Shown here piece by piece: positions 1-64,000 of a stretch of DNA of 64,000 nt. The number at the start of each line of letters is the position of its first letter. Positions within the stretch are counted from its first letter, which is position 1. Under the pieces are notes generated by a model, which was given only the letters and a program-made list of their open reading frames with translations, was not told the DNA's origin and made no database searches. The stretch is from Saccharopolyspora sp. NFXS83 (lineage in GTDB: Bacteria; Actinomycetota; Actinomycetes; Mycobacteriales; Pseudonocardiaceae): contig NZ_JAPFGB010000007.1 in assembly GCF_026241095.1 (NCBI RefSeq), positions 124,001 to 188,000 of the forward strand, written 5' to 3'. The position numbers and the translations under genes were made by a program.

Positions 1-2
1 GA

Positions 3-398
3 ATCGCGGTCGCACAGCCGGACCTCTCGCACGCGGGCGGCATCTCCGAGGTCCGCCGCATCGCTTCGCTGGCCGAGACGTTCGACGCACTGCTCGCCCC
101 GCACTGTCCACTGGGGCCGATCGCGCTCGCGGCGAGCCTGCAGGTCGCGTTCGCGACTCCGAACTTCCTCATCCAGGAGCAGAGCATCGGCATCCACTAC
201 AACGCCGGCGCCGAACTGCTCGACTACGTCCTCGACCGCCGCCCCTTCGCGTTCCCGCACGGCGCGATCGAACGCTGGGACGCGCCAGGGCTCGGGGTGG
301 AAGTCGACGAGGAGGCAGTGCGGAAGGCCGACGAGCGCGGCCACCGGTGGCGACCGCCGGTGTGGCGGCACAACGACGGCTCGTTCGCCGAATGGTGA
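3..398 (+). CDS. dgoD: D-galactonate dehydratase, C-terminal part (cut by window edge)
   Basis: Only the last 131 residues are present. D-galactonate dehydratase (enolase superfamily, mandelate racemase type) removes water from D-galactonate to give 2-keto-3-deoxygalactonate, in the cytoplasm. The fragment contains the family hallmarks AQPDLSHAGGISE, the catalytic-His block APHCPLGPIALA and QEQSIGIHYN, and ends in WRHNDGSFAEW, very close to the end of Escherichia coli DgoD. The next genes encode the following pathway steps, which supports galactonate over other acid sugars. The KDPGal aldolase ATG follows 14 bases after the stop, so the gene is first or early in the operon. Confidence 0.93.
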   Translation: MAVAQPDLSHAGGISEVRRIASLAETFDALLAPHCPLGPIALAASLQVAFATPNFLIQEQSIGIHYNAGAELLDYVLDRRPFAFPHGAIERWDAPGLGVEVDEEAVRKADERGHRWRPPVWRHNDGSFAEW

Positions 399-412
399 GA
401 GGAGAAGCGGTG

Positions 413-1054
413 ATGGACTCGAGGGAACTGACGAGCCTGCTGGCCGAGCACCGGCTGCTGGCGATCATCAGGGGCAGCGACCCGGCCGCGTGCCGACGCA
501 CCGCGGAGGTGCTCGTCGAGGCCGGGGTGCGGCTGCTGGAGGTGTCGTTGACGTCGGCGGACGCGCTCGGTGTGCTCAGCGGGATCAGCGCGACGCTCGG
601 CGCGGAGGCCCACATCGGCGCGGGCACCGTGCTCACCGCCGACGACGCGCGCAACGCCCAAGCGGCCGGGGCGACGTTCGCCGTCACCCCGGCTCTCGCG
701 GACGGAACGACGACCGCGATCGAGCTGGGCATGCCGGTGCTGGCGGGCGCGATGACCCCGACCGAGGTGCTCGCCGCTGATCGTGCGGGTGCCGCCGCGG
801 TGAAGCTGTTCCCGGCAGGCGGCCTGGGGCCCGGCTACGTCAAGGCGCTGCGGGACCCGTTCCCCGGACTGCACTTCGTGCCGGTCGGCGGGATCGGCCT
901 CGCCGACGTTTCCGGTTACCTCCGAGCGGGTGCGCTCGCGGTGGGCATCGGCAGCCCGCTGTCCGGGGACGCGCCGCACGGCGGCGACCTGGGCGCGCTG
1001 CGGGCGCGGGCCCGGGAGTTCGTCGCAGCCGCGGGCGAAGGGAGCGGGACGTGA
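413..1054 (+). CDS. dgoA: 2-dehydro-3-deoxy-6-phosphogalactonate (KDPGal/KDPG) aldolase
   Basis: A 213-residue class I aldolase that splits 2-keto-3-deoxy-6-phosphogalactonate into pyruvate and glyceraldehyde-3-phosphate. Family marks are AIIRG near residue 17, the catalytic Glu in LLEVSLT (E43), GAGTVLT, and the Schiff-base Lys in VKLFPAG (K131), followed by the phosphate-binding PVGGIG. The length is normal for the family. I chose the ATG at 413 because GAGAGGAGAAG lies just upstream; a GTG three bases earlier is equally possible. The reading frame is open further upstream, but that part overlaps dgoD. The 3' end overlaps the kinase by GTGA, so the two are translationally coupled. Confidence 0.92.
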   Translation: MDSRELTSLLAEHRLLAIIRGSDPAACRRTAEVLVEAGVRLLEVSLTSADALGVLSGISATLGAEAHIGAGTVLTADDARNAQAAGATFAVTPALADGTTTAIELGMPVLAGAMTPTEVLAADRAGAAAVKLFPAGGLGPGYVKALRDPFPGLHFVPVGGIGLADVSGYLRAGALAVGIGSPLSGDAPHGGDLGALRARAREFVAAAGEGSGT

Positions 1055-1968
1055 CCGAAGTCGTGACCCTCGGCGAGACGATGGTGGCGATGCACGCGGA
1101 AGGGCTGCTGCGGCTCGGCACCACGCTGCGCACGTCGATCGCCGGCGCCGAGTCCAACGTCGCGATCGGGTTGGCCCGGCTCGGACGCCGGGTCCGCTGG
1201 GCAGGACGAGTAGGTCGCGACGAGCCTGGCGAGCTGGTGCTGCGCACGTTGCGGGCCGAGGGCATCGATGTGTCTGCTGTGGAACACGATGACGCGCCGA
1301 CCGGGCTGATCCTGTTCGAGCAGCGGCTGCCCGACGTCACGAGGGTGCAGTACTACCGAACGGGCTCGGCCGGTTCCCAGCTCGGCGAGGACGACGCAGT
1401 GGCCGCGTTCGGCGAAGGCGTGCGACTGGTGCACCTGAGCGGCATCACCCCGGCGCTGGGCGACGGCCCCCGCTCGGCCGTGCGCGCGGCGTTGCGCCGA
1501 GCGCACGAGATCGGCGCCGAGGTGTCGTTCGACGTGAACTTCCGCTCGAGGCTCTGGTCCGCCGCCGAGGCGGCCGATGCGCTCACCCCGCTCGCCAGGC
1601 AGGCGCACATCGTCATCGGGTCAGCGGAGGAGCTGGACCTCGTCGGTGGCCCCGAGCGCCTGCTCTCAACCGGAGTGCGCGAGGTGGTGACCAAGCTCGG
1701 GGCGCAGGGCGCGTCGGCCGTCACCGCGGACGGGGAATGGAGCGCGCCGGGCCACAGCGTCCCCGTCGTGGACTCCGTCGGTGCGGGCGACGCGTTCACC
1801 GCCGGGTACCTGTCCGCATTCCTCGACGGCCTCGGCGTGCCGGACCGCCTCGCGCGCGGCAACGCCTGCGGTGCTTTCGCCGTCGCGACCTCCGGCGACT
1901 GGGAGGGCTGCCCGACGCGAACCGAGCTGGGGCTGCTCGGCGCCGGAGAGGGGACGGTGCTGCGATGA
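1051..1968 (+). CDS. 2-keto-3-deoxy-galactonate/gluconate kinase (PfkB family)
   Basis: A 305-residue ribokinase/PfkB sugar kinase that phosphorylates the 2-keto-3-deoxy acid made by DgoD, using ATP, to feed the aldolase. The N-terminal GETMVAMHAEG and the ESNVAIGLARLG stretch form the substrate side. The C-terminal signature DSVGAGDAFTAGYLS (about residues 238-252) carries the catalytic Asp. The start is the GTG within the upstream stop overlap. Its end overlaps the lactonase start (ATGA). The neighbours favour KDGal as substrate; the sequence alone cannot separate KDG from KDGal kinases. Confidence 0.88.
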   Translation: MTEVVTLGETMVAMHAEGLLRLGTTLRTSIAGAESNVAIGLARLGRRVRWAGRVGRDEPGELVLRTLRAEGIDVSAVEHDDAPTGLILFEQRLPDVTRVQYYRTGSAGSQLGEDDAVAAFGEGVRLVHLSGITPALGDGPRSAVRAALRRAHEIGAEVSFDVNFRSRLWSAAEAADALTPLARQAHIVIGSAEELDLVGGPERLLSTGVREVVTKLGAQGASAVTADGEWSAPGHSVPVVDSVGAGDAFTAGYLSAFLDGLGVPDRLARGNACGAFAVATSGDWEGCPTRTELGLLGAGEGTVLR

Positions 1969-2837
1969 CCGGCAGCGGCGAACTCGTGTGGACGGCGTGG
2001 CCCGGCGAGCGGTTCGAACTCGGCGAGGGCCTGCGGCACTTCGACGGCGGTCTCGTCATGGTCGACATCCTCAGCGGACGGTTGCTCGGCCTGCCGCAGA
2101 CCGCGGACGCTCCGGCTCGCGTGCTGGCACGCCTCGCGGAACCGCTCGGCGCGGTCGCGCCGCTGGCCGGTGGCGGTTGGATCGCGGCGGCGGGGACCGG
2201 TATCGCCGTGCTCGGCAGCGGTGCCGTGCGCTGGCTGGGCCGGCCTGAGGACGACGCCGCGACGCCCATGCGCATGAACGACGGGGCGGCCGACCCGCAC
2301 GGCCGCTTCTGGGCCGGGTCGATGGCCTACGACAACGAGCCGGGTGCCGGATCGTTGTACCGCGTGGACCTCGATGGGACGGTGCACCGGGTGCTCGACG
2401 GGCTCACCGTGCCCAACGGGCCCGCTTTCGACGCGGACGGCGTCACGATGTACCTCGCCGACAGCGCGCACGGGGTCATCCGCCGTTGCACCGTCGACCC
2501 GGAGACCGGCGGGATTGACGACGTCGCGGAGTTCGCCACGGTGTCGGACGCGAGCCCGGACGGCATGGCAGTCGACGCCGAGGGCCATCTGTGGTCGGCG
2601 ATCTGGGGCGCGGGGCAGGTCCACCGGTACGCGCCGGACGGCGCACTCGATCGGAAGATCACGCTGCCCGCCGTCCAACCGACGAGCGTGTGCTTGACCG
2701 GAACCCGGCTCGTCGTCACGACGGCGTCCATAGGCCTCGCGGATCCCGCGGACGCGGACGGCGCCGTGCTCGCGGCACCGCTGCCGGTCGCGGGCCTTCC
2801 AGCGTGCGTCGCCAAGATCATCGATCAGCCGCGCTGA
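1965..2837 (+). CDS. SMP-30/gluconolaconase-family sugar lactonase
   Basis: A 290-residue six-bladed propeller hydrolase of the SMP-30/regucalcin family, which opens aldono-lactones to aldonic acids with one divalent metal. Family ligands are visible: the Glu in the N-terminal ELGEGL, the Asn in MRMNDGAADPHGRFWAGSM, LTVPNGPAFD, and the Asp of SPDGMAVDAEGHLW. In this operon it most likely makes D-galactonate from galactonolactone, supplying DgoD; this is inferred from position. The ATG overlaps the kinase stop. It is the last gene of the operon and converges on the regulator gene. Confidence 0.87.
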   Translation: MTGSGELVWTAWPGERFELGEGLRHFDGGLVMVDILSGRLLGLPQTADAPARVLARLAEPLGAVAPLAGGGWIAAAGTGIAVLGSGAVRWLGRPEDDAATPMRMNDGAADPHGRFWAGSMAYDNEPGAGSLYRVDLDGTVHRVLDGLTVPNGPAFDADGVTMYLADSAHGVIRRCTVDPETGGIDDVAEFATVSDASPDGMAVDAEGHLWSAIWGAGQVHRYAPDGALDRKITLPAVQPTSVCLTGTRLVVTTASIGLADPADADGAVLAAPLPVAGLPACVAKIIDQPR

Positions 2838-2967
2838 AGACCTCGATCGAACAGCCACGCGTCCCCCGAGCGTTCTGATCACTCGGCGCCGGGAGGGCCG
2901 GGTAACGGCACCGACGTTCGCCGCTGACCGAGCGAACCTCAGCACGGCCCACGCGACCCGCGCGGAG

Positions 2968-3714
2968 TCACGTACCCGCGGAGGCCGTGGAAGTCGCCGC
3001 TCCCCCGGCACCGCTCGTCGAACGACTCCGAACCGCGCGGTCGAAGTCGGTGGCCGCCTTGGCCAACAGGTCGGCCATGGCGATCGACGCCTGCTCCGGG
3101 TCACGTTCCCGGATGGCGTCCAAGACGGCCCGGTGACTCGGAACCGGATCATCGGCCGAACCGTGAGGGGTGTGCACGATGGCGTCGCGCGCACGCAGAA
3201 CCGGCTCCATCAGCTGGTGCAGACGCGCGAGCATCTCGTTCCCCGAAGCGGTCAGCAACGCACTGTGGAACGCGGAATCTGCGGCGGCGGCATCGGCTTC
3301 AGCAGTGCCCATGACTGCCAGGCGTTCCTCCAGGGCCGCCAGGTCCGCGTCCGTGCGGCGCTCCGCGGCGCACCGGACCGCGGCGGGTTCGACGATCGCG
3401 CGCAGCTCCGCGAAGTCGCGCAGCAGCGCATCACCTTGACCCCCGGCCAGTCGCCAACGGACCACGTCAGCATCGAGCATGTTCCACTCGGCGCGCGGGC
3501 GCACGAACGTGCCGCGCTTCTGCCTGGCGGCGACGAGCCCCTTGCCCGCCAACACTTTCAGGGACTCGCGGATCACGGTGAGACTGACGTCCAGCTCCTG
3601 GGAGAGCAACCTCAGGTCGAGCGTGCCGCCGCTGGCGGGCTCACCACCGGCGATGCGAGAGCCGAGCGTCTCCACGATCTGCCCGTGTACCCCCCGACCT
3701 GCGTGCGACGTCAT
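2968..3714 (-). CDS. GntR-family regulator with FCD domain (FadR type), probable galactonate regulator
   Basis: 248 residues. A winged helix-turn-helix occupies about residues 8-72 (ELDVSLTVIRESLKVLAGKGLV, then KRGTFVRP), followed by an all-helical FCD ligand domain with typical metal/ligand residues (DFAELRAIVEPAAVRCAA, DSAFHSALLTASGNEM, SHRAVLDAI). FCD regulators bind acidic ligands and mostly repress the neighbouring catabolic genes; E. coli DgoR, which responds to galactonate, is the same subfamily. It faces away from the permease gene, and the shared upstream region carries paired AT-rich half sites. AGGAGGG supports the ATG start. The Ala/Ser/Thr-rich last 20 residues are probably disordered. 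Confidence 0.85.
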   Translation of the reverse strand: MTSHAGRGVHGQIVETLGSRIAGGEPASGGTLDLRLLSQELDVSLTVIRESLKVLAGKGLVAARQKRGTFVRPRAEWNMLDADVVRWRLAGGQGDALLRDFAELRAIVEPAAVRCAAERRTDADLAALEERLAVMGTAEADAAAADSAFHSALLTASGNEMLARLHQLMEPVLRARDAIVHTPHGSADDPVPSHRAVLDAIRERDPEQASIAMADLLAKAATDFDRAVRSRSTSGAGGAATSTASAGT

Positions 3715-3734
3715 CAGTGCTTTCCCTCCTCGAG

Positions 3735-4040
3735 ATTAAATATTAAAAGAGTACTTCGGCCGCGAGTCGCTCGACATCGACCCCTGGCGAGCCGACATCG
3801 CGCAGCGTTGCCCCTTCACTGATTTCCTCGCGGGGCATTCGGCTCGGATCCCGAGCCGGGAAGGTACCGCTCCGGCCGGGCCGCGACGATGAGCGGCAGC
3901 CACCTTCCAGCGCCGACGGGGCCGACGCCCCCCGGTGGGCGCCTCGCCGGCGCCCGTGCCCGAGCAGCGTTCGGCGATGCACCGGAGCACCGGACGTGTT
4001 CCACGTCACCATTGAGCCCACCCATTAATTCATATTTAAT
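3735..4040. promoter_or_regulatory. Candidate operator pair between the GntR regulator and permease genes
   Basis: Within a 402-base divergent intergenic region of otherwise high GC, two AT-rich sites stand out. One lies at 3735-3746 (ATTAAATATTAA) just before the regulator start; the other at 4024-4040 (ATTAATTCATATTTAAT) is 76 bases before the permease ATG. The reverse complement of the second begins ATTAAATAT, identical to the first nine bases of the first site. Each is close to palindromic. Paired AT-rich palindromes next to both starts suggest binding sites for the neighbouring regulator. I see no other element in this region. Confidence 0.5.
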
Positions 4041-4116
4041 GACCCGGTCACGACGGAGTGCACCTGGATCCCCGGCACCCGGGGACGAGGGGCGGAGCGG
4101 TAAGAGAGATCTCAGC

Positions 4117-5448
4117 ATGGGAATGACCTCGGACGGCCCCGGTCAGCACGGCAACCCCACCTGGTTGGAGCGGATCGGCATCCCGCGGCAACTGCGCTGG
4201 GGATACCTCGCCGTCCTGATCTTCATGATCGGTGACGGAGTCGAATCCAACTACCTCGAGCCGTACCTGACCGGCTGGGGCCTCAGCGCCCAGTCCGCGG
4301 GGCTGGTCATCAGCGTGTACGGCGCCTTCGTGGCGCTGGGCTCCTGGTTCTCCGGCGTGCTGTCGAACCTGTGGGGGCCGCGCCGGGTGATGCGGTTGGG
4401 CGCCGCGATCTGGCTCGTGTTCGAGGTCCTCTTCCTCGTGGTCGCGCTGCCCAGCGGGAACGAATTGCTCGTGTACGTCTGCTACGGGCTGCGCGGAGTG
4501 GCGTACCCGCTGTTCGCCTACGCGTTCCTGCTCTGGATCCAGCTGACCAGCTCCCAGGAGACCCGTGGTTCCGCGGCCGGGTGGTTCTGGTTCGCCTACA
4601 GCGCGGGATTGCCCACGGTCGGTTCCGCCATCGCCGCGATCAGCATTCCCTTCATGGGCCCCTACGCGACGTTCTGGCTCTCCTTCGTGCTGGTCGCGAT
4701 CGGCGGGCTGATCGGTTCCTTCGCCGTCCGCGAAGCGCGAGGCACCCGGCCGATGGTGGACACCACGGCTCCAGGGCACAGCGCGCGCGCCGAGCTGCTT
4801 CGCGGGATCAGCGTGCTGCGCCGGTACCCGCGCACCGGGGTCGCGGCACTGGTTCGGATGATCAACACGACGCCGTACTTCGGGTTCTTCGTCTTCCTCC
4901 CGTCGTTCTTCAGCGACCGGATCGGCCTCAGCACGTCCCAGTACCTCGCCCTGGTGACCTTCATGGGCGTCATCGGGATCCTCGCCGACCCCGTCTTCGG
5001 GAAGCTCAGCGACCGGATCGGCTGGCGGCACACCATCGCCTGGGCGGGCGGGGTCGGGTGCGCCGCAGGCGTCCTGGTCCTCTACTGGGTTCCGCAACTC
5101 GCGCCGGGGAACTACGCCGTGGCGCTGGCGGCGACGGTGCTCTACGGCATCATGCTCGCCGGCTACATCCCGTTGTCCGCGCTGCTCCCAGCGCTCGTTC
5201 CGGAACAGGACAAGGGCAACGCGATGGGCATCTACAGCCTCGCGGCCGGCCTGTCCACGTTCGTCGGCCCGCTCACCTACGTCCTGCTCGACCCGCTTCT
5301 GGGGCACACCGGCGTGGTGCTGGTCTACGCCGCCATGTACGTGGCCGGTGCCGTGCTGACCTGGAAGTACCTGGTCACCGATGAAGACCCCGGTGAGCAG
5401 CGCCGCCCCACCGCGGTGGCCGCCCGGAACGTCCCCCGCGCCGGGTAG
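4117..5448 (+). CDS. MFS permease, polyol/aldonate type
   Basis: A 443-residue, 12-helix major facilitator of the enterobacterial polyol permease group (ribitol/arabinitol RbtT/DalT-like). The cytoplasmic loop 2-3 signature is visible as NLWGPRRVM, with a second half-motif GKLSDRIGWRHT in the middle loop. It is clearly paralogous to the permease at 15.6-16.9 kb: both start with a D/ERIGIP..LRWG segment and share FMxGxGxExN in helix 1. It is likely a proton symporter for galactonate or a related polyol; the substrate is inferred from neighbours only. ATG 4117 is chosen at the start of conserved sequence; ATG 4123 is possible. Confidence 0.82.
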   Translation: MGMTSDGPGQHGNPTWLERIGIPRQLRWGYLAVLIFMIGDGVESNYLEPYLTGWGLSAQSAGLVISVYGAFVALGSWFSGVLSNLWGPRRVMRLGAAIWLVFEVLFLVVALPSGNELLVYVCYGLRGVAYPLFAYAFLLWIQLTSSQETRGSAAGWFWFAYSAGLPTVGSAIAAISIPFMGPYATFWLSFVLVAIGGLIGSFAVREARGTRPMVDTTAPGHSARAELLRGISVLRRYPRTGVAALVRMINTTPYFGFFVFLPSFFSDRIGLSTSQYLALVTFMGVIGILADPVFGKLSDRIGWRHTIAWAGGVGCAAGVLVLYWVPQLAPGNYAVALAATVLYGIMLAGYIPLSALLPALVPEQDKGNAMGIYSLAAGLSTFVGPLTYVLLDPLLGHTGVVLVYAAMYVAGAVLTWKYLVTDEDPGEQRRPTAVAARNVPRAG

Positions 5449-5653
5449 CCATCGAAAGCAGCGGTTCACCACCACGGGGACCGTGCGGAGCGGGCGCCGC
5501 CACCAGCGCGACGGCCACGACCCGGGGTGGTTCGGCACCCGCGATCCGCAGCGCTCGGCCGCGAGTTCGGTGACCTCCGGAAGTCAGTACGAGCGCCTCA
5601 GCCGCCACCGGTGTCCCCTGGGCCCACCGACCGACAACATCTAGGAACCACGC

Positions 5654-6754
5654 ATGGACACGAACACCGGTACCAACACCAGCGACGCGAGCTTCGCCTC
5701 GGCCGTACCCACCGCCATGACCGGAGCGTTCCTGCCCGGCGACGGCACCGTCGAGCTGCGCGAAACGCCGCTTCCGCGCCCCGGACCCGGGCAGGTGCTG
5801 CTGCGCGTCCGGGCTTCCGGAATCTGCGGCAGCGACATCCACTACATCTACAACGGGCACGTAGGAGAAGGAGGCGCCGCCTACCGGGGAGTGGTCGCCG
5901 GACACGAACCCGCCGGTGAGGTCGTCCACACCGGGCCGGGCTGCGAGCGCCTCCGCGCCGGTGATCGCGTCGCCGTCTACCACATCTCCGGCTGCGGACA
6001 GTGCGACGAATGCTCCCGCGGCTACTTCATCGGCTGCACGTCCGAGTCGCGAGCGGCCTACGGCTGGCAGCGCGACGGCGGGCACGCGCCTTACCTGATC
6101 GCCGACGAGCGGACCTGCGTGCTGCTCCCGGAACCGCTGACCTTCGTGGACGGCGCGTTCATCGCCTGCGGCATCGGCACCGTGTACGAAGCGCTCACCC
6201 GCATCGCGGTCAACGGGGCCGACCGGCTGCTGGTGACCGGGCTCGGCCCGGTCGGTGCAGCCGCGGCGCTGGTGGCACGCGCACTCGGGGTGCGGACCGT
6301 GTACGGCGCCGAGGTGGTGCCCGAGCGGATGGAGTGGGCGCGCGGGCTGGACTTGTTCGACGCGGTGCTGGATTCGCGCGACCGGCCGCTGGAGGAGATC
6401 GACCGGCTCACCGCGGGCACCGGGGTGGAGGCCGCCGTGGACTGCTCGGGACATCCCGCCGCACGCACGACCGCGCTGAAGGCCCTGCGGGTGCGTGGAC
6501 GGTTGGCGCTGGTCGGGGAAGGAGGCCAGATGACCCTCGACGTCTCCGACGACGTGCTGCACAAGCAGGTGCTGATCTCCGGGTCCTGGGTCACCTCCGT
6601 CCACGGCATGACGCAGCTCGCCGAATTGCTCGCCCGGCAGAACCTGCACCCGGACCGGCTGGTCGCCGAGCGTTTTCCGCAGTCCCAGGCGGGCCGCGCG
6701 TACGAGGCGGCGGCAGGACGCGCCGCGGGCAAGGTCTGCCTGGTCTTCGACTGA
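5654..6754 (+). CDS. Zinc-dependent medium-chain alcohol/polyol dehydrogenase
   Basis: 366 residues. Catalytic zinc ligands are C58 (ASGICGSDIHYI) and H84-E85 (GHEPAG). The structural-zinc lobe has C114, C117, C120 and C128, and a Rossmann motif TGLGPVGAAAA lies near residue 196. This is the sorbitol/galactitol/threonine-dehydrogenase branch of the MDR superfamily and probably oxidises a secondary hydroxyl of a polyol or sugar acid with NAD(P). Position after the permease and before a mutarotase-like gene suggests the same catabolic unit. TAGGAACC precedes the ATG. The first 21 residues lack family similarity, so M22 is an alternative start. Confidence 0.82.
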   Translation: MDTNTGTNTSDASFASAVPTAMTGAFLPGDGTVELRETPLPRPGPGQVLLRVRASGICGSDIHYIYNGHVGEGGAAYRGVVAGHEPAGEVVHTGPGCERLRAGDRVAVYHISGCGQCDECSRGYFIGCTSESRAAYGWQRDGGHAPYLIADERTCVLLPEPLTFVDGAFIACGIGTVYEALTRIAVNGADRLLVTGLGPVGAAAALVARALGVRTVYGAEVVPERMEWARGLDLFDAVLDSRDRPLEEIDRLTAGTGVEAAVDCSGHPAARTTALKALRVRGRLALVGEGGQMTLDVSDDVLHKQVLISGSWVTSVHGMTQLAELLARQNLHPDRLVAERFPQSQAGRAYEAAAGRAAGKVCLVFD

Positions 6755-6792
6755 ACCAGCCGATTCCGCGCACAGAGGGGAGCAACCGCGAC

Positions 6793-8082
6793 ATGAGCCG
6801 CGAGCACCGCGCACGGGCGGTTCGCCGCCGAGTCGGCGGCCACACCGTGATCGACCTCGGCAACGAGCGGCTGGCCCTCGTGCTGGCTCCTGAGCTCGGT
6901 GGCCGCATCCTGTCCCTCCGGCTGGACGGCCGGGAATTCCTGCACCGCTCGCCGGAACTGCTGGACGACCACTGCGGCGCGCGCGATCCCGCGACGGTCG
7001 CCGCGCACGGTGGGCGGATGCAGGACTGGCGCAACTGGGGAGGGGACAAGACATGGCCCGCGCCGCAGGGGTGGTCAGGCCCGCAGGAGTGGGCCGGGCC
7101 GCCCGATCCCGTGCTCGATTCCGGCGAGTACGAAGCGCGGATCGAGCACGACCCGGACGGCGATTCCGCTCGGGTCGTGCTGACCAGCGCACCTGATCCG
7201 CGCACCGGTCTGCGGCTGCGCCGGGACATCTCGCTCAGCGCGGGACGCACGGATTACCGTCTGCGGCTCACCGCGACCAACACCACCGACGGGCCGGTGC
7301 GCTGGGCGATCTGGAACGTCGCACAACTCCCCGGGCACCCGTCCGAACGCGACGGCGACGGGGTGTGGATCGGTCTCGACGGCGAGCCGGGGTATGGCCC
7401 CGCCTCGACACCGCTGGTCGCGGGTACCGGGAATCCGCGCGTCGAGCAGCCGCGGCCAGGCGTCGCGCACGTGCCGACGCAGGATGTCGTCGGCAAGGTC
7501 GGCTTCCCGGCCGCTTCCGGGTGGATCGCGCACACCGGCCCGGCCGGTACCTGGGTGCACCGGTTCCCGGTGGATCGCGACGCCACCTACCCGGACGGCG
7601 GATCCCGAGCCGAGGTCTGGCTGGAGCATCCGCTCACCGAACCGCTGGGCCACTTGGGCGGCCTGCGCCCCGCGCACCGCATCGTCGAATGCGAAGTCCT
7701 CGGACCGCTCGTGGAGCTGGAGCCGGGTGCCTCGACCGAACTGGCCACGTCGGTGGTGCTGGGACCGCACGGCGGTGAGGTGACCGCAGTCGGTGCCTCG
7801 GGTTGGTGGAACGAACCGTTGCGCGCGCTGTCGGTGGGCGACGGGACACGCTTGACCGGTCGCTTCGTCCCGTGCGCTGACAACGCGACGCCGATCGGCA
7901 TCCGCGTGGTCGCTGACGGGACGGAATTGACCACCCACCGCACGGAGATCCCGGTTCGAGCGGGTGAGCCCGTGGAACTCGACGATCTGGCACCGCTGCG
8001 CGCAGTGCCACGAGGTTCGGTGATCGAGGTGCTGTCCGATGATTTCGCCGAACAGCCCGCGGGCCGCATCGAACTTCCCTGA
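6793..8082 (+). CDS. Aldose-1-epimerase-fold protein of unknown substrate (DUF4380-like)
   Basis: 429 residues. The N-terminal two thirds read as a beta-sandwich of the galactose-mutarotase superfamily: GGRILSLRLDGREFLH near the start, WGGDKTWPAPQGW, TDYRLRLTATNTTDGPVRWAIWNVAQLPG, and a C-terminal LGHLGGLRPAHRIVECEV. Enzymes with this fold interconvert sugar anomers or act on aldose phosphates. No catalytic assignment can be made by eye. GAGGGG upstream supports the ATG, 38 bases after the dehydrogenase stop, so both are probably one transcript. Related proteins often sit in carbohydrate catabolic operons, consistent with this locus. Confidence 0.65.
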   Translation: MSREHRARAVRRRVGGHTVIDLGNERLALVLAPELGGRILSLRLDGREFLHRSPELLDDHCGARDPATVAAHGGRMQDWRNWGGDKTWPAPQGWSGPQEWAGPPDPVLDSGEYEARIEHDPDGDSARVVLTSAPDPRTGLRLRRDISLSAGRTDYRLRLTATNTTDGPVRWAIWNVAQLPGHPSERDGDGVWIGLDGEPGYGPASTPLVAGTGNPRVEQPRPGVAHVPTQDVVGKVGFPAASGWIAHTGPAGTWVHRFPVDRDATYPDGGSRAEVWLEHPLTEPLGHLGGLRPAHRIVECEVLGPLVELEPGASTELATSVVLGPHGGEVTAVGASGWWNEPLRALSVGDGTRLTGRFVPCADNATPIGIRVVADGTELTTHRTEIPVRAGEPVELDDLAPLRAVPRGSVIEVLSDDFAEQPAGRIELP

Positions 8083-8406
8083 TCCGGCCACGAACCCCGG
8101 CAGAGCGAGCTCCGCGCAAGCCCGCAAACCGGAGTGAATGAAACCAGACCTGCCCGAGATGAGAACCAGGTCAAGAAGGGCCGGCCCCGCGCACTCGGGG
8201 ATGGTCGGAACTCCGGCGCGGTTCCGGTTATGGCGCTGACGGTTCCGATGTGGAACTCGACGCCGTAGCTCTCGGCGCCGGCTCGTCCGGCGGCCAGGCA
8301 GTACGAAGGGGTACGTCACGTGCCATGAGACGACAGCTCCGTTGCGGCGCAACGGAAGCAGAAGATATGTCGCAGGTCTGTCGTGACCGGAGAAAGGAGA
8401 AGACCG

Positions 8407-8431
8407 GTGGGCCGCAACCAAAGCGGCCCAC
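8407..8431 (-). terminator. Hairpin terminator behind the uvrA remnant
   Basis: A perfect 9-bp inverted repeat, GTGGGCCGC and GCGGCCCAC, with a 7-base loop, lies about 20 bases after the TGA of the minus-strand UvrA remnant. There is no U-run, as is usual for actinobacterial terminators. It appears to be the original terminator kept after the gene in front of it was lost. The 320 bases before it, from the end of the mutarotase-like gene, hold no gene I can support. Confidence 0.6.
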
Positions 8432-8449
8432 AGGTCCACGGGTGCAAAC

Positions 8450-8587
8450 TCAGGCGTCTACGTACTCCGCCAGGTGCTCTCCGGTGTGGGTGGAGCGCTT
8501 GGTGACGAGCTCGGCCGACGTGTCCTCGAAGACGATCTGACCACCGTCGTGGCCCGCGCCTGGACCGAGGTCGATGATCCAGTCCGA
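8450..8587 (-). pseudogene. C-terminal remnant of a UvrA-family ABC ATPase
   Basis: The last 45 codons of this frame read SDWIIDLGPGAGHDGGQ, then IVFEDTSAELV and HTGEHLAEYV, which is the end of UvrA excinuclease subunits and of UvrA-like drug-resistance paralogues. Upstream of the Ser-Asp-Trp the match stops abruptly: the expected Walker B/switch block (VVEHN.D) is absent in all three minus frames. About 700 or more residues are therefore missing. Normal sequence plus its own terminator argue for a recent deletion or recombination rather than slow decay. Confidence 0.7.
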
Positions 8588-8763
8588 ACGACGGGAACTT
8601 TCCCCTGGACCGCCGATTCCCTGAAGAATGGGCAGCCGCGCCGGACCGAGGAAACGAAGGATCCGCCGCAGTTCCGATACCGAGACCACCACAGCAACTC
8701 CCCCATCGGCGGCCGGGGCGGGTTTTTTGGGCCGGATGCAGCTGGTGAAAGCGGCCCTCGTGC

Positions 8764-8799
8764 TGACCATGCTTCTTGACTGGGAAAGAAGCATGGTCA
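8764..8799. repeat. Perfect 14-bp inverted repeat
   Basis: TGACCATGCTTCTT at 8764-8777 is repeated as its exact reverse complement at 8786-8799 with an 8-base spacer. It lies between two gene stubs and outside any gene. It has no T-run and no terminator-like GC stem. It may be an operator, an RNA hairpin, or the scar of a lost element. Confidence 0.6.
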
Positions 8800-8907
8800 A
8801 CCAAGGTTTCATGAGAAGCCGGGTTGAGGAGTCCTTCGCACGAGGCGACCTGCGTCCGTCGCCACGGTCCCGGCACCGTGGGATCTCCGCGATCGCCCCA
8901 GAACGGT

Positions 8908-9081
8908 TCACTGGGCGTCCCGGCTCGGTTCCCGGTCCACGTCGACGTGCACATCCGATGCGAGAATCGATCGGTGCAGGTACTCGAGAGCTCGGCACGG
9001 CTCGATCCCCCACTCCTGGTTGATCACCGTGCGCGCCGACGTGTACGCGTGCAACGCCTCCGCTTTCAAGGAGTGTCGCCT
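8908..9081 (-). pseudogene. Remnant of a SARP/AfsR-type regulator (end of BTAD domain)
   Basis: About 57 codons read RHSLKAEALHAYTSAR, TVINQEWGIEPCRALEYL and HRSILASDV. This is the characteristic end of a bacterial transcriptional activation domain (typical form: AL..Y...R..L..ELGIEPG..L..LH..IL..D). The DNA-binding domain and most of the BTAD are absent, and no start with a ribosome binding site is seen. SARP proteins activate antibiotic clusters in actinomycetes, so the stub may mark a lost cluster regulator or an edge of a rearrangement. Confidence 0.65.
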
Positions 9082-9197
9082 GTCGGCCACCACATGTCCG
9101 CAGTTCACCGGTTTAGTCGCCGAGCGTCTGGGAAGAGTGGAAGGGCAGACGGCCGACCCGTCGGAAGACGCCTTCAGCGGCCAGAGCAGGAGGGAGT

Positions 9198-9590
9198 TTG
9201 AGAACCTTGGACGGAGAGACCTTGCTGAAGACCGCGGCCGACTGCGCCGACGAGCTGCCCGGGGCCGACCTGGAGCACCCCTTCGGTGCTGACTGGGACG
9301 TCTTCAAGGTGCGCGGCAAGGTCTTCATGCTGATGACCGAGGTCCCCGGGCGCCCCGTCGTGATCCTCAAATCGGACCCCGGCGAGGCACTTGCCCTTCG
9401 CGAGCAGTACGAGAACATCACCCCGGGATACCACATGAACAAGAAGCACTGGATCACGCTGGAGAGCGGAGACGCCATCGAAGAACAGCTGGTCAAGGAG
9501 CTGGTGACCGAGTCCTACCGCCTGGTGGTCGATGGGCTCCCGAAGTCCCGGCAACCGGTCGATCCGCACACGTACGGCCGCGGGTCCTGA
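9198..9590 (+). CDS. MmcQ/YjbR family protein (first of a tandem pair)
   Basis: About 130 residues of the YjbR/MmcQ family, a small alpha/beta fold related to the double-wing DNA-binding motif; cellular role is not established. Family signatures are HPFGADWDVFKVRGKVF, PVVILKSDP, the ITPGYHMNKKHWITL block and a final SYRLVVDGLPK. The start is uncertain: an AGGAGGG at 9188-9194 lies close to TTG 9198, and a second in-frame TTG at 9207 lies further away. Nine bases separate it from the paralogous next gene, so they form one operon. Confidence 0.8.
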   Translation: MRTLDGETLLKTAADCADELPGADLEHPFGADWDVFKVRGKVFMLMTEVPGRPVVILKSDPGEALALREQYENITPGYHMNKKHWITLESGDAIEEQLVKELVTESYRLVVDGLPKSRQPVDPHTYGRGS

Positions 9591-9598
9591 TCTGCGTC

Positions 9599-9961
9599 GT
9601 GGCAGCAATCGGCGAGCAGCTCCAGGACACCGCGCGTGAAACGGCCCGCGCGCTGCCGGGGGTCACTCACGGGCGCCCGTTCACCGAGCAACTGGACGTC
9701 TACAAGGTGGCGGGCAAGGTCTTCCTGATCATCACGGACGACCCGGGCGAGCTCATCGTCACCGTGAAGGCGGAACCGGAGTACGGTCGGCTGCTGCGAG
9801 GTCGGCACACCTCGATCACTCCGGGCCGCTACCTCGACAAACGGCACTGGATCTCCCTGGGAACCGGCCCGGACGTCACCCGGGAGCTGGTCGCCGAACT
9901 CGTCGACGATTCCTACCACTTGGTTCTGGAAACGCTTCCGCGGAAGCGTCGTCCTGGATGA
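9599..9961 (+). CDS. MmcQ/YjbR family protein (second of a tandem pair)
   Basis: 120 residues with the same family blocks as the gene before it: GRPFTEQLDVYKVAGKVFLI, LIVTVKAEP, ITPGRYLDKRHWISL and SYHLVLETLPRKRR. The GTG start is eight bases past the previous stop. The two copies diverge in sequence but keep every block in order, so this is an old tandem duplication or co-transferred pair. No partner gene hints at function. Confidence 0.8.
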   Translation: MAAIGEQLQDTARETARALPGVTHGRPFTEQLDVYKVAGKVFLIITDDPGELIVTVKAEPEYGRLLRGRHTSITPGRYLDKRHWISLGTGPDVTRELVAELVDDSYHLVLETLPRKRRPG

Positions 9962-10688
9962 CCATCCCGCGCCCCGACGGTCGAGACGGCCTCCTCAGGT
10001 CAGAACCTCGGAGTCCCTCTCCGGTTTCGGGCCTCCAACTGCGGATGTTCGGCGGCTCCTCAACGGCGCGCATCCGGGTGTTGGCGACCTGAGCACGTTC
10101 CAGCCGCTCAACGACCTCCTCCACGGTGAGCTCACCGAAGACGGCTCGACGGCCTTGGTGAGCTCCTGTGAGTTGTCGATCCGGGTTCGTCGCGAACCGC
10201 GAATCCACCGCCAGAACGGGATTTTCCAGCACGATCTCGCACAGCTTGCACCACTCGCGGTCGTTCTGGACCGCGAGGAAGGCCTGCGATCCGAACCATC
10301 GGATACCAGTCTGAAAGTGCTTTCAGCACCGCTTTTCGGCGCGTTGCCGGGGTGTCACCGCGGGAGTTCCGCGCCTCCCTGCACGCGCAGCCGCGGGACC
10401 GCCGGTCCGGGAACCGGCAATGATCACTCGGCCGTCCGCGAGCAGGCCGGCGTTGCGCGGCTTCCCACGCCTCGCGGGTGCACCAAAAGAAGAGCCGCAA
10501 GAGCACGACCCTCCCCTTTTTTCATTGCCCGAGAAAGCACTCTGCCCGCTCTGGTCATCAGCGGGACGAAGTGGTCAGGACATCGTCCGAGCGCCGGCCC
10601 GGTACGGGGGTGGGACGGAATCCCGCACGACGAAGGGGCCGGTCGCGCCCCACCGCCGGACCGACGGCGGAGCGCGACCGGGCCGGCG
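9962..10688. other. 727-base non-coding stretch
   Basis: I find no gene here. Open frames on both strands have biased, low-complexity translations with no family signatures. The only local structure I noticed is a 16-base palindrome at 10311-10326 (CTGAAAG, two-base spacer, CTTTCAG). The region belongs to the decayed segment that contains the uvrA and SARP stubs. Confidence 0.5.
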
Positions 10689-10955
10689 TCATCGCCGTGC
10701 GAGCTCGCAGGCTGCTCCGGCGTGCTCCGGTGTCACTTGCAGGCTCTGCAGTTGAGTGATGCAAAACTCCGGCTTGGGGAACGGTCCCGAACCCATGTTG
10801 CAGGCGTTCTCCACCCCGGCGCCGATGACGTAACCGGCTCCCGAGAGGTAGGTCTTGCAATCCTCGGCGGTCGCCTGAGCCGGAAGCGCCGTAACGAACG
10901 GGATGGCCGCCGCCGAGACGAGCACGCCGAGAGCTGCACCTAAACGTCGTTTCAT
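10689..10955 (-). CDS. Small secreted protein with four cysteines
   Basis: 88 residues. The N-terminus MKRRLGAALG is followed by a hydrophobic stretch to ALPAQATA, a clear Sec signal peptide with an AxA cleavage site. The mature part of about 60 residues has four Cys (EDCKTYL, ENACNM, EFCITQL, AACELA), suggesting two disulfides. Such short exported Cys proteins are common in Streptomyces and relatives; function is unknown. ATG 10955 is preferred over the ATG 24 bases upstream because GGGGAG lies six bases before it. AGTGATCACT, a perfect 10-base palindrome, lies in the leader at 10971-10980. Confidence 0.7.
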   Translation of the reverse strand: MKRRLGAALGVLVSAAAIPFVTALPAQATAEDCKTYLSGAGYVIGAGVENACNMGSGPFPKPEFCITQLQSLQVTPEHAGAACELARR

Positions 10956-11100
10956 TCGTTCTCCCCAGTTAGTGATCACTGCCGCGCAGAAGCTAACGCA
11001 CAGCTACTTTTACCCACGCCAATATCCCAAAGACGTCACTCGATTGGAGCAGTATTCGTACCGCTTGGAGCAAGCGGAATGCGGACTTGGCGACGTCAGT

Positions 11101-11226
11101 GAGCCATTTCCACTTGGGTTCAGCCGACGTGGATGAGGGCCTGAACAGCGTTGATCAGCAGGGATGCGTGGTGTGTGCGTGCCGCGATGGTGATCGCCTC
11201 GCTCAGCCCGGCCGCGCGGGCCGACA
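11101..11226 (-). mobile_element. Internally deleted fragment of an IS5-family element (inverted to the next copy)
   Basis: From 11101 the reverse complement of the right end of the IS at 11.9-12.8 kb is repeated (GAGCC end, then CCACTTGGGTTCAGCCGACG). On the minus strand the frame reads LSARAAGLSEAITIAAR and then jumps straight to SLLINAVQALIHVG and the stop. The catalytic core between AITIAAR and LLINA of the complete element is therefore precisely missing. It cannot encode an active transposase. The remaining bases between 10956 and 11341 hold no gene. Confidence 0.75.
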
Positions 11227-11341
11227 AGGGTGCTTACCGCGCACATCCGGGATTTCGACTGCGGGTGGATGAGGTGGCTCGCTCCCGGCAGGTGACGCCG
11301 CACGCGCTGGCCTGTGGCAGTCGCACGCGCCAGACGGAATG

Positions 11342-11839
11342 TTATGGCCGTCGTCGGCTCACGCGGCGCTGCGATCTCCGCCCGTGCCACGCTGCTGCAG
11401 GGACACCGGCCACGAGAGGACCGATGGTCCACGCCAGCACTCCGCTGGTCACGTGCTCTGATCCGGTGATCGCAGCCGTGAGCACCACGCCACCGAAGAC
11501 CGCGACAACCGCCGCCTCAATCCCGGCGAGATGCCGCACTCCGCTCGCTGCGGCGATACCGAATCCCGTGCCGAAGACCGCTCCGAGCACGCTACCCACC
11601 GGGACGGTGACTACGATGGCCACCGCCACCAACCCAGAGAATCCCGACGCGCCCGGTGCCGATCCCGCACTTAGCAGCGGCTCCACGAGCGCGCCGAGTC
11701 CTATCATCAGTGCGTAGACCACCCCAGCAGCGGCGCCGAGCACCACACCGTCGCCGGTGCTGCGCAAGAGGATGACTCCGCGCCCTATTCGCGGTTTCAG
11801 CGGATCGCGCACGGCACGCACCTCGTCTCCGGGCGACAC
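11342..11839 (-). CDS. Small integral membrane protein between IS copies
   Basis: About 165 residues with four hydrophobic segments (GVVLGAAAGVVYALMIGLGA; a long Val/Ala/Gly stretch with SVLGAVFGTGFGIAAA; AAVVAVFGGVVLTAAITG; GVLAWTIGPLVAGVPAAAW) and a basic Arg-rich tail. I do not recognise a family. The start is uncertain: GTG 11839 is chosen because sequence upstream stops looking like coding sequence as the IS boundary (11903) approaches, and the true N-terminus may have been removed by the IS insertion. Hydrophobic patterning on the minus strand is far better than any plus-strand frame here. Confidence 0.55.
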   Translation of the reverse strand: MSPGDEVRAVRDPLKPRIGRGVILLRSTGDGVVLGAAAGVVYALMIGLGALVEPLLSAGSAPGASGFSGLVAVAIVVTVPVGSVLGAVFGTGFGIAAASGVRHLAGIEAAVVAVFGGVVLTAAITGSEHVTSGVLAWTIGPLVAGVPAAAWHGRRSQRRVSRRRP

Positions 11840-11902
11840 GAATGCACCCCAACCCGACTGCACTCCCGCGGCGACGTAGTAGACCGTGTTGGCCGACGTT
11901 AC

Positions 11903-12771
11903 GAGCCCATGTGGTGAGAACCAAGCCGAAGACGGCTTTCGCGTCCAGGAGTTTCGAGGTGCTTTCTTACCCGTCAGGGATGTCGGTGTCCAGTCGCGCG
12001 CTGACCATGCTGGCCGAGGCATTACGGCACGAACGGCGGCAACGCCGAACGCGCTGGCGGCGGCCGGAAACGGGCCAGCAGGCGTTGTTGGTGCTGGCTT
12101 ACCCGCGCAAAGGCGAGACCTACGCCGACCTCGCGATCGGATTCGGCATCGGCGTGACCACGGTGTTCCGCTATATCCGCGAGGCCCTGGAGGTGCTGGC
12201 CGCACGGGCGGCTGAACTGATGAGGCGATCACCATCGCGGCACGCAAAGCGTTCGTCATCATCGACGGAACGCTCCTGCGCATCGACCGGGTCGGCATGG
12301 CCCCGGGTCGAGATCGACCGTTCTACTCGGGAAAACACAAACGGCACGGGGTGAACGTGCAGGTCATCGCGGATCGTGCGGGGAGACTTATCTGGACCTC
12401 AGCTGCGCTACCTGGTGCCCGTCACGACAGGGGTGCGGCCCGCGAACACGGACTGATCGATGCCCTCGCGACAGCCGAGATCCGAGTCATCGCCGATAAC
12501 GCCTATCGCGGCGCCGGCGAAAACCTGAAAACCCCGCAACGCCGCCGAGCACGCGAGAACGACCTCGACCAGCGCCCACGGCTGTCAGCAAACCAGAAAG
12601 CCGTCAACTCCGCCCATGCTCCGCTCCGCGGACCCGGCGAACGAGCCAACGCACAGCTCAAGAGCTGGAAAATCCTGCGTCGGATCCGAACCTGCCCATA
12701 CCACGTAACCCTGCTGATCAACGCTATTCAGGCCCTCATCCACGTCGGCTGAACCCAAGTGGAAAAGGCTC
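11903..12771 (+). mobile_element. IS5-family insertion sequence (about 870 bp)
   Basis: The element runs from GAGCC at 11903 to the matching GGCTC at 12771 and encodes one DDE transposase. The terminal repeats are imperfect beyond the first five bases. I could not see a convincing target duplication (GTTAC before, AGTGC after). Its right-end 30 or more bases recur inverted at 11101, so two related copies bracket the membrane-protein gene. The transposase has a frameshift, so the copy is probably dead unless rescued by slippage. Confidence 0.7.
11959..12752 (+). pseudogene. IS5-family DDE transposase, frameshifted
   Basis: The first frame starts at GTG 11959 (LSYPSGMSVSSRALTML) and carries the helix-turn-helix part GETYADLAIGFGIGVTTVF. 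A different frame then continues with AITIAARKAFVIIDGTLL, FYSGKHKRHGVNVQVIADRAG, IRVIADNAYRG and GERANAQLKSWK, which supply the D, D and E catalytic residues. The frame break is near 12219-12222. The deleted relative at 11101-11226 reads AGLSEAITIAAR in one frame there and has one more base (GCTGAGCGAGGC against ACTGATGAGGC). A one-base deletion in this copy explains the break. Confidence 0.75.
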
Positions 12772-12954
12772 AGTGCTCAGCCGTCACGAACGCGGCTGCC
12801 GTGATCGGTGGACCGTCCCGCTTGCGCTGCCGCGGCCGGTTGAGGGCGCAGTCGAGTGACACGCCCCTTCGAACTCGGATATCCGCCTCGACACCACTAG
12901 GAAGAATTCTCCGGGGAACGAAACCCGCATTCGCGTGCGCCGCACTTCCGCCGA

Positions 12955-13911
12955 TCATCCGAGCGACAGCAGCTCCTCGGCCGCGGTGGCGTCGGTGACG
13001 AGGCCGTGGATGAGGCCGGACCGGATCGCGGCGAGCATGGCTTTGATCTTCGTGGCGCCGCCTCCGACCGCGATGACCTCGGGGACCTTGCGCAGGAGTT
13101 CCGCCGGGATGGCGATGCAGCGGTCTTCGAGCCCACCGACCACCCCGCCCTGCGCGTTGAGCAGCGTCCCGCACACTTCGGCCTGCACGCCCTTGGCGAG
13201 CAGCGCCCGCCGCTCCTCGACGGGCAGCGAGTCGTGCATCTTCGAATCGGGCGGATCCCAGCTGCCGACCCCGACCACCGCGCGGGTCACCGTCCGGTGC
13301 AGCTCCAGCGCGCGGGCGATCCCGGACTGGCTGCGCAGTCCGCGGGCCGTCGCGGTGTCGGCGACGACGAACGGCGCGTAGATCGGAGTCGCCGGGCCGC
13401 CGTTGACCGCCGACACCTGCCGCACCAGCTCGACGGTGTTCTCCGAGACGGAGCCCGCGACACCCGTCAGCTGGACCACCGGGCACGTCGCCAACCTGGT
13501 GAGCGCGGCGGGAATCGAGCCGAGCGTGCGCCCCCAGGCGACACCGAGGCAGTCGTCCTCGGTGACCACGTCGGCGAGCAGGTCGGCGGCGACCTGCCCG
13601 AGCTGGCGCCGACGCGTCGAAGGATCGTCGGCCGTGACGACGGCGAGCGCGCGTTCGAGCCCGAAGTGGCGGCGAAGCCGGTCCGAGAGGTCGGCGTCCA
13701 CACCGGACGGGAGCTCGACGGTGATCCGCACGATGCCCTCGGCGTGCGCCGCGTCGAGCAGCCTCGCGACCTGGAACCGCGACAGCGCCAGTTCGTCCGC
13801 GATCTGGGACTTGGTCTGCTTCTCGAAGTAGTGCTTCGTCGCGACGAGCGCGGCCAGCATCTGGCGCTCCGGACCCACCTGGCCTCCCGACTGCCGCCCA
13901 CGACCGCTCAT
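12955..13911 (-). CDS. SorC-family sugar-binding transcriptional regulator
   Basis: 318 residues. An N-terminal helix-turn-helix (TKSQIADELALSRFQVARLLDAAHAEGIV, about residues 34-62) precedes a sugar-phosphate-binding SorC domain with DDCLGVAWGRTL, VVQLTGVAGSVSEN, GVGSWDPPDS and AVGGGATKIKAMLAAIRSG. SorC proteins bind phosphorylated sugars or polyols and control the adjacent operon. Divergence from the erythritol/threitol dehydrogenase and permease pair suggests that target. No strong Shine-Dalgarno precedes the ATG, so the start is moderately certain. Two TGAGCGG direct repeats lie about 20 bases apart just upstream of the start. Confidence 0.85.
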   Translation of the reverse strand: MSGRGRQSGGQVGPERQMLAALVATKHYFEKQTKSQIADELALSRFQVARLLDAAHAEGIVRITVELPSGVDADLSDRLRRHFGLERALAVVTADDPSTRRRQLGQVAADLLADVVTEDDCLGVAWGRTLGSIPAALTRLATCPVVQLTGVAGSVSENTVELVRQVSAVNGGPATPIYAPFVVADTATARGLRSQSGIARALELHRTVTRAVVGVGSWDPPDSKMHDSLPVEERRALLAKGVQAEVCGTLLNAQGGVVGGLEDRCIAIPAELLRKVPEVIAVGGGATKIKAMLAAIRSGLIHGLVTDATAAEELLSLG

Positions 13912-14467
13912 TTGAGCGGACGGTGTTGACTGATGAGCGGCGCGGGTCGGAAGGTTAGCACTTCGTCGACATCGGGGTCAGACGTGCGAGGAGAGCAGTG
14001 CACGGCAACGCGACAGGACCGGCTGGTCGAAGCCGGGCCAGGCGGCGGGGACGAACCACCGCCGACGCTCGACGCTGCCCGAAGCCTCTCCGCGAGCGCA
14101 CGGCGGCCCACGAGCGCCCGGCTGATCGCCGCCGCGGCGGCTCGGCAAGGCCGAGCTCCTCCCGCACCTCGCTGCCCCTCCCCCTAGATCGGGCGAGGCG
14201 GCACCCTGGCGGCAGTGGCGGCGATACCGCGGAACCGAACCGCACGGGACGATGCCGGAGGCGGCGGACTTCTCCGATGAATCCGCCGGTCCGGCAGGTC
14301 CCGACCGCGAAGGCTTCCGCGCCACCGGCGGTCCGCGGCGCGCTGCGCGTCGGCGGTGGCGGGCGCTCACCTCGCCGCCGTGGCCCGCAGCCGGCCCCGG
14401 GAACGAAGAGGACCTGCCGCTCCGGCGAGCGGGTCGAGCGATTGTGATGGAACCACTGGAGGCAAAG
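13912..14467. other. Divergent intergenic region, regulator versus polyol genes
   Basis: A 556-base GC-rich region between the SorC-type regulator and the dehydrogenase. I see no gene: frames on both strands translate to Arg/Pro-rich sequence without recognisable domains. It must contain both promoters; apart from the TGAGCGG repeat near the regulator start I cannot point to clear promoter elements. Its length is large for a simple divergent promoter. Confidence 0.45.
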
Positions 14468-15559
14468 GTGCCGAACCCCATTCCCAGCCGGATGACGGCT
14501 GTCGTCGTCCACGGCCCGGAGGACTACCGCCTGGAAGAGGTGGACGTCCCCCGACCGGCCGCGGGCGAACTGCTGATAGAGGTAGAAGCGGTCGGCGTCT
14601 GCGCCAGCGACCTGAAGTGCTACCACGGCGCGGCGAAGTTCTGGGGCGATGAGAACCGCGCCGCATGGGCGCAGAAGGGCATCACTCCCGGGCACGAGTT
14701 CGTCGGGACCATCGTCGCCGGTGATCAGGAGGCGCTGGGCCACCACAAGGTCGAGATCGGCGACCGGATCGCCTGCGAGCAGATCGTGCCCTGCGAGGAG
14801 TGCCGCTACTGCCGCCGCGGCCAGTACTGGATGTGCGGGCCGCACGACATGTTCGGCTTCCGCAACTACAACGGCGCCATGGCCCAGTACACGCTGGTGC
14901 CGAAGAAGGCGCGGGCGCACAAGGTCTCGCACGACCTGAAGCCGGAGCACGCGGCCTACGCCGAACCGCTCTCGTGCGCGCTGCACGCGGTGGAACGGGC
15001 GGACATCAGCTTCGGCGACGTGGTGGTCGTGGCCGGCTGCGGGCCCATCGGCCTGGGTCTGATCGCCGGGGCCCGGCAGAAGAACCCGATGACGCTGGTG
15101 GCGCTCGACCTCGACGACGACAAGCTCGAACTGGGCCGCCGCTGCGGGGCCGACGTCACGTTCAACCCCGCGAAGGAAGACGTGGTCGCCAAGGTCGCGG
15201 AGCTGACCGAGGGCTACGGCGCCGACGTCTACCTGGAAGGCACCGGCGCCACTCCGGCGGTCGGGCAGGGCCTGAACCTGCTGCGCAAGCTCGGGACCTA
15301 CGTGGAGTACTCGGTCTTCGGCTCGGACGTGACGGTCGACTGGTCGATCATCTCCGACGACAAGGAGCTCAACGTCCTCGGCGCGCACCTCGGGCCGCAC
15401 TGCTGGCCCGCCGCGATCAAGCTGCTGGAGCAGGGGAAGATCCCGGTCGACGAGATCTGCACCCACCAGTTCGGCTTGAGCGATTTCCAGCAAGCCCTGG
15501 ACCTGGTCGCCGACACCTCGGGTGCGTCGGTGAAGGTCTCGATCCTGCCCAACGCGTGA
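14468..15559 (+). CDS. Erythritol/L-threitol dehydrogenase-like zinc MDR enzyme
   Basis: 363 residues. Catalytic zinc ligands are C45 (VGVCASDLKCYHGAAKFWGD) and H76-E77 (TPGHEFVG). The structural zinc uses C109, C112, C115 and C123, and the nucleotide fold has VVAGCGPIGLGLIAGA. Several long blocks (CYHGAAKFWGDENR, IISDDKELNVLGAHLGP, CWPAAIKLLEQG) match what I remember of the mycobacterial erythritol/L-threitol dehydrogenase EltD, which oxidises C4 polyols to ketoses. The GTG at 14468 is preferred: GGAGG ends five bases before it. An ATG at 14447 has no good ribosome binding site. The permease follows after 14 bases. Confidence 0.8.
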   Translation: MPNPIPSRMTAVVVHGPEDYRLEEVDVPRPAAGELLIEVEAVGVCASDLKCYHGAAKFWGDENRAAWAQKGITPGHEFVGTIVAGDQEALGHHKVEIGDRIACEQIVPCEECRYCRRGQYWMCGPHDMFGFRNYNGAMAQYTLVPKKARAHKVSHDLKPEHAAYAEPLSCALHAVERADISFGDVVVVAGCGPIGLGLIAGARQKNPMTLVALDLDDDKLELGRRCGADVTFNPAKEDVVAKVAELTEGYGADVYLEGTGATPAVGQGLNLLRKLGTYVEYSVFGSDVTVDWSIISDDKELNVLGAHLGPHCWPAAIKLLEQGKIPVDEICTHQFGLSDFQQALDLVADTSGASVKVSILPNA

Positions 15560-15573
15560 AGGCGGAGAACACC

Positions 15574-16881
15574 ATGACCGACACCGCCACCGCGCAGCGC
15601 GAGACATTCCTCGACAGGATCGGCATCCCGCATTCCCTGCGCTGGGGATTCGTCGCGGTGCTGATCTTCATGACCGGCAACGGGACCGAGACCAACTTCA
15701 TCTCCCCGCACGTCGAGGCGGTGCTGGGCAGTCCCGCCACCACCGTCAGCACGATCATCTCGATGTACGGCGTGTCGGTGCTGGTGGGCAGCTACCTCTC
15801 CGGGGTGCTGGCCGACCTGTGGGGCCCGCGCCGCGTGATGCAGCTCGGTGTCGTCGTGTGGGTCGTGTTCGAGCTGCTGTTCCTGGCCAGCCTCGCCCTG
15901 GGCAGCCTTCCGCTGGTGTTCCTGACCTACTTCCTGCGCGGGTTCGGCTATCCGCTGTTCGCGTTCGCGTTCCTGGTGTGGGTCAACGTCGTCACCCCGG
16001 TGGAGCGCAACGGCAAGGCCGTCGGCTGGTTCTACGTGATGTTCACCGGCGGCCTGCCGACGCTGGGCTCGCTGTACGCGCTGGGCATGATCCCCGCCTT
16101 CGGCGGCGGCACGGGCGGCGAGACCGGGGCGATGGTGGCCTCGATCGCCCTCGTGGTGATCGGGTTCCTGATCGCCCAGTTCGCCGTCCACGAGCCGCGG
16201 GGCGACCGCCGCGTCGCTTCGGCGGAGCTGTCGACCACCGAGGTGCTCACCGCGGGCCTGCTGCTGACCGCACGCCGGCCGAAGATCCTGATGGGCTTCC
16301 TGGTGCGGCTGATCAACACCGCGCCGCAGTACGGCATGTTCATCATCCTGCCGACGGTGATCGCCGACGAGCTCGGCTGGGGCCAGTCCCGCTGGCTGAT
16401 CATGACGACGCTGGTCTACGCGTCGAACATCCTGCTCAACGCCGTGTTCGGCGCCATCGGTGACAAGTGGGGCTGGCGGCGCACCGTGCAGTGGTTCGGC
16501 GTCTTCGGGTCCGCGCTCGGCCTGCTCGCCTGGTGGTACGTGGCGCACCTCGTGCCCGCGGGCTCGACGTGGGGATTCTGGGCCGCGACCGCCGCGGGCT
16601 GCCTGTTCGGCGCGCTGCTGGCCGGGTTCGTGCCGATGGGCGCGATCATGCCGGCGCTCGCCCCGGAGCAGAAGGGCGCCGCGATGGCCATGTACACCAC
16701 CGCGGCGGGCGGCGCGGCCTTCCTCGGCGCGGCCGTTCCGGCCGTCGTCCTGGCCGTCGGCCTCGGGAACGCGAGCGTGGTGTGGGCGTTCGTCCTGCTC
16801 TACGTCGCCGCCTTCGTGATGGTCGGTTACCTGAAGGTCCCGGAGGACGAGAACCGCTCGGCGGTGGCCGCGAGCCGCTGA
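15574..16881 (+). CDS. MFS permease, polyol type (second paralogue)
   Basis: A 435-residue, 12-helix major facilitator of the polyol permease group. The loop 2-3 motif is LADLWGPRRVMQLG and the central loop has GAIGDKWGWRRTVQW. It shares DRIGIPHSLRWG, FMTGNGTETNFI and GFVPMGAIMPALAPEQKGAAM with the first permease. Co-transcription with the dehydrogenase (GGCGGAG ahead of the ATG, 14-base gap) suggests import of erythritol or threitol. A long GC hairpin follows the stop. No kinase or isomerase for the C4 pathway is present in the window. Confidence 0.83.
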   Translation: MTDTATAQRETFLDRIGIPHSLRWGFVAVLIFMTGNGTETNFISPHVEAVLGSPATTVSTIISMYGVSVLVGSYLSGVLADLWGPRRVMQLGVVVWVVFELLFLASLALGSLPLVFLTYFLRGFGYPLFAFAFLVWVNVVTPVERNGKAVGWFYVMFTGGLPTLGSLYALGMIPAFGGGTGGETGAMVASIALVVIGFLIAQFAVHEPRGDRRVASAELSTTEVLTAGLLLTARRPKILMGFLVRLINTAPQYGMFIILPTVIADELGWGQSRWLIMTTLVYASNILLNAVFGAIGDKWGWRRTVQWFGVFGSALGLLAWWYVAHLVPAGSTWGFWAATAAGCLFGALLAGFVPMGAIMPALAPEQKGAAMAMYTTAAGGAAFLGAAVPAVVLAVGLGNASVVWAFVLLYVAAFVMVGYLKVPEDENRSAVAASR

Positions 16882-16902
16882 TCGAGTCCGGCCGATCCCC
16901 CC

Positions 16903-16943
16903 GCAGGTCCGCTCGTGGTCCCTTCGACCACGGGCGGACCTGC
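16903..16943. terminator. Strong hairpin terminator after the polyol permease
   Basis: GCAGGTCCGCTCGTGGTC pairs with GACCACGGGCGGACCTGC across a 5-base loop: an 18-bp stem with a single T-G mismatch, 22 bases after the permease stop. No poly-T follows, as is normal in GC-rich actinobacteria. It closes the polyol transcript and may also serve the opposite strand. Confidence 0.8.
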
Positions 16944-17408
16944 GTCGTTGCGCACCCGGCCGATCGGGCTGGTGCACCATCCTCACGAGATCACCCGGCC
17001 GCTTCCGCCGGTGGAGAGCTCCACGAGATCGCTCGGCGGCTCGCACCCGTGCGATGACGCTCCTGCGCACTGCGACCGGGACCTTCGCCGACGGGTCTCG
17101 CCCTTCCGGTGGTCATCGGGTGCTTCGAAGTCCGCCCTGCCGCATCCCGTTCTCCGCGAATCGAATCGCGAACGTCGACGACCGGTTGGTGGATCGGCGC
17201 ACACCTGCCCAGGGCGGATCGGATCGTCTTTCACGACGAAGGATCGCGAGTTCTCCCGGCACCGCCACATGAACCTGAACGCAAGATGTCCGGATGGCGG
17301 GATGCACGGGTCGAGCAGCGCCGTTCGGAGGGATCGGCATTTCGAAGTGAGGCGGTCACCCAGCGTCGGCGAAGCCGCGACGGCGCTTGTGCTCCGAGCG
17401 CCGCGGGC
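16944..17408. other. 465-base spacer between the catabolic region and the NRPS region
   Basis: No gene, repeat or RNA could be supported here. It separates the terminated polyol operon from the 3' end of the KAS III gene and may be the left edge of the biosynthetic island. Confidence 0.4.
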
Positions 17409-18383
17409 TCATAACCGCAGCAAGGCCACCGCCACCGACATTCCGCCTCCGAAGGTCGCCAGCAGCGCGATCGACCCTGGTTCGACGCCGGGGCTGCGGC
17501 GCGCCTGGTCCAAGGTGATCGCCGCCGAGGCGGCGCCGGTGTTGCCGTAGCGCTCGACGGTGGTGTGCAGCCGGGCCCCGGTGAGGCCGAGGTCGTCGAC
17601 CAAGGTCCGGATCAGATTCCCGTTGCCCTGATGGGTGATCACGTGGTCGACGTCGTCCCGGGTCAGGTCGAGGTCCGCGAGCAGTCGGTCCACCTCCGGC
17701 GGCACTCGGCTGCGGACGAAGTCCACGACCTCGCGGCCGTCCATGCGGAAGTGGTGCAGCCCCGCCTCGACCGTCTCGATGCTGGTCGGCACCCGGCTGC
17801 CGCCCGCCTCGACCCGCACGACCCCGGCCAGCTCGCCGTAGGACGACAGCCGGGCCCCGAGCACGCTGCGATCGCCGGACGCCGGGCCGATCACCGCCGC
17901 GCCCGCGCCGTCGCCGAGCAGCACCGCGGTCCGCCGATCGGTGGGGTCGATGACGCGGGAGTAGACCTCGGCGGCGATCACCAGGGCGGTGCCGCCGTCG
18001 GCGACGTAGCGTCGGGCGAGGTCGAGGGCGAAGACGAAGCCGCTGCAGACCGCGTTGAGGTCGAAGGCCGCCGCCCGCTCGGGCGCGCCGAGCCGATGGG
18101 CGACGACCGCGGCGGTCGGTGGCTGCGGCGAATCCGGCGTGGAGGTCGCGACGACCACGAGGGACAGGTCGGCGACATCGGTGCCCGCCGCTTCCAGCGC
18201 GCGGCGGGCCGCGGCGACGGCGAGATCGGAGGTGGCGTCGCCAGGTGCGGCGTAGCGCCGCTCGCGGATGCCGGTCTTGCGCCGGATCCACTCGTCGTCG
18301 ACGCCCGCGGGCGCCCCCACGGTTGCGTTGTCGACGACCTGCGCCGGCACGTGGGAACCCGTCCCCACCACTCCGACACCCAT
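17409..18383 (-). CDS. Beta-ketoacyl-ACP synthase III (FabH/KAS III-like)
   Basis: 324 residues with the thiolase-fold KAS III triad: C113 in NAVCSGFVFAL, H251 in ITHQGNGNLI and N281 in YGNTGAAS. The N-terminus GVGVVGTGSHVPAQVV and DEWIRRKTGIRERRYA are typical. KAS III enzymes condense acyl-CoA with malonyl-ACP, but cluster-borne members also act as acyltransferases. No ACP/KR/DH set is nearby, so a one-step acyl transfer or starter reaction for the adjacent NRPS product is plausible (inference). The ATG at 18383 has GGGAGG six bases upstream. It is transcribed away from the NRPS operon. Confidence 0.87.
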   Translation of the reverse strand: MGVGVVGTGSHVPAQVVDNATVGAPAGVDDEWIRRKTGIRERRYAAPGDATSDLAVAAARRALEAAGTDVADLSLVVVATSTPDSPQPPTAAVVAHRLGAPERAAAFDLNAVCSGFVFALDLARRYVADGGTALVIAAEVYSRVIDPTDRRTAVLLGDGAGAAVIGPASGDRSVLGARLSSYGELAGVVRVEAGGSRVPTSIETVEAGLHHFRMDGREVVDFVRSRVPPEVDRLLADLDLTRDDVDHVITHQGNGNLIRTLVDDLGLTGARLHTTVERYGNTGAASAAITLDQARRSPGVEPGSIALLATFGGGMSVAVALLRL

Positions 18384-18673
18384 TGATGACCTCCCGGACC
18401 GCACCCGGCCACATGCATCGGAATTCATTTCCGCAAACATTTCGAGAATCAATTTTCGCGCCCGCGAATGGGAGGATAACATGCCATTTTGGTATATTCC
18501 ACCCCGCCGACAGGTGGACTTCTCGGGGCTTTTATATTATGAGTCTTCCCTGGCCGTGCCACTCGTGAGGGGTTTCCCCTTTTTTCCTCGCTCGGCTGGA
18601 TGAGTCGACGCTGAAATAGCTTTCGGTGCCGTTTGTTTGACGCGGGATCCGCGACGCGAACGGGAGGTGTCTC
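18384..18673. promoter_or_regulatory. AT-rich divergent promoter region of the plus-strand NRPS locus
   Basis: 290 bases between the KAS III start and the first operon gene, with low GC compared with everything around it. It contains TATATT- and TTATATTATG-like stretches (about 18492-18540) suited to -10 elements. At 18567-18590 a GAGGGGTTTCCCC mini-hairpin runs straight into TTTTTT on the plus strand, which could act as an attenuator ahead of the operon. It also holds the small open frame described separately. Confidence 0.45.
18481..18603 (+). CDS. Possible 40-residue small protein or leader upstream of the NRPS operon
   Basis: ATG 18481 follows GGGAGG with a five-base spacer, a near-ideal ribosome binding site. 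The frame reads MPFWYIPPRRQVDFSGLLYY and continues for 20 residues to a TGA. The GAGGGG/CCCC/T6 structure lies inside its last third, so translation of the frame would run over that hairpin. It might be a leader peptide that couples translation to readthrough, or a fortuitous frame. I recognise no family. Confidence 0.25.
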   Translation: MPFWYIPPRRQVDFSGLLYYESSLAVPLVRGFPFFPRSAG

Positions 18674-19219
18674 GTGCAATTCGGAGGGGCGCTGGTGATC
18701 GTGGACGTCCAGGCGGAGTACATGGAATCGGCGTTCAACGGGGCCGCCACGGTCCGGGTGCTGACCGGCCTCCGCGATCGAGCGGTGCAGGCCGGGGTCC
18801 CGGTGGTGCAGATCCAGCACCGCGAACCGGGCTTCGGTCCGGGCCTGCCGGGATGGGAGCTCGCGATCCCACCGGCCCGCTCGGAGCGGGTCCTGGTCAA
18901 GGACGCACCGGACGCGTTCGTCGGCACCGGTCTCGCCGAGCTGCTGCGCGCGGAGAGCGCGGGCACGCTGGTGATCGGCGGGTTCAGCACCGAGTACTGC
19001 GTGGATTCCACGGTTCGCGCCGCGTTGAGCAACGCGTTCGACGTGATCGTTCCCGGCGACGGGCACACCAGCGGCACGACCGGCGGGGTGCTGCCCCCGG
19101 CCCAGGTCATCGCCCACCACAACCACGTGTTCCCCGGCCTGTCCGCGGCGTCCCGCTGCCGCGTGGCCCCGGCGGCGGAGATCGACCTCGGTGCCGTCCG
19201 GGCGGAGCACCTCCGATGA
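18674..19219 (+). CDS. Isochorismatase-family cysteine hydrolase
   Basis: 181 residues. The isochorismatase/nicotinamidase catalytic triad is visible as D11 (ALVIVDVQAEY), K76 (VLVKDAPDAF) and C109 (STEYCVDSTVRAA). Family members hydrolyse amides, vinyl ethers or carbamoyl groups. No isochorismate or dihydroxybenzoate genes are near, so a siderophore role is unlikely; amide hydrolysis of a precursor or intermediate fits better (inference). It is the first gene of the coupled operon. The GTG start has GGGAGG seven bases upstream. Its stop overlaps the next start (ATGA). Confidence 0.85.
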   Translation: MQFGGALVIVDVQAEYMESAFNGAATVRVLTGLRDRAVQAGVPVVQIQHREPGFGPGLPGWELAIPPARSERVLVKDAPDAFVGTGLAELLRAESAGTLVIGGFSTEYCVDSTVRAALSNAFDVIVPGDGHTSGTTGGVLPPAQVIAHHNHVFPGLSAASRCRVAPAAEIDLGAVRAEHLR

Positions 19220-20022
19220 GCCCGGCCTGGAACGTGCTGCGCGACGGGCCCGGCTCCGAAATCATCCTGGCCTGCGACTTCGCCACGGCGGGACGGCGCA
19301 TCGCGACGTTCGCCGAACTCGTCGCGCTGACCGGTGACGGGCCGACCGCATGGGAGAGCGCACCGGCGCCTCCAGCGGACTCGCTGGACGGCGACGCCCA
19401 AGTGCAGCGCTGGGCCGATGCCGTCCGCGCGAGCGGGCGTCCGGTCCGCGCGGTGCTGGGGTTCTGCACCGGGGCGGTGTACGCCGCCGCGCTGGCCGCG
19501 GAGATCTCCCGGTGGCAGCCGACCCGGTTGATCCTGCTCGACCCCGAACCCGGTGACGCGCGCCCGATGCTGGCGTTCCACCGCGAGGTCGTCTGCCGGT
19601 TCGCCGCGCTCGCACCCCCCGGCTCCGAGGACACCCTCGCCGCCGCCGAAGCCGCGGCGGCCGAGACCGCCCTGACGCCCTTGGCCGAGCGGCTCGTGGC
19701 GCTGTGCGCCCAGGTCGTGGAACCGGCGTGCGCGAACGCCGGGCTCGGTGCCGCCCGCACCGCCGAATACCTCGACGTCGCCGCGTCCTACCTGCACTGG
19801 CTGGCCGGCGCCGGTTCGTTGGATCCGCGACCGTCCTGGGCGACGGCCTCGGCGATCAACTCGTCGACGCCGGGCTCGGGCCTGCTCCGCGTCTCGCCCG
19901 CCGAGCGGGCCGGGCTCGTCGCCGACGCCGTCCACCTCGACGTCTCCCACGAGGACCTGATGCGCACGCCGGAGGCGGCGCGCATCGCCGCACGACTGGT
20001 GAGCGAGAAGGAGCCGACATGA
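19216..20022 (+). CDS. Cys-nucleophile alpha/beta hydrolase, probable aminoacyl transferase/thioesterase (copy 1)
   Basis: 268 residues with a nucleophile elbow VLGFCTGAVYAAALAAEI, where the usual Ser of GxSxG is C84. LILLDPEPGD follows as a possible Asp strand, and LDVSHEDLMRTPEAARIAARL near the end has the His context of NRPS thioesterases. Thus a full Cys-Asp-His set may exist. Stand-alone Cys-elbow enzymes such as CmaE and SyrC move aminoacyl groups between carrier domains; a type II thioesterase or a dienelactone-hydrolase-like enzyme are alternatives. The gene overlaps its neighbours on both sides, including a free-standing carrier protein, which supports the shuttle idea. A paralogue lies at 25.3 kb. 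Confidence 0.6.
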   Translation: MSPAWNVLRDGPGSEIILACDFATAGRRIATFAELVALTGDGPTAWESAPAPPADSLDGDAQVQRWADAVRASGRPVRAVLGFCTGAVYAAALAAEISRWQPTRLILLDPEPGDARPMLAFHREVVCRFAALAPPGSEDTLAAAEAAAAETALTPLAERLVALCAQVVEPACANAGLGAARTAEYLDVAASYLHWLAGAGSLDPRPSWATASAINSSTPGSGLLRVSPAERAGLVADAVHLDVSHEDLMRTPEAARIAARLVSEKEPT

Positions 20023-20291
20023 CCGAGGACCCCGTGTCCGTTCTGCTGGCGCTGTGGCGGGAGACGCTCGCCCACGACGACCTCGACGCCGACTCCAACT
20101 TCTTCGTCCACGGCGGGCATTCGCTGCTCGGGCTGGTCATGCTCGAGCGCGTCGAGGAGCTCACCGGCGCCGACCTGCCGCTGGCCGCGCTGTTCGAGTG
20201 CCCCACCCCGGCTCGGCTGGGTGAGCGGGTGCGGGCCGCGACGGCGGGTGAACCCGCCGACCCCGTCCCGACGCGGGACTCGCCGTGCTGA
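20019..20291 (+). CDS. Free-standing peptidyl carrier protein
   Basis: 90 residues of a phosphopantetheine-binding carrier: LLALWRETLAHDDLDADSNFF leads to the attachment Ser in VHGGHSLLGLVML, then LPLAALFECPTPARLGERV. It must be loaded by a phosphopantetheinyl transferase encoded elsewhere. Having a discrete carrier beside an A-PCP protein and Cys-elbow hydrolases is typical of pathways that modify an amino acid off the assembly line and then move it back. ATG overlaps the previous stop; its end overlaps the SHMT-like gene by seven bases. Confidence 0.9.
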   Translation: MTEDPVSVLLALWRETLAHDDLDADSNFFVHGGHSLLGLVMLERVEELTGADLPLAALFECPTPARLGERVRAATAGEPADPVPTRDSPC

Positions 20292-21613
20292 GCGCGGGCA
20301 CCACCCGGTTGCGCGTCGAGGACCCGGAACTGGCCGGGCTGCTCGACGACGAACTGACCCGCCAGGACGAGGCGCTGTCGCTGGTCGCCTCGGCCGGTGT
20401 CGCGGACGCCTCGGTGCTGGCCGCCGGGGCGGCGGCGCTGTCGGACGTGACCGCCGAGGGCTATCCCGGTTCCCGCTTCCACCCGGGGGCCGAGCGGTTC
20501 GACGCGGTCGAGCGGCTGGCCGCCGCGCGGGCCCGCGCGGCGTTCGGGGCGAGCCACGCCAACGTCCAGCCGCACTCGTGCTCCGCGGCCAACCTCGCCG
20601 TGCTGACCGCGCTGCTGCCGGTCGGCGGCGTCCTGTTGGGACTGCGCCTCGACGCGGGCGGTCATCTCACCCACGGGGCCCCGGCGTCGGTCACTGGGCG
20701 CTGGTTCCGGCCGGTGTCCTACGGGGTCGGGGACGACGGGCTCATCGACTACGCCGCGGTCGCCCGGGTGGCGCGCGAGCACCGCCCCGGCGTGATCGTG
20801 GCCGGGGCCAGCGCACATCCGCGCCGGCTCGACCACGTGGGGTTCCGGGAGATCGCCGACGAGGTCGGTGCCTACCTGCTCGCGGACGTCTCGCACGTCG
20901 CCGGGTTGGTGGCGGCCGGGCTGCACCCGAATCCGATCGACGTCGCGCACGTCACCACGATGAGCACCTACAAGCAGCTCGACGGCCCGCGGGGCGGCCT
21001 GATCCTGCTCGGCCGCGAGCACGATCACCCCGGCCCCGACGGCACTCCGCTGGCCCGGCTGATCGACCGAGCGGTGTTCCCCGGCACGCAGGGCACCCCG
21101 GCTCCGGCGGCGATCGCGGCGAAAGCCCGTGCTCTCGACCGGGTGCGCGAGCCGGAGTTCGAGCGCACCGCGCGGCTCGTGCTCGACGACGCGGCGGCGC
21201 TCGCCACGGCCCTGCGGGGGCACGGGTACCGGTTGCTCACCGGCGGCACCGATACCCACATGGTCGTGCTCGACCTGCGCCCCGGCGGGCCGTCCGGGCT
21301 GGTGGCCGAACGCGCGCTGGAGGAGTGCGGCATCCTCGCCAACCGCAATTCCGTGCCCGGCGACACCCGACCGCCCACGGTGACGAGCGGCCTGCGCCTC
21401 GGCACCAACGTGCTCGCCCGCCGCGGCATGGGACCGGCGGAGATGGCGCAGTGCGCCCGGCTGGTCGACCGCGTGCTGCGGTGCGTGGCCCCGGTCGATG
21501 CGACGCGGTACCGGCTCGACCCGGCGGTGCGCGCCGAAGTGCGCGCCGAGGTGCGGGAGTTGACCAGGTCCTTCCCCCTGCCCGGTCGGCCCGTGCCGGA
21601 GGGGGTCCGGTGA
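20285..21613 (+). CDS. Serine hydroxymethyltransferase-like PLP enzyme with altered active site
   Basis: 442 residues of the SHMT fold: AEGYPGSRF, NVQPHSCSAANLAVL, HLTHGAPAS, ADVSHVAGLVAAGLHPNP, the PLP-Lys block TYKQLDGPRGGLI, FPGTQGTP and TSGLRLGTNV (substrate-carboxylate Arg). Departures from housekeeping SHMT are notable: the catalytic Glu of SEN is Ala (LVASAGVAD), the His before the PLP Lys is Tyr (TYK for THK), and the second Gly of QGGP is Thr. These suggest a specialised aldol or transaldol reaction on an amino acid, as for cluster-borne alpha-methylserine or beta-hydroxy amino acid synthases, rather than folate metabolism. GTG start inside the carrier gene; TGATG overlap with the NRPS. 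Confidence 0.8.
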   Translation: MLSAGTTRLRVEDPELAGLLDDELTRQDEALSLVASAGVADASVLAAGAAALSDVTAEGYPGSRFHPGAERFDAVERLAAARARAAFGASHANVQPHSCSAANLAVLTALLPVGGVLLGLRLDAGGHLTHGAPASVTGRWFRPVSYGVGDDGLIDYAAVARVAREHRPGVIVAGASAHPRRLDHVGFREIADEVGAYLLADVSHVAGLVAAGLHPNPIDVAHVTTMSTYKQLDGPRGGLILLGREHDHPGPDGTPLARLIDRAVFPGTQGTPAPAAIAAKARALDRVREPEFERTARLVLDDAAALATALRGHGYRLLTGGTDTHMVVLDLRPGGPSGLVAERALEECGILANRNSVPGDTRPPTVTSGLRLGTNVLARRGMGPAEMAQCARLVDRVLRCVAPVDATRYRLDPAVRAEVRAEVRELTRSFPLPGRPVPEGVR

Positions 21614-24075
21614 TGGAGCGGGATCCCGGCCGCACCGCGGCCTGCGCCGGTCCGGTTCCCGGTGGATCAGCCGTCCAGGAGCCCGGTGCCGACGCGGGGG
21701 CGACCGCCGTCCGGTTCCCGGCCGACCGGCGTCGCGACCCGGACGCCCCGCGCGTCGACGGCCACGAACCGGCCCGTCCGCTGCCCGCCGAAGCGGTCCG
21801 GGAGCTGGCCCGAGCCACAGGTGCCGGTACCGGCGCCGTGCTCCTCGCCGCGACCGCGGCCCTGCTGGCGCGCTGCACCGGCTACGGCCACCGGGCGTTC
21901 ACCCTGCACCGCCCGGGGAACCCGTCGCGGGTGGTCGCCGTCGAGGTCGGTGCGGAACTGCCGTTCACGGCCCTGGTCGCCCGCGTCTCCGCCGAGCAGG
22001 AGCCGGTGGTCGCGGCACCGCCCGGCACGGGCGTGGCGGTGCTGGCGCCCGACGCGCAGTGGCCCGGCACCACCGACGAACTGTGCTTGCGCCTGATCGA
22101 CGGCGCGTGCCCGCAGGCCGCGGTGGACTACGACGCCGCCGTGTTCGCCGCCCCGACCGCGCGCCGACTCGTGGAACAGCTCGCGACCCTGCTCGACGGC
22201 GCGGCTGCCGCCCCCGGCACCCCGGTGTCCGCGCTGCCGGTGTCGTCGGCCGACGAGCTGCACGCGATGCTCGTGGCCTGGAACGACACCCGTACCGCCC
22301 TGCCGCTGCCCGGCCCGACGCTGCACGAAGCCGTGGCCGCCAGGGCACGCCAGGACCCGGAGGCCACCGTGGCCGTCGACGGTGATCGGCGGGTCACCCG
22401 CGGCGAGCTCGACGCCGCGGCCGACCGCGCGGCCTCGAGACTGCGCGCCGCAGGCGTGCGCCGGGGCGTGCGCGTGGGCGTGTGCCTGCACCGCTCGCTG
22501 GAGCTGCTGGTCGCGGTGCTCGGGGTGCTGCGCGCCGGGGGCGCCTACGTGCCGCTCGACCCGGCGCACCCGCAGGCCAGGCTGCGCTCGGCGCTGGAAG
22601 GCGCGGGCTGTGCCGCCGTCGTCACCGGGGACGGCACGGTTGGGCTTCCCGGTTCGGCCGCGGTCCCCGAGGTCCGCCTCGACCCCGGCACCGAGCACGA
22701 TCCGGCCGGCGCCGGCGGAACCGAACCGGAAGACCCCTGCTACGTCATCCACACGTCCGGCACCACCGGCAGCCCCAAGGGGATCGAGCTGCGCCACGCG
22801 GGCGTGCTCAACAACCTCGTCGACCTCGGCACCCGCTTCGGCATCGGGCCGGACGACTCCGTGCTGGCGCTGTCCGCGCCGGGCTTCGACATGTCGGTGT
22901 TCGAGTTCATCGGCCTGCCGGTGGCCGGTGGCGCGGTGGTGCTGCCCGAACCCGAGCGTGCCGGGGATCCCGCGCACTGGGTCGAACTCGTGCTGCGGCA
23001 CCGGATCACGGTGTGGAACTCCGCACCGGCGCTGCTCGAACGGCTCGTGGAGCGGGCCGAACAGACCGGCACCCGCCTGGACTCGCTGCGGCTGGCGCTG
23101 CTCGGCGGGGACTGGGTCGGCACCGACCTGCCCGCCCGGCTGCACGCCCTCGCACCGGGGCTGCGGTTCGTCGCGCTCGGCGGCGCGACCGAGGCGTCGA
23201 TCCACTCCACGGTGCACGAAGTTCCCGACTCCGGACCGGATCCCGGCCGGGCGAGCATCCCCTACGGCCGTCCGATGGCGAACCAGCGCGCCTACCTGCT
23301 CGACGAGCGGCGCCGCCCGGTTCCCGCCGGGGTGCCGGGAGAACTGCACCTGGCCGGGGCGGGTCTGGCCACCGGCTACGTCGGCGACGACGAGCGCACC
23401 GCCGATCGCTTCACCGACTGGTCCTTCGGCCCGGTCCGGCACGAGCGGCTCTACCGCACCGGCGACCGGGCGCGGCTGCACCCCGACGGAGAGCTGGAGC
23501 TGCTCGGCCGCATCGACGCCCAGCTCAAGATCGGCGGGGTGCGGATCGAACCCGCCGAGGTGGAGTCCGTCCTGCTCACCCATCCCGCCGTCGCCGCCTG
23601 CGCGGTGGCCGCGCCCGCCGGGAGGCTGACCGCGCACGTGGTGGCCCGCTCGGGCGGACCGGCTCCGGCGAGCGACGAGCTGCGGGCGCACGCCGCTCGG
23701 AGCCTGCCCGCGGCGTTCCTGCCCACCGCCTGGGCGTGGCCGACCGCGCTGCCGCTGAGCCCGAACGGCAAGGTCGACCGGCGGGCGCTGGCGGCGCCCG
23801 CACCCGACCCCACCGGCACCGGCGATCCGCCCCGCGACGAGTGGGAACGCCGGGTCGCGCAGGTGTGGCAGCAGGTGCTGGGCACGGGACCGCTCGGCCG
23901 CGACAGCGAATTCCACGCCTCCGGCGGCGATTCGCTCGCCGCGATGATCGTCGTGCAACGACTCGACCCCGACCTGCCCACCACCGAGCTCTACTCCGAC
24001 CCCACCGTCCGCGGGTTGGCGCGGCGGCTTCGCGACCGCTCGACCCCGAACGCTCCCGGAGGGCCAGACGCATGA
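21613..24075 (+). CDS. NRPS: truncated C domain, adenylation domain, PCP
   Basis: 820 residues. Residues 1 to about 230 look like the C-terminal remains of a condensation domain (no HHxxxDG motif). The adenylation domain follows, with YVIHTSGTTGSPKG near 376, then a PCP with its Ser in SGGDSLAAM near 771. By eye the specificity code is D-M-F-N-L-G-L-I-H-K. The FDMSVFE, WNSAP, GGDW and LGGATEASI blocks place it with the Cys-type group (D-L-Y-N-L-S-L-I-W-K), but three pocket positions differ, so the substrate is open (Cys, Ser or a modified relative). It probably acts as the loading A-PCP of the locus. The TGATG and ATGA overlaps couple it to its neighbours. Confidence 0.85.
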   Translation: MERDPGRTAACAGPVPGGSAVQEPGADAGATAVRFPADRRRDPDAPRVDGHEPARPLPAEAVRELARATGAGTGAVLLAATAALLARCTGYGHRAFTLHRPGNPSRVVAVEVGAELPFTALVARVSAEQEPVVAAPPGTGVAVLAPDAQWPGTTDELCLRLIDGACPQAAVDYDAAVFAAPTARRLVEQLATLLDGAAAAPGTPVSALPVSSADELHAMLVAWNDTRTALPLPGPTLHEAVAARARQDPEATVAVDGDRRVTRGELDAAADRAASRLRAAGVRRGVRVGVCLHRSLELLVAVLGVLRAGGAYVPLDPAHPQARLRSALEGAGCAAVVTGDGTVGLPGSAAVPEVRLDPGTEHDPAGAGGTEPEDPCYVIHTSGTTGSPKGIELRHAGVLNNLVDLGTRFGIGPDDSVLALSAPGFDMSVFEFIGLPVAGGAVVLPEPERAGDPAHWVELVLRHRITVWNSAPALLERLVERAEQTGTRLDSLRLALLGGDWVGTDLPARLHALAPGLRFVALGGATEASIHSTVHEVPDSGPDPGRASIPYGRPMANQRAYLLDERRRPVPAGVPGELHLAGAGLATGYVGDDERTADRFTDWSFGPVRHERLYRTGDRARLHPDGELELLGRIDAQLKIGGVRIEPAEVESVLLTHPAVAACAVAAPAGRLTAHVVARSGGPAPASDELRAHAARSLPAAFLPTAWAWPTALPLSPNGKVDRRALAAPAPDPTGTGDPPRDEWERRVAQVWQQVLGTGPLGRDSEFHASGGDSLAAMIVVQRLDPDLPTTELYSDPTVRGLARRLRDRSTPNAPGGPDA

Positions 24076-25313
24076 CCGACCCCATCGGCACTCGTCCCGA
24101 CCGCACCGATCCCACCGCCGAGGAGCGCATCCTCGCCCAGTGGACCGGCATCTACGACGCCGTCTACCGGCATGCCGGGGACCGCCCGGACCGGGACTTC
24201 GCGGGATTCCGCAGCGGCCTCAGCGGTGAGAACTACTCCGACGCCGAAGTGATCGAGTGGATCGACGGCACGGTCGCGCAGGTGCTGGCGCTGCGTCCGC
24301 GCAGCGTCCTCGACGTCGGCGCCGGGACCGGCTTGATCGCCCGCGGACTGCTGCCGCACGTGGACCGGTACGTGGGCACCGACATCTCGCCGCGCGGCGT
24401 GGACCGGCTCCGGTCCGGGCTCGGCGACAGGGCGGGCGCCGAGTTCGCGGTGCGCGACGCCGACGGGATCGGCGATCTCGGCTCGTTCGACGCCGTCGTG
24501 GTCAACTCGGTGATCCAGCACTTCCCCAGCGCCCGGTACCTGTGGCGGGCGCTGGCCCGGATGGCCGAGGTGAGCTCCCCGGCGGGTGCGGTGTTCATCG
24601 GGGACGTGCCCGGCCTGCACCTGCGCGACCTGCACCACCTGTGCGTGGTCGCGAACCGGCTGCGGGCCGCGTCGAAGGTCCCGAGCGCCGGGAACGTGCA
24701 CGAGCAGCTGTCCGGTTCGGCCGCGCAGGACCGGGAGCTGGTCGTGCACCCCGATTTCTTCACCGCGTTCGCCGCCGAGCACGGCCTGTCGGCCGACATC
24801 CGGCTCAAGCCGGGCCGCCATCCGATCGAGATGAACCTGTTCCGCTACGACGTGCGGCTGCACCACCGCGCCGACGGCCTGCTCGACCCGGCCGAGGTCG
24901 AGCGCACGCCGTGGGACGGCGCCCCGGCCGGGGCGCTGGCCGAGCGTGCCGCCGCGACCTCGGCACCGATCGCGATCACCGGCATCCCGCGACCCGAGCT
25001 GACTCCGATCGCGGCGGCCCTGCACGGGCTGCGCGGGCTCGCCCCGGAAGCGCCCGTCGAACCCGCGTCGCTGCCGACCGGATCCGGCGCCGACGCACCC
25101 GGCACCGGGGTGCACCCGGCCGACGTGGTCGACGCCGCCGCCGCGCTGGGACGGGCCTGCTTCGCGACGCCGTCGGCGGCCGACCCGACGGCCTACGACG
25201 CGGTGTTCGCCGGGACCGCGCAAGCCCGTGGCCTGGCCGTGCCGCCCTCCCCTGCCGCGGACCGGCCGCTGACCACCGGGCCGTCGCCGCTGACACCGGC
25301 GGGTGGCCGGTGA
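24072..25313 (+). CDS. Stand-alone NRPS-type SAM methyltransferase
   Basis: 413 residues. A class I methyltransferase core has motif I SVLDVGAGTGLIARGLL and VVVNSVIQHFPSARYLW. It then continues with HPDFFTAFA, MNLFRYDVRL and AITGIPRPELTPIAAALHG, the accessory segments found in methyltransferase domains embedded in NRPS adenylation domains. It closely resembles the inserted domain of the synthetase at 26.2-31.3 kb (shared VVNSV.Q..P.A..L). The likely substrate is a carrier-bound aminoacyl group, acting in trans on the A-PCP or free PCP. The long Ala/Pro-rich C-terminus is less conserved. Start overlaps the upstream stop (ATGA). Confidence 0.82.
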   Translation: MTDPIGTRPDRTDPTAEERILAQWTGIYDAVYRHAGDRPDRDFAGFRSGLSGENYSDAEVIEWIDGTVAQVLALRPRSVLDVGAGTGLIARGLLPHVDRYVGTDISPRGVDRLRSGLGDRAGAEFAVRDADGIGDLGSFDAVVVNSVIQHFPSARYLWRALARMAEVSSPAGAVFIGDVPGLHLRDLHHLCVVANRLRAASKVPSAGNVHEQLSGSAAQDRELVVHPDFFTAFAAEHGLSADIRLKPGRHPIEMNLFRYDVRLHHRADGLLDPAEVERTPWDGAPAGALAERAAATSAPIAITGIPRPELTPIAAALHGLRGLAPEAPVEPASLPTGSGADAPGTGVHPADVVDAAAALGRACFATPSAADPTAYDAVFAGTAQARGLAVPPSPAADRPLTTGPSPLTPAGGR

Positions 25314-26122
25314 CGCCGCGCGTGCACGCGGTCCTGCGGGCGGGCGGTGACGGGCTCGTCGTCGCGGCGGACTTCGCGATGGCGGGGCGTCCCGCGGCGG
25401 ACTTCACCGAACTCGTGGCGGGTCTGAGCACCGCGCACACCGTGTGGGAGACCCTGCCTCCCCCCGGCGGACCGACCGCCGGGACGCGCGGGCAGGACCA
25501 CGTCGAGACCTGGGTCGCCGAGATCCGGGCCGCCGGGCGCCCGGTGCGCGCGGTGCTCGGGTTCTGCAGCGGCAGCGTCTACGCCGGTGCGATGCACCGC
25601 GAGATCTCCCGCTTCCAGGACCCGCCGGAGCTGGTGCTGTTCGACCCCGACCGGGCCGACCGCGCGATGGTCATCGACTACTTCGCCGAACTGGCCACGA
25701 CCCGGTTGTCCGCGCTGCTCACCGCGGACAAGGTGGAGGAGGCGGTCCGGGCCGGGCGCGCCGTCGACGCCGCCGCGGCCGGGCCGTTGGAGCTGGCCGC
25801 CGGGCTCGGCGCGCTGTGCGCGGAGATCCTGCCGCCCGCCTGCCTGCGAGCCGGCCTCACCGGGCGGCGCAGCACCGAGCTCGCCGACGTCCTCGCCGCG
25901 TACCTGCACTGGCTCGCCGCCGCCGCCGAGTTCGACGTGCGGCCCCTGTGGTCGTCGGCGACCGCGCTGAACTCGGCCACCGACGGATACGGCCTCGACG
26001 CGTTCCCCGCCGCCGAGCGACCCGGGCTGGTCGGGCGGGTCGTGCAGTGCGAGGCCCCGTACCAGGACCTGCTGCGCGCGCCGGGAACGGCGCGCCTGGT
26101 CGACGACCTGCTACCGCGCTGA
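25310..26122 (+). CDS. Cys-nucleophile alpha/beta hydrolase paralogue (copy 2), His position changed
   Basis: 270 residues, collinear with the gene at 19.2 kb over the whole length (AADFAMAGRPAADFTELVA, RPVRAVLGFCSGSVYAG, LVLFDPDRAD, AAYLHWLAAAAEFDVRPLW). C86 is the elbow Cys. Where copy 1 has VSHEDLMRTPEAARI, this copy has APYQDLLRAPGTARL, so the presumed catalytic His is Tyr. It may use a different base, bind without turnover, or act only in acyl transfer that does not need water activation. Two paralogues in one operon would fit one enzyme to unload and one to reload a carrier (inference). GTGA overlap with the methyltransferase gene; 62-base gap follows. Confidence 0.6.
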   Translation: MTPRVHAVLRAGGDGLVVAADFAMAGRPAADFTELVAGLSTAHTVWETLPPPGGPTAGTRGQDHVETWVAEIRAAGRPVRAVLGFCSGSVYAGAMHREISRFQDPPELVLFDPDRADRAMVIDYFAELATTRLSALLTADKVEEAVRAGRAVDAAAAGPLELAAGLGALCAEILPPACLRAGLTGRRSTELADVLAAYLHWLAAAAEFDVRPLWSSATALNSATDGYGLDAFPAAERPGLVGRVVQCEAPYQDLLRAPGTARLVDDLLPR

Positions 26123-26184
26123 CCGACGCCGCCGACCGACCCGCGTCCCCCACATCGGGCCGCCCGCCAGCCGAAGGAGCCGCC

Positions 26185-29100
26185 ATGGACGTCACGTCGT
26201 CGCCGCGGGACACCGTTCGCCAGCAGACCGCGCCGGACTCGCTGCCCCTGACCGCCGGGCAGCACGAGGTGTGGCTGCTGCACCGGCTCGACGGCTCCGG
26301 TGCCCGCTGCCGCACCGGGGCGAGCACCCGCATCGACGGCCCGCTCGACGTCGCGCTGCTCGAACGGAGCCTGCACCGGGTCGTCGACGAGACCGAGGCG
26401 CTGCGGATCCGCCTCGTCGAGGACGGCGACTCGGTCGCCCAGACCGTCGGCGCCCGCCCCGGGGCGGTGCTGGAGGTGGTGGACCTCGGCGCGGACGCCA
26501 CCACCGCCGACGCCCACCGGGGCATCGAGGACCGGCTCGCGGTGCCGATGGATCCCACCCGCGGTGAGGTCTTCTTCGCCGTGCTGTTCCGCCTCGGGCC
26601 GGACCACCACCACCTCTACTTGGACTTCCACCACGTGGCCTCCGACGCCACCGGGATGACGCTGGTGCTGCGGCGGCTCGCGGAGATCTACACCGACCTC
26701 GCCGACGGCGGGGCGGTGCGCGCCGGTCGAGGCGGGTCGCTGGCCGAGCTCGTCGCCGCCGACGCCGCGTACCGCACTTCGGAGCAGCACGGTCAGGACC
26801 GCCGGTACTGGCTCGACCGGCTCGCCGTGCTGCCGTCGCTGCCCGAACCCGACCCCGCCGTCGGGGTCTCCTACTCCCGGCACGTGCTCGGCTCCGACGT
26901 CATCGGGAGGCTGCGGGGCGTCACCTCGACGCTGCGGGTGCGCCGCACCGCGGTGCTGCTCGCGGCGGTGGGGCTGCTCGTGCACCGCCTCACCGGCCGC
27001 GACGTCGTCGGGGTGGGGCTGGCGGTGGCCGCCCGCACTCCCGAGCAGGCCGAGACGCCGGGGATGGTGTCGAACATCGTTCCGGTCGCGCTCGACCTCG
27101 ACGGTGTCCACGACGTCGCCGAGCTCGTCGCGCTGGCCCAGTCCGAACTGGTCGCCGCACTGGAGCACCAGCGCTACCGCGGCGAGCAGGTGGTGCGCGA
27201 CGGCGGTGGGCGCGGGCGGCTGTCCGGCCGGGTCGACGCCCAGCTCAACGTGCTGCCTCCCGTCGTCGACGTCGCGTTCGGGCCGTGCCTGGCCCGCGAG
27301 GACCGCGGCGTCATGAGCGCGGTCGACGTCCCCTCGTTCTGGGGCCGGATGGTGTCGTCGGACGAGATGCTGCTGGAGACGCTCACCGGGCCGGGCACCG
27401 ACCGCACCCGCACCAGCGCCGACCTCGGCACGCTGCTCTCCCGGGTGCTCGACGTCGTCGGCGACCCGGCGGCCTCGACCCGGCCGCTGGCGGAGATCGG
27501 CCTGACCACTCCGCAGGAGCACGCCCGGTTCACCGCCCCGCCCGCGCCGCGGCCGGTGGGTCCGGCCCGGACGCTGACCGCCGCGTTCGACGAGGTCGCG
27601 GCAGCTCACCCGGACGCGATCGCCGTGGTGTGCGACGGCGTCGCGACCTCCTACCGCGAACTCGACCGCGCCGCGCACGCCCTCGCGGATCGGCTGGCCC
27701 GGCTCGGCGCCGGTCCGGGGCGGCGGGTCGCGGTCGTCGTCCCCCGATCGGCGGGCATGGTGGCCGCGGCGCTGGCCGTGGTCCGCTGCGGTGCGGCGTA
27801 CCTGCCCGTCGAGCCGGGCGGACCGCCGTCGCGGTGGGAGTTCGTCTGCGCCGACGCCGCGCCCGTGGCCGTGGTGACGACCGATCCCGGCCACGTCGGC
27901 CCGGATCTCCCGGCGGTGGTGATCGATCCGGTGGGCCACCCGGTCGACCCGGCCCCGTCCGGCCCCGGCGTCATGCTCGCACCACCGGGCGTGGACGACC
28001 CGGTGTACGTCATCTACACCTCGGGATCCACCGGCGCCCCGAAGGGCGTCGTCACCACCCACCGCAACGTCCTCGACCTGCTCGACGCCGCGAGCGGCTG
28101 GTTCCCGGTCGGGCCGGGCACGGTGTGGGCGTCGACCCATTCGTTCGCGTTCGACTTCGCCGTCTGGGAAGTCTGGGGCGCGCTGCTGACCGGCGGGCAG
28201 GTCGTGCTGGCCACCGACACCGAGCGGCGCGACCCGGCGCTGCTGCTCGCCCTGCTCGCGAAGGAGGGCGTGCAGGTGCTCAGCCAGACCCCGACCGCGC
28301 TGGCCGCGCTGCTGGACGCCGCGGCACACGGTCCGGAAGCGGCGGAGCTCGCCTGGGTGCTGGTCGGCGGCGAGGCCCTCGACCGGGATCTGGTGTCGCG
28401 CTGGTTCGCCCGGCCGCCCGGCCCCGGCGCACGGCTGTGGAACGTCTACGGCATCACCGAGACCACCGTGTTCGTCAGCGGCCAGGAGATCACCCGCACC
28501 GAGGCCGACGGCACCGGGCCGCTGCCGATCGGGTCGGTGCTGCCGCACCTGCACGGCCACGTCCTCGACGGCGAGGGCCGTCCCGTGCCGCCGGGCGTGG
28601 CCGGTGAGCTGCACGTGGCCGGGACCGGCGTCGCCGCGGGCTACCTGAACCGCCCGGAGCTGACCGACGCCCGGTTCGTCGCCGACCCGTTCGCCGCCGA
28701 CGGCAGCCGGATGTACCGCAGCGGCGACGTGGTGCGCCGGCGCGCCACCGGCGAGCTGGAGCACCTCGGCCGCGACGACGACCAGGTGCAGCTGCGCGGC
28801 CACCGCGTCGAGCTCGGCGAGATCGAGGCGGCGCTGATGGCCCACCCCCGGGTGTCGCGGGCGGCGGTGGCGGTGCACGGCGATCGCGGCGCCGACGCCC
28901 GCCTGATCGGCTACGTCGTCGAGCACCGCACGGCCGCCGACCCGGACGCGCACACCGGCGGCTGGCAGCGCATGTTCGACGGGCTCTACGACAGTTCCGC
29001 GCCCGGGCACGCCGAGGCCTTCCACGGCTGGTCCGACAGCGTTGACCGCAGTGCGATCCCGGTGCGGGAGATGCGGAGCTGGCGCGACGGGATCGTCGCC

Positions 29101-31281
29101 CGGATCCGCGCGCTCCGACCGCGCCACCTGCTCGAAGTCGGCGTCGGCGAGGGTTTGCTGCTGACCGAGCTGGCCCCGGACTGCGACGGCTACTGGGCCA
29201 CCGACATCTCCGCCGCCGCGCTGGACCTGGTGGCCCGGCGTTGCGCCGACCGGCCGGAGATCACCGACAAGCTGGTGCTGCGCTGCCAGCCCGCGCACGA
29301 CGTCTCGGGCCTGCCGGCGGGACGGTTCGACACGATCGTCGTCAACTCCGTGGTGCAGTACCTGCCCGACGCCGAGCACCTCGCTCAGGTGCTGCACGGG
29401 CTGACCGCGCTGCTCGCTCCCGGTGGCCGGATCGTGGTCGGTGACGTGCGCCGGTGGGGGCTGGCCCCGTTGTTCCACGACGCGCTCGCGGTTCGCCGGG
29501 CCGCCGACACCGACGAGCCCACCCCGTCGGACGCGGAACTGGCGGCGGTGGCCGACCGCGCCCGCGCCGCCGAGTCGGAGCTGCTGGTCGAACCGGCCTG
29601 GTTCGAGCGGTTCGTGTCGGCGAGCCCGACGCTGACCCGCGCCGAAAGCGCGCTGCAGCACAGCGGCACCACCGAGATGGGCCGCTACCGCTACGACGTG
29701 GTGCTCTCCACCGACGACGAGCCCCGCGACCCGGATCCGGTGCTGCTGCGGTGGGGTGCCGACGTCGACGGGCCCGCCTCCTTCCGGGCGGCGCTGCACG
29801 ATTCCGGCGCACCGTCGGTGGTGCTGCGCGGCGTTCCCAACGGGCGCTTGGCCGCCGATCTCGCCCGCACCGCCGGGGTGCGGGCGGCTCGCGCTCGGAC
29901 CGATCCCGTCCCGCCGGACCGACGTGACCCGGTTGAGCCCGTCGAGCTGCTCACCGCGGCGCAAGCGTGCGGATACCAGGGGCGGGTGGACTTCTCGGCG
30001 GACGACGCGCACGCGGTCGACGTGCTCGTGCACCGCGAGGGGAACCCGCCGCCCGCCTCGGTGCTCGCCGGGACGAGCGCGACGGCGAACACCCCGGTCG
30101 CCCCGCACTCGGCCGAGCTGGGCGCCGGGCTCCGCGAACAGCTGCGCGGCCGGCTGCCCGGCTACATGGTTCCGGCGCAGATCGTCACCGTGCCCGAGCT
30201 GCCCCGCTCCGAGAACGGCAAGCTCGACCGGGATCGGCTTCCGTCGCCGGAACCGGTGGCACCGGCTCGGCGTCCCGCGACCGGCGGGGTCGAAGGCACC
30301 TTGTGCCGCTTGTTCGCCGAAGTGCTCGGGCGTTCCGAAGTCGGGCCGGAGCAGAGCTTCTTCGACCTGGGCGGGCACTCCCTGATGGCCGCGACGCTGG
30401 TGGGGCGCATCCGCGACGAACTCGGCGTCGGACTCGGCGTCCGGTCCCTGTTCGGCGCGCCCACCGCCGCCGGGGTGGCCCGGCTGGTCACCGGGGTGCA
30501 AGGCCGCGCCGAGGACGGGGCGACGCGGCGGCTGCTGACGCTGCGCCCCGGCGACGGCGGGCGCCCGCTGTTCTGCCTGCATCCCGGCGGTGGGCTGTGC
30601 TGGTCCTACGCGCACCTGCTGCCGTACCTCGACCCCGCGATCCCGGTGCACGGCATCCAGTCCCCGCGCCTCGGCGACCCGGACGCCCCACCGCTGACCA
30701 CGCCGGACCTGGTGCGCGACTACACGAGGCTGATCCGCGAGACCCAGCCGTCGGGCCCGTACCGCCTGCTCGGCTACTCGCTCGGCGGGCTGATCGCGTT
30801 CGCCGTGGCCTGCGCGCTGCAGGAGGACGGCGACGAGGTCGAGAGCCTGGTCCTGGTCGATTCGTACCCGCCGTCGCACGCCGCGGGCTACGAGCGCCCG
30901 GTCGACGAGTTCACCGACGACGAGGTCGCGGAGTTCCAGCGCAACGCGATCGGCAACCTCACCACCCTCGGCGCCGCACCGCTGACCGACGTCCGGCTCG
31001 ACGACGAGGTCGTCGCGGGCCTGCGCCGCTGCATGGAGGACGCCGCCCCGATCGCGGCCACTTTCGGCGACCCGGTGTTCCGCGGCACCGTCGAGCACCT
31101 GCAGGCCGACCGCCCGCAGTACGGCCCGGTGCCGGACGGGCGTGCGCTGTGGCAGCCGCTGGTCGACGGAGAGGTCCGCGGCCACCTGTTCGACGTGGGG
31201 CACAACGAGATGATGCGCCCGCACTCGATGCTCACCGTCGGCCCGCGGATCGGCGAGATCCTGGAACGGGGGCGGCCGTGA
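26185..31281 (+). CDS. NRPS: C-A(MT)-PCP-TE
   Basis: 1698 residues. The condensation domain spans about 20-440 (DFHHVASDATG near 148). The adenylation domain begins near 460, with YVIYTSGSTGAPKG near 607. It is interrupted after RGHRVELGEIEAAL (870) by a methyltransferase of about 360 residues (LLEVGVGEGLLL near 981), and resumes at ENGKLDRDRL (1342). The PCP Ser is in GGHSLMA (1396). The thioesterase has GYSLGG (1530) and a late GHNEMMRP. The code reads D-F-W-S-L-G-V-V-F-K, nearest to the Thr group. An A domain split at this site normally N-methylates its amino acid. A product of about two residues is expected. AAGGAG precedes the ATG. Confidence 0.9.
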   Translation: MDVTSSPRDTVRQQTAPDSLPLTAGQHEVWLLHRLDGSGARCRTGASTRIDGPLDVALLERSLHRVVDETEALRIRLVEDGDSVAQTVGARPGAVLEVVDLGADATTADAHRGIEDRLAVPMDPTRGEVFFAVLFRLGPDHHHLYLDFHHVASDATGMTLVLRRLAEIYTDLADGGAVRAGRGGSLAELVAADAAYRTSEQHGQDRRYWLDRLAVLPSLPEPDPAVGVSYSRHVLGSDVIGRLRGVTSTLRVRRTAVLLAAVGLLVHRLTGRDVVGVGLAVAARTPEQAETPGMVSNIVPVALDLDGVHDVAELVALAQSELVAALEHQRYRGEQVVRDGGGRGRLSGRVDAQLNVLPPVVDVAFGPCLAREDRGVMSAVDVPSFWGRMVSSDEMLLETLTGPGTDRTRTSADLGTLLSRVLDVVGDPAASTRPLAEIGLTTPQEHARFTAPPAPRPVGPARTLTAAFDEVAAAHPDAIAVVCDGVATSYRELDRAAHALADRLARLGAGPGRRVAVVVPRSAGMVAAALAVVRCGAAYLPVEPGGPPSRWEFVCADAAPVAVVTTDPGHVGPDLPAVVIDPVGHPVDPAPSGPGVMLAPPGVDDPVYVIYTSGSTGAPKGVVTTHRNVLDLLDAASGWFPVGPGTVWASTHSFAFDFAVWEVWGALLTGGQVVLATDTERRDPALLLALLAKEGVQVLSQTPTALAALLDAAAHGPEAAELAWVLVGGEALDRDLVSRWFARPPGPGARLWNVYGITETTVFVSGQEITRTEADGTGPLPIGSVLPHLHGHVLDGEGRPVPPGVAGELHVAGTGVAAGYLNRPELTDARFVADPFAADGSRMYRSGDVVRRRATGELEHLGRDDDQVQLRGHRVELGEIEAALMAHPRVSRAAVAVHGDRGADARLIGYVVEHRTAADPDAHTGGWQRMFDGLYDSSAPGHAEAFHGWSDSVDRSAIPVREMRSWRDGIVARIRALRPRHLLEVGVGEGLLLTELAPDCDGYWATDISAAALDLVARRCADRPEITDKLVLRCQPAHDVSGLPAGRFDTIVVNSVVQYLPDAEHLAQVLHGLTALLAPGGRIVVGDVRRWGLAPLFHDALAVRRAADTDEPTPSDAELAAVADRARAAESELLVEPAWFERFVSASPTLTRAESALQHSGTTEMGRYRYDVVLSTDDEPRDPDPVLLRWGADVDGPASFRAALHDSGAPSVVLRGVPNGRLAADLARTAGVRAARARTDPVPPDRRDPVEPVELLTAAQACGYQGRVDFSADDAHAVDVLVHREGNPPPASVLAGTSATANTPVAPHSAELGAGLREQLRGRLPGYMVPAQIVTVPELPRSENGKLDRDRLPSPEPVAPARRPATGGVEGTLCRLFAEVLGRSEVGPEQSFFDLGGHSLMAATLVGRIRDELGVGLGVRSLFGAPTAAGVARLVTGVQGRAEDGATRRLLTLRPGDGGRPLFCLHPGGGLCWSYAHLLPYLDPAIPVHGIQSPRLGDPDAPPLTTPDLVRDYTRLIRETQPSGPYRLLGYSLGGLIAFAVACALQEDGDEVESLVLVDSYPPSHAAGYERPVDEFTDDEVAEFQRNAIGNLTTLGAAPLTDVRLDDEVVAGLRRCMEDAAPIAATFGDPVFRGTVEHLQADRPQYGPVPDGRALWQPLVDGEVRGHLFDVGHNEMMRPHSMLTVGPRIGEILERGRP

Positions 31282-32360
31282 ACTTCCCGGGAGTGCGCTA
31301 CGACGAGACGTTCGACTGCTGGGTGGTGACCGACCCCGAACTGGTCCGGCGCGCGCTGCGCGACCCCGCGCTGTCGGCGCAGACCTTGGAGGCGGCCACC
31401 GTCGCGTTCTTGCCGCCCGAGGTGCGCGCGGAGTGCGCGCCGCTGCTCGACACCTTGCGCCGCTGGTTCGTCACCCTCGACGGCGAGCCGCACCGGGAGC
31501 GGCGCCAGGCCGTGGCGCACCTGTTCGCGACCCGGCGCATCCGCGAGCTCGACGACGTCCTCACCGGGATCGCCGACGCCGCGGTCGGGCGGTGCGCCGC
31601 CGCCGGGGGCGGGGACGTGGTGCCCGCGATCGCCGACGTCGTCGCCGCGCGGGGGATCGCGGCAATGCTCGATCTCGACGGCGTGGCGCACGAACGCCTC
31701 AACGACTGGGCTCGGGCGGTGTCGGAGTTCCTGGCGACGTCCTACCGGCCGGACCGGGCTCGCGCCGCGCAGACCGCGCTCGACGAGATGGCGGCCTCGG
31801 TCCTCGCCGTGCCGGGCGCCATGCCCACCGTCGCGCCGGGCGACCCGGCCGAGCGCTTGGCGACGGCGTCGATGCTGCTGTTCGGCGGCATGGAGACGAC
31901 GTCCGGGCTGGTGGGGTTCGCGCTGTGGTACCTCGTCGCCAACGGCCTGTCCGAGCGGGTCGCCGCCGACCCGTCGGGGGCCGAGGCCGACGCCGTCGTG
32001 GAGCGGGCGCTGGAGCTGTTCGCCCCGGTCGGGCACGTCGCGCGCCTCGCGCTGCGACCGGTTCGGCTCGGCGACGCCGAGATCCCGGCCGGGGCGCTGG
32101 TGATGGTCGCGCTGCACGGCGAGGACGTCCTCGCCGCGCCCGGCATGCCCACCCGGTGCCCGGCGCACGGCCCGGCCCGCCGCGATCACCTGGCGTTCGG
32201 CGGCGGACCGCACTTCTGCATCGGCGCCCCGCTGGCGCGGGCGATCGCCGGTTCGACGGTCACCGCGTTCGCCCGCGCACTGCCGGAGGTGGCGGTGCGC
32301 GAACTGCGCTGGCGGGACAACCCGACCTTCCGAGGCCCGGCGGCGCTCGTGCTGCGGTGA
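31278..32360 (+). CDS. Atypical short cytochrome P450
   Basis: 360 residues, short for a bacterial P450 (about 400). The heme-Cys loop HLAFGGGPHFCIGAPLAR and I-helix LLFGGMETTSG are intact. The K-helix ExxR is not: the aligned stretch reads VVERALELFAP, with Arg and Glu exchanged relative to the usual ELLR. The meander (normally ANRDP..F..P..F...R) is replaced by HGEDVLAAPGMPTRCPAHGP. A few actinobacterial P450s lack ExxR, so it may still bind heme. It probably oxidises an intermediate or product of the preceding NRPS. GTGA overlap shows it is the last gene of the operon. Confidence 0.83.
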   Translation: MNFPGVRYDETFDCWVVTDPELVRRALRDPALSAQTLEAATVAFLPPEVRAECAPLLDTLRRWFVTLDGEPHRERRQAVAHLFATRRIRELDDVLTGIADAAVGRCAAAGGGDVVPAIADVVAARGIAAMLDLDGVAHERLNDWARAVSEFLATSYRPDRARAAQTALDEMAASVLAVPGAMPTVAPGDPAERLATASMLLFGGMETTSGLVGFALWYLVANGLSERVAADPSGAEADAVVERALELFAPVGHVARLALRPVRLGDAEIPAGALVMVALHGEDVLAAPGMPTRCPAHGPARRDHLAFGGGPHFCIGAPLARAIAGSTVTAFARALPEVAVRELRWRDNPTFRGPAALVLR

Positions 32361-32429
32361 GCCGGCGGCGGGCGGCTCCCGAGGAATTCCGCACCGCCTG
32401 CGGAAGTCCGGTTCGACGACAGCGCGGGT

Positions 32430-32771
32430 AGTACGCCGGGCGTCGAGTCGTGGGCGGCGAGATCGACTGCTCCGAGGTGTCCGATGCGCGGCGGCAGCGG
32501 TCGGAGCTCTTCTTGCACTACCGCCAGGACGACGAGCGGTCAGCGCGGAGCGGGCCGTGGACATGACGACGTGGCACGACTACGCCGTCGAATGGACCCC
32601 GCAGCACGTCGTCGGCTACGTCGACGGGGTCGAGTTCTTCCGCTCCGAAGACCCGGCGACCATCCCGCCGCGCGCGATGCACCCCACATCCAGCTCGACT
32701 GGTTCCCCGACGGCGGCCCGCACGGCACCGGCGCGATGGAGGTGGACTGGATCCGGCAATACCGGTTGTGA
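32430..32771 (+). pseudogene. Remnant of a GH16-type (concanavalin-fold) glycosidase
   Basis: Pieces of the C-terminal half of a family 16 glycoside hydrolase appear in three successive frames: GGEIDCSEVSDARRQRSELF, then WHDYAVEWTPQHVVGYVDGV, then HIQLDWFPDGGPHGTGAMEV and DWIRQYRL. Two frameshifts separate them, and the N-terminal half is missing. The catalytic ExDxxE region is not recognisable. The remnant sits between the P450 and the next gene and fills most of that gap, so it is likely leftover from before the cluster arrived. Confidence 0.65.
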
Positions 32772-32849
32772 GCCACCGAGGACTCCTCGACGGGTGAGGA
32801 GGCGTCCGCCCGGCCCCGCGCCGGGTGGCCCCTCCCGCTCTCCGCGAGG

Positions 32850-33938
32850 TCAGGCCCGCACCGGTCGCCAGCCCGCTTCGCCGCCACCGCACCAATCCCG
32901 GCCCACCGGTTCCGGCCGCGCGGCATCGGTCAGCCACCACGTCGCGTCCGGGTCCCAGCCCGCCAGCACCGAGGCGAGGTCGTCCTCGACGGGGACGGCG
33001 GCCCCGGCAGTCGCGAGGTACCCGGCCGCGGTGAGGTGCACCCCGTCGAATTCCCGCGCCACCGCCGCCCAGTCGGGCAGCACCCATCGCCCGTCCCGAC
33101 CCGTGGCGCGGAACCAGTCGTGCCGTCGACCGGCCGTCACCTCCAGCGGATAGCGGCGGCAGAGCCACGCCCACGCCTCAGGACCGTCGATCTCGTGCAC
33201 CGCCACGTCGGACGGGGTCGCCACGTCGCGGACCGCCGCGCGCTCCCAGCCCATCGAGTCCTCGACGAACCGCAGCCCCGCCGGACCGAGTTCGCCGAGG
33301 CGCCGCGTGGTCTGCAGCAGGTCGGAGAGCACCGGTGCCGACCACCACCGCCCGCTGACCGGGGCCCCGAGAGCGTGGTTCCGGTGTCGCGAACGGGCTT
33401 CGCCTTCGAGCTCGCCCGCCCGCCACCGAACCAGGTTCTCGGCCGCACGGCCGGAATGCACGCGTCCCGGCTGGTCGGTGAACTCGACCTGGCACTGCCC
33501 GGCCAGGTCGATCCCCGCCGTCCACCACCGCGCCGCCGCGCTCGCGGCGACCTCCGCGGCCACCCGCCCGAGCGGGCCGTGCAACTCCGGCGCCGCCGCC
33601 AGCACGTCCTCCCCGTCCGGCTCCTGCCAGTACCGCGCGTTGTCGACGGCCGCCGCCAGGGCCTCGGTCAGGTCGCGCTCGCCGGGCTCGCGCAGCGGCA
33701 CCGCGGCCAGCAGCGCGGCGACCTCGCCGGGAGTCGGGTGCGGCCTGGGCAGATCGGCTCCGGGGCCGAAGAACACCCGCATCCGGCCGCTCTCCGGATC
33801 CGCGTCGTAGGCGGCGTAGAAGATCGCCCGGTGGAGGGCGACGCCTTCGGACGTCCCCTTCCCCCACACGCGCGCCAGTTCGAAGCACAGCCGACGCCCG
33901 CGCGGACCAGCGAGCAGCACGTGCGGCTCGAACGACAT
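32850..33938 (-). CDS. Hypothetical protein, 362 residues
   Basis: A soluble, acidic, Trp-rich protein without signal peptide or membrane segments. It starts MSFEPHVLLAGPRGRRLCFE and has SAAARWWTAGIDLAGQCQVE, GRWWSAPVLSDLLQTTRRLG and DPDATWWLTDAARPEPVGRD as memorable blocks. I do not recognise a domain; proteins of this look occur in actinomycetes as lone genes. The ATG has GGGAGGAGG eight bases upstream, which decides against longer frames. It lies divergent to the ABC-F gene and its leader and converges on the GH16 remnant. Confidence 0.7.
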   Translation of the reverse strand: MSFEPHVLLAGPRGRRLCFELARVWGKGTSEGVALHRAIFYAAYDADPESGRMRVFFGPGADLPRPHPTPGEVAALLAAVPLREPGERDLTEALAAAVDNARYWQEPDGEDVLAAAPELHGPLGRVAAEVAASAAARWWTAGIDLAGQCQVEFTDQPGRVHSGRAAENLVRWRAGELEGEARSRHRNHALGAPVSGRWWSAPVLSDLLQTTRRLGELGPAGLRFVEDSMGWERAAVRDVATPSDVAVHEIDGPEAWAWLCRRYPLEVTAGRRHDWFRATGRDGRWVLPDWAAVAREFDGVHLTAAGYLATAGAAVPVEDDLASVLAGWDPDATWWLTDAARPEPVGRDWCGGGEAGWRPVRA

Positions 33939-34300
33939 CGGTTCCCTCCTCCCGGATGCGGATCGCGTGCAGCGAACCACGTGAAAACCCTTCCCCGCCA
34001 CGGAATTCCGGCAGTCGCACGGAGGGTGCGCGCCCGCCCTGGCCGAGCAGTCCGATGATGCTGCGCAGGTCCGGCAGCGGCGGACGGCGGTGCTGCCGGG
34101 TTCTTCCTCGTCGCGCCTCGCGGGTGCCGGTGGCGATCCGGACCGCCGAACGCCGACGGCTCGTCGGCCGCGTGCGGCACCGCGTTCGCGCAGGGCGGCC
34201 GGGTGCGGGCGCATTCCTCCCGCGGGTCGACGCGGCCGTTCACCGGCCCGGTCGGAAAAAATCGGTGCGAACGCGAGGCGCGGCGAGTTACAGTGCCCCC
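33939..34300 (+). promoter_or_regulatory. Upstream region and promoter of the ABC-F leader transcript
   Basis: 362 bases without a gene between the divergent hypothetical gene and the leader peptide. TACAGT at 34289-34294 is a good -10 hexamer; a start about seven bases later would fall on or next to the leader ATG at 34301, giving a leaderless leader-peptide mRNA. No convincing -35 is visible 17 bases further up. A run of A (GGAAAAAATCGG, about 34254-34265) interrupts the GC-rich background upstream. Confidence 0.45.
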
Positions 34301-34324
34301 ATGTCCAACTCCCGGATCTACTAG
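34301..34324 (+). CDS. Seven-residue leader peptide MSNSRIY controlling the ABC-F gene
   Basis: ATG TCC AAC TCC CGG ATC TAC TAG. Its last codons (Arg-Ile-Tyr-stop) are themselves one arm of the hairpin that hides the ABC-F ribosome binding site. A ribosome stalled by a peptidyl-transferase inhibitor on these codons would open that hairpin. Short leaders with this geometry regulate erm, cat and several ABC-F genes (for example vmlR and lmrC). The frame is too short to judge by composition; support is the geometry with the downstream hairpin and the -10 element right before it. Confidence 0.65.
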   Translation: MSNSRIY

Positions 34325-34376
34325 CTCACGGGCACACCACCGCAGTACCAGTGTGCCCTGAGTCAGATCCGGAGAG
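34312..34376 (+). promoter_or_regulatory. Ribosome-mediated attenuator of the ABC-F gene
   Basis: A nested hairpin. CCGGATCT (34312-34319) pairs with AGATCCGG (34365-34372). CTCA (34325-34328) pairs with TGAG (34359-34362). GGGCACAC (34330-34337) pairs with GTGTGCCC (34351-34358) around a 13-base loop. That is 20 base pairs, all Watson-Crick. The outer arm runs into the GGAGAG (34371-34376) that serves GTG 34384, so the folded RNA should hide the ribosome binding site. The 5' outer arm lies inside the leader codons, so a stalled leader ribosome would release it. No T-run follows, which favours translational over transcriptional attenuation. Confidence 0.75.
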
Positions 34377-34383
34377 TACTTTC

Positions 34384-35982
<1,599 letters not shown>

Positions 35983-36087
35983 CCGATCCCGTTCCGAAGT
36001 GGACGATCCGGTCGCCGCCGCGCGCCCGGATGCCGTCGCCGGACGCGTTCTACCTCGATCCCCCCGTTCCCACTCCTCGGAGGACCG

Positions 36088-36573
36088 ATGTCCCACTACC
36101 GGTTTTTCGCCCACGACGCCTCCCGCACGACCACGTGCGCCGCACCGCGCTGCACGACGCCCCGGCCGCTTGATTCCACCGCCCGCTGGAAGTTCTGCTC
36201 CACCGCGTGCAGGCAGGCGTCGTACCGGGCCCGCCACCGCGACGACGAGATCGACACGGCCGCCGCGGTGCAGGCCCTCGACGACGAGGTGGGCGACGCG
36301 ATGCGGTCGCTGCTCGACGCCGTGCTGCGCGGACACCGCGAGCTCGGCGATCCGACTCGGCCGAAGACGGAGGCCGTGGCGGACCTCGTGGCACGTGCCC
36401 AGCGGGTCACCGACGCCGCGGTGACCCGCGACCGCGCGGCGGGGTTCTCCTGGGCGGATATCAGCTCCTGGCTGGGAATCACGTTCGCGACGGCGCGACG
36501 GCGCTACGGCCCGCGCACGGCGGAGAACCTCATCCGATTCCGCACCTCGACGCGTCAGGACACCGCGAGCTGA
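36088..36573 (+). CDS. Small zinc-finger/HTH protein of unknown role
   Basis: 161 residues. The N-terminal part has CAAPRCTTPRP and WKFCSTACRQASYRARHR, a C-x4-C plus C-x3-C set that looks like a zinc ribbon of the FCS/CGNR type. The C-terminal part GFSWADISSWLGITFATARRRYG reads as a helix-turn-helix. It may bind DNA. GGAGGA seven bases upstream supports the ATG. It is 105 bases after the ABC-F stop and could be co-transcribed with it; a bidirectional hairpin terminator follows. It could be a regulator of the neighbouring clusters, but nothing shows this directly. Confidence 0.65.
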   Translation: MSHYRFFAHDASRTTTCAAPRCTTPRPLDSTARWKFCSTACRQASYRARHRDDEIDTAAAVQALDDEVGDAMRSLLDAVLRGHRELGDPTRPKTEAVADLVARAQRVTDAAVTRDRAAGFSWADISSWLGITFATARRRYGPRTAENLIRFRTSTRQDTAS

Positions 36574-36603
36574 GCCCTGCGCCTGGTCGCCGAGATCGCC
36601 GCC

Positions 36604-36630
36604 GCGGGGCCCGGCACCCCCGGGCCCCGC
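36604..36630. terminator. Bidirectional terminator between convergent genes
   Basis: GCGGGGCCCGG, a 5-base loop, then CCGGGCCCCGC: a perfect 11-bp GC stem located 31 bases after the plus-strand zinc-finger gene and 11 bases after the minus-strand methyltransferase gene. It marks the end of the althiomycin-type operon. Confidence 0.8.
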
Positions 36631-36640
36631 GCGCACGACC

Positions 36641-37567
36641 TCAGAGCGGGCGGACCGCGGAGATGACGGGCAGCACGCCACCTTCGCTGTAGCCGACGTG
36701 CTCCACTTCGAGCCCGGCTTCGGCCAGCTGGGCCCGGGTGTCGGCTTCGGAGACGAAGTTCAGGTACTTCGCCTGGATGATGTCGCCGAACAACGCGAGC
36801 TCACGACGCAGATCGTGCTCGGCGATGCCGTAGCGCTCCCACTCCCCGGCCCGCTCCGGCGCCTCCCACGGCGGCGGGGGCGGTGGGGTGAGGAAGCTCA
36901 GCAGCAGCCGACCTCCCGGGCGCAGCGCCCGCGCGAAGTTGCGGTACAACTCGACCAGCCTGCCGGAATCCGGCTCGTACATGTTGAGCCCGTTGCTGAC
37001 CAGCAGGTCGAATTCCGAGTCGATGCCGAGCTTCCACGCGTCGGCCAGCACCACGTCGGTCCGGTCGCCCAGCCCTCGGCTCTTCGCGTTCTCCACGGCC
37101 AGGGCCAGGGATTCCTCATCGATGTCGATGCCGACGAGCCGGGCTCCGGGAGCGTCGCCGTAGTCCTGGCGCACCAGATCGTCCATCACGCCGCACGGAA
37201 CGGAGGCCAGCACCGCACCGTCGGTGATCGAGCGCGCGATCTCCGCCCGGAAGCGGTGGTAGCGCTCGCGGGCGCCGGAGAGCAACGATCGGTTCAGCAA
37301 CCAGAACTCGGTGTCCGACTCGGTGGGGGTGCCCGGCTCGTAGCGGAAGATGTACGAGGTCCAGTAGCCGTTGAGCCCCTGGTTCCGCAGCAGGAAGCGC
37401 CCCAGCGGGAACTCCTGCAACCCGGCCAGCACTGCCAGCTCTTCGTCGAGGTCCAGGATCAGCCGATCCGTCGAGCGCAGGCGCTGCTCCACGGTGGCGG
37501 CCAGCTCGGACAGCGCGTCGGCGTCCTCCGAACCGGACCCGGGGCGGTGTGAAATCGTCGAGCTCAT
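36641..37567 (-). CDS. SAM-dependent methyltransferase, probable enol O-methyltransferase of the althiomycin-type pathway
   Basis: 308 residues of a class I methyltransferase: VLASVPCGVMDDL (motif I region), ARLVGIDIDEESLALAVENA, DVVLADAWKLG, FDLLVSNGLNMYEPD and ALRPGGRLLLSFLTPPPPPPW. Althiomycin carries a 4-methoxy-3-pyrrolin-2-one, and its known clusters contain one methyltransferase, so this enzyme is the natural candidate to methylate the enol oxygen of the pyrrolidinedione. The substrate is inferred from the pathway. The ATG overlaps the diiron oxygenase stop (TGATG), so both are made from one message. Confidence 0.8.
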   Translation of the reverse strand: MSSTISHRPGSGSEDADALSELAATVEQRLRSTDRLILDLDEELAVLAGLQEFPLGRFLLRNQGLNGYWTSYIFRYEPGTPTESDTEFWLLNRSLLSGARERYHRFRAEIARSITDGAVLASVPCGVMDDLVRQDYGDAPGARLVGIDIDEESLALAVENAKSRGLGDRTDVVLADAWKLGIDSEFDLLVSNGLNMYEPDSGRLVELYRNFARALRPGGRLLLSFLTPPPPPPWEAPERAGEWERYGIAEHDLRRELALFGDIIQAKYLNFVSEADTRAQLAEAGLEVEHVGYSEGGVLPVISAVRPL

Positions 37568-38538
37568 CAGATCTCCCAGCCGATCTTGCGGAAACTGGAG
37601 CGGACGGCGGGGTGTTCGAGCATCCCCGCCTTGCCGAAGGCGCGCAGCACGTTCTGCACGATCGGCATGTCCGTGGTGACGTCGAAACCCGCGTACAGCT
37701 CACCGATGGAGCGCTCCGCCTGTTCGCGGTCGCCGAGCACGCTTTCCAACAACTGCGCGTTGAACCGCTTCTCGGACTCCACCGACAGGTACAGCTTCAC
37801 GAACTCCCCCATCAAGGAGCCGATGGCCTCGCGGAAGTCCTCGGACACCTCGGCCCACAGGTACTTCATCAGGTCGAGGAAGAAGGCGTAGTGCCGCGAC
37901 TCGTCGTTCATGTGATCGTTGACGTAATAGCGGATGGACGGGTGCACGTCCTTGCTGTCGAAGAATTCGACGAGTTCCCGCACCAGCGTCGTCTCGAAGC
38001 AGCAGTTCGCCAGAATCTCGAACACGTCGTGGTACTGCGGTTCGAGGCGCTTCTTGATCTCGGCGACGGCGTGCTGCGAATCGGAGGTGGGGAAGTCGAA
38101 CTCGCCCAGGTCGGGGTACTGCTCCCGCAGCTGCATGATGAGGTCTTGAGCGATGTAGACGTGGTAGTACTCGTCGATCACGATCGAGTACGTGTTGAGC
38201 TTGATCTCGGGCCCGAACTCGACCGGGAGGTCCGAGTAGAGGACCTTCGTGCAGGCCGAGACGATCTCCTTGATCTCCAGGTTCACGATGTCGTGCAGGT
38301 ACTTGAAGAACGACTGGATGAGGATTCGTTCCTTCGCCTGCTCCCCCAGCGCCGCGACGTTCTCATCCAGCAGCAGCGGCTGGCGGTCCTCCGGGAAGAA
38401 GTACCCGGTCTGGGTGAAGTCGATCGTCTTGCGGGGCCGGGTGCGCACCGAGCCTCGCGCCTCCCAGCGGGCCACGTAGTCCGGCCCCAGGCTGCGCAGC
38501 CGCGTGTCGTGCGCGGCGGTCTCGTCGGTAGTGGTCAT
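37567..38538 (-). CDS. AurF-like diiron N-oxygenase
   Basis: 323 residues, all helical, with the full carboxylate/His ligand set of AurF-type diiron enzymes: E88 (VNLEIKEIV), E123 and H126 (DEYYHVYIAQ), E182 (CFETTLVREL), and H209, E213, H216 (HMNDESRHYAFF). AurF oxidises an aryl amine to nitro through hydroxylamine. In this pathway the free amine is the N-terminal glycine, and althiomycin has an oxime there, so oxidation of that amine to the oxime is the expected role (inference). GAAAGGTG precedes the ATG. A hairpin lies between it and the upstream exporter gene. Confidence 0.83.
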   Translation of the reverse strand: MTTTDETAAHDTRLRSLGPDYVARWEARGSVRTRPRKTIDFTQTGYFFPEDRQPLLLDENVAALGEQAKERILIQSFFKYLHDIVNLEIKEIVSACTKVLYSDLPVEFGPEIKLNTYSIVIDEYYHVYIAQDLIMQLREQYPDLGEFDFPTSDSQHAVAEIKKRLEPQYHDVFEILANCCFETTLVRELVEFFDSKDVHPSIRYYVNDHMNDESRHYAFFLDLMKYLWAEVSEDFREAIGSLMGEFVKLYLSVESEKRFNAQLLESVLGDREQAERSIGELYAGFDVTTDMPIVQNVLRAFGKAGMLEHPAVRSSFRKIGWEI

Positions 38539-38577
38539 GGTTCACCTTTCTCGCAGGATGCGATTCGGCCGGCCCCG

Positions 38578-38619
38578 CGCTCGTGCCGGGGCCCGTGTTC
38601 GCGGGCCCTGGCACGAGCG
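38578..38619 (-). terminator. Long hairpin between exporter and N-oxygenase genes
   Basis: CGCTCGTGCC pairs with GGCACGAGCG, and GGGCCCG pairs with CGGGCCC inside, with one G-T opposite pair and a 6-base loop: 17 canonical pairs. It lies eight bases beyond the exporter stop and 40 bases before the oxygenase ATG on the minus strand. It may end most transcripts after the exporter gene or lower expression of the two tailoring genes; no T-run is present. Confidence 0.65.
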
Positions 38620-38626
38620 GGAGGAC

Positions 38627-39838
38627 TCAACTCGGTTCGGGGACCTTCTCGGTTCGCGCGTCCAGCAGCCGTCGTCCCGACAGCGCCAGCGGCGCGGCGA
38701 TGAGGACGGCGACGAGCATCACGGCGGCGGGCACGACCGCGGTGCCGGTGAACAGGCCGCTGGAGACCCCGGTCAGGACCGTCACCAGCAGGGCCCGCGA
38801 GCTCATCGTCAGAGATGAGGCGGCCCCGCCGAGCTCTGGGATGACCTCCATCGACCGGCCGAACACCACGGGGTAGCAGATGGCGAAGCCGACGCAGAAC
38901 AGCATGATCGACACCGTCGTGGCCACCGCGCCACCGCCGACCAGCAGGAACAGCACCACTCCCGCGAGCGCCACGCCGAAGCTGATGCGCACGGTGGACT
39001 CCGGGCCGCCGAGCAGCGGGATCACCTTCGTCGCCAGCATGCTCGGAATCGCGAACGAGGCCACGATCAGCAGCAGGTGCAAGGCGAATTCCACCGTCGA
39101 GAGCCCGAAAGCACCGACGTAGAGGAACGAGCTGGAGGCGATGAACACCATGTACGAGGCGAACAGCAGGCTCGGCACCAGCGACGTCGCCACGAACAGC
39201 CCGCTGCCGAGCAGCCTGCGGTAGTCGCCGACGACCTTGCGGGCGCCGCTGCGGTCCAGCTGCCCCTTCGTCTCGGGCAGGAACAGCGCCACCAGCAGCA
39301 AGCCCAGCGCGGTGACGGCGAAGACGACGAGGTAGTTCCCGCGCCACCCGATCGTGCGGTTGACCAGCCCGCCCAGCGGCGGGGCGATCGTCATCAGGAT
39401 GGACATCGCCGCGTTGGTCATGCCGAACATCGCCATGGCGCGCTCACCGCGGTAGAGGTCGCTGATGATGACGAACACCAGGACCACGGAAGTGCTCGCG
39501 CCGATTCCCTGCACGAACCGCGCGGCCAGCAGGAATTCGATGCTCGGGGCGATCGCGCAGCCCAGCGCGCCGATCAGCATGATCGAGTTCCCGATGAGCA
39601 TGACGCCGCGCCGGCCGAACCGGTCCGAGAGCGGACCGTAGACGAGCGCGCCGAGGCAGTAACCCAGGAAGTTCAGGGTGATGGTCAGCTGCACGACCGA
39701 GCCCGCGACGCCGAGCTCACGGGCGATGTCCGGGAAGCTCGGCACGGACATGTCGATCTCGATGATGGTGCCGATCAGGGTGACGACCAGCAGCGCCGGG
39801 AGGTACTTCCCGGGTGTGGACCGGGTTTCTTGAGTCAT
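38627..39838 (-). CDS. MFS drug exporter, Bcr/CflA type
   Basis: 403 residues, 12 predicted helices, drug:H+ antiporter-1 group. The first loop reads GPLSDRFGRRGVMLIGN, helix 1 has EIDMSVPSFPDIARELG (the Bcr/CflA DxxxPxxP-like start), and helix 5 has APPLGGLVNRTIGWRGNY. Known althiomycin clusters include an MFS exporter, so export of the product and resistance is the likely role. The ATG at 39838 lies 11 bases after the hydrolase stop; a frame start five codons upstream would overlap that gene. Confidence 0.85.
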   Translation of the reverse strand: MTQETRSTPGKYLPALLVVTLIGTIIEIDMSVPSFPDIARELGVAGSVVQLTITLNFLGYCLGALVYGPLSDRFGRRGVMLIGNSIMLIGALGCAIAPSIEFLLAARFVQGIGASTSVVLVFVIISDLYRGERAMAMFGMTNAAMSILMTIAPPLGGLVNRTIGWRGNYLVVFAVTALGLLLVALFLPETKGQLDRSGARKVVGDYRRLLGSGLFVATSLVPSLLFASYMVFIASSSFLYVGAFGLSTVEFALHLLLIVASFAIPSMLATKVIPLLGGPESTVRISFGVALAGVVLFLLVGGGAVATTVSIMLFCVGFAICYPVVFGRSMEVIPELGGAASSLTMSSRALLVTVLTGVSSGLFTGTAVVPAAVMLVAVLIAAPLALSGRRLLDARTEKVPEPS

Positions 39839-39849
39839 TGTTCCGCTTC

Positions 39850-40749
39850 TCACGAGGGGACGGCGTTCACGACGTTCTCGAAGAATTCACCCCACTGCCG
39901 AGCGCATTCCTCGGGCTCTTCCAGATGCGCCATGTGTGACGCATTTGGGATTACCGTAACGCGAGCGTCCGGGAATCCCCGAGAATACGCACGACACACC
40001 TTGGGCGAGGTGAAATCGTGTTCGCCGCACGTTAGCAGAACGGGAATGCCCAACTCTGACAACCGGTCGGACCGGTGATAGGAGCGCAGATTCCCCGATA
40101 CCTGGAATTCGGTCGGACCCCACATCGCGTCGCGCACGATGGGACTCGCCGCGGCCGAGCCGTGCGCCAGCACGTCCGGCCACGGCTGCCGCCTGCACAG
40201 GTACCGCTCGGCGAAGTGCAGCATCGCGTCGGCCTGCGCCGAGCCTCCCGGAACGCCCCGCACGGCCGCGCTGATCGCCGAGGCCACCCGCGGCGGCATC
40301 CGCATCAGGAGGTCCTGCATCTCGCGTTCGTGGCGCCGGACGCTGAGCACCGGCGAATGCAGCACCAGGGAGGCCAGGCCAGGCGACCCGCGCAGCGCGA
40401 GGTCGCAGGCGATCATGGTGCCGAAGGAGTGGGCGTACAGGTGGAAGCGGTCGAACCCGTGGGCCCGCACCACTTCCGCCAGCTCGTCGACGAACCGGGA
40501 CAACCGCCACAGCTCTGAGTCGTCCGGGCGATCCGATCGGCCGCAGCCGAGCTGGTCGTAGACCAGCACCGGGTGCGCGGGAAGCAAACCGGCCACCGGC
40601 CGCAAGTAGTCGTGCGGGGTGCCCGGTCCGCCGTGCACCACCACGACCGGTACTCCCGGAGCTCCGGGGTTGAGCAGCTCGCTCCACACCCGGCCGCCCG
40701 GCACTGCGATCCGCACCCCCGCGCCCGGCTCGGCGTCGTGCTCGATCAT
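39850..40749 (-). CDS. Proline iminopeptidase-like alpha/beta hydrolase
   Basis: 299 residues. The oxyanion loop VVVHGGPGTPHDYL and DQLGCGRSDRP, nucleophile elbow LYAHSFGTMIA, acid strand LLTCGEHDF and His in IPNASHMAHLEEP give a complete Ser-Asp-His triad in proline-iminopeptidase layout. I recall PIP-like hydrolases in althiomycin and other NRPS clusters; the role could be proofreading, removal of a masking residue, ring closure or self-protection. The ATG overlaps the stop of the NRPS-PKS gene (ATGA), so production is tied to that giant protein. Confidence 0.83.
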   Translation of the reverse strand: MIEHDAEPGAGVRIAVPGGRVWSELLNPGAPGVPVVVVHGGPGTPHDYLRPVAGLLPAHPVLVYDQLGCGRSDRPDDSELWRLSRFVDELAEVVRAHGFDRFHLYAHSFGTMIACDLALRGSPGLASLVLHSPVLSVRRHEREMQDLLMRMPPRVASAISAAVRGVPGGSAQADAMLHFAERYLCRRQPWPDVLAHGSAAASPIVRDAMWGPTEFQVSGNLRSYHRSDRLSELGIPVLLTCGEHDFTSPKVCRAYSRGFPDARVTVIPNASHMAHLEEPEECARQWGEFFENVVNAVPS

Positions 40750-43700
40750 CGAGTCCTCCCCAGGCCTTCGGCGATGTTCGCCACGTGCGGCATCGCGTTC
40801 ATGCTCAAGTGGTTCCCCGGCACCGGGAAGTGCCGCCAGCCGCCATGGGCCAGCTCCCGCCAATGCCGGTCCTGCCCCGCGGGGAAGTCCGGGATCTCCT
40901 CCTGGTGCGAGAAGAACACGACATCGCCCGAGTACGGCTGGGGCACGTAGCGGTGCATCGCCTCGTTGTGCCTGCACCAGGTCTCCAGATACCTGGGCAG
41001 GAACTCGGCGGCCAGCATCTCCTCGAACACCGTTCCGCGCGCCGACCGGGCCAGGTGGTCGATCTTGTCCTGCAAACCGTCCAGGGCTTCGACTTCGGCG
41101 AGCGGGAAGATCTCCGGTGGCAGCCCGTAGCGCACCAGGTAGTGCAGGATCTCCACTTCCGACATCCGGTCCGGCAGGTGCCCGTGCGCGGGACTGTCGA
41201 TCAGCACCGCTTCGAGCGCGCACCCGGTGCGCCGGAACACCAGTTGGGCCATCTCGTAGGCCACGATGCCGCCGAAGGAAGCCCCGCCGAGCCGGTACGG
41301 CGGTTTGAGGCCCAGCTCATCGAGCATGTCCACATAGGACTCGGCCATCCGCTCGATGGTGTCGAACTCGGCCAGCCCGTCGAGCATCGGCGAGCGGATC
41401 ACGAACACCGGCTGGTTCTCGGGCAGGCACTGCGCCAGCTCCCGGTAGAAGTACACGTCTCCGCCGACCGGGTGCACCAGCACGAGCGGCGCGACCAGGT
41501 CCGGCTCGCCCTGCTTGACGCGCACCACCGACCTGGCGGGCGCCCGTTCCGGCGACTGCCGGCGCAGCTGCTCCAGCAGCGCGGCCGGCGTGTGGCGCGG
41601 CAACGCCATGAACTCGAGGCGACGACCGGTGCCGCGCTCGATCCGCGACACCAGCTGCACGGCCGCGAGCGAATCGCCGCCCTGCTCGAAGAAGTCGTCC
41701 TCCTGGCGCACCCCGGTCACTCCCAGCACGGCTCGCCACGCCTCGTCGACGACGGACTCGAGCTCGCCCACCCCTGCGGGGACCTCCGCTGCTTCGGTGC
41801 GGGCGGGACCGCGCCCGATCCAGTGCTCGGTGCGGTCGAATGCGTAGCCGGGAAGCCGAACCCGGTCGGCCGGGCCGAGTCCGAACAGCGCGCCGGCGTC
41901 GATCGCCGCCCCCGCCGCGTGCGCAGTGCCGAGCGCGGCCAGAGCGGTGGCGTGTTCACCGCCGCGTCCGGGCATGGCCGCGATCGCCGGCGCACCGCCC
42001 CGGCGGGGGTTCTTGCGGGCGAACCTGGTCAGCGCCCGTCCCGGCCCGACCTCCACCAGCAGTGCGTCCTCCGTTCCCTCCGAGTCGTGCAGGCGGTCCA
42101 GCCCAGCGGCGAAGGCGACCTGCTCGCGCAAGTGCCGAACCCAGTACCCCGGCCGGGTCACCTCGTCCGGGTCCGCCCAGTCACCGGTCAGCCCGGACAC
42201 GAACGGCGTTGCCGGGTGGTGCGCCTCGACCCCGTCGAAGGCCTTCTCGAACTCGGCGAGAACCGGGTCCAGCAGCCGCGAGTGGAAGGCCCGCTCCACG
42301 GACAGCCGCTTCGCGGTGACACCGCGCTCGGCGAGTTCGGCGGCGCACCGCTCGATCGCCTCGACCGCCCCGGACAGCACGCAGCTGTCGGCGTCGTTGA
42401 CGGCCGCGAGGTCCAAACCGTGCTCCTCCGCCCGGACCTCATCGGCGGGGAGGGGGACTGCCAGCATCGCGCCGGGCTCGGTCGCGGCCATCGCTCGTGC
42501 TCGCGCGCACACCAGCCGCAGTGCGTCCGGCAACGAGAACACCTCCGCCAGGCAGGCCGCCACGTACTCGCCCAGGCTGTGCCCGAGCATCGCGGAGGGC
42601 CGCAGTCCCCAGGACAGCAGCAGCTTCGCGAGCGCGTACTCGGCCACGAACAGCGCCGGCTGGGTGAACAGCGGTTCGTGCACCCGCGCGGTGCGCCCCA
42701 GCAGGTCCTGCTCGTCCACTCCGGGGAAGGCCTCCCGCAGCAGCGAAGCACATTCGTCCACAGCGGACTTGAAGACGGGTTCGGCGTCGTAGAGACCGGT
42801 TCCCATTCCTTCGTACTGGGCGCCTTGACCGGGGAAGAGGAAGACCACCGGTCGCCCCTCCCTCGCCGGGACGCAGTCGTCCACCGGTTGGTCGAGCGCG
42901 TCGAGCAGCGCGGCCCGATCGGCTCCGACGACCACTCTGCCGAACTCGAACCGGCGCCTCGCCGCCAACAGCGTGTAGCCCACCCGGCCCAGGTCGGCAT
43001 CCGGCTTCTCGACCAGGTGCGCCGCCAACGCGCGCGACTGCCGCTGCACGGCCTCCCGGGTGCGGCCTGACAGCACCAGCAGCTTCCGGGTGCCGTCGGG
43101 CTCCGCGCGCCGCGCGGGAGCAGGCGCCTGCTCCAGGACGACGTGGGCGTTGGTGCCACCGATGCCGAACGAGCTGACCCCGGCCCGGAGCACGTCCCCG
43201 CGCCACTCCCGGTGCGCGGTGCCGACGGTGAAACCGCTGCCGTCCAACTCCAGTGCCGGATTCGGCTCGCGGTAGTGCAACGTCGGCACCAGTTCGCGCT
43301 TCTCCAGGCACAGCACGGCCTTGATCAGCCCGGCGATGCCGGAGGCGGCGTCGAGGTGGCCGATGTTGGTCTTCACCGCGCCGAGCACGCGGTCCGGCCC
43401 GGTGGCGCCGTCGCCGAACGCCGCGCGCAGCCCCGCGAACTCGATCGGATCTCCCAGGGCGGTGCCGGTGCCATGCGCCTCGACGTAGCCGATCGTGGCC
43501 GGGTCGACCCCTGCCCGCCGGTGCGCCGCCCGGATCACCGCGGTCTGCCTGCGGGCGCTGGGGGCGGTGTAGCCCACCTTGTCGTGCCCGTCGTTGTTGA
43601 TCGCCGAACCCTTGATCACCGCTCGCACCGGGTCGCCGTCGGCCAGCGCCCGCGCCAGCGGTTTGAGCACGACCAGACCGACGCCCTGACCTTCGACGGT

Positions 43701-46700
43701 GCCCTGCGCCTCGGCGTCGAACGCGCGGCAGTACCCGTCCGGGGAGAACACCATGCCCTCCTGGTGCAAGTACCCCGCGGTGCCGAGCTTGCCGATCGAC
43801 ACTCCGCCCGCGAGCGCCACGTCGCAGTCCCCCACCAGCAGCGCCGACGCGGCTTGGTGCACCGCGACCAGCGACGACGAGCACGCCGTCTGCACGGTGA
43901 CGGCCGGCCCGGTCAAGTTCAGGCGGTAGGCGGTCTTGGTGGGCAGGAAGTCGGGCCGGTTGTGGATCATCGCTTGGTACTCGCCCGCGGGGTCCAGCGG
44001 CGCCAGCGCCGGGCGTACGTGCTCGTCCAGGTAGCCGTTGTGCCCCACCCCGGCGAACAACCCGATGCTGCCGCCGTGGCCGCGCGGATCGTGGAACGCG
44101 TCCTCCAGCGCGTGCCAGGCGCATTCCAGGAAGACCCGGTGTTGCGGGTCCATGATCTCGGCTTCCCGGCGGGAGAAGCCGAAGAACGCGGCGTCGAACC
44201 CGGCGATGTCGCGCAGTCTGCTCTGGGCGGGCACGTAATCGGGGTGTTCGAGCACATCGGCGTCGACTCCCGCCGCGCGCATCCCTTCGAGGTCGTGCCG
44301 GACGATCGACTCGTGCCCGGCGGTGAGGTTGTGCCAGAACTCGGTGACGTCGTCGGCATCGGGGAAGCGGCAGGCCATGCCGATCACGGCGATGTCCTGG
44401 TCCGCCACCGGAGCCACCGCTCCCGCGGAATCGTCCACTTCGGACTGTCCGGTGAGGTGCGAGGCGAGCTCGGCGATCGTCGGATGGGTGAACAGGTCGT
44501 TGAGCCGGACCCGTCCGCGCCACGGTTCGGCGAGCCTGGCGTGCGCCTGGGTCAGCAACACCGAGTTCCCTCCGAGGTCGAAGAACCGGTCGTGCACGCC
44601 GACCCGCTCCAGTCCCAGCACCTCCTGCCACACGCGGGCCAGCTCGGCTTCGACCTCGCCACGCGGGGCGACCTGCCGGATCGCGGACTCCGCACCGGGC
44701 ACCGGCAGCGCGAGGACGTCGAGCTTCCCGCTGTAGGTCAACGGGATCTCGGCCAACCCGACGAGCGCCGAGGGCATCGCGTGCGGTGGCAGCAACTCCG
44801 CCAAGTGCCGCCGCAACGCCTCCTCGTCGACGCCTTCATCGGCTGCGGAGACGTAGTAGCCGACCAGCCGTGCCGCCGCCGGAGCGCCGCGCGGGGAGAG
44901 GACGCGCGCCAGGCCGTGCCGCACGGCCGGGTGCCCGGACAGCGCCGCCTCCACCTCGCCGAGGTCGATGCGATGACCCCGCAGCTTGACCTGGTTGTCG
45001 CCACGGCCGAGGAACTCCAGTTCACCGTCACCGAACCACCGCACGAAGTCCCCGGTGCGGTACAGCCGGTGCCCGTCGACGAACCGCCGCGCGGTCAGCT
45101 CCGGGTCACCGGTGTAGCCGTGCGCGAGTCCGGTGCCGCCGATGTGCAGTTCGCCCACGGCCCCGACCGGCAGCGGCATCCCGCCCCGGCCGAGCACGTG
45201 CGCCTGCTCACCGGGCAGGGCGCGGCCGATGCTCACCGGTTCGGGCCCGCCGAGCTCGCCGCGGTAGGTCCGCGAAGTCGACCAAATCGTGGTCTCGGTC
45301 GGGCCGTAGACGTTGACGACCTCGGCGAAGTGCTCCAGCGCGACCGCCAGCAGGTGTCGTTCCAGCTTCTCGCCGCCCACCAGCAACCGCGTCGCGGTGG
45401 TGCTCCGCAGGACTTGGCGCTTCATCTCCAGCAGGCTCGGAGTCATCTGGACGAAGTCCAGGCCCGCGCAGTCCAGTTCTGGGATCATCGGGTCGGCCAG
45501 CACGATGCTGCCGCCGGTGAGCAACGTCAGCCCGTACTCCAACCCGAAGATGTCGAAGACGTGATTGGTCATGCTGCACGTGCGCAGCGGGCCGGAGCCC
45601 GCGAAGTGCCGCCGGCGGACCGCTTCCACCGTTCGGGTCACCGCGCGGTGCCCCACCACCACGCCCTTCGGGTCGCCGGTGCTACCGGAGGTGTGCAGCA
45701 CGTAGGCCGGTTCATCGCCGGTCATCGGCTTCTCGCGGTCGGCGGCGTCCTCCCGGCCGATCAGCGCTTCGGTGTCCGGGTCGTCGAGCACGACCACGTC
45801 CAGCTCGGGCCACCGCCGCTCGACGCGGTCGGCGTGGCGCAGTTCGGTCACCACGCCCCGCGCACCACTGCCGGTGATCATGCGGTCGATGCGGGCATCG
45901 GGGTAGCTCGCGTCGACGGGGATGTAGGCCCCTCCGGACTTGAGCACGGCCAGCAGCCCGATGATCAGCCGTGGGCCGCGGTCGAGCAGCAACAGGAACC
46001 GCTCGCCCTCCCCCGCTGTGCTCTCGAGGTGCCGCGCGAGCCGGTTCGCTTCGGCGTTGAGGCGCGCGTAGCTCAGCACCTGCCCGTCGTGCTCCACCGC
46101 CGGGGCGTGCGGGGACCGGGCGGCGTGCAGTTCGAAACCCCGGTGCAGCAGGGGATGCGCGGGTTCGGCGGAGCCGGTGTCGTTCCACTCCGCTTGCCGC
46201 GCCAGATCGGACTCGTCGGTCAGGTCGAGCCGGTCGGCTGCCGCGTCCGGAGCTTCCACGAACCGGGTGAGCACCGATTCGATGCCGCGCAGCAACCGAC
46301 GAGCGGTCTCCGGGGCGATCAGCTCACCCGCGAAGTCCAGCACCAGCGCGACGTTCTCCGCGTCCTCCACCACGGACAGGACCAGCGGGTAGTCGCGCTT
46401 CTGGTGCCGGAAGCGGAAGACCGGGCGCGGGTCGGACCCCTCGACCGCGGAAGCCGGGTAGTTCTCGTAGATGAACAGCGTGTCGAACAGCCGCCTGCCC
46501 GCCGGTTGCAGTGCCGCGAGGTCGACCGCGCTGCGAGCGTTGGCCTCCTGCACCGAATCCTGGACGCCGCGGATCTCGTCGAGCACGGTGCCGGTCCCGT
46601 CGTGGCGCACCACCAGCGGCACGGTGCTCAGGAACAGGCCGACGGCCTCGTCGATGCCCGCCACCGGCAGATCGCGTCCCGCGAGCACCGTGCCCACGAC

Positions 46701-49700
46701 GGTGGTGGTGCTGTTGCCGTAAGCGGCCAGCAACCGGTGCCACGCGTACTGCAGGACGGCGTTGAACGTGACCCCACCGCTCGCCGCCGCGCCACGCGCC
46801 TTCCGGACCAGGTTCGCGGCGAGCACCTGCGTCTCCTGGCGCTGGTCCTCGACCTGCGAGCGAGTGCCGAGGTCCACGTGCCGCTGCTCCGGTCGCAGCA
46901 GGCCGCCGAGATCGCACGGTTCTTCCGCGCCTCGCACCTGTTCGCGCCAATACGCGTCGTGCGTCCCGACCGCCCGGCTCAGGTGCCGATGGCCGGCAGG
47001 CGCGTGGTCGGTCGGCCGTGGCACCGGCGTGCCGTCGCGCAATGCCCGGTAGGCGGCGTGCACGGCGTCGACCAGGAGCGGACTGCTCCACCCGTCGAGG
47101 ATCGCGTGGTGGGTGTTGAGCAGGCAGGTGCACCGCCCGTCCGAGAACCGGAACAGCCGCACCCGGAACAAGCCCGGGGTGCCGAGGTCGTACGGGACGG
47201 CCCGGTCTTCGGCGAGCAGTTCGTCGAACGCCCGCTGCGGATCGGGGTGCCCGGTGAGGTCGTGGTACCGCCAGTCCACCTCAGCGTGGCCGGCCACCAC
47301 CTGCACCGGCTGGTGGTGCCAATCGAAGTAGGTGCGCAGCGCGCCGAACGAACGCTGCGCGGCTTCCCACGCCCGGCGCAGCAGGTCCGGGTCCAGGTCC
47401 GCGTGGTAGTCCCACACCGCCTGCACCCGGTAGGCGTCGTCGACATCGCCGTGGCGCATCGCGTGCGCCAGCAGCCCCTGCTGGAGCCCGGTGGCGGGCA
47501 GCACGTCGTCGAGCTCCCGTTCGTCCTGCAACCGATCCAGCTGCGACTGGGGCAGGACGCCGTCCACGTCGCTGCCGGTGAGGTAGGCGCGCGGCCGATC
47601 GGCGACGGCGGCGACCAGGTCGGTGAGCCGCCGTTCGAAAGCCCGGGCCAGCTGCGCGCTCTCGGCGTCCGGCAGCCGGGTGCCCAGGCGGAACCGCAAC
47701 CGCCCCCCGACGACCAGGCCGGCCAGGTTCACCGCGTACGGCAGCGCGTTGTCCGGGTGCATCGCCTGCCCGGCGGGTTCGTCGGTGATCCGCCAGTGCT
47801 CGCCTGCGCCGTCGTCGACTTGGCCGAGGTAGTTGAAGCACACCGGCGGCAGCGGGCGCTCGTAGCCGACCGCCGGCCCGTAGTCGACACCGTTGCCCGG
47901 CACGGAGCGCAACGACTCCTTGACGTCGATCAGCGTGTCCACCTCCGCGTTCGCGGTGCGCAGCGCGAAGGGGTGCAGCGAAGTGAACCAGCCGACGGTG
48001 CGGGTGATGTCGAGGTCGTCGGCGAGGTCTTCGCGGCCGTGTCCTTCCAGCACCACACCGTGCTCGGTCGCACCGGTCAGCTCGGTCAGCGCCGGCGCGA
48101 ACGCGGCCAGCAGCAGCTCGTGCACGCCGGTGCGCAGGAAGCGCGGGCAGTCGTGCAGGACGCGACGGGTCAGCTCGCGATCGAACTCCAGCTCCAGCTC
48201 GACCGGTTCGCGTGCGGGGCGCAGCGCTTCCGGCACCGGAACGGCCACGCCGTCCCAATAGGACAGTTGAGATTCCTGCGCGTCGGACCGTTCGGCCAGC
48301 GCTCGCGCCCACTGCCGGGTGCTGGTGGGTTTCGGACCGAAGTCCTCGCCCGCGTAGGCCGCGCGGAGGTCGTCGAGGAGGATGCGCCAGCTCACCGCGT
48401 CCACCGCGATGTGGTGCACCGCCAGGAAGAGCCGGTGTCCGCCATCGGCGTACCCGCGCAGGCGCCCGACGGCCAGCAGCGGACCTCGGGTCAAGTCGAA
48501 GCCGGATTGCCAGGCGGTGAGCACCTCGTCCAAAGCTCGCCGGAACCCGTCCGTCCCTTCGGCACCGGGCAGGGTGCGCACGTCGAGTTCGCGGATCGCC
48601 GGGACCACCACGTCCCCGTCGTAGCGGTAGCCGTCCGCCGATTCCCGCATCCGCAAGGCGTCGTGCCTGCCGAGCACGGCCGCCACCGCGTCGCGCAGCG
48701 CACCCTCGTCCAAGTCCGGCGTCCTGATCAGGAAGGACTGGTTCCAGTGGTGCGGGGCGGTGAAGCCCTGCGCGGCGAACCACGAGTGGGCGGGCAGCGG
48801 CGGGACTCCGCCGTCGAGCACGCCCTGCTCCGCCCGGACCTCGCGCCGCACGGCGGCGCCCGGGAGGACCTGCTCGCAGAAGCTCTCGATCGTGCGGTGC
48901 GCGAACACCTCGCGCACGCCCACCGAAATCCCCAGTTCGCGGCGCAACCGGCTCGTCATGCGGATGGCGACGATGCTGTCCACCCCGGCCCGCAGCAGAT
49001 CGTCGCGGATGCCGAGCCCCGCGGCCGGCACACCCAGCACTTCGGCCCACACGTCACGCAAGCGGGTCTGCGCGGCGGTGCGCGGCGCGACGTGCGCGGA
49101 CGTGGCGGGCACCTCCGGTTCGGGCAGGGCCGACCGGTCCAGCTTGCCGTTCGCGCTCAACGGCGGTTCGACCAAGCGCAGCAGCTGTTCGGGCACCATG
49201 TACTCCGGCAGCCGTTCCGCGAGCAGCGCGCGCAGTTCGGCGGTGTCCAGCTGCTCAGGCGCGAGGTAGTAGCCGATGAGGGCCTGCACCCCGCCGGTGC
49301 CCCGGACCACCGCGACGGCCTGGTCGATGCGCGGATGCCGGGCGAGGGCGCTTTCGACCTCGCCCAGTTCCACGCGGTAGCCGTTGAGCTTCACCTGGAA
49401 ATCGGTGCGCCCCAAGAACTCCATCCACCCCGAACGCGACCACCGTCCGAGGTCGCCCGTCCGGTACAGCCTGCCCAGAGCCGGGTGCTCCACGTACCGA
49501 GCCGCGGACAACTCGGGATCACGCCAATACCCCAGCGCCACGCCCGCCCCACCGATGTGGATCTCACCGGGCACGCCGACCGGGGCGGGGTCGCCCGCCG
49601 CGGTGAGCACGTGCATGCGCTGACCTGGCATGGCCACGCCGTAGGGGATGCTGGTCCACTCCGGATCGACCGCGCCGATCTCGAACCAGACCGACCAGAT

Positions 49701-52700
49701 GCTGCCCTCGGTGGCCCCGCCCAAGCTCACGACCTCCGACTCCGGGCGCAGGGCGCGGATGCGGTCCGGCAAGCTCGTGGGAATCCAGTCGCCGCTCAGC
49801 AGCACCAGGCGCAGCGGTTCGAGCGGCTCCGCCTCGTCCACCAGCAGGCCGGCCAGTTGCGGCACGGTGTTCCACACCGTCACCTGGTGCCGCCGAACCA
49901 GCTCGGCCCAGTGCGCCGGGTCCTTCGAACGCCGCTGATCGGGGAACACGATGGCGCCGCCCGCGGCGAGCAACCCGAACAGGTCGTAGACCGACAGGTC
50001 GAAGCTCAGCTCCGAGACCGCGAGCACCCGGTCGCCCGTCCCGGCGCCGAACCGCTCGTTGACGGCCAGCACCGTGTTGAGCGCGCCGCGATGGGAGATC
50101 GTGACTCCCTTCGGACGCCCGGTCGAACCGGACGTGAAGATCACGTACGCGACGTCGTCCGGGGCGACCGCCGGCAGCACGACGTCCACCGGCTCCGCGG
50201 CCAGCGCGTCCTCGACGACGATCAGTTCGAAAGCGGCGAGGCCGTCGCGGACCTCGGCGCGCTCGTGCTCGGCGCGGGAGATCAACACCGTGGTCGCCCC
50301 GGCCTGCTCCAACACTTCGACCAAGCGCGCGACCGGCCAATCCACGTGCAGCGGCAGGTAACCCGCACCGGACTTCATGACCGCGGTGGTCGCCACGACC
50401 TGGTCGTAGCCCTTCTCCGCGAGCACCGCGATCAGCGGCGACGAGCGCCCTGCCAGCAGCCGTGCGACGTGGTCGCCGTCCCGCACCAGCTGGCGGTGCG
50501 TGTGGCTGCGTCCGGTGCCCGCGTCGACGACCGCCACCGCGTCCCAGAGGTCTTCCGCCTCGCACCGCGCGCGGTGCGCGCCGAACAAGGTGCCGTCCGC
50601 CGCTTCCCGCTCGGCGTCGTTCGCGTCCGCGATCAGGGCGAGGTCGGCCTCCGGCGTGTAGGACTCCCTGGGCAGGGTCCACTCCCCACCGGCGAGCTGC
50701 TCGATCAAGCTGACGAACAGCATGTTGAAGTGCTCGATGTCGGCGCGGTGGAACAGCTGCTCGACGTAGAGCCACTTCGCGGCGAACCCGTCGGCGGTCC
50801 GCACCGCCTGCAGGTCGATCCACGCCTGCGAAGTCTGCGCCTCCCAGTACCTGCGGCTGCGATCCTCGTCGTCGCTCAGGTGTGCGGCGCCCTCGAAATC
50901 GCGGGTGTCGCCGCCCACCGCACCCGTGAACACGATCGGCGAGACCGCCTTGGCGGTGTCCGATCCGTGCATCCGGGCGAAGTCGCGCTGCACCTGCACA
51001 CCCGAGTAGAGGGCGTGCGAGACGTCCTCCCACAGCACGTCGTGGGTGCGGCGGGCGAGCAGTTCGGCGTCCCGGGGCTCGTCGACGAAGTGGTGCAGCA
51101 CCGTGGAGGTGAAGTTGCCCAGGACGTTCCCGACGTCGGGCAGCACCGGCAAGCGGCGTGCGACGGTGACCGTGATCGGGAACTCGGTCGTCCCGGAGAA
51201 GTGCGCGAGGACGCTGCCGAACAGCGCGAGCAGCACGGACGACGGTGACAGGCCGCGGTTCGAGGCCTGCTCCGCGAACCGGTCCCACACCTCGGCGTCG
51301 ATGTGCTCGGTGTGCTCGGCGAACCGCGGGTGCACCACCGCTTCCGGTGGTGTCCGGAACGGCAGCTCGCAACGGGCGGGCATCTCGGCCAGCCGCTGCT
51401 GCCAGTACGAGCGGTCGTCGGCGTACCACTGGGAGGAACGCAGCAGCTCGACGTGGTCCTGGTAGTCCTTGAAGCTCGCTGCGGGAAGCGCGGCCGGCGC
51501 CTGCTCGTCCCGGTAGAGCGCGTCGAGCCGCCGCAGCAGCGCGAGCCTGCTGCGCACGTCCACGGTGATGAGGTCGAAACCGGTATGCAGCACGCACCGG
51601 TCGGGAAGCCTGCTCACCTCGAAGGCGAACAGCGGGAACCGCTCCGGGTCGTGCACCTCGTGCGACATCCGGTCGCGCACGTCGGCCAGCAGGTCCTCGT
51701 CGGCGGCGGCGAACTCGTGCACCCGCAGCGCGTAGTGCGGCACCTCCGCGACGGGCAGCACCCGCTGGGACAACTCCTCCAGCGAGAACACCGTGCGCAG
51801 CACGTCGCACTCGGCGACGAGCCGGTTGATCGCGGCTTCGAGCCGCTCGGTGTCGAGATGCGGGTAGACGTGCTCGGTGTACACGTGGTTGGCGACGTTG
51901 CCGATCTCGTAACCGCCGAGGCGACCCACGAGGTACGCCTGCTGGAGGTCGGTCATGGCGAACCAGCCGCCCGGGTTCGCGCCGATCGCCGCGGGCAGCT
52001 CGCGCAGACCGGCTTCGCCGCGCACCGCGCCGAAGTCGCTCGGCGTGTAGCGGACCGCCTCGCGAGTCCGGCAGTGCTGGACGACGTCGGTCAGCGCCCG
52101 CACCACCGCGTCCCGCAACCGTTCGGTCGCCTCCGGCCCGATCCCGCTGTCGAGCCGAATCCGCAGTCGGCCGTCCGCGAGTTCGGCGAGCGCTGCCAAC
52201 GCGGCGCCGGGGGCGACTCCACCGGGCATCGCCACGCCGGTCTCGCCTGGCACGATCCGCCAATCCCCGGTGCCCTCGTCGACGTTCCCGAGGAAGTTGA
52301 ACCACACCGCTGGCAGGTCCCGGTAGCCGAACAGCGGGCCGTAGGACAGGCCGCGAGCGGGAATCGCGCGCAGCTCCTCCTTCACCGCCCGCACCGAGTC
52401 GCCCAGGTCCCCGCGGCACTGCAGCCGCGCCGGGAAGAAGGTGGTGAACCAGCCGAGGGTTCGGGTCACGTCGAGCCCGGCCGCGAAGTCCTCCCGCCCG
52501 TGCCCCTCCACCAGCACGTCGTGCCCGTCCTGCCCGGTGACCTCGCCGAGCGCCCGGCCCAGCGCGGTCAGCAGCAGTTCTTCGGTCGTGGTCCGGTAAG
52601 CGTGGTGGCAGTCGTCGAGCAGCAGAGCGGTTTCCGCCGCACCGAGCAGCACTTCCGCGCTCACCGGCGGCTGCGCGCCGTCGAGCGGGAATGCGGTGTC

Positions 52701-55700
52701 GAGCCGCGGCCGGGACTCCCAGAACTCCCGGTCGGCCTCGAAGTCGTGTTCGGCGACCGCACGCGTCCACTGTCGGTAGCTGGTGCCCTTGGCGCCCAGC
52801 TGCCGCCCTTCGCACAACGACCGCAGGTCCTCGGCCAGGACCCGCTGGCTCACGCCGTCCACGATCAGGTGATGCAGTGCGAAGAACACCCTGGCGCTGC
52901 CGTCGGCGAAGCCGTGCAGGTAGCCGAACGCGTGCAGCGGGCCGCAGGTGAGGTCGAACCCGCGCTGCCAAGCCGTGAGCGCGGCGCGCAGCGACCGGGA
53001 GAATTCCGGTGTGCCCTCCGCACCGGGCAGGTTGCGCACGTCGAGCACGTGCAGTCCGGTGTGGACCGGGTCAGCGGTGTAACGCTGCGCACCGTCCGCC
53101 CCGATGCGCAGCCGGAACGCGTCGTGGTGGGCGACCAGCTCGCGCAACGCGGCGTCCAACGCGGACGGCCGCAGTTCCGGGACGCGCACCTGGAACGCCT
53201 GGTTCCAGTGGTGCGGCCGGTCCAGCGGCAGGCCGAGGAACCACGATTGGACCGGCAGCAGGTCAGCGGGGCCTTCCAGCAGGCCCTGCTCGGTGCTGGT
53301 CACCAGCTCGGCCGCGGACCGTTCGGCGAAACCGTCGAGGCACTCGCGCAGCCGTTCCACCGTGCGGTGCGAGAAGACCTCGCGAACGGTGATCGGCACT
53401 CCGAAGTCCTGGCGGAGCCGTCCGGTGAGCCGGATCGCGACGAGGCTGTCCATTCCGTGCCGGGACAAGTCCGCGCGAACGCTGAGCTCCCCCGGCTCCA
53501 AGCCGAGCACGACCGCGCACAGCTCCCGCAGACTCTTCTCGGTCTCGTCCCTGGGCTCGGCGAACTCCGACACCCGCGGTGCGCGCGGTTCGGGCAGCGC
53601 GGCGCGGTCGAGCTTGCCGTTGGCCGTCACCGGGATCGCGTCCAACCGCACCAGCGCGGCGGGCACCGCGTGCTCCGGCAAGGCGCCGCGCAGCAAGGAT
53701 TCCAGCTCGTCGTCGAGCGCCCGATCCGCCGCGTAGTACCCCACCAGCTGCTCGTCGCGAACGACGGCCGTCCCGCGGCGGACCTCGGGGTGGCGTTCCA
53801 GGCCCGCCTCGATCTCGCCGAGCTCGATGCGGAAACCCCTGACCTTCACCTGGGAATCGGCGCGTCCCACGAAGACGACGTCACCGTCGGGCAAGCGCTG
53901 CACCAGGTCACCCGTGCGGTAGAGCCGCTCCCCTGGGACAGCCGGGTCCGTGATGAACCGTTCGCCGGTCAGCTCCGGCAGGTTCAGGTAACCCCGAGCG
54001 AGGCCCACCCCGCCGAGGTGCAGTTCGCCGACCGCGTGAGCGGGCAGCGGCACGCCTGCGCCGGTGAGCACGTGCACCCGCATGTTGTCGATCGGCTTGC
54101 CCAGCCGCACCTGCCCCAACCGGTGATCGGAGCAGTCGTGGTGCAGGACGTCGATGGACGCCTCGGTGGGGCCGTACAAGTTGTGCACCTGCACGTCCGG
54201 CAGCAGCGCGTGCACCTCGCGCACCTGGGAGAGCTTGAGCTCCTCCCCGCTGCAGAACAGCAAGCGCAATCCGCGCAGCGCCGCCGGATCAGGGCCGCCG
54301 GGTGAGCGCAGCGAGTCGGTGAACGCGGCGAGCATGGACGGCACGAAGTGCACGACCGTGACGCGCTCGCGATCGATCAGCCCCACCAGGTGCTCGGGGT
54401 CCTTGTGCCCGCCGGGGTCGGCGAACACGACCGCCGCGCCGAACCAGTTGGCCCACAACAACTCCCACACCGACACGTCGAAGGAGTACGGCGTCTTCTG
54501 CAGCACGCGGTCGTCGGGGCTCAGCGGGAAGCGCCGGTTCATCCACCGGATCCGGTTCACCAGGCCCCGGTGCTCGCAGAGCACGCCCTTCGGCCGGCCG
54601 GTGGTGCCCGAGGTGTAGATGGCGTAGGCCAAGTCCTCCCCGCGAACGGCGAGCCCGAGGGCGGTGGTGGGCTGGTCCTTCCCGAGCGCGGGGTCGTCGA
54701 CGGCGACCGCGGGCACCTCGCGGTCCCACTCGGCGGCTCGCACCCGGTCGGTGAGCACGACCGGCGTCGCGGTGTCGCCGAGGACGAACCGGATCCGCTC
54801 CTCCGGCCACTCGGGGTCGACCGGTACGTAGGCGCATCCCGCCTTCAGCACGGCCAGCACCGCCACCACGAGGTGTTCACCGCGGTCCAGCAGCAGGCAC
54901 ACCAGGCTCCCCTCGCCCACAGCGCGCTCGCCGCGCAGCGCGTGCGCGACGCGGTTGGCCCGTTCGTCCAGCTCGCGGTAGGTCAGGCTCCGTTCCTGGT
55001 GCACCACGGCGATCAAGTCGGGGGTGCGCCGGGCCTGCGCTTCGAAGAGGGCCACCGCGGTGTCCGGGCCCCCGTGGTCGACGGCGGTCGCGTTGCCGGC
55101 TTCCAAGGACCGCAAGCGATCCGGTCCCACGAGGCCCAACGACGACATCGGTTCGTCCACATCGGACTCTACGGCGGCCCCGAGGCAGACCAGGTACGAG
55201 TCGAGGACCTCCGCCACGAGGTCCGGTTCGTAGCGCGCCACCGCGCACGTGGCGGTCAACGACGTGTCGTCGCCCTGGTCCTTCGCAATGATCGAGATGC
55301 CGAACTTCTCCGCCACGTCCGAATACGGCAGCACGTGGTGTTCGGTGCCCGATTTCTCCGGAGCCGCGCGGAAGTTGTGGTAGGTGAACAGCACCCGGAC
55401 CAACTCGGCCAGGTCCGCGGCACCACCGGGCAGGTCGTCGGTGAGCATGTCCAGGTTGAGCTGCTGGTGCTCGTTGAGCCAGAGCACCTGCTCGTGCACC
55501 CGGCGCGCGTTGCCCTGGAACGACTCGTCCGGGCGGTGCTCGGCGATCAGCGGGAGGGTGGTGATGAACGGGCCGACGGCGGAGTCGAACCCGGCTGGGC
55601 GGTTGCCGACGGTCGTGGCGACCGCGAAACCGGAACGACCGCCGGAGAACTCGGTGAGCACGTGGTGCAGCGCGGTGAACAGCACCGCGTAGGGGCTGAT

Positions 55701-56639
55701 CCGATGCCGGCGGGCGAAGTCCGCGACCGCCCGGTGCAACCGGGGGCCGAGGTTCCTGGACGTGGTCACGGCACTGTTGTCCGCCGTCACGTCCGAGACG
55801 CGCCCCAGCGCCGGCTGTTCGGCACCGGCGAGCCGGCGGGACAGTTCCGCGCGGGCGGCGCGGTGTTCCGGCGACCGGGTCTCGATCTCCTGGTTCGCGG
55901 CGTGGTCGATGAAATCCGGTTCCCGGTCCAGGTCCGTGCGCGGCGGCGGAGCTCCGCCGCCGGCGAGGACGTCGTGCAGTTCCGCCAACCGCCCGGCCAG
56001 GACCTCGGTGGACGGGGCGTCGGAGAGCATGTGGTGGTGGGTGAGGCCGACGACCGCGCCTCCACGATCGGTGAACTCCACCACCTCCGGCACGACCAGG
56101 GCCCCGTCCTGGAGCGGGAACCCGATGCGCGCCCGACCGGCGCGCAGGGAGTCCAGCTCGGCCGCCGGGATCCGGGTCGTGCCGACTTCGAACGCGTCGA
56201 CGGGCAGCAGGGACCAGCCGAGGTCCTCGTGCACGCGGGTGCGCAAGATCGGCTCCTGCTCCAGCAGGGCTCGCACGGCCCGCCGCGCGATCTCGGGGTC
56301 GCCCTTCGGCAGGTCCACGAACAGCGGGATCGTGTAGGTGCAGCCGAGCGCGTCGATGCGGCTCTGCAGGTACATGCCCCGCTGCACGGAGAACAACCTG
56401 CGGCCGGAGCGGTCTCCGGGAACCTTGTGCACCGAAGTGGCCCGCGCGCGTTCCGGCGAGTCGATCCCGTTGACGCGCAGCAGTTCCAGCAGCTCGTCCT
56501 TCACCTCGGACACCCGGTCCCGCAGTTCCTGCGGGAACCCGGCCTCCTTGTCGAAGGAGAACCCGAGGCGGCCGTTGTCCTTGCACCAGACCAGCACGCG
56601 TCCCGCGCGGAGTTCGTGCAGCAGCTCCAGCTCACGCAT
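40746..56639 (-). CDS. Althiomycin-type hybrid NRPS-PKS (C-A-PCP-E-Cy-A-PCP-E-C-A-PCP-KS-AT-ACP-TE)
   Basis: 5297 residues. A TubC-like docking domain (1-55, MRELELLHELRAGRVLVWCK) comes first. Module 1: C, A with code D-V-W-H-F-S-L-I-D-K (Ser), PCP (Ser near 1063), E (HHLIVDG near 1256). Module 2: Cy (DLITVDVRS near 1688, the DxxxxDxxS motif), A with D-L-Y-N-L-S-L-I-W-K (Cys), PCP (2555), E (HHIAVDA near 2743). Module 3: C (HHAILDG near 3180), A with D-I-L-Q-L-G-V-I-W-K (Gly), PCP (4026). PKS: KS (TACSSS near 4253), AT with GHSLGEY and AFHS (malonyl type), ACP (4993), no reductive domain, TE (GASFGG near 5123). Equivalent to the Myxococcus Alm/Serratia Alb hybrid synthetase. ATG overlaps the upstream NRPS stop. 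Confidence 0.95.
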   Translation of the reverse strand: MRELELLHELRAGRVLVWCKDNGRLGFSFDKEAGFPQELRDRVSEVKDELLELLRVNGIDSPERARATSVHKVPGDRSGRRLFSVQRGMYLQSRIDALGCTYTIPLFVDLPKGDPEIARRAVRALLEQEPILRTRVHEDLGWSLLPVDAFEVGTTRIPAAELDSLRAGRARIGFPLQDGALVVPEVVEFTDRGGAVVGLTHHHMLSDAPSTEVLAGRLAELHDVLAGGGAPPPRTDLDREPDFIDHAANQEIETRSPEHRAARAELSRRLAGAEQPALGRVSDVTADNSAVTTSRNLGPRLHRAVADFARRHRISPYAVLFTALHHVLTEFSGGRSGFAVATTVGNRPAGFDSAVGPFITTLPLIAEHRPDESFQGNARRVHEQVLWLNEHQQLNLDMLTDDLPGGAADLAELVRVLFTYHNFRAAPEKSGTEHHVLPYSDVAEKFGISIIAKDQGDDTSLTATCAVARYEPDLVAEVLDSYLVCLGAAVESDVDEPMSSLGLVGPDRLRSLEAGNATAVDHGGPDTAVALFEAQARRTPDLIAVVHQERSLTYRELDERANRVAHALRGERAVGEGSLVCLLLDRGEHLVVAVLAVLKAGCAYVPVDPEWPEERIRFVLGDTATPVVLTDRVRAAEWDREVPAVAVDDPALGKDQPTTALGLAVRGEDLAYAIYTSGTTGRPKGVLCEHRGLVNRIRWMNRRFPLSPDDRVLQKTPYSFDVSVWELLWANWFGAAVVFADPGGHKDPEHLVGLIDRERVTVVHFVPSMLAAFTDSLRSPGGPDPAALRGLRLLFCSGEELKLSQVREVHALLPDVQVHNLYGPTEASIDVLHHDCSDHRLGQVRLGKPIDNMRVHVLTGAGVPLPAHAVGELHLGGVGLARGYLNLPELTGERFITDPAVPGERLYRTGDLVQRLPDGDVVFVGRADSQVKVRGFRIELGEIEAGLERHPEVRRGTAVVRDEQLVGYYAADRALDDELESLLRGALPEHAVPAALVRLDAIPVTANGKLDRAALPEPRAPRVSEFAEPRDETEKSLRELCAVVLGLEPGELSVRADLSRHGMDSLVAIRLTGRLRQDFGVPITVREVFSHRTVERLRECLDGFAERSAAELVTSTEQGLLEGPADLLPVQSWFLGLPLDRPHHWNQAFQVRVPELRPSALDAALRELVAHHDAFRLRIGADGAQRYTADPVHTGLHVLDVRNLPGAEGTPEFSRSLRAALTAWQRGFDLTCGPLHAFGYLHGFADGSARVFFALHHLIVDGVSQRVLAEDLRSLCEGRQLGAKGTSYRQWTRAVAEHDFEADREFWESRPRLDTAFPLDGAQPPVSAEVLLGAAETALLLDDCHHAYRTTTEELLLTALGRALGEVTGQDGHDVLVEGHGREDFAAGLDVTRTLGWFTTFFPARLQCRGDLGDSVRAVKEELRAIPARGLSYGPLFGYRDLPAVWFNFLGNVDEGTGDWRIVPGETGVAMPGGVAPGAALAALAELADGRLRIRLDSGIGPEATERLRDAVVRALTDVVQHCRTREAVRYTPSDFGAVRGEAGLRELPAAIGANPGGWFAMTDLQQAYLVGRLGGYEIGNVANHVYTEHVYPHLDTERLEAAINRLVAECDVLRTVFSLEELSQRVLPVAEVPHYALRVHEFAAADEDLLADVRDRMSHEVHDPERFPLFAFEVSRLPDRCVLHTGFDLITVDVRSRLALLRRLDALYRDEQAPAALPAASFKDYQDHVELLRSSQWYADDRSYWQQRLAEMPARCELPFRTPPEAVVHPRFAEHTEHIDAEVWDRFAEQASNRGLSPSSVLLALFGSVLAHFSGTTEFPITVTVARRLPVLPDVGNVLGNFTSTVLHHFVDEPRDAELLARRTHDVLWEDVSHALYSGVQVQRDFARMHGSDTAKAVSPIVFTGAVGGDTRDFEGAAHLSDDEDRSRRYWEAQTSQAWIDLQAVRTADGFAAKWLYVEQLFHRADIEHFNMLFVSLIEQLAGGEWTLPRESYTPEADLALIADANDAEREAADGTLFGAHRARCEAEDLWDAVAVVDAGTGRSHTHRQLVRDGDHVARLLAGRSSPLIAVLAEKGYDQVVATTAVMKSGAGYLPLHVDWPVARLVEVLEQAGATTVLISRAEHERAEVRDGLAAFELIVVEDALAAEPVDVVLPAVAPDDVAYVIFTSGSTGRPKGVTISHRGALNTVLAVNERFGAGTGDRVLAVSELSFDLSVYDLFGLLAAGGAIVFPDQRRSKDPAHWAELVRRHQVTVWNTVPQLAGLLVDEAEPLEPLRLVLLSGDWIPTSLPDRIRALRPESEVVSLGGATEGSIWSVWFEIGAVDPEWTSIPYGVAMPGQRMHVLTAAGDPAPVGVPGEIHIGGAGVALGYWRDPELSAARYVEHPALGRLYRTGDLGRWSRSGWMEFLGRTDFQVKLNGYRVELGEVESALARHPRIDQAVAVVRGTGGVQALIGYYLAPEQLDTAELRALLAERLPEYMVPEQLLRLVEPPLSANGKLDRSALPEPEVPATSAHVAPRTAAQTRLRDVWAEVLGVPAAGLGIRDDLLRAGVDSIVAIRMTSRLRRELGISVGVREVFAHRTIESFCEQVLPGAAVRREVRAEQGVLDGGVPPLPAHSWFAAQGFTAPHHWNQSFLIRTPDLDEGALRDAVAAVLGRHDALRMRESADGYRYDGDVVVPAIRELDVRTLPGAEGTDGFRRALDEVLTAWQSGFDLTRGPLLAVGRLRGYADGGHRLFLAVHHIAVDAVSWRILLDDLRAAYAGEDFGPKPTSTRQWARALAERSDAQESQLSYWDGVAVPVPEALRPAREPVELELEFDRELTRRVLHDCPRFLRTGVHELLLAAFAPALTELTGATEHGVVLEGHGREDLADDLDITRTVGWFTSLHPFALRTANAEVDTLIDVKESLRSVPGNGVDYGPAVGYERPLPPVCFNYLGQVDDGAGEHWRITDEPAGQAMHPDNALPYAVNLAGLVVGGRLRFRLGTRLPDAESAQLARAFERRLTDLVAAVADRPRAYLTGSDVDGVLPQSQLDRLQDERELDDVLPATGLQQGLLAHAMRHGDVDDAYRVQAVWDYHADLDPDLLRRAWEAAQRSFGALRTYFDWHHQPVQVVAGHAEVDWRYHDLTGHPDPQRAFDELLAEDRAVPYDLGTPGLFRVRLFRFSDGRCTCLLNTHHAILDGWSSPLLVDAVHAAYRALRDGTPVPRPTDHAPAGHRHLSRAVGTHDAYWREQVRGAEEPCDLGGLLRPEQRHVDLGTRSQVEDQRQETQVLAANLVRKARGAAASGGVTFNAVLQYAWHRLLAAYGNSTTTVVGTVLAGRDLPVAGIDEAVGLFLSTVPLVVRHDGTGTVLDEIRGVQDSVQEANARSAVDLAALQPAGRRLFDTLFIYENYPASAVEGSDPRPVFRFRHQKRDYPLVLSVVEDAENVALVLDFAGELIAPETARRLLRGIESVLTRFVEAPDAAADRLDLTDESDLARQAEWNDTGSAEPAHPLLHRGFELHAARSPHAPAVEHDGQVLSYARLNAEANRLARHLESTAGEGERFLLLLDRGPRLIIGLLAVLKSGGAYIPVDASYPDARIDRMITGSGARGVVTELRHADRVERRWPELDVVVLDDPDTEALIGREDAADREKPMTGDEPAYVLHTSGSTGDPKGVVVGHRAVTRTVEAVRRRHFAGSGPLRTCSMTNHVFDIFGLEYGLTLLTGGSIVLADPMIPELDCAGLDFVQMTPSLLEMKRQVLRSTTATRLLVGGEKLERHLLAVALEHFAEVVNVYGPTETTIWSTSRTYRGELGGPEPVSIGRALPGEQAHVLGRGGMPLPVGAVGELHIGGTGLAHGYTGDPELTARRFVDGHRLYRTGDFVRWFGDGELEFLGRGDNQVKLRGHRIDLGEVEAALSGHPAVRHGLARVLSPRGAPAAARLVGYYVSAADEGVDEEALRRHLAELLPPHAMPSALVGLAEIPLTYSGKLDVLALPVPGAESAIRQVAPRGEVEAELARVWQEVLGLERVGVHDRFFDLGGNSVLLTQAHARLAEPWRGRVRLNDLFTHPTIAELASHLTGQSEVDDSAGAVAPVADQDIAVIGMACRFPDADDVTEFWHNLTAGHESIVRHDLEGMRAAGVDADVLEHPDYVPAQSRLRDIAGFDAAFFGFSRREAEIMDPQHRVFLECAWHALEDAFHDPRGHGGSIGLFAGVGHNGYLDEHVRPALAPLDPAGEYQAMIHNRPDFLPTKTAYRLNLTGPAVTVQTACSSSLVAVHQAASALLVGDCDVALAGGVSIGKLGTAGYLHQEGMVFSPDGYCRAFDAEAQGTVEGQGVGLVVLKPLARALADGDPVRAVIKGSAINNDGHDKVGYTAPSARRQTAVIRAAHRRAGVDPATIGYVEAHGTGTALGDPIEFAGLRAAFGDGATGPDRVLGAVKTNIGHLDAASGIAGLIKAVLCLEKRELVPTLHYREPNPALELDGSGFTVGTAHREWRGDVLRAGVSSFGIGGTNAHVVLEQAPAPARRAEPDGTRKLLVLSGRTREAVQRQSRALAAHLVEKPDADLGRVGYTLLAARRRFEFGRVVVGADRAALLDALDQPVDDCVPAREGRPVVFLFPGQGAQYEGMGTGLYDAEPVFKSAVDECASLLREAFPGVDEQDLLGRTARVHEPLFTQPALFVAEYALAKLLLSWGLRPSAMLGHSLGEYVAACLAEVFSLPDALRLVCARARAMAATEPGAMLAVPLPADEVRAEEHGLDLAAVNDADSCVLSGAVEAIERCAAELAERGVTAKRLSVERAFHSRLLDPVLAEFEKAFDGVEAHHPATPFVSGLTGDWADPDEVTRPGYWVRHLREQVAFAAGLDRLHDSEGTEDALLVEVGPGRALTRFARKNPRRGGAPAIAAMPGRGGEHATALAALGTAHAAGAAIDAGALFGLGPADRVRLPGYAFDRTEHWIGRGPARTEAAEVPAGVGELESVVDEAWRAVLGVTGVRQEDDFFEQGGDSLAAVQLVSRIERGTGRRLEFMALPRHTPAALLEQLRRQSPERAPARSVVRVKQGEPDLVAPLVLVHPVGGDVYFYRELAQCLPENQPVFVIRSPMLDGLAEFDTIERMAESYVDMLDELGLKPPYRLGGASFGGIVAYEMAQLVFRRTGCALEAVLIDSPAHGHLPDRMSEVEILHYLVRYGLPPEIFPLAEVEALDGLQDKIDHLARSARGTVFEEMLAAEFLPRYLETWCRHNEAMHRYVPQPYSGDVVFFSHQEEIPDFPAGQDRHWRELAHGGWRHFPVPGNHLSMNAMPHVANIAEGLGRTR

Positions 56640-59600
56640 CACAGCTCTCCCTCTTCCCGGTCCGCCTCGGTGTCCGCGCCGAAGCGCGCGGCGAGACCGG
56701 CGATGGTGTCCAGCTCGTAGAGGTCGCGCAGCGACATCTCGTAGCCCAGTTCCTGTTGGAGCACGCGGACGAGCCGCATCGCCGAGAGCGAAGTGCCGCC
56801 CAGCGCGAAGAAGCTCTCCACCGCGCTCAGCTCGTCCGGTGAGCGGTGCAGGACGCGGGACCAGGCCCGGGTGAGCGCCCACTGCTCGGCGCCGGCGGGT
56901 TCCACGTACGCCGACGCGACGCGCACCGCGGGCAACCGATCGGTCGCGACCTTCCCGTTGGCGCTCAGCGGGAGCTCGTCGAGAACCGCGTACCCGCCGG
57001 GGAGCATGTACGCGGGCAGGAGGTCGGCGAGTTCGGCGGTGAGGACTTCGGTGAGGTCGCGAGCGTCCGCTGCGCTGCTCGGCGCGGACAGCTCTTCGGC
57101 CGAGACCCGGCCCGCGAGCATCGTGTGCACCCCGCGCTCCGTCGGGTGGAACCCCAGCGCGCAGGTACCGATCCCCTCATCGTGCAGCCTGTCGCGCAGC
57201 CGCTGGAACAGGAATCCCGCGGACAACCGCGCTACGTCGGTGTCCTCGCCTTCCCAGCTCACCACGCACCGACCGGACCGCAGCACCGCGTAGGCATCGG
57301 TGACGCGGTCGAACACGCCGAACTCGGCGAGGTCGACACGACGCGTGCCGTCCTGCTCGGCGTACTCGTCGTCGCCGGTGCGGGCGAATCCGGCCAACCG
57401 CAGCCGTTCCGGCGCGAATCCGCCCGAACCGGTGCCCGGACGGATGCGGCACAGCACGGTGTCGTCGTCGGTGATCCGCTCGTCCACCACCTCCACCTCG
57501 TGCGGCACGCCCCGCGCTTCGAGCTCCGCGGTGAGCAGCCCCAGCAGGTGCCCGGCTTCCAGCACGGCGAACTCGCGGGATCGTTCGCCCTGCAGCGGGA
57601 CGATCGCGGGCCAGTGCGCCACCAGCGCGATCTCGTCCCCTCCGCCGAGGATCCGCTCGGCCAGCGCGTGTCCGCGGAGTTCGCCGGTCAACGGGTGGTG
57701 GTAGTACGCGCCGCGCAGGCTCTGCTCGTCGATGCCCGCGAACACGCGCACCGCGTAGCTCCCGCCCGCGGACGGGTAGCGGTACTTCGGGGTCGCCCGG
57801 CCGGGCAACTCCACCGCGGCGCAGCACCCCAGCACCGCGGCCCACCCGGCCACGTCGAGCCGGGCACCGCCTCGTATCGGGGCCGCCGTGTCGCGCACCT
57901 CGTCGTGCCGCTTGCGGATCAGGCCGAGGTCCACGTCCTCGTCCAGGAACCGCCGGTAGCTCTTGGCCACGGCGTGCACCTCGGGATCCGGCGCGTGGCC
58001 GAGGCGGCGCCCCGGTTCGGCGTCGTGCAGCACGCCGTGCGCGGCCAGCAGGAACCCGGCGCGGTCGAGTTCGGCGTCCCCGGTTTCGCCGAGCCGACGT
58101 TCGGCGGCTACCAAGTGGCCGACGAGGCGGTTGCGGTCCTCGTCGTCCTGGATGGTGACCACCGCTCGGTCCACTCCGGGAAGGCGGGACAGCTTCGCGG
58201 TGATCTCCTCCAGCTCCACGCGGTAGCCGTTGAGCTTCACCTGGAAATCGGTGCGCCCCAAGAACTCCATCCACCCCGCGCCCGACCACCGGCCGAGATC
58301 ACCGGTGCGGTACAAGCGCCCCAGCACCGGGTGCTCGACGAACCGGGCACCCGACAACCCCGGGTCACCCCAGTACCCCAGCGCCACGCCCGTTCCACCG
58401 ATGTGGACCTCGCCGACGACGCCCACCGGGCAATGCCCGCCCCACGAATCCAGCACGTACATGCGCTGGTTCGGCATGGCAACGCCGTACGGGATGCTCG
58501 TCCACTTCGGATCCACGGCACCGATCTCGAACCAGACGGACCAGATGCTGCCCTCCGTCGCCCCGCCCAGGCTCATCACCACGGAGTGCGGCGCGGCGCG
58601 GCGAAGGGCGTCGGGCAGTGCGGTGGGAATCCAGTCGCCGCTGAGCAGGAACGTCCGCAACGACGCGAGGCTGCCCGGTTCGGCGCCCACCTGGTCGACG
58701 AGCAACCCGGCGAGTTGCGGCACGCTGTTCCACAGGGTGATCTCGTGCCGCTGCACCAGGTCGGCCCACTTCGCCGGGTCCCTGGTGTCCTCCTGCGCCG
58801 GGAAGACGACGGTCCCGCCGACGCCGAGCACGCCGAAGAGGTCGTAGACCGACAGGTCGAAGCTCAGCTCCGAGACCGCGAGCACGCTGTCACCGGGACC
58901 GACGCCGAACCGGTCGTTGACCGCCAGGATCGTGTTCACCGCGCCCCGATGGCTGATCGTCACGCCCTTGGGAGTACCGGTCGAACCCGAGGTGAAGATC
59001 ACGTAAGCGGTGTCGTCCGCGGTGACGGCGGGCAGCCGCACCGACGGATCCGGGTCCGCCGACAGCAGGTCCTCGATGACGACCAGTTCGACGCCGTCGA
59101 GCGCCGCGACGTCCTCGCGCAGCCGCTGCGCGTTCGAGACCAGCAGCGTCCGCACGCCTGCCTGCGCCAAGACCTCCCCGACCCGGCCACCGGGCCACTC
59201 CGCGCTCATCGGCACGTAAGCCCCGCCGGCGCCCATGATGCCGAGAGCACCGACTGCCTGCAGGTAGCCCTTCTCGGCGAGCAATCCGACCAGGGTTCCT
59301 GCGGCGCCGTCCAGCAACCCGGCCGCGACCGAGTGCGAATCGCGGTGCAGCTCGGCGTAGCAGAACCGCTCGTCACGCGCGGCGTCGACCACCGCGGTCC
59401 GCCGCCCGAATTCCGGGTCGCCCTTCCCGATCTCGCACAACGACACCAAGGTGGCCTCACTGCCGGGGCGGTGGTGGTCGTTGGCCTGCTCGATCAACGC
59501 GAGGTCGGCGGAGGGCAGCGGCGGGACGGGGAACGAGTCCGCCTCCCAGTCCAGCTCCGCGAGCCTCTCCAACAGCCAGCAGTACGCCGCGTGCATGTCC

Positions 59601-62600
59601 TCGACGACCTGCTCGTCGAAGAGCTGTTCCACGTAGTCCCACTCCGCGACGAATCCCTCGGCCGTCTCGTAGGCCTTGTTGTCCAGCCACACCTGCGAGG
59701 TCTGCGAGATCGAGTGGTCCACACCCAGGTAATCGCCGTCGAGCACCAGCTCGAACAGGTTCGCCGAGCTCCCCGACCCGAGCGTGCTGGTGAGCACCGC
59801 GGGCGCGACGACCTGGTCGACCGGCAGCCCGCGGGTGGTCTTGAGCAAGCGCTGCACGTCGACGCCGTCGAACAGGTTGTGGTCGATGTCCCGCAGCAAC
59901 TCGTCGTGCACCTGCCGCAGCTTCGCCGCGATGCCCAGGTCTCGACGTGTGCGGTGGTCGAACAACCCGAGCACGGTGAAGTCTCCGACGAGATCGGTCA
60001 CCTCCGGGTGCAGCGGCAGCCGGTTGAACAGGGTCAGGTTCACGCACAACCGGTCCTGCCCGCTCCACATCCCCAGCACCCGTCCGTACACCTCCAGGAT
60101 CAGCCCGGTGGGGCTGATCCCGAAACGGCGGCACTTGTCCGACAGCTCACGCCACACCGGCGCGGCGATCACCGCGCTCTTGCGCCGGAAATGCGGCTTG
60201 CCCACGCTCGACGGGCGCATCCTGATCGGCAGGTTCAAGTCGATCCGGTAGTCGGAGACCTTCGCCTCCCAGTAGTCCTGCGCTTCGGCGAGCAGCTCGC
60301 TCTCGCGCACCCGCTCGTAACCGAGCACGTAATCGCGGTAGCTGATGCCGGGTTCCGGCAACTCCAGCGCGGGATCCCGGTACCGGCGCGCCCACTCGTC
60401 GAACAGCACGCCGAAGCTGGTCATGTCCACGACGATCGCGTCGAAGCTGACGTGCAGCCGGTACACGCCGTCGAGCCTGCTGACCACGACGTCGAACAGC
60501 GGGTATTGCTGCGGGTCGTAGGTCTTGTGCGAGTAGCGCCCGCGCAGCTCGTCGAGCTCCGCCTCGTCGCGGAGCTCGTGGCGCTCGATGCGATAACGGG
60601 CAACCTCGGGGAGGAACCGCTGCTCACCGTCCTCGAAGACCGTCCGCAGCGCGTGGTGCCGCAGCAGCAGACCGTTGAACGCCTCCTCCAGCCTCGGCAC
60701 GTCCAGCGCCGCGTACCGGAACTCGGTGTACACGTGCGTGGACAGGTCGCTGAGCTCGAAGTTGTGGAACCGGCCCAGGTAGTAGGTCTGCTGCACGTTG
60801 GTCAGCGGGAACGGTTCGTGCAGGTTCGCCCCGTCGAGACCACCGAGCACGAAATCCCGGTAGAGGAACTCGCCCGTACCGGAGCGGACCAGCGGCACCA
60901 GCCCGCGCACCGACTTCTCCCGGAACAGGTCCCGGATCTTCAGGTCCACACCCAGCACGCTGTTGATCCGGTTGACCAGCAGGATGCCCAGGATGCTGTT
61001 GCCACCGGAGCGGAAGAAGTCGTCGGTGACGCCGACCTCGCGGCCCAGCACCGCCTGCCACAGCTCGCACAGCCGCTCCTCCAGCTCCGTGGCGGGCGCG
61101 ACGTGCCCCGACACGCGGTGCAGCTCGGGATCCGGCAGCGCGCCCCGATCGACCTTGCCGTTGACGTTGAGCGGCAACGCGGGGAGCGGGATGAGCACGG
61201 CGGGCACCATGTACTCGGGCAGCGCGGTGGTCAGGTGCTCGCGGATCTCTTCGGTGCGCTCGGAATCGGCGACGACGTAGGCGGCGAGGAACCGCCCGTC
61301 GGCGTGCTCGGCCCCCGAACCATCAGCCACGACCACGAGGCTCTGCGCCACTGCCGGGTGCGTGCGCAGCGCGTTCTCGATCTCACCGAGCTCGATGCGG
61401 TGTCCGCGCAGCTTCACCTGGAAGTCGTTGCGCCCGGCGAACTCCAACGTCCCGCCCGGCAGTGATCGGACGAGGTCCCCCGTGCGGTACATGCGCTCAC
61501 CACCGGCCACCAGGTCCGGCATGAAGCGGTCCGCGGTCTGCTCCTCGTCGTGCAGGTAACCGCGCGCGACTCCGCTACCGGCGATGTGCAGTTCGCCGAC
61601 CACGCCCTCCGGCAGTGGCCGCCCCAGCTCGTCGAGCACGTAGCACCGCGTGTTCGCCACCGGTCGCCCGATCGGAACCGTCCCGGACGCGCCGACGAGC
61701 CGATGAGCGGTGGACCACACGGTCGTCTCGGTGGGGCCGTAGACGTTCCAGCACTCCTCCACCGCCTCGACGAGCTCGGCGGCCAAGTCCGGAGGCAGCG
61801 CCTCCCCACCGCACAGCGCCCGCACAGCGAGCTTGCGCCCGGCGAGGCGCGGCACCAGCAGCTGCCAGAGCGAGGGGGTCGCCTGCATGACGGTGACGCC
61901 GCCCCGGTCCACCAGGACCAGCAGCTTCTCGATGTCGAGCAGGTCCTGCTGTCCGGCGAGCACCACGCATCCGCCGCGCATCAACGGCAGGAAGACCTCC
62001 AGGGTGGAGATGTCGAACGCGATCGTGGTCACCGCCAGGGCCCTGTCGTCGGGCCCGAAACCGATGCGGTCGCCGATGTCCGCGGCGATGTTGGCGAAGT
62101 TGCGGTGTTCGACGGCGACGCCCTTCGGCGCGCCGGTGGTGCCGGAGGTGTGGATGACGTACGCGAGGTCCGCAGGGGCCACCGCGATGTCGAGGTCGTG
62201 GTTCGGGCGGCCCCGCACCGCTTCGCGGGCGCCCGGGTCGTCCAGCGGTACCAGCGGCGCTCCGGTTCCGGACTCGGCCAGCGCGGCGGCACCGAGGGTG
62301 TCGGTGAGCACCAGCGCAGGCCTGGATCCGGAGAGGATCAGTCCGATCCGCTGCACCGGCGCGTCCTTGTCCAGCGGCACGTAGGCGCAGCCCAGCTTGA
62401 GCACCGCCAGCAGCGCGATCAGCAGGTCCGCGTTGCGGTCGAGGTGCACCGCGACCGGCGCACCGCGCTCCGGGGCGAACTGCTCCCGCAGGTGGTGGGC
62501 GAGCCGATTCGCTGCTTCGTTGAGCTGTCGGTACGACCATTCGACGCCCTCGTGCACCAACGCCGGCGCCTCGGGCGTGCTCCGGGTCTGCCGTTCGATC

Positions 62601-63760
62601 GCGTGGTGGATCGGGGTGGGGTCGAACTCCGCCGTCGCCGTTTCGAGCTCCATGCGCCGCTGAGCGGGTGGCGCGAGGGCCGTGAAGTCGAAGAAGGGGC
62701 GTTCGCCGCCGCGAAGGCCTGGAAGCCGTTCGAAGAACGCGTCCACATGCTCGGACAACTGCGCGAAAAACGGCAAATTCCGCGGGTACGAGATTCGGAT
62801 CACGTCACGGTGCTCGCAGAACCGCAACACGACCAGGGCTCCCGACGACTCCGGAACGCCACATCCGAACTCGATCGCGAAACCTGAATCCGGAAAGTCC
62901 TCGAACACGTCCGTGAAATCGTAGAACGGATTCTCTACCACGCTCATCGGGATCTCGCCCAACGCGGATACCACGTCTCCGACCGCAGAATCGGAGGATA
63001 TTTCAGCGAATCTCGCGAGCTTTCCTCCGGGGAGGCTCACCACATGGCTGAACACGGCTCGCTTGCGAGAATTCATCAACACTTGCAGCGACAGGGCCAG
63101 CCATTCCAGGTGGATGAGCTCGATGCCGCCCGCCGGTACCGCGCACTCCACCGCGCCCCTGGGCACCTCGACCCCGGGCCGGCCGTCCGGTGCGCTCCAC
63201 CTGACGTGGTCGCCGGAGCACTCCTGCCAGCGCCGCCGAGCTCGCCGGGACTCATCCTCGGCTGCCGCGTACTCGTCGAACCGGCTCTCACCGACCTCTT
63301 CGCGAGCACCGCAAGACGTGGCGGAAGCGGGAGCCGACACCTCGCGGCTGAGTTCGATGATCGCGTCCACACAAGCGTCGACCAGGGCCTCGCGCACCGC
63401 ACCGGCGTGCGGAGACCGCCCGGCCGACCCGGGACATCGGGTGCGGGCGAGCGGCGTGGACTCGCCCGGTCGACCGAGCTCGCAGGTGGCGACGAGGCCG
63501 TCGGCGGTCCGCACGAGATCGAGGCCGACTCGTTCGGCACCGGTCGCCGGCAGGCCCGGACCGAACACGATCTCGTGCCCCCAGCCGGAACCGACGACTT
63601 CGCCGGGCTCCAGCACGGCGAAGTTCGGATCGTCCCGGCCCGACCACTCCCCCGATACGTCGCGCACGCACGCGGAGTGCCCGGCATCGAGCAGATAATC
63701 GACGATCGAATCGGCGAGAGGACAGAATTCACCGCCGAAAAAAACAGCAAGTCGCCGCAC
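56639..63760 (-). CDS. Althiomycin-type NRPS (X-A-PCP-Cy-A(Ox)-PCP)
   Basis: 2373 residues. Residues 1-380 are unusual; only about 290-375 resembles the end of a condensation domain, and no HHxxxDG is seen. A1 (from about 385; YVIHTSGTTGAPKG near 531) has code D-I-L-Q-L-G-V-V-W-K, read as Gly. PCP1 Ser is near 919. The cyclisation domain has DAIVVDMTS near 1107. A2 (YVIFTSGSTGTPKG near 1586) has D-L-Y-N-L-S-L-I-W-K, Cys. It is split after YRVELEEITAKL by a McbC/SagB-like FMN oxidase of about 300 residues (RYPSAGGSYAV near 1993). PCP2 Ser is near 2323. Product: glycyl-thiazole. The GTG is chosen because GAGGGG lies six bases upstream. First gene of the operon. Confidence 0.93.
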   Translation of the reverse strand: MRRLAVFFGGEFCPLADSIVDYLLDAGHSACVRDVSGEWSGRDDPNFAVLEPGEVVGSGWGHEIVFGPGLPATGAERVGLDLVRTADGLVATCELGRPGESTPLARTRCPGSAGRSPHAGAVREALVDACVDAIIELSREVSAPASATSCGAREEVGESRFDEYAAAEDESRRARRRWQECSGDHVRWSAPDGRPGVEVPRGAVECAVPAGGIELIHLEWLALSLQVLMNSRKRAVFSHVVSLPGGKLARFAEISSDSAVGDVVSALGEIPMSVVENPFYDFTDVFEDFPDSGFAIEFGCGVPESSGALVVLRFCEHRDVIRISYPRNLPFFAQLSEHVDAFFERLPGLRGGERPFFDFTALAPPAQRRMELETATAEFDPTPIHHAIERQTRSTPEAPALVHEGVEWSYRQLNEAANRLAHHLREQFAPERGAPVAVHLDRNADLLIALLAVLKLGCAYVPLDKDAPVQRIGLILSGSRPALVLTDTLGAAALAESGTGAPLVPLDDPGAREAVRGRPNHDLDIAVAPADLAYVIHTSGTTGAPKGVAVEHRNFANIAADIGDRIGFGPDDRALAVTTIAFDISTLEVFLPLMRGGCVVLAGQQDLLDIEKLLVLVDRGGVTVMQATPSLWQLLVPRLAGRKLAVRALCGGEALPPDLAAELVEAVEECWNVYGPTETTVWSTAHRLVGASGTVPIGRPVANTRCYVLDELGRPLPEGVVGELHIAGSGVARGYLHDEEQTADRFMPDLVAGGERMYRTGDLVRSLPGGTLEFAGRNDFQVKLRGHRIELGEIENALRTHPAVAQSLVVVADGSGAEHADGRFLAAYVVADSERTEEIREHLTTALPEYMVPAVLIPLPALPLNVNGKVDRGALPDPELHRVSGHVAPATELEERLCELWQAVLGREVGVTDDFFRSGGNSILGILLVNRINSVLGVDLKIRDLFREKSVRGLVPLVRSGTGEFLYRDFVLGGLDGANLHEPFPLTNVQQTYYLGRFHNFELSDLSTHVYTEFRYAALDVPRLEEAFNGLLLRHHALRTVFEDGEQRFLPEVARYRIERHELRDEAELDELRGRYSHKTYDPQQYPLFDVVVSRLDGVYRLHVSFDAIVVDMTSFGVLFDEWARRYRDPALELPEPGISYRDYVLGYERVRESELLAEAQDYWEAKVSDYRIDLNLPIRMRPSSVGKPHFRRKSAVIAAPVWRELSDKCRRFGISPTGLILEVYGRVLGMWSGQDRLCVNLTLFNRLPLHPEVTDLVGDFTVLGLFDHRTRRDLGIAAKLRQVHDELLRDIDHNLFDGVDVQRLLKTTRGLPVDQVVAPAVLTSTLGSGSSANLFELVLDGDYLGVDHSISQTSQVWLDNKAYETAEGFVAEWDYVEQLFDEQVVEDMHAAYCWLLERLAELDWEADSFPVPPLPSADLALIEQANDHHRPGSEATLVSLCEIGKGDPEFGRRTAVVDAARDERFCYAELHRDSHSVAAGLLDGAAGTLVGLLAEKGYLQAVGALGIMGAGGAYVPMSAEWPGGRVGEVLAQAGVRTLLVSNAQRLREDVAALDGVELVVIEDLLSADPDPSVRLPAVTADDTAYVIFTSGSTGTPKGVTISHRGAVNTILAVNDRFGVGPGDSVLAVSELSFDLSVYDLFGVLGVGGTVVFPAQEDTRDPAKWADLVQRHEITLWNSVPQLAGLLVDQVGAEPGSLASLRTFLLSGDWIPTALPDALRRAAPHSVVMSLGGATEGSIWSVWFEIGAVDPKWTSIPYGVAMPNQRMYVLDSWGGHCPVGVVGEVHIGGTGVALGYWGDPGLSGARFVEHPVLGRLYRTGDLGRWSGAGWMEFLGRTDFQVKLNGYRVELEEITAKLSRLPGVDRAVVTIQDDEDRNRLVGHLVAAERRLGETGDAELDRAGFLLAAHGVLHDAEPGRRLGHAPDPEVHAVAKSYRRFLDEDVDLGLIRKRHDEVRDTAAPIRGGARLDVAGWAAVLGCCAAVELPGRATPKYRYPSAGGSYAVRVFAGIDEQSLRGAYYHHPLTGELRGHALAERILGGGDEIALVAHWPAIVPLQGERSREFAVLEAGHLLGLLTAELEARGVPHEVEVVDERITDDDTVLCRIRPGTGSGGFAPERLRLAGFARTGDDEYAEQDGTRRVDLAEFGVFDRVTDAYAVLRSGRCVVSWEGEDTDVARLSAGFLFQRLRDRLHDEGIGTCALGFHPTERGVHTMLAGRVSAEELSAPSSAADARDLTEVLTAELADLLPAYMLPGGYAVLDELPLSANGKVATDRLPAVRVASAYVEPAGAEQWALTRAWSRVLHRSPDELSAVESFFALGGTSLSAMRLVRVLQQELGYEMSLRDLYELDTIAGLAARFGADTEADREEGEL

Positions 63761-64000
63761 GGAATACCCCTCATCAAGCGAACACACGCCTCCCGCGGAA
63801 TAGCCGCGAAGGCATAGATCGACCAATCCCCGCCAAGACGAATCGGCGGGGCGACTCAGAAGAAAACGGCGCTCTTAGACGACAGCCTTCAACTAACACC
63901 CCAGTGCAAGTAGTTCGGCGACCCCAGTCATCACCGATGACAGCACGGTAGCAACCGGAACGGTTGCAATCAAGCCTCCGGATTATGACGACTCAAGGCG
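63761..64000 (-). promoter_or_regulatory. Promoter region of the althiomycin-type operon with two palindromes
   Basis: 240 bases of lower GC upstream of the first NRPS gene, cut by the window end. Two short perfect palindromes lie 25 bases apart centre to centre: GTCATC-ACC-GATGAC (63927-63941) and GCAACCG-GAA-CGGTTGC (63951-63967). They could be operator sites for a TetR- or MarR-type regulator encoded beyond the window. I cannot assign -10/-35 elements with confidence. Confidence 0.45.

Follow-up and report, generated by a model that had tools for sequence, protein, structure and literature searches.

A short NRPS operon of Saccharopolyspora with a PbzB-type SHMT and two Dieckmann-cyclase-family proteins as candidate acyl transferases between carriers

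Operon layout and gene content

The analyzed stretch of Saccharopolyspora sp. NFXS83 DNA, 64,000 nucleotides long and called here the window, carries at 16953–32371 a block of ten genes, composed of a nine-gene NRPS operon on the plus strand and a divergent KAS III gene. The first gene of the operon (18674–19219) codes for an isochorismatase-fold cysteine hydrolase (PF00857, E 2.7e-23; PDB 5ha8, E 9e-19). It is followed by genes for the alpha/beta hydrolase H1 (19216–20022), a free PCP (20019–20291; PF00550, motif GGHSL), a PLP-dependent serine hydroxymethyltransferase (SHMT, 20285–21613; PF00464), an A-PCP protein (21613–24075), a stand-alone methyltransferase (24072–25313), a second protein of the H1 family, H2 (25310–26122), an NRPS (26185–31281) and a cytochrome P450 (31278–32360; PF00067, heme-Cys loop FGGGPHFCIG). 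Pfam, pocket and motif reading divided the A-PCP protein into an N-terminal part, A1 (pocket DMFNLGLIH) and PCP1 (GGDSL); neither a Pfam C domain nor an HHxxxD motif was found in its first ~235 residues. The NRPS is a short C-A2(MT)-PCP2-TE line (C motif HHVASDA, TE motif GYSLGG), the A2 pocket of which, DFWSLGVVF, gives no clear call, and its embedded methyltransferase is 31% identical (249 columns) to the stand-alone one. No PKS domain was found in the operon by Pfam scan.

Neighboring operon genes overlap by 1–7 bases, the free PCP and SHMT genes by 7, with a 62-base gap before the NRPS gene (26123–26184) as the sole exception. The operon is thus real: all parts listed in the original prediction, among them the A-PCP, the free PCP, two Cys-elbow proteins of the hydrolase fold and a short line with an embedded methyltransferase, lie on the plus strand and are joined by stop–start overlaps apart from that one gap, as had been described. 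What the list had missed is the isochorismatase-like first gene and the divergent KAS III gene (FabH family; 17409–18482, minus strand; PF08545/PF08541; NF006829 302.5 bits at a cut-off of 249). Both are cluster members to which we assign no role. The Cys-His-Asn triad of the KAS III is present (VCSGF, HQGN and GNTG, by eye). As in the original prediction, no match of the gene set to a named pathway was found, in searches that did not extend to MIBiG.

Two features were noticed in the first and last genes of the operon. The usual D, K, C triad of the isochorismatase-fold hydrolase is apparently present by eye, and the K-helix of the P450 reads R-x-x-E where the aligned relatives have E-x-x-R.

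Operon copies in other genomes

The ten-gene block is present in two of the six same-genus genomes searched. In one of them, G001, the KAS III gene and all nine operon genes stand in identical order with 84–96% protein identity (84% for the isochorismatase-fold hydrolase, 94% for the KAS III), and the DNA is 91.8% identical over 15.4 kb, so that a chance reading of the gene set is excluded. Only two full operon copies were found, both in close species, and a profile search with the H1/H2 alignment for further copies returned four loci, none of which had the operon. With the own genome counted, H matches (E ≤ 1e-25) occurred in 5 of 394 genomes of the class sample and in 2 of 396 genomes of the phylum sample; in none of the H searches was a match above 66% identity seen outside G000 and G001.

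In four same-genus genomes without H1 the best match of the KAS III is only 33–42% identical, and the KAS III was gained together with the operon. Its origin as a fresh duplicate of a housekeeping FabH, kept as a resistance copy, is less likely, since it shares only 33–38% identity with the other KAS III matches of its own genome. A minus-strand NRPS-PKS starts 8.4 kb downstream of the operon in the window. No such giant NRPS lies beside the block in the G001 stretches (~60 kb) and it was therefore treated as a separate cluster; no KS or AT motif was found in L028, the stretch that holds most of the G001 copy.

The SHMT and adenylation domain A1

The SHMT keeps the GLRLG motif, the Arg of which is the substrate-carboxylate contact. 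Its motif TAEGYPGSRFH matches the TAEG..RYH of PbzB-type enzymes except for Phe in place of the middle Tyr, and it has Thr and His at two positions occupied by Tyr in GlyA-type enzymes; the correctly read housekeeping SHMT copies show YAEG..RYY. The PbzB report describes a difference from GlyA-type enzymes at the same two Tyr positions (PMC10098953). In a tree of 15 rows the SHMT groups with those of loci L043–L045 and PDB 7qcw, apart from nine housekeeping SHMTs, with 100/99 on both sides of the split. Motif and clade agree with the alpha-substituted amino acid that had been expected from this operon, and the enzyme is expected to make an alpha-branched serine, the motif and clade being compatible with either a methyl or a hydroxymethyl branch, which cannot be separated from sequence. 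The PbzB, AsmD, FmoH and XvbB SHMTs (benzobactin, ashimide, JBIR-34/35) share with it the TAEG..RxH motif and an NRPS in the cluster; here, in contrast, the SHMT is coupled to a free PCP, H1/H2, a trans methyltransferase, a KAS III and a P450.

The A1 pocket, DMFNLGLIH, agrees at seven of nine positions with each of three A domains encoded beside PbzB-type SHMTs (DMYNMGLIH, DMYNLGMIH and DMYNLGMIH). L044 and L045, the two of these loci that were Pfam-scanned, likewise begin with A-PCP, and in both the NRPS gene that starts with A-PCP comes after the SHMT gene without an intervening free PCP gene. PbzB was shown to act on free amino acids, including free Gly and Ser (PMC10098953). This, together with the resemblance of A1 to A domains beside such SHMTs, indicates that synthesis of the unusual residue probably precedes loading and does not take place on a carrier. 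FmoA3 activates alpha-methylserine, with A/N/S as side-chain contacts (PMC11253843). In our own mapping of these positions A1 reads M/N/G and shares only the N, its pocket being nearer to the A domains beside PbzB-type SHMTs than to the FmoA3 contacts; by overall sequence it comes closest, among PDB entries, to linear gramicidin synthase subunit A, with FmoA3 lower. The substrate of A1 is for these reasons not fixed.

H1, H2 and the free PCP

H1 and H2 are members of the NcmC/TrdC family of Dieckmann cyclases (E 6e-51; TM 0.91, the fold being compared on the H2 model only, pLDDT 89). The PDB search with H1 gave NcmC (6e6t, E 2e-36) and one chance-level match, and the H1/H2 profile gave NcmC and a weak match to the FluC thioesterase, which leaves NcmC as the only clear PDB relative. 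Neither protein matched any Pfam family at E ≤ 0.001, Pfam Thioesterase included. H1 keeps the full triad (C84, D109, H245), whereas H2 has Tyr in place of the His (Cys86-Asp112-Tyr251, numbered from the GTG at 25310), and the H2 copies of G001 and G085 do likewise (Cys-Asp-Tyr in 3/3 sequences). Two further relatives also lack the triad His, with Ser (G048) or Arg (G282) in its place; incomplete rows without the His region were scored as a gap.

In the H tree, from which window copies returned as loci and proteins below 245 aa were left out and in which near-identical rows were merged, H1 and H2 are paralogues from different subclades of a 100/100 clade of nine. NcmC falls outside this clade, as does each relative whose fetched stretch contains a type I PKS KS or AT motif; the KS motif applied does not pick up the stand-alone ketosynthases present in L041 and L042. 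The HMGS label of the G125 row was given by gene order and reading by eye. In the BpdE study, a Y204F change abolished production (PMC10956176). The Tyr204 column, mapped by equal spacing (Cys+27 and Asp+88), holds Trp in H1 (Trp195), H2 and all nine clade members, and in the other 19 rows it holds 16 Tyr, two Trp and one gap. Trp is therefore not exclusive to the clade, as the PKS-linked relatives G070 and G088 have it too. To our knowledge, no member of the clade has a known activity, and in the literature searched no transfer was reported for this cyclase family. A carrier gene adjoins the H gene in two of four other clade loci (PCP in L042, ACP in L032; none in L039 and L041).

The free PCP is closest, by sequence, to carriers encoded beside Dieckmann-family genes. 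In the nine genomes with a PKS-linked H gene that were searched (the ranking did not extend to genomes whose H gene has nothing but A or AT motifs nearby), its best non-orthologous carrier match lies 1.3–3.0 kb from that gene in eight; in the exception, G088, the best match is ~27 kb away and the near carrier comes second. PCP1 and PCP2 of the operon itself rank far lower, at 28.2 and 29.8 bits. In L042 the pair of H gene and free PCP, the latter of 52% identity, recurs.

Compared with the trans Dieckmann cyclases of tetramate biosynthesis (TrdC, NcmC, BpdE), H1 and H2 share fold, sequence family, Cys elbow and Asp, and H1 also the His; they differ in the Trp for the essential Tyr, in the missing His of H2, in the separate 100/100 clade and in an operon without PKS. 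The original prediction had instead likened them to the aminoacyltransferases CmaE and SyrC, which are Cys-elbow hydrolase-fold proteins with A-T and free T proteins as neighbors. The arrangement is indeed similar, with a Cys nucleophile and separate A-T and free T proteins, but here there are two paralogues and a PLP enzyme of a type acting on free amino acids. Kinship with CmaE and SyrC found no support: NcmC is the only clear PDB relative, and two alpha/beta hydrolases of a Streptomyces halogenase/ACP/A-T cassette, used as comparators in place of CmaE and SyrC themselves, gave no significant match to H1/H2.

Discussion

The reactions set out below are proposals built on the gene set, families, residues, clades, carrier kinship and co-gain. 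The SHMT would make free alpha-methylserine or 2-hydroxymethylserine, as motif and clade suggest, and A1, judged by its pocket and the repeated gene order, would activate this branched serine and load it onto PCP1. H1 and H2 may then shuttle the acyl group, bound to their Cys, among PCP1, the free PCP and C-A2(MT)-PCP2-TE; H1, with the full Cys-Asp-His, may dock on the free PCP, and H2, without the His, may be a more specialized partner. On the free PCP the residue could be modified by the stand-alone methyltransferase and perhaps the P450, after which the C domain would condense it with an amino acid whose N-methyl group comes from the embedded methyltransferase, and the TE would release a dipeptide-sized product. 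The cyclase–carrier pair may have become detached from a tetramate-type line and now serve in (amino)acyl transfer. As a whole, this short NRPS pathway on an alpha-branched serine, with H1 and H2 as (amino)acyl transferases between carriers, is a tentative proposal that could about as readily fail as hold. Loss of the essential Tyr and a free PCP akin to Dieckmann-associated carriers still lead us to infer shuttling as the best reading. Of the scheme originally drawn, in which an amino acid is loaded, moved to the free carrier, changed there and returned, the shuttling thus survives, on these other grounds, and the PLP step on the carrier is unlikely in view of the PbzB-type SHMT and the A1 pocket. 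Less probable is the fuller version, namely that a separate clade of enzymes with the Dieckmann fold has evolved into thioester-to-thioester transferases, and that H1, with its Cys-Asp-His, and the Cys-Asp-Tyr H2, in which the general-base His is gone, relay the branched serine from the A-PCP to the free PCP and on to the NRPS, with the carrier inherited from a tetramate-type module.

A true Dieckmann reaction, in which the KAS III would give a beta-ketoacyl unit, H1 would close a tetramate-like ring on the free PCP and H2 would be a degenerate helper, is in our judgment unlikely. It would agree with the intact Cys-Asp-His of H1, with NcmC as the only clear PDB relative and with a free PCP that resembles carriers encoded near Dieckmann-family genes, and the co-gained KAS III, which fits a beta-ketoacyl and hence a Dieckmann pathway, speaks for it and against the transfer reading; moreover, Trp at the Tyr column in two PKS-linked relatives means that Trp may not exclude cyclization. 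Yet the operon has no PKS, the equivalent of BpdE Tyr204 is Trp in both H1 and H2, no complete C domain is placed to put a beta-ketoacyl group on the A1 residue, and the line ends in its own TE, which would make Dieckmann release unnecessary.

Editing type II thioesterases are common in NRPS clusters and the hydrolase fold with a Cys elbow would suit such a role, H1 and H2 clearing wrongly loaded carriers and A1 loading the free PCP in trans. Loading in trans by an A domain could by itself account for the free PCP, which also counts against the transfer reading. We nevertheless find editing improbable, because neither protein matches Pfam Thioesterase, they are two paralogues from different subclades, one of them without the catalytic His, their kinship is to cyclases, and a carrier gene adjoins the H gene in half of the other clade loci checked. 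The 7-base overlap of the free PCP and SHMT genes could suggest that the SHMT acts on an aminoacyl-PCP, but this we regard as very improbable given the retained GLRLG motif with its substrate-carboxylate Arg, the gene order of L044 and L045, and the use of free Gly and Ser by PbzB (PMC10098953).

If the transfer reading is true, an offloading cyclase and its carrier were excised from a polyketide–peptide line to serve as a unit for carrier-to-carrier transfer, and hand-over between carriers by a tetramate-cyclase fold without the needed residues would be a new use of that fold. The LgnA-type shuttling type II TE was shown to pass acyl groups between T domains that lie on different NRPS proteins (PMC8748450); T-to-T transfer is likewise proposed here, but for proteins that fall outside Pfam Thioesterase. 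The changes Tyr to Trp and His to Tyr, of which Trp alone is not exclusive, could help to separate both uses in genomes. A concrete prediction is that alpha-methylserine or 2-hydroxymethylserine is loaded by A1, and also by like A domains in other actinobacteria.

The portions of the literature searched named no role for a member of the H1/H2 clade in leinamycin-type clusters, to which the clade also extends. In L042, which has the LnmK family, HMGS, a PLP lyase-TE and a free PCP, a relative of H1 (51%) is directly followed by the free PCP (50–52%), as in the operon, but the context is polyketide, and no SHMT or NRPS of the present cluster was matched there.

Gene content and limits of the cluster

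Gene calls, start letters and a Pfam scan bore out the parts list of the original prediction for the operon at 18674-32360, together with the 62-base gap ahead of the C-A(MT)-PCP-TE gene, except that two genes had been left out: the isochorismatase-fold first gene and the divergent ketosynthase-type gene KAS III (17409-18482, minus strand). The plus-strand operon reads isochorismatase-fold hydrolase (18674-19219), H1 (19216-20022), free PCP (20019-20291), SHMT (20285-21613), A-PCP (A1-PCP1, 21613-24075), stand-alone methyltransferase (24072-25313), H2 (25310-26122), C-A(MT)-PCP-TE (with A2 and PCP2, 26185-31281) and P450 (31278-32360). Each was delimited by gene call and assigned by Pfam, apart from the Cys-elbow alpha/beta hydrolase-fold proteins H1 and H2, which matched no family in that scan. 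The front part of the A-PCP protein contained neither a Pfam C domain nor an HHxxxD motif, and the A2 pocket, DFWSLGVVF, gave no clear call. The P450 retains its heme-Cys loop and has a short N-terminus; its K-helix is apparently charge-swapped, with RxxE, as in the G001 copy, against ExxR in three aligned relatives.

The complete set of nine operon genes, along with KAS III, was found in unchanged order in the same-genus genome G001, and DNA alignment gave a single block common to both (16953-32371, 91.8% identity). The left flank (12935-16952; sugar-binding-domain gene, alcohol dehydrogenase, MFS gene) also aligns to G001, and most of it is present in 5/5 same-genus genomes searched, including G002-G005, in which a search with H1 gave no match. 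To the right of the block, alignment to G001 resumes after about 8.4 kb. KAS III is 94% identical to its G001 copy, its best matches in the other four genomes reaching 33-42%. Because it is thus present in 2/2 genomes with the operon and has a close copy in 0/4 without it, KAS III is taken, from these comparisons, to have been gained together with the operon.

The giant minus-strand NRPS at 40746-62653 does not adjoin the operon in G001. It is a separate pair with pockets DVWHFSLID, DLYNLSLIW (twice), DILQLGVIW and DILQLGVVW, the first member of which has a stretch aligning to PKS regions of other loci. Between the operon and this pair lie a gene for a protein with ABC ATPase domains in two stretches, ABC-F-like (34306-35982; stretches of 67-69% DNA identity occur elsewhere in five same-genus genomes), and, at 36641-39838, AurF-family, methyltransferase and MFS genes.

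H1 and H2 are members of the Dieckmann cyclase family

H1 and H2 share 44% identity. Their profile matched the Dieckmann cyclase NcmC at E 6e-51 and beyond it gave just a weak FluC match; the H2 model (pLDDT 89) superposed on NcmC with TM 0.91, thioesterases being the next class (TM about 0.6). A 23-row tree placed both in a clade of nine (support 100/100), formed by the H1 and H2 pairs, the G085 gene and four genes from L039, L032/L040, L041 and L042. No type I PKS KS/AT motifs were found in 13-21 kb around the last five, a test limited by stand-alone ketosynthases within 5-10 kb in L041 and L042 and, for the G125 gene, by a KS-containing frame of 6634 residues at a distance of about 23-27 kb.

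In the related cyclase BpdE none of the variants C89A, D116A, Y204F and H245N restored production, according to PMC10956176. By the numbering given there, the NcmC spacing (Cys+27 to Asp, Asp+88 to Tyr) equals that of BpdE, and Tyr204 therefore corresponds to the tyrosine of SYL. The distance from that residue to His is not the same (50 in NcmC against 41 in BpdE), so the loop there must be shorter in BpdE. Trp occupies the Tyr204 column in every one of the nine clade members; the 19 rows outside the clade have Tyr in 16, Trp in two (G070 and G088, both PKS-linked) and a gap in one. H1 keeps Cys-Asp-His. The His position is Tyr in H2 and its G001 and G085 copies, and Ser (G048) or Arg (G282) in two distant relatives. 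The Dieckmann residue set is thus broken once in H1 (Trp for Tyr) and twice in H2 (also Tyr for His), with Cys and Asp kept in both.

Origin of the free carrier

The free PCP was used as a query against nine genomes with a PKS-linked gene of this family (H gene). The first search (E<=1, five genomes including G001) used the best ~150 of 335 matches, and among these the best non-orthologous match in 4/4 genomes was a carrier encoded 2.8-2.9 kb away from the H gene: G116 (72.1 bits, next 46.7), G072 (71.4, next 47.9), the own genome G000 (62.4, next 41.5) and G063 (54.9, next 47.0); PCP1 and PCP2 scored 28.2 and 29.8 bits. In the second (E<=1e-5, five more genomes, 145 matches) a carrier 1.3-3.0 kb from the H gene ranked top in 4/5: G478 (65.8, next 48.7), G034 (64.7, next 51.4), G403 (54.4, next 49.0) and G070 (52.1, next 49.1). 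The exception was G088, with the carrier 1.9 kb away second (52.5 bits) to a match about 27 kb off (58.6 bits). These carriers are probably related to one another, and therefore count as evidence for one shared origin, not as independent events. Since the H-adjacent carrier is the top non-orthologous match in 8/9 genomes (among the matches listed) and the free PCP adjoining the L042 H gene shares 52% identity with that of the operon, the latter is probably descended from a carrier on which the H1/H2 enzyme family acts. An ACP gene overlaps the H gene in L032, and L039 and L041 have no carrier directly beside theirs.

Amino acid substrate

According to PMC10098953, the PbzB-type SHMT motif has Thr and His in place of Tyr55 and Tyr65 of housekeeping GlyA. 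The operon SHMT fits it (TAEGYPGSRFH, MSTYK at the PLP lysine, GLRLG retained). In a 15-row tree it groups with the SHMTs of L043, L044 and L045 and with PDB 7qcw (support 100/99), apart from nine housekeeping SHMTs; 7qcw is probably PbzB, though that paper prints 7QWZ. The L044 SHMT is an exception to the motif, reading RYY instead of RYH. The A1 pocket is DMFNLGLIH. In L043, L044 and L045 an NRPS comes after the SHMT, and its A-domain pocket reads DMYNMGLIH, DMYNLGMIH and DMYNLGMIH, respectively; Pfam scans of L044 and L045 put the start of the A domain at residues 213 and 167, with the best-scoring C domain downstream. By overall sequence the top PDB match of A1 is linear gramicidin synthase subunit A, and the alpha-methylserine A domain FmoA3 ranks lower; by our position mapping, only N is common to A1 and the FmoA3 contacts A/N/S given in PMC11253843. 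The favoured reading predicts that the SHMT makes a free alpha-branched serine, in either the methyl (as FmoH) or the hydroxymethyl (as PbzB) form, and that A1 loads it.

Such TAEG-motif SHMTs adjoining an NRPS recur in L043, L044 and L045, which are Streptomyces and Pseudonocardia plasmid records; the L044 and L045 stretches also hold a SidA/IucD/PvdA monooxygenase gene.

Proposed pathway and alternatives

We infer every catalytic step of the following scheme. The SHMT product would be loaded by A1 onto PCP1, H1 and H2 would transfer the acyl group to and from the free PCP, where methylation or oxidation could take place, and condensation with an N-methylated residue and release by the TE would follow. 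The principal competing explanation is a Dieckmann step that would use KAS III. In its favour are the presence of that gene in the cluster and the Trp found in two PKS-linked relatives; against it are the missing Tyr, the lack of a suitable C domain and the terminal TE of the line. A third option is that H1 and H2 are editing thioesterases. Searches of open-licence PMC showed no cluster like this operon among the matches listed, and no paper that joins nonribosomal peptide, Dieckmann cyclase and serine hydroxymethyltransferase.

Related genes in other loci

Genes of the H clade occur in leinamycin-type and related clusters (L041, L042, L032, L039). A set of leinamycin-type genes (LnmK family, HMGS, ECH, PLP lyase-TE) is common to L041 and L042, as judged against a review passage on leinamycin (PMC9570651), and in both loci a DUF6039 gene accompanies the clade gene. 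In L031 (G085) an H2-like gene (9224-10045, minus strand; 66% identity, Cys-Asp-Tyr) lies near transposase and TetR genes and adjoins a short methyltransferase-like stretch, with no other operon gene in the 19.5-kb stretch; such an operon may once have stood there, leaving this gene as a remnant. L034 (contig C12 of the own genome, about 79.4 kb) holds a third H-family gene with PKS and NRPS motifs and its own carrier nearby, and is therefore likely a tetramate-type cluster.
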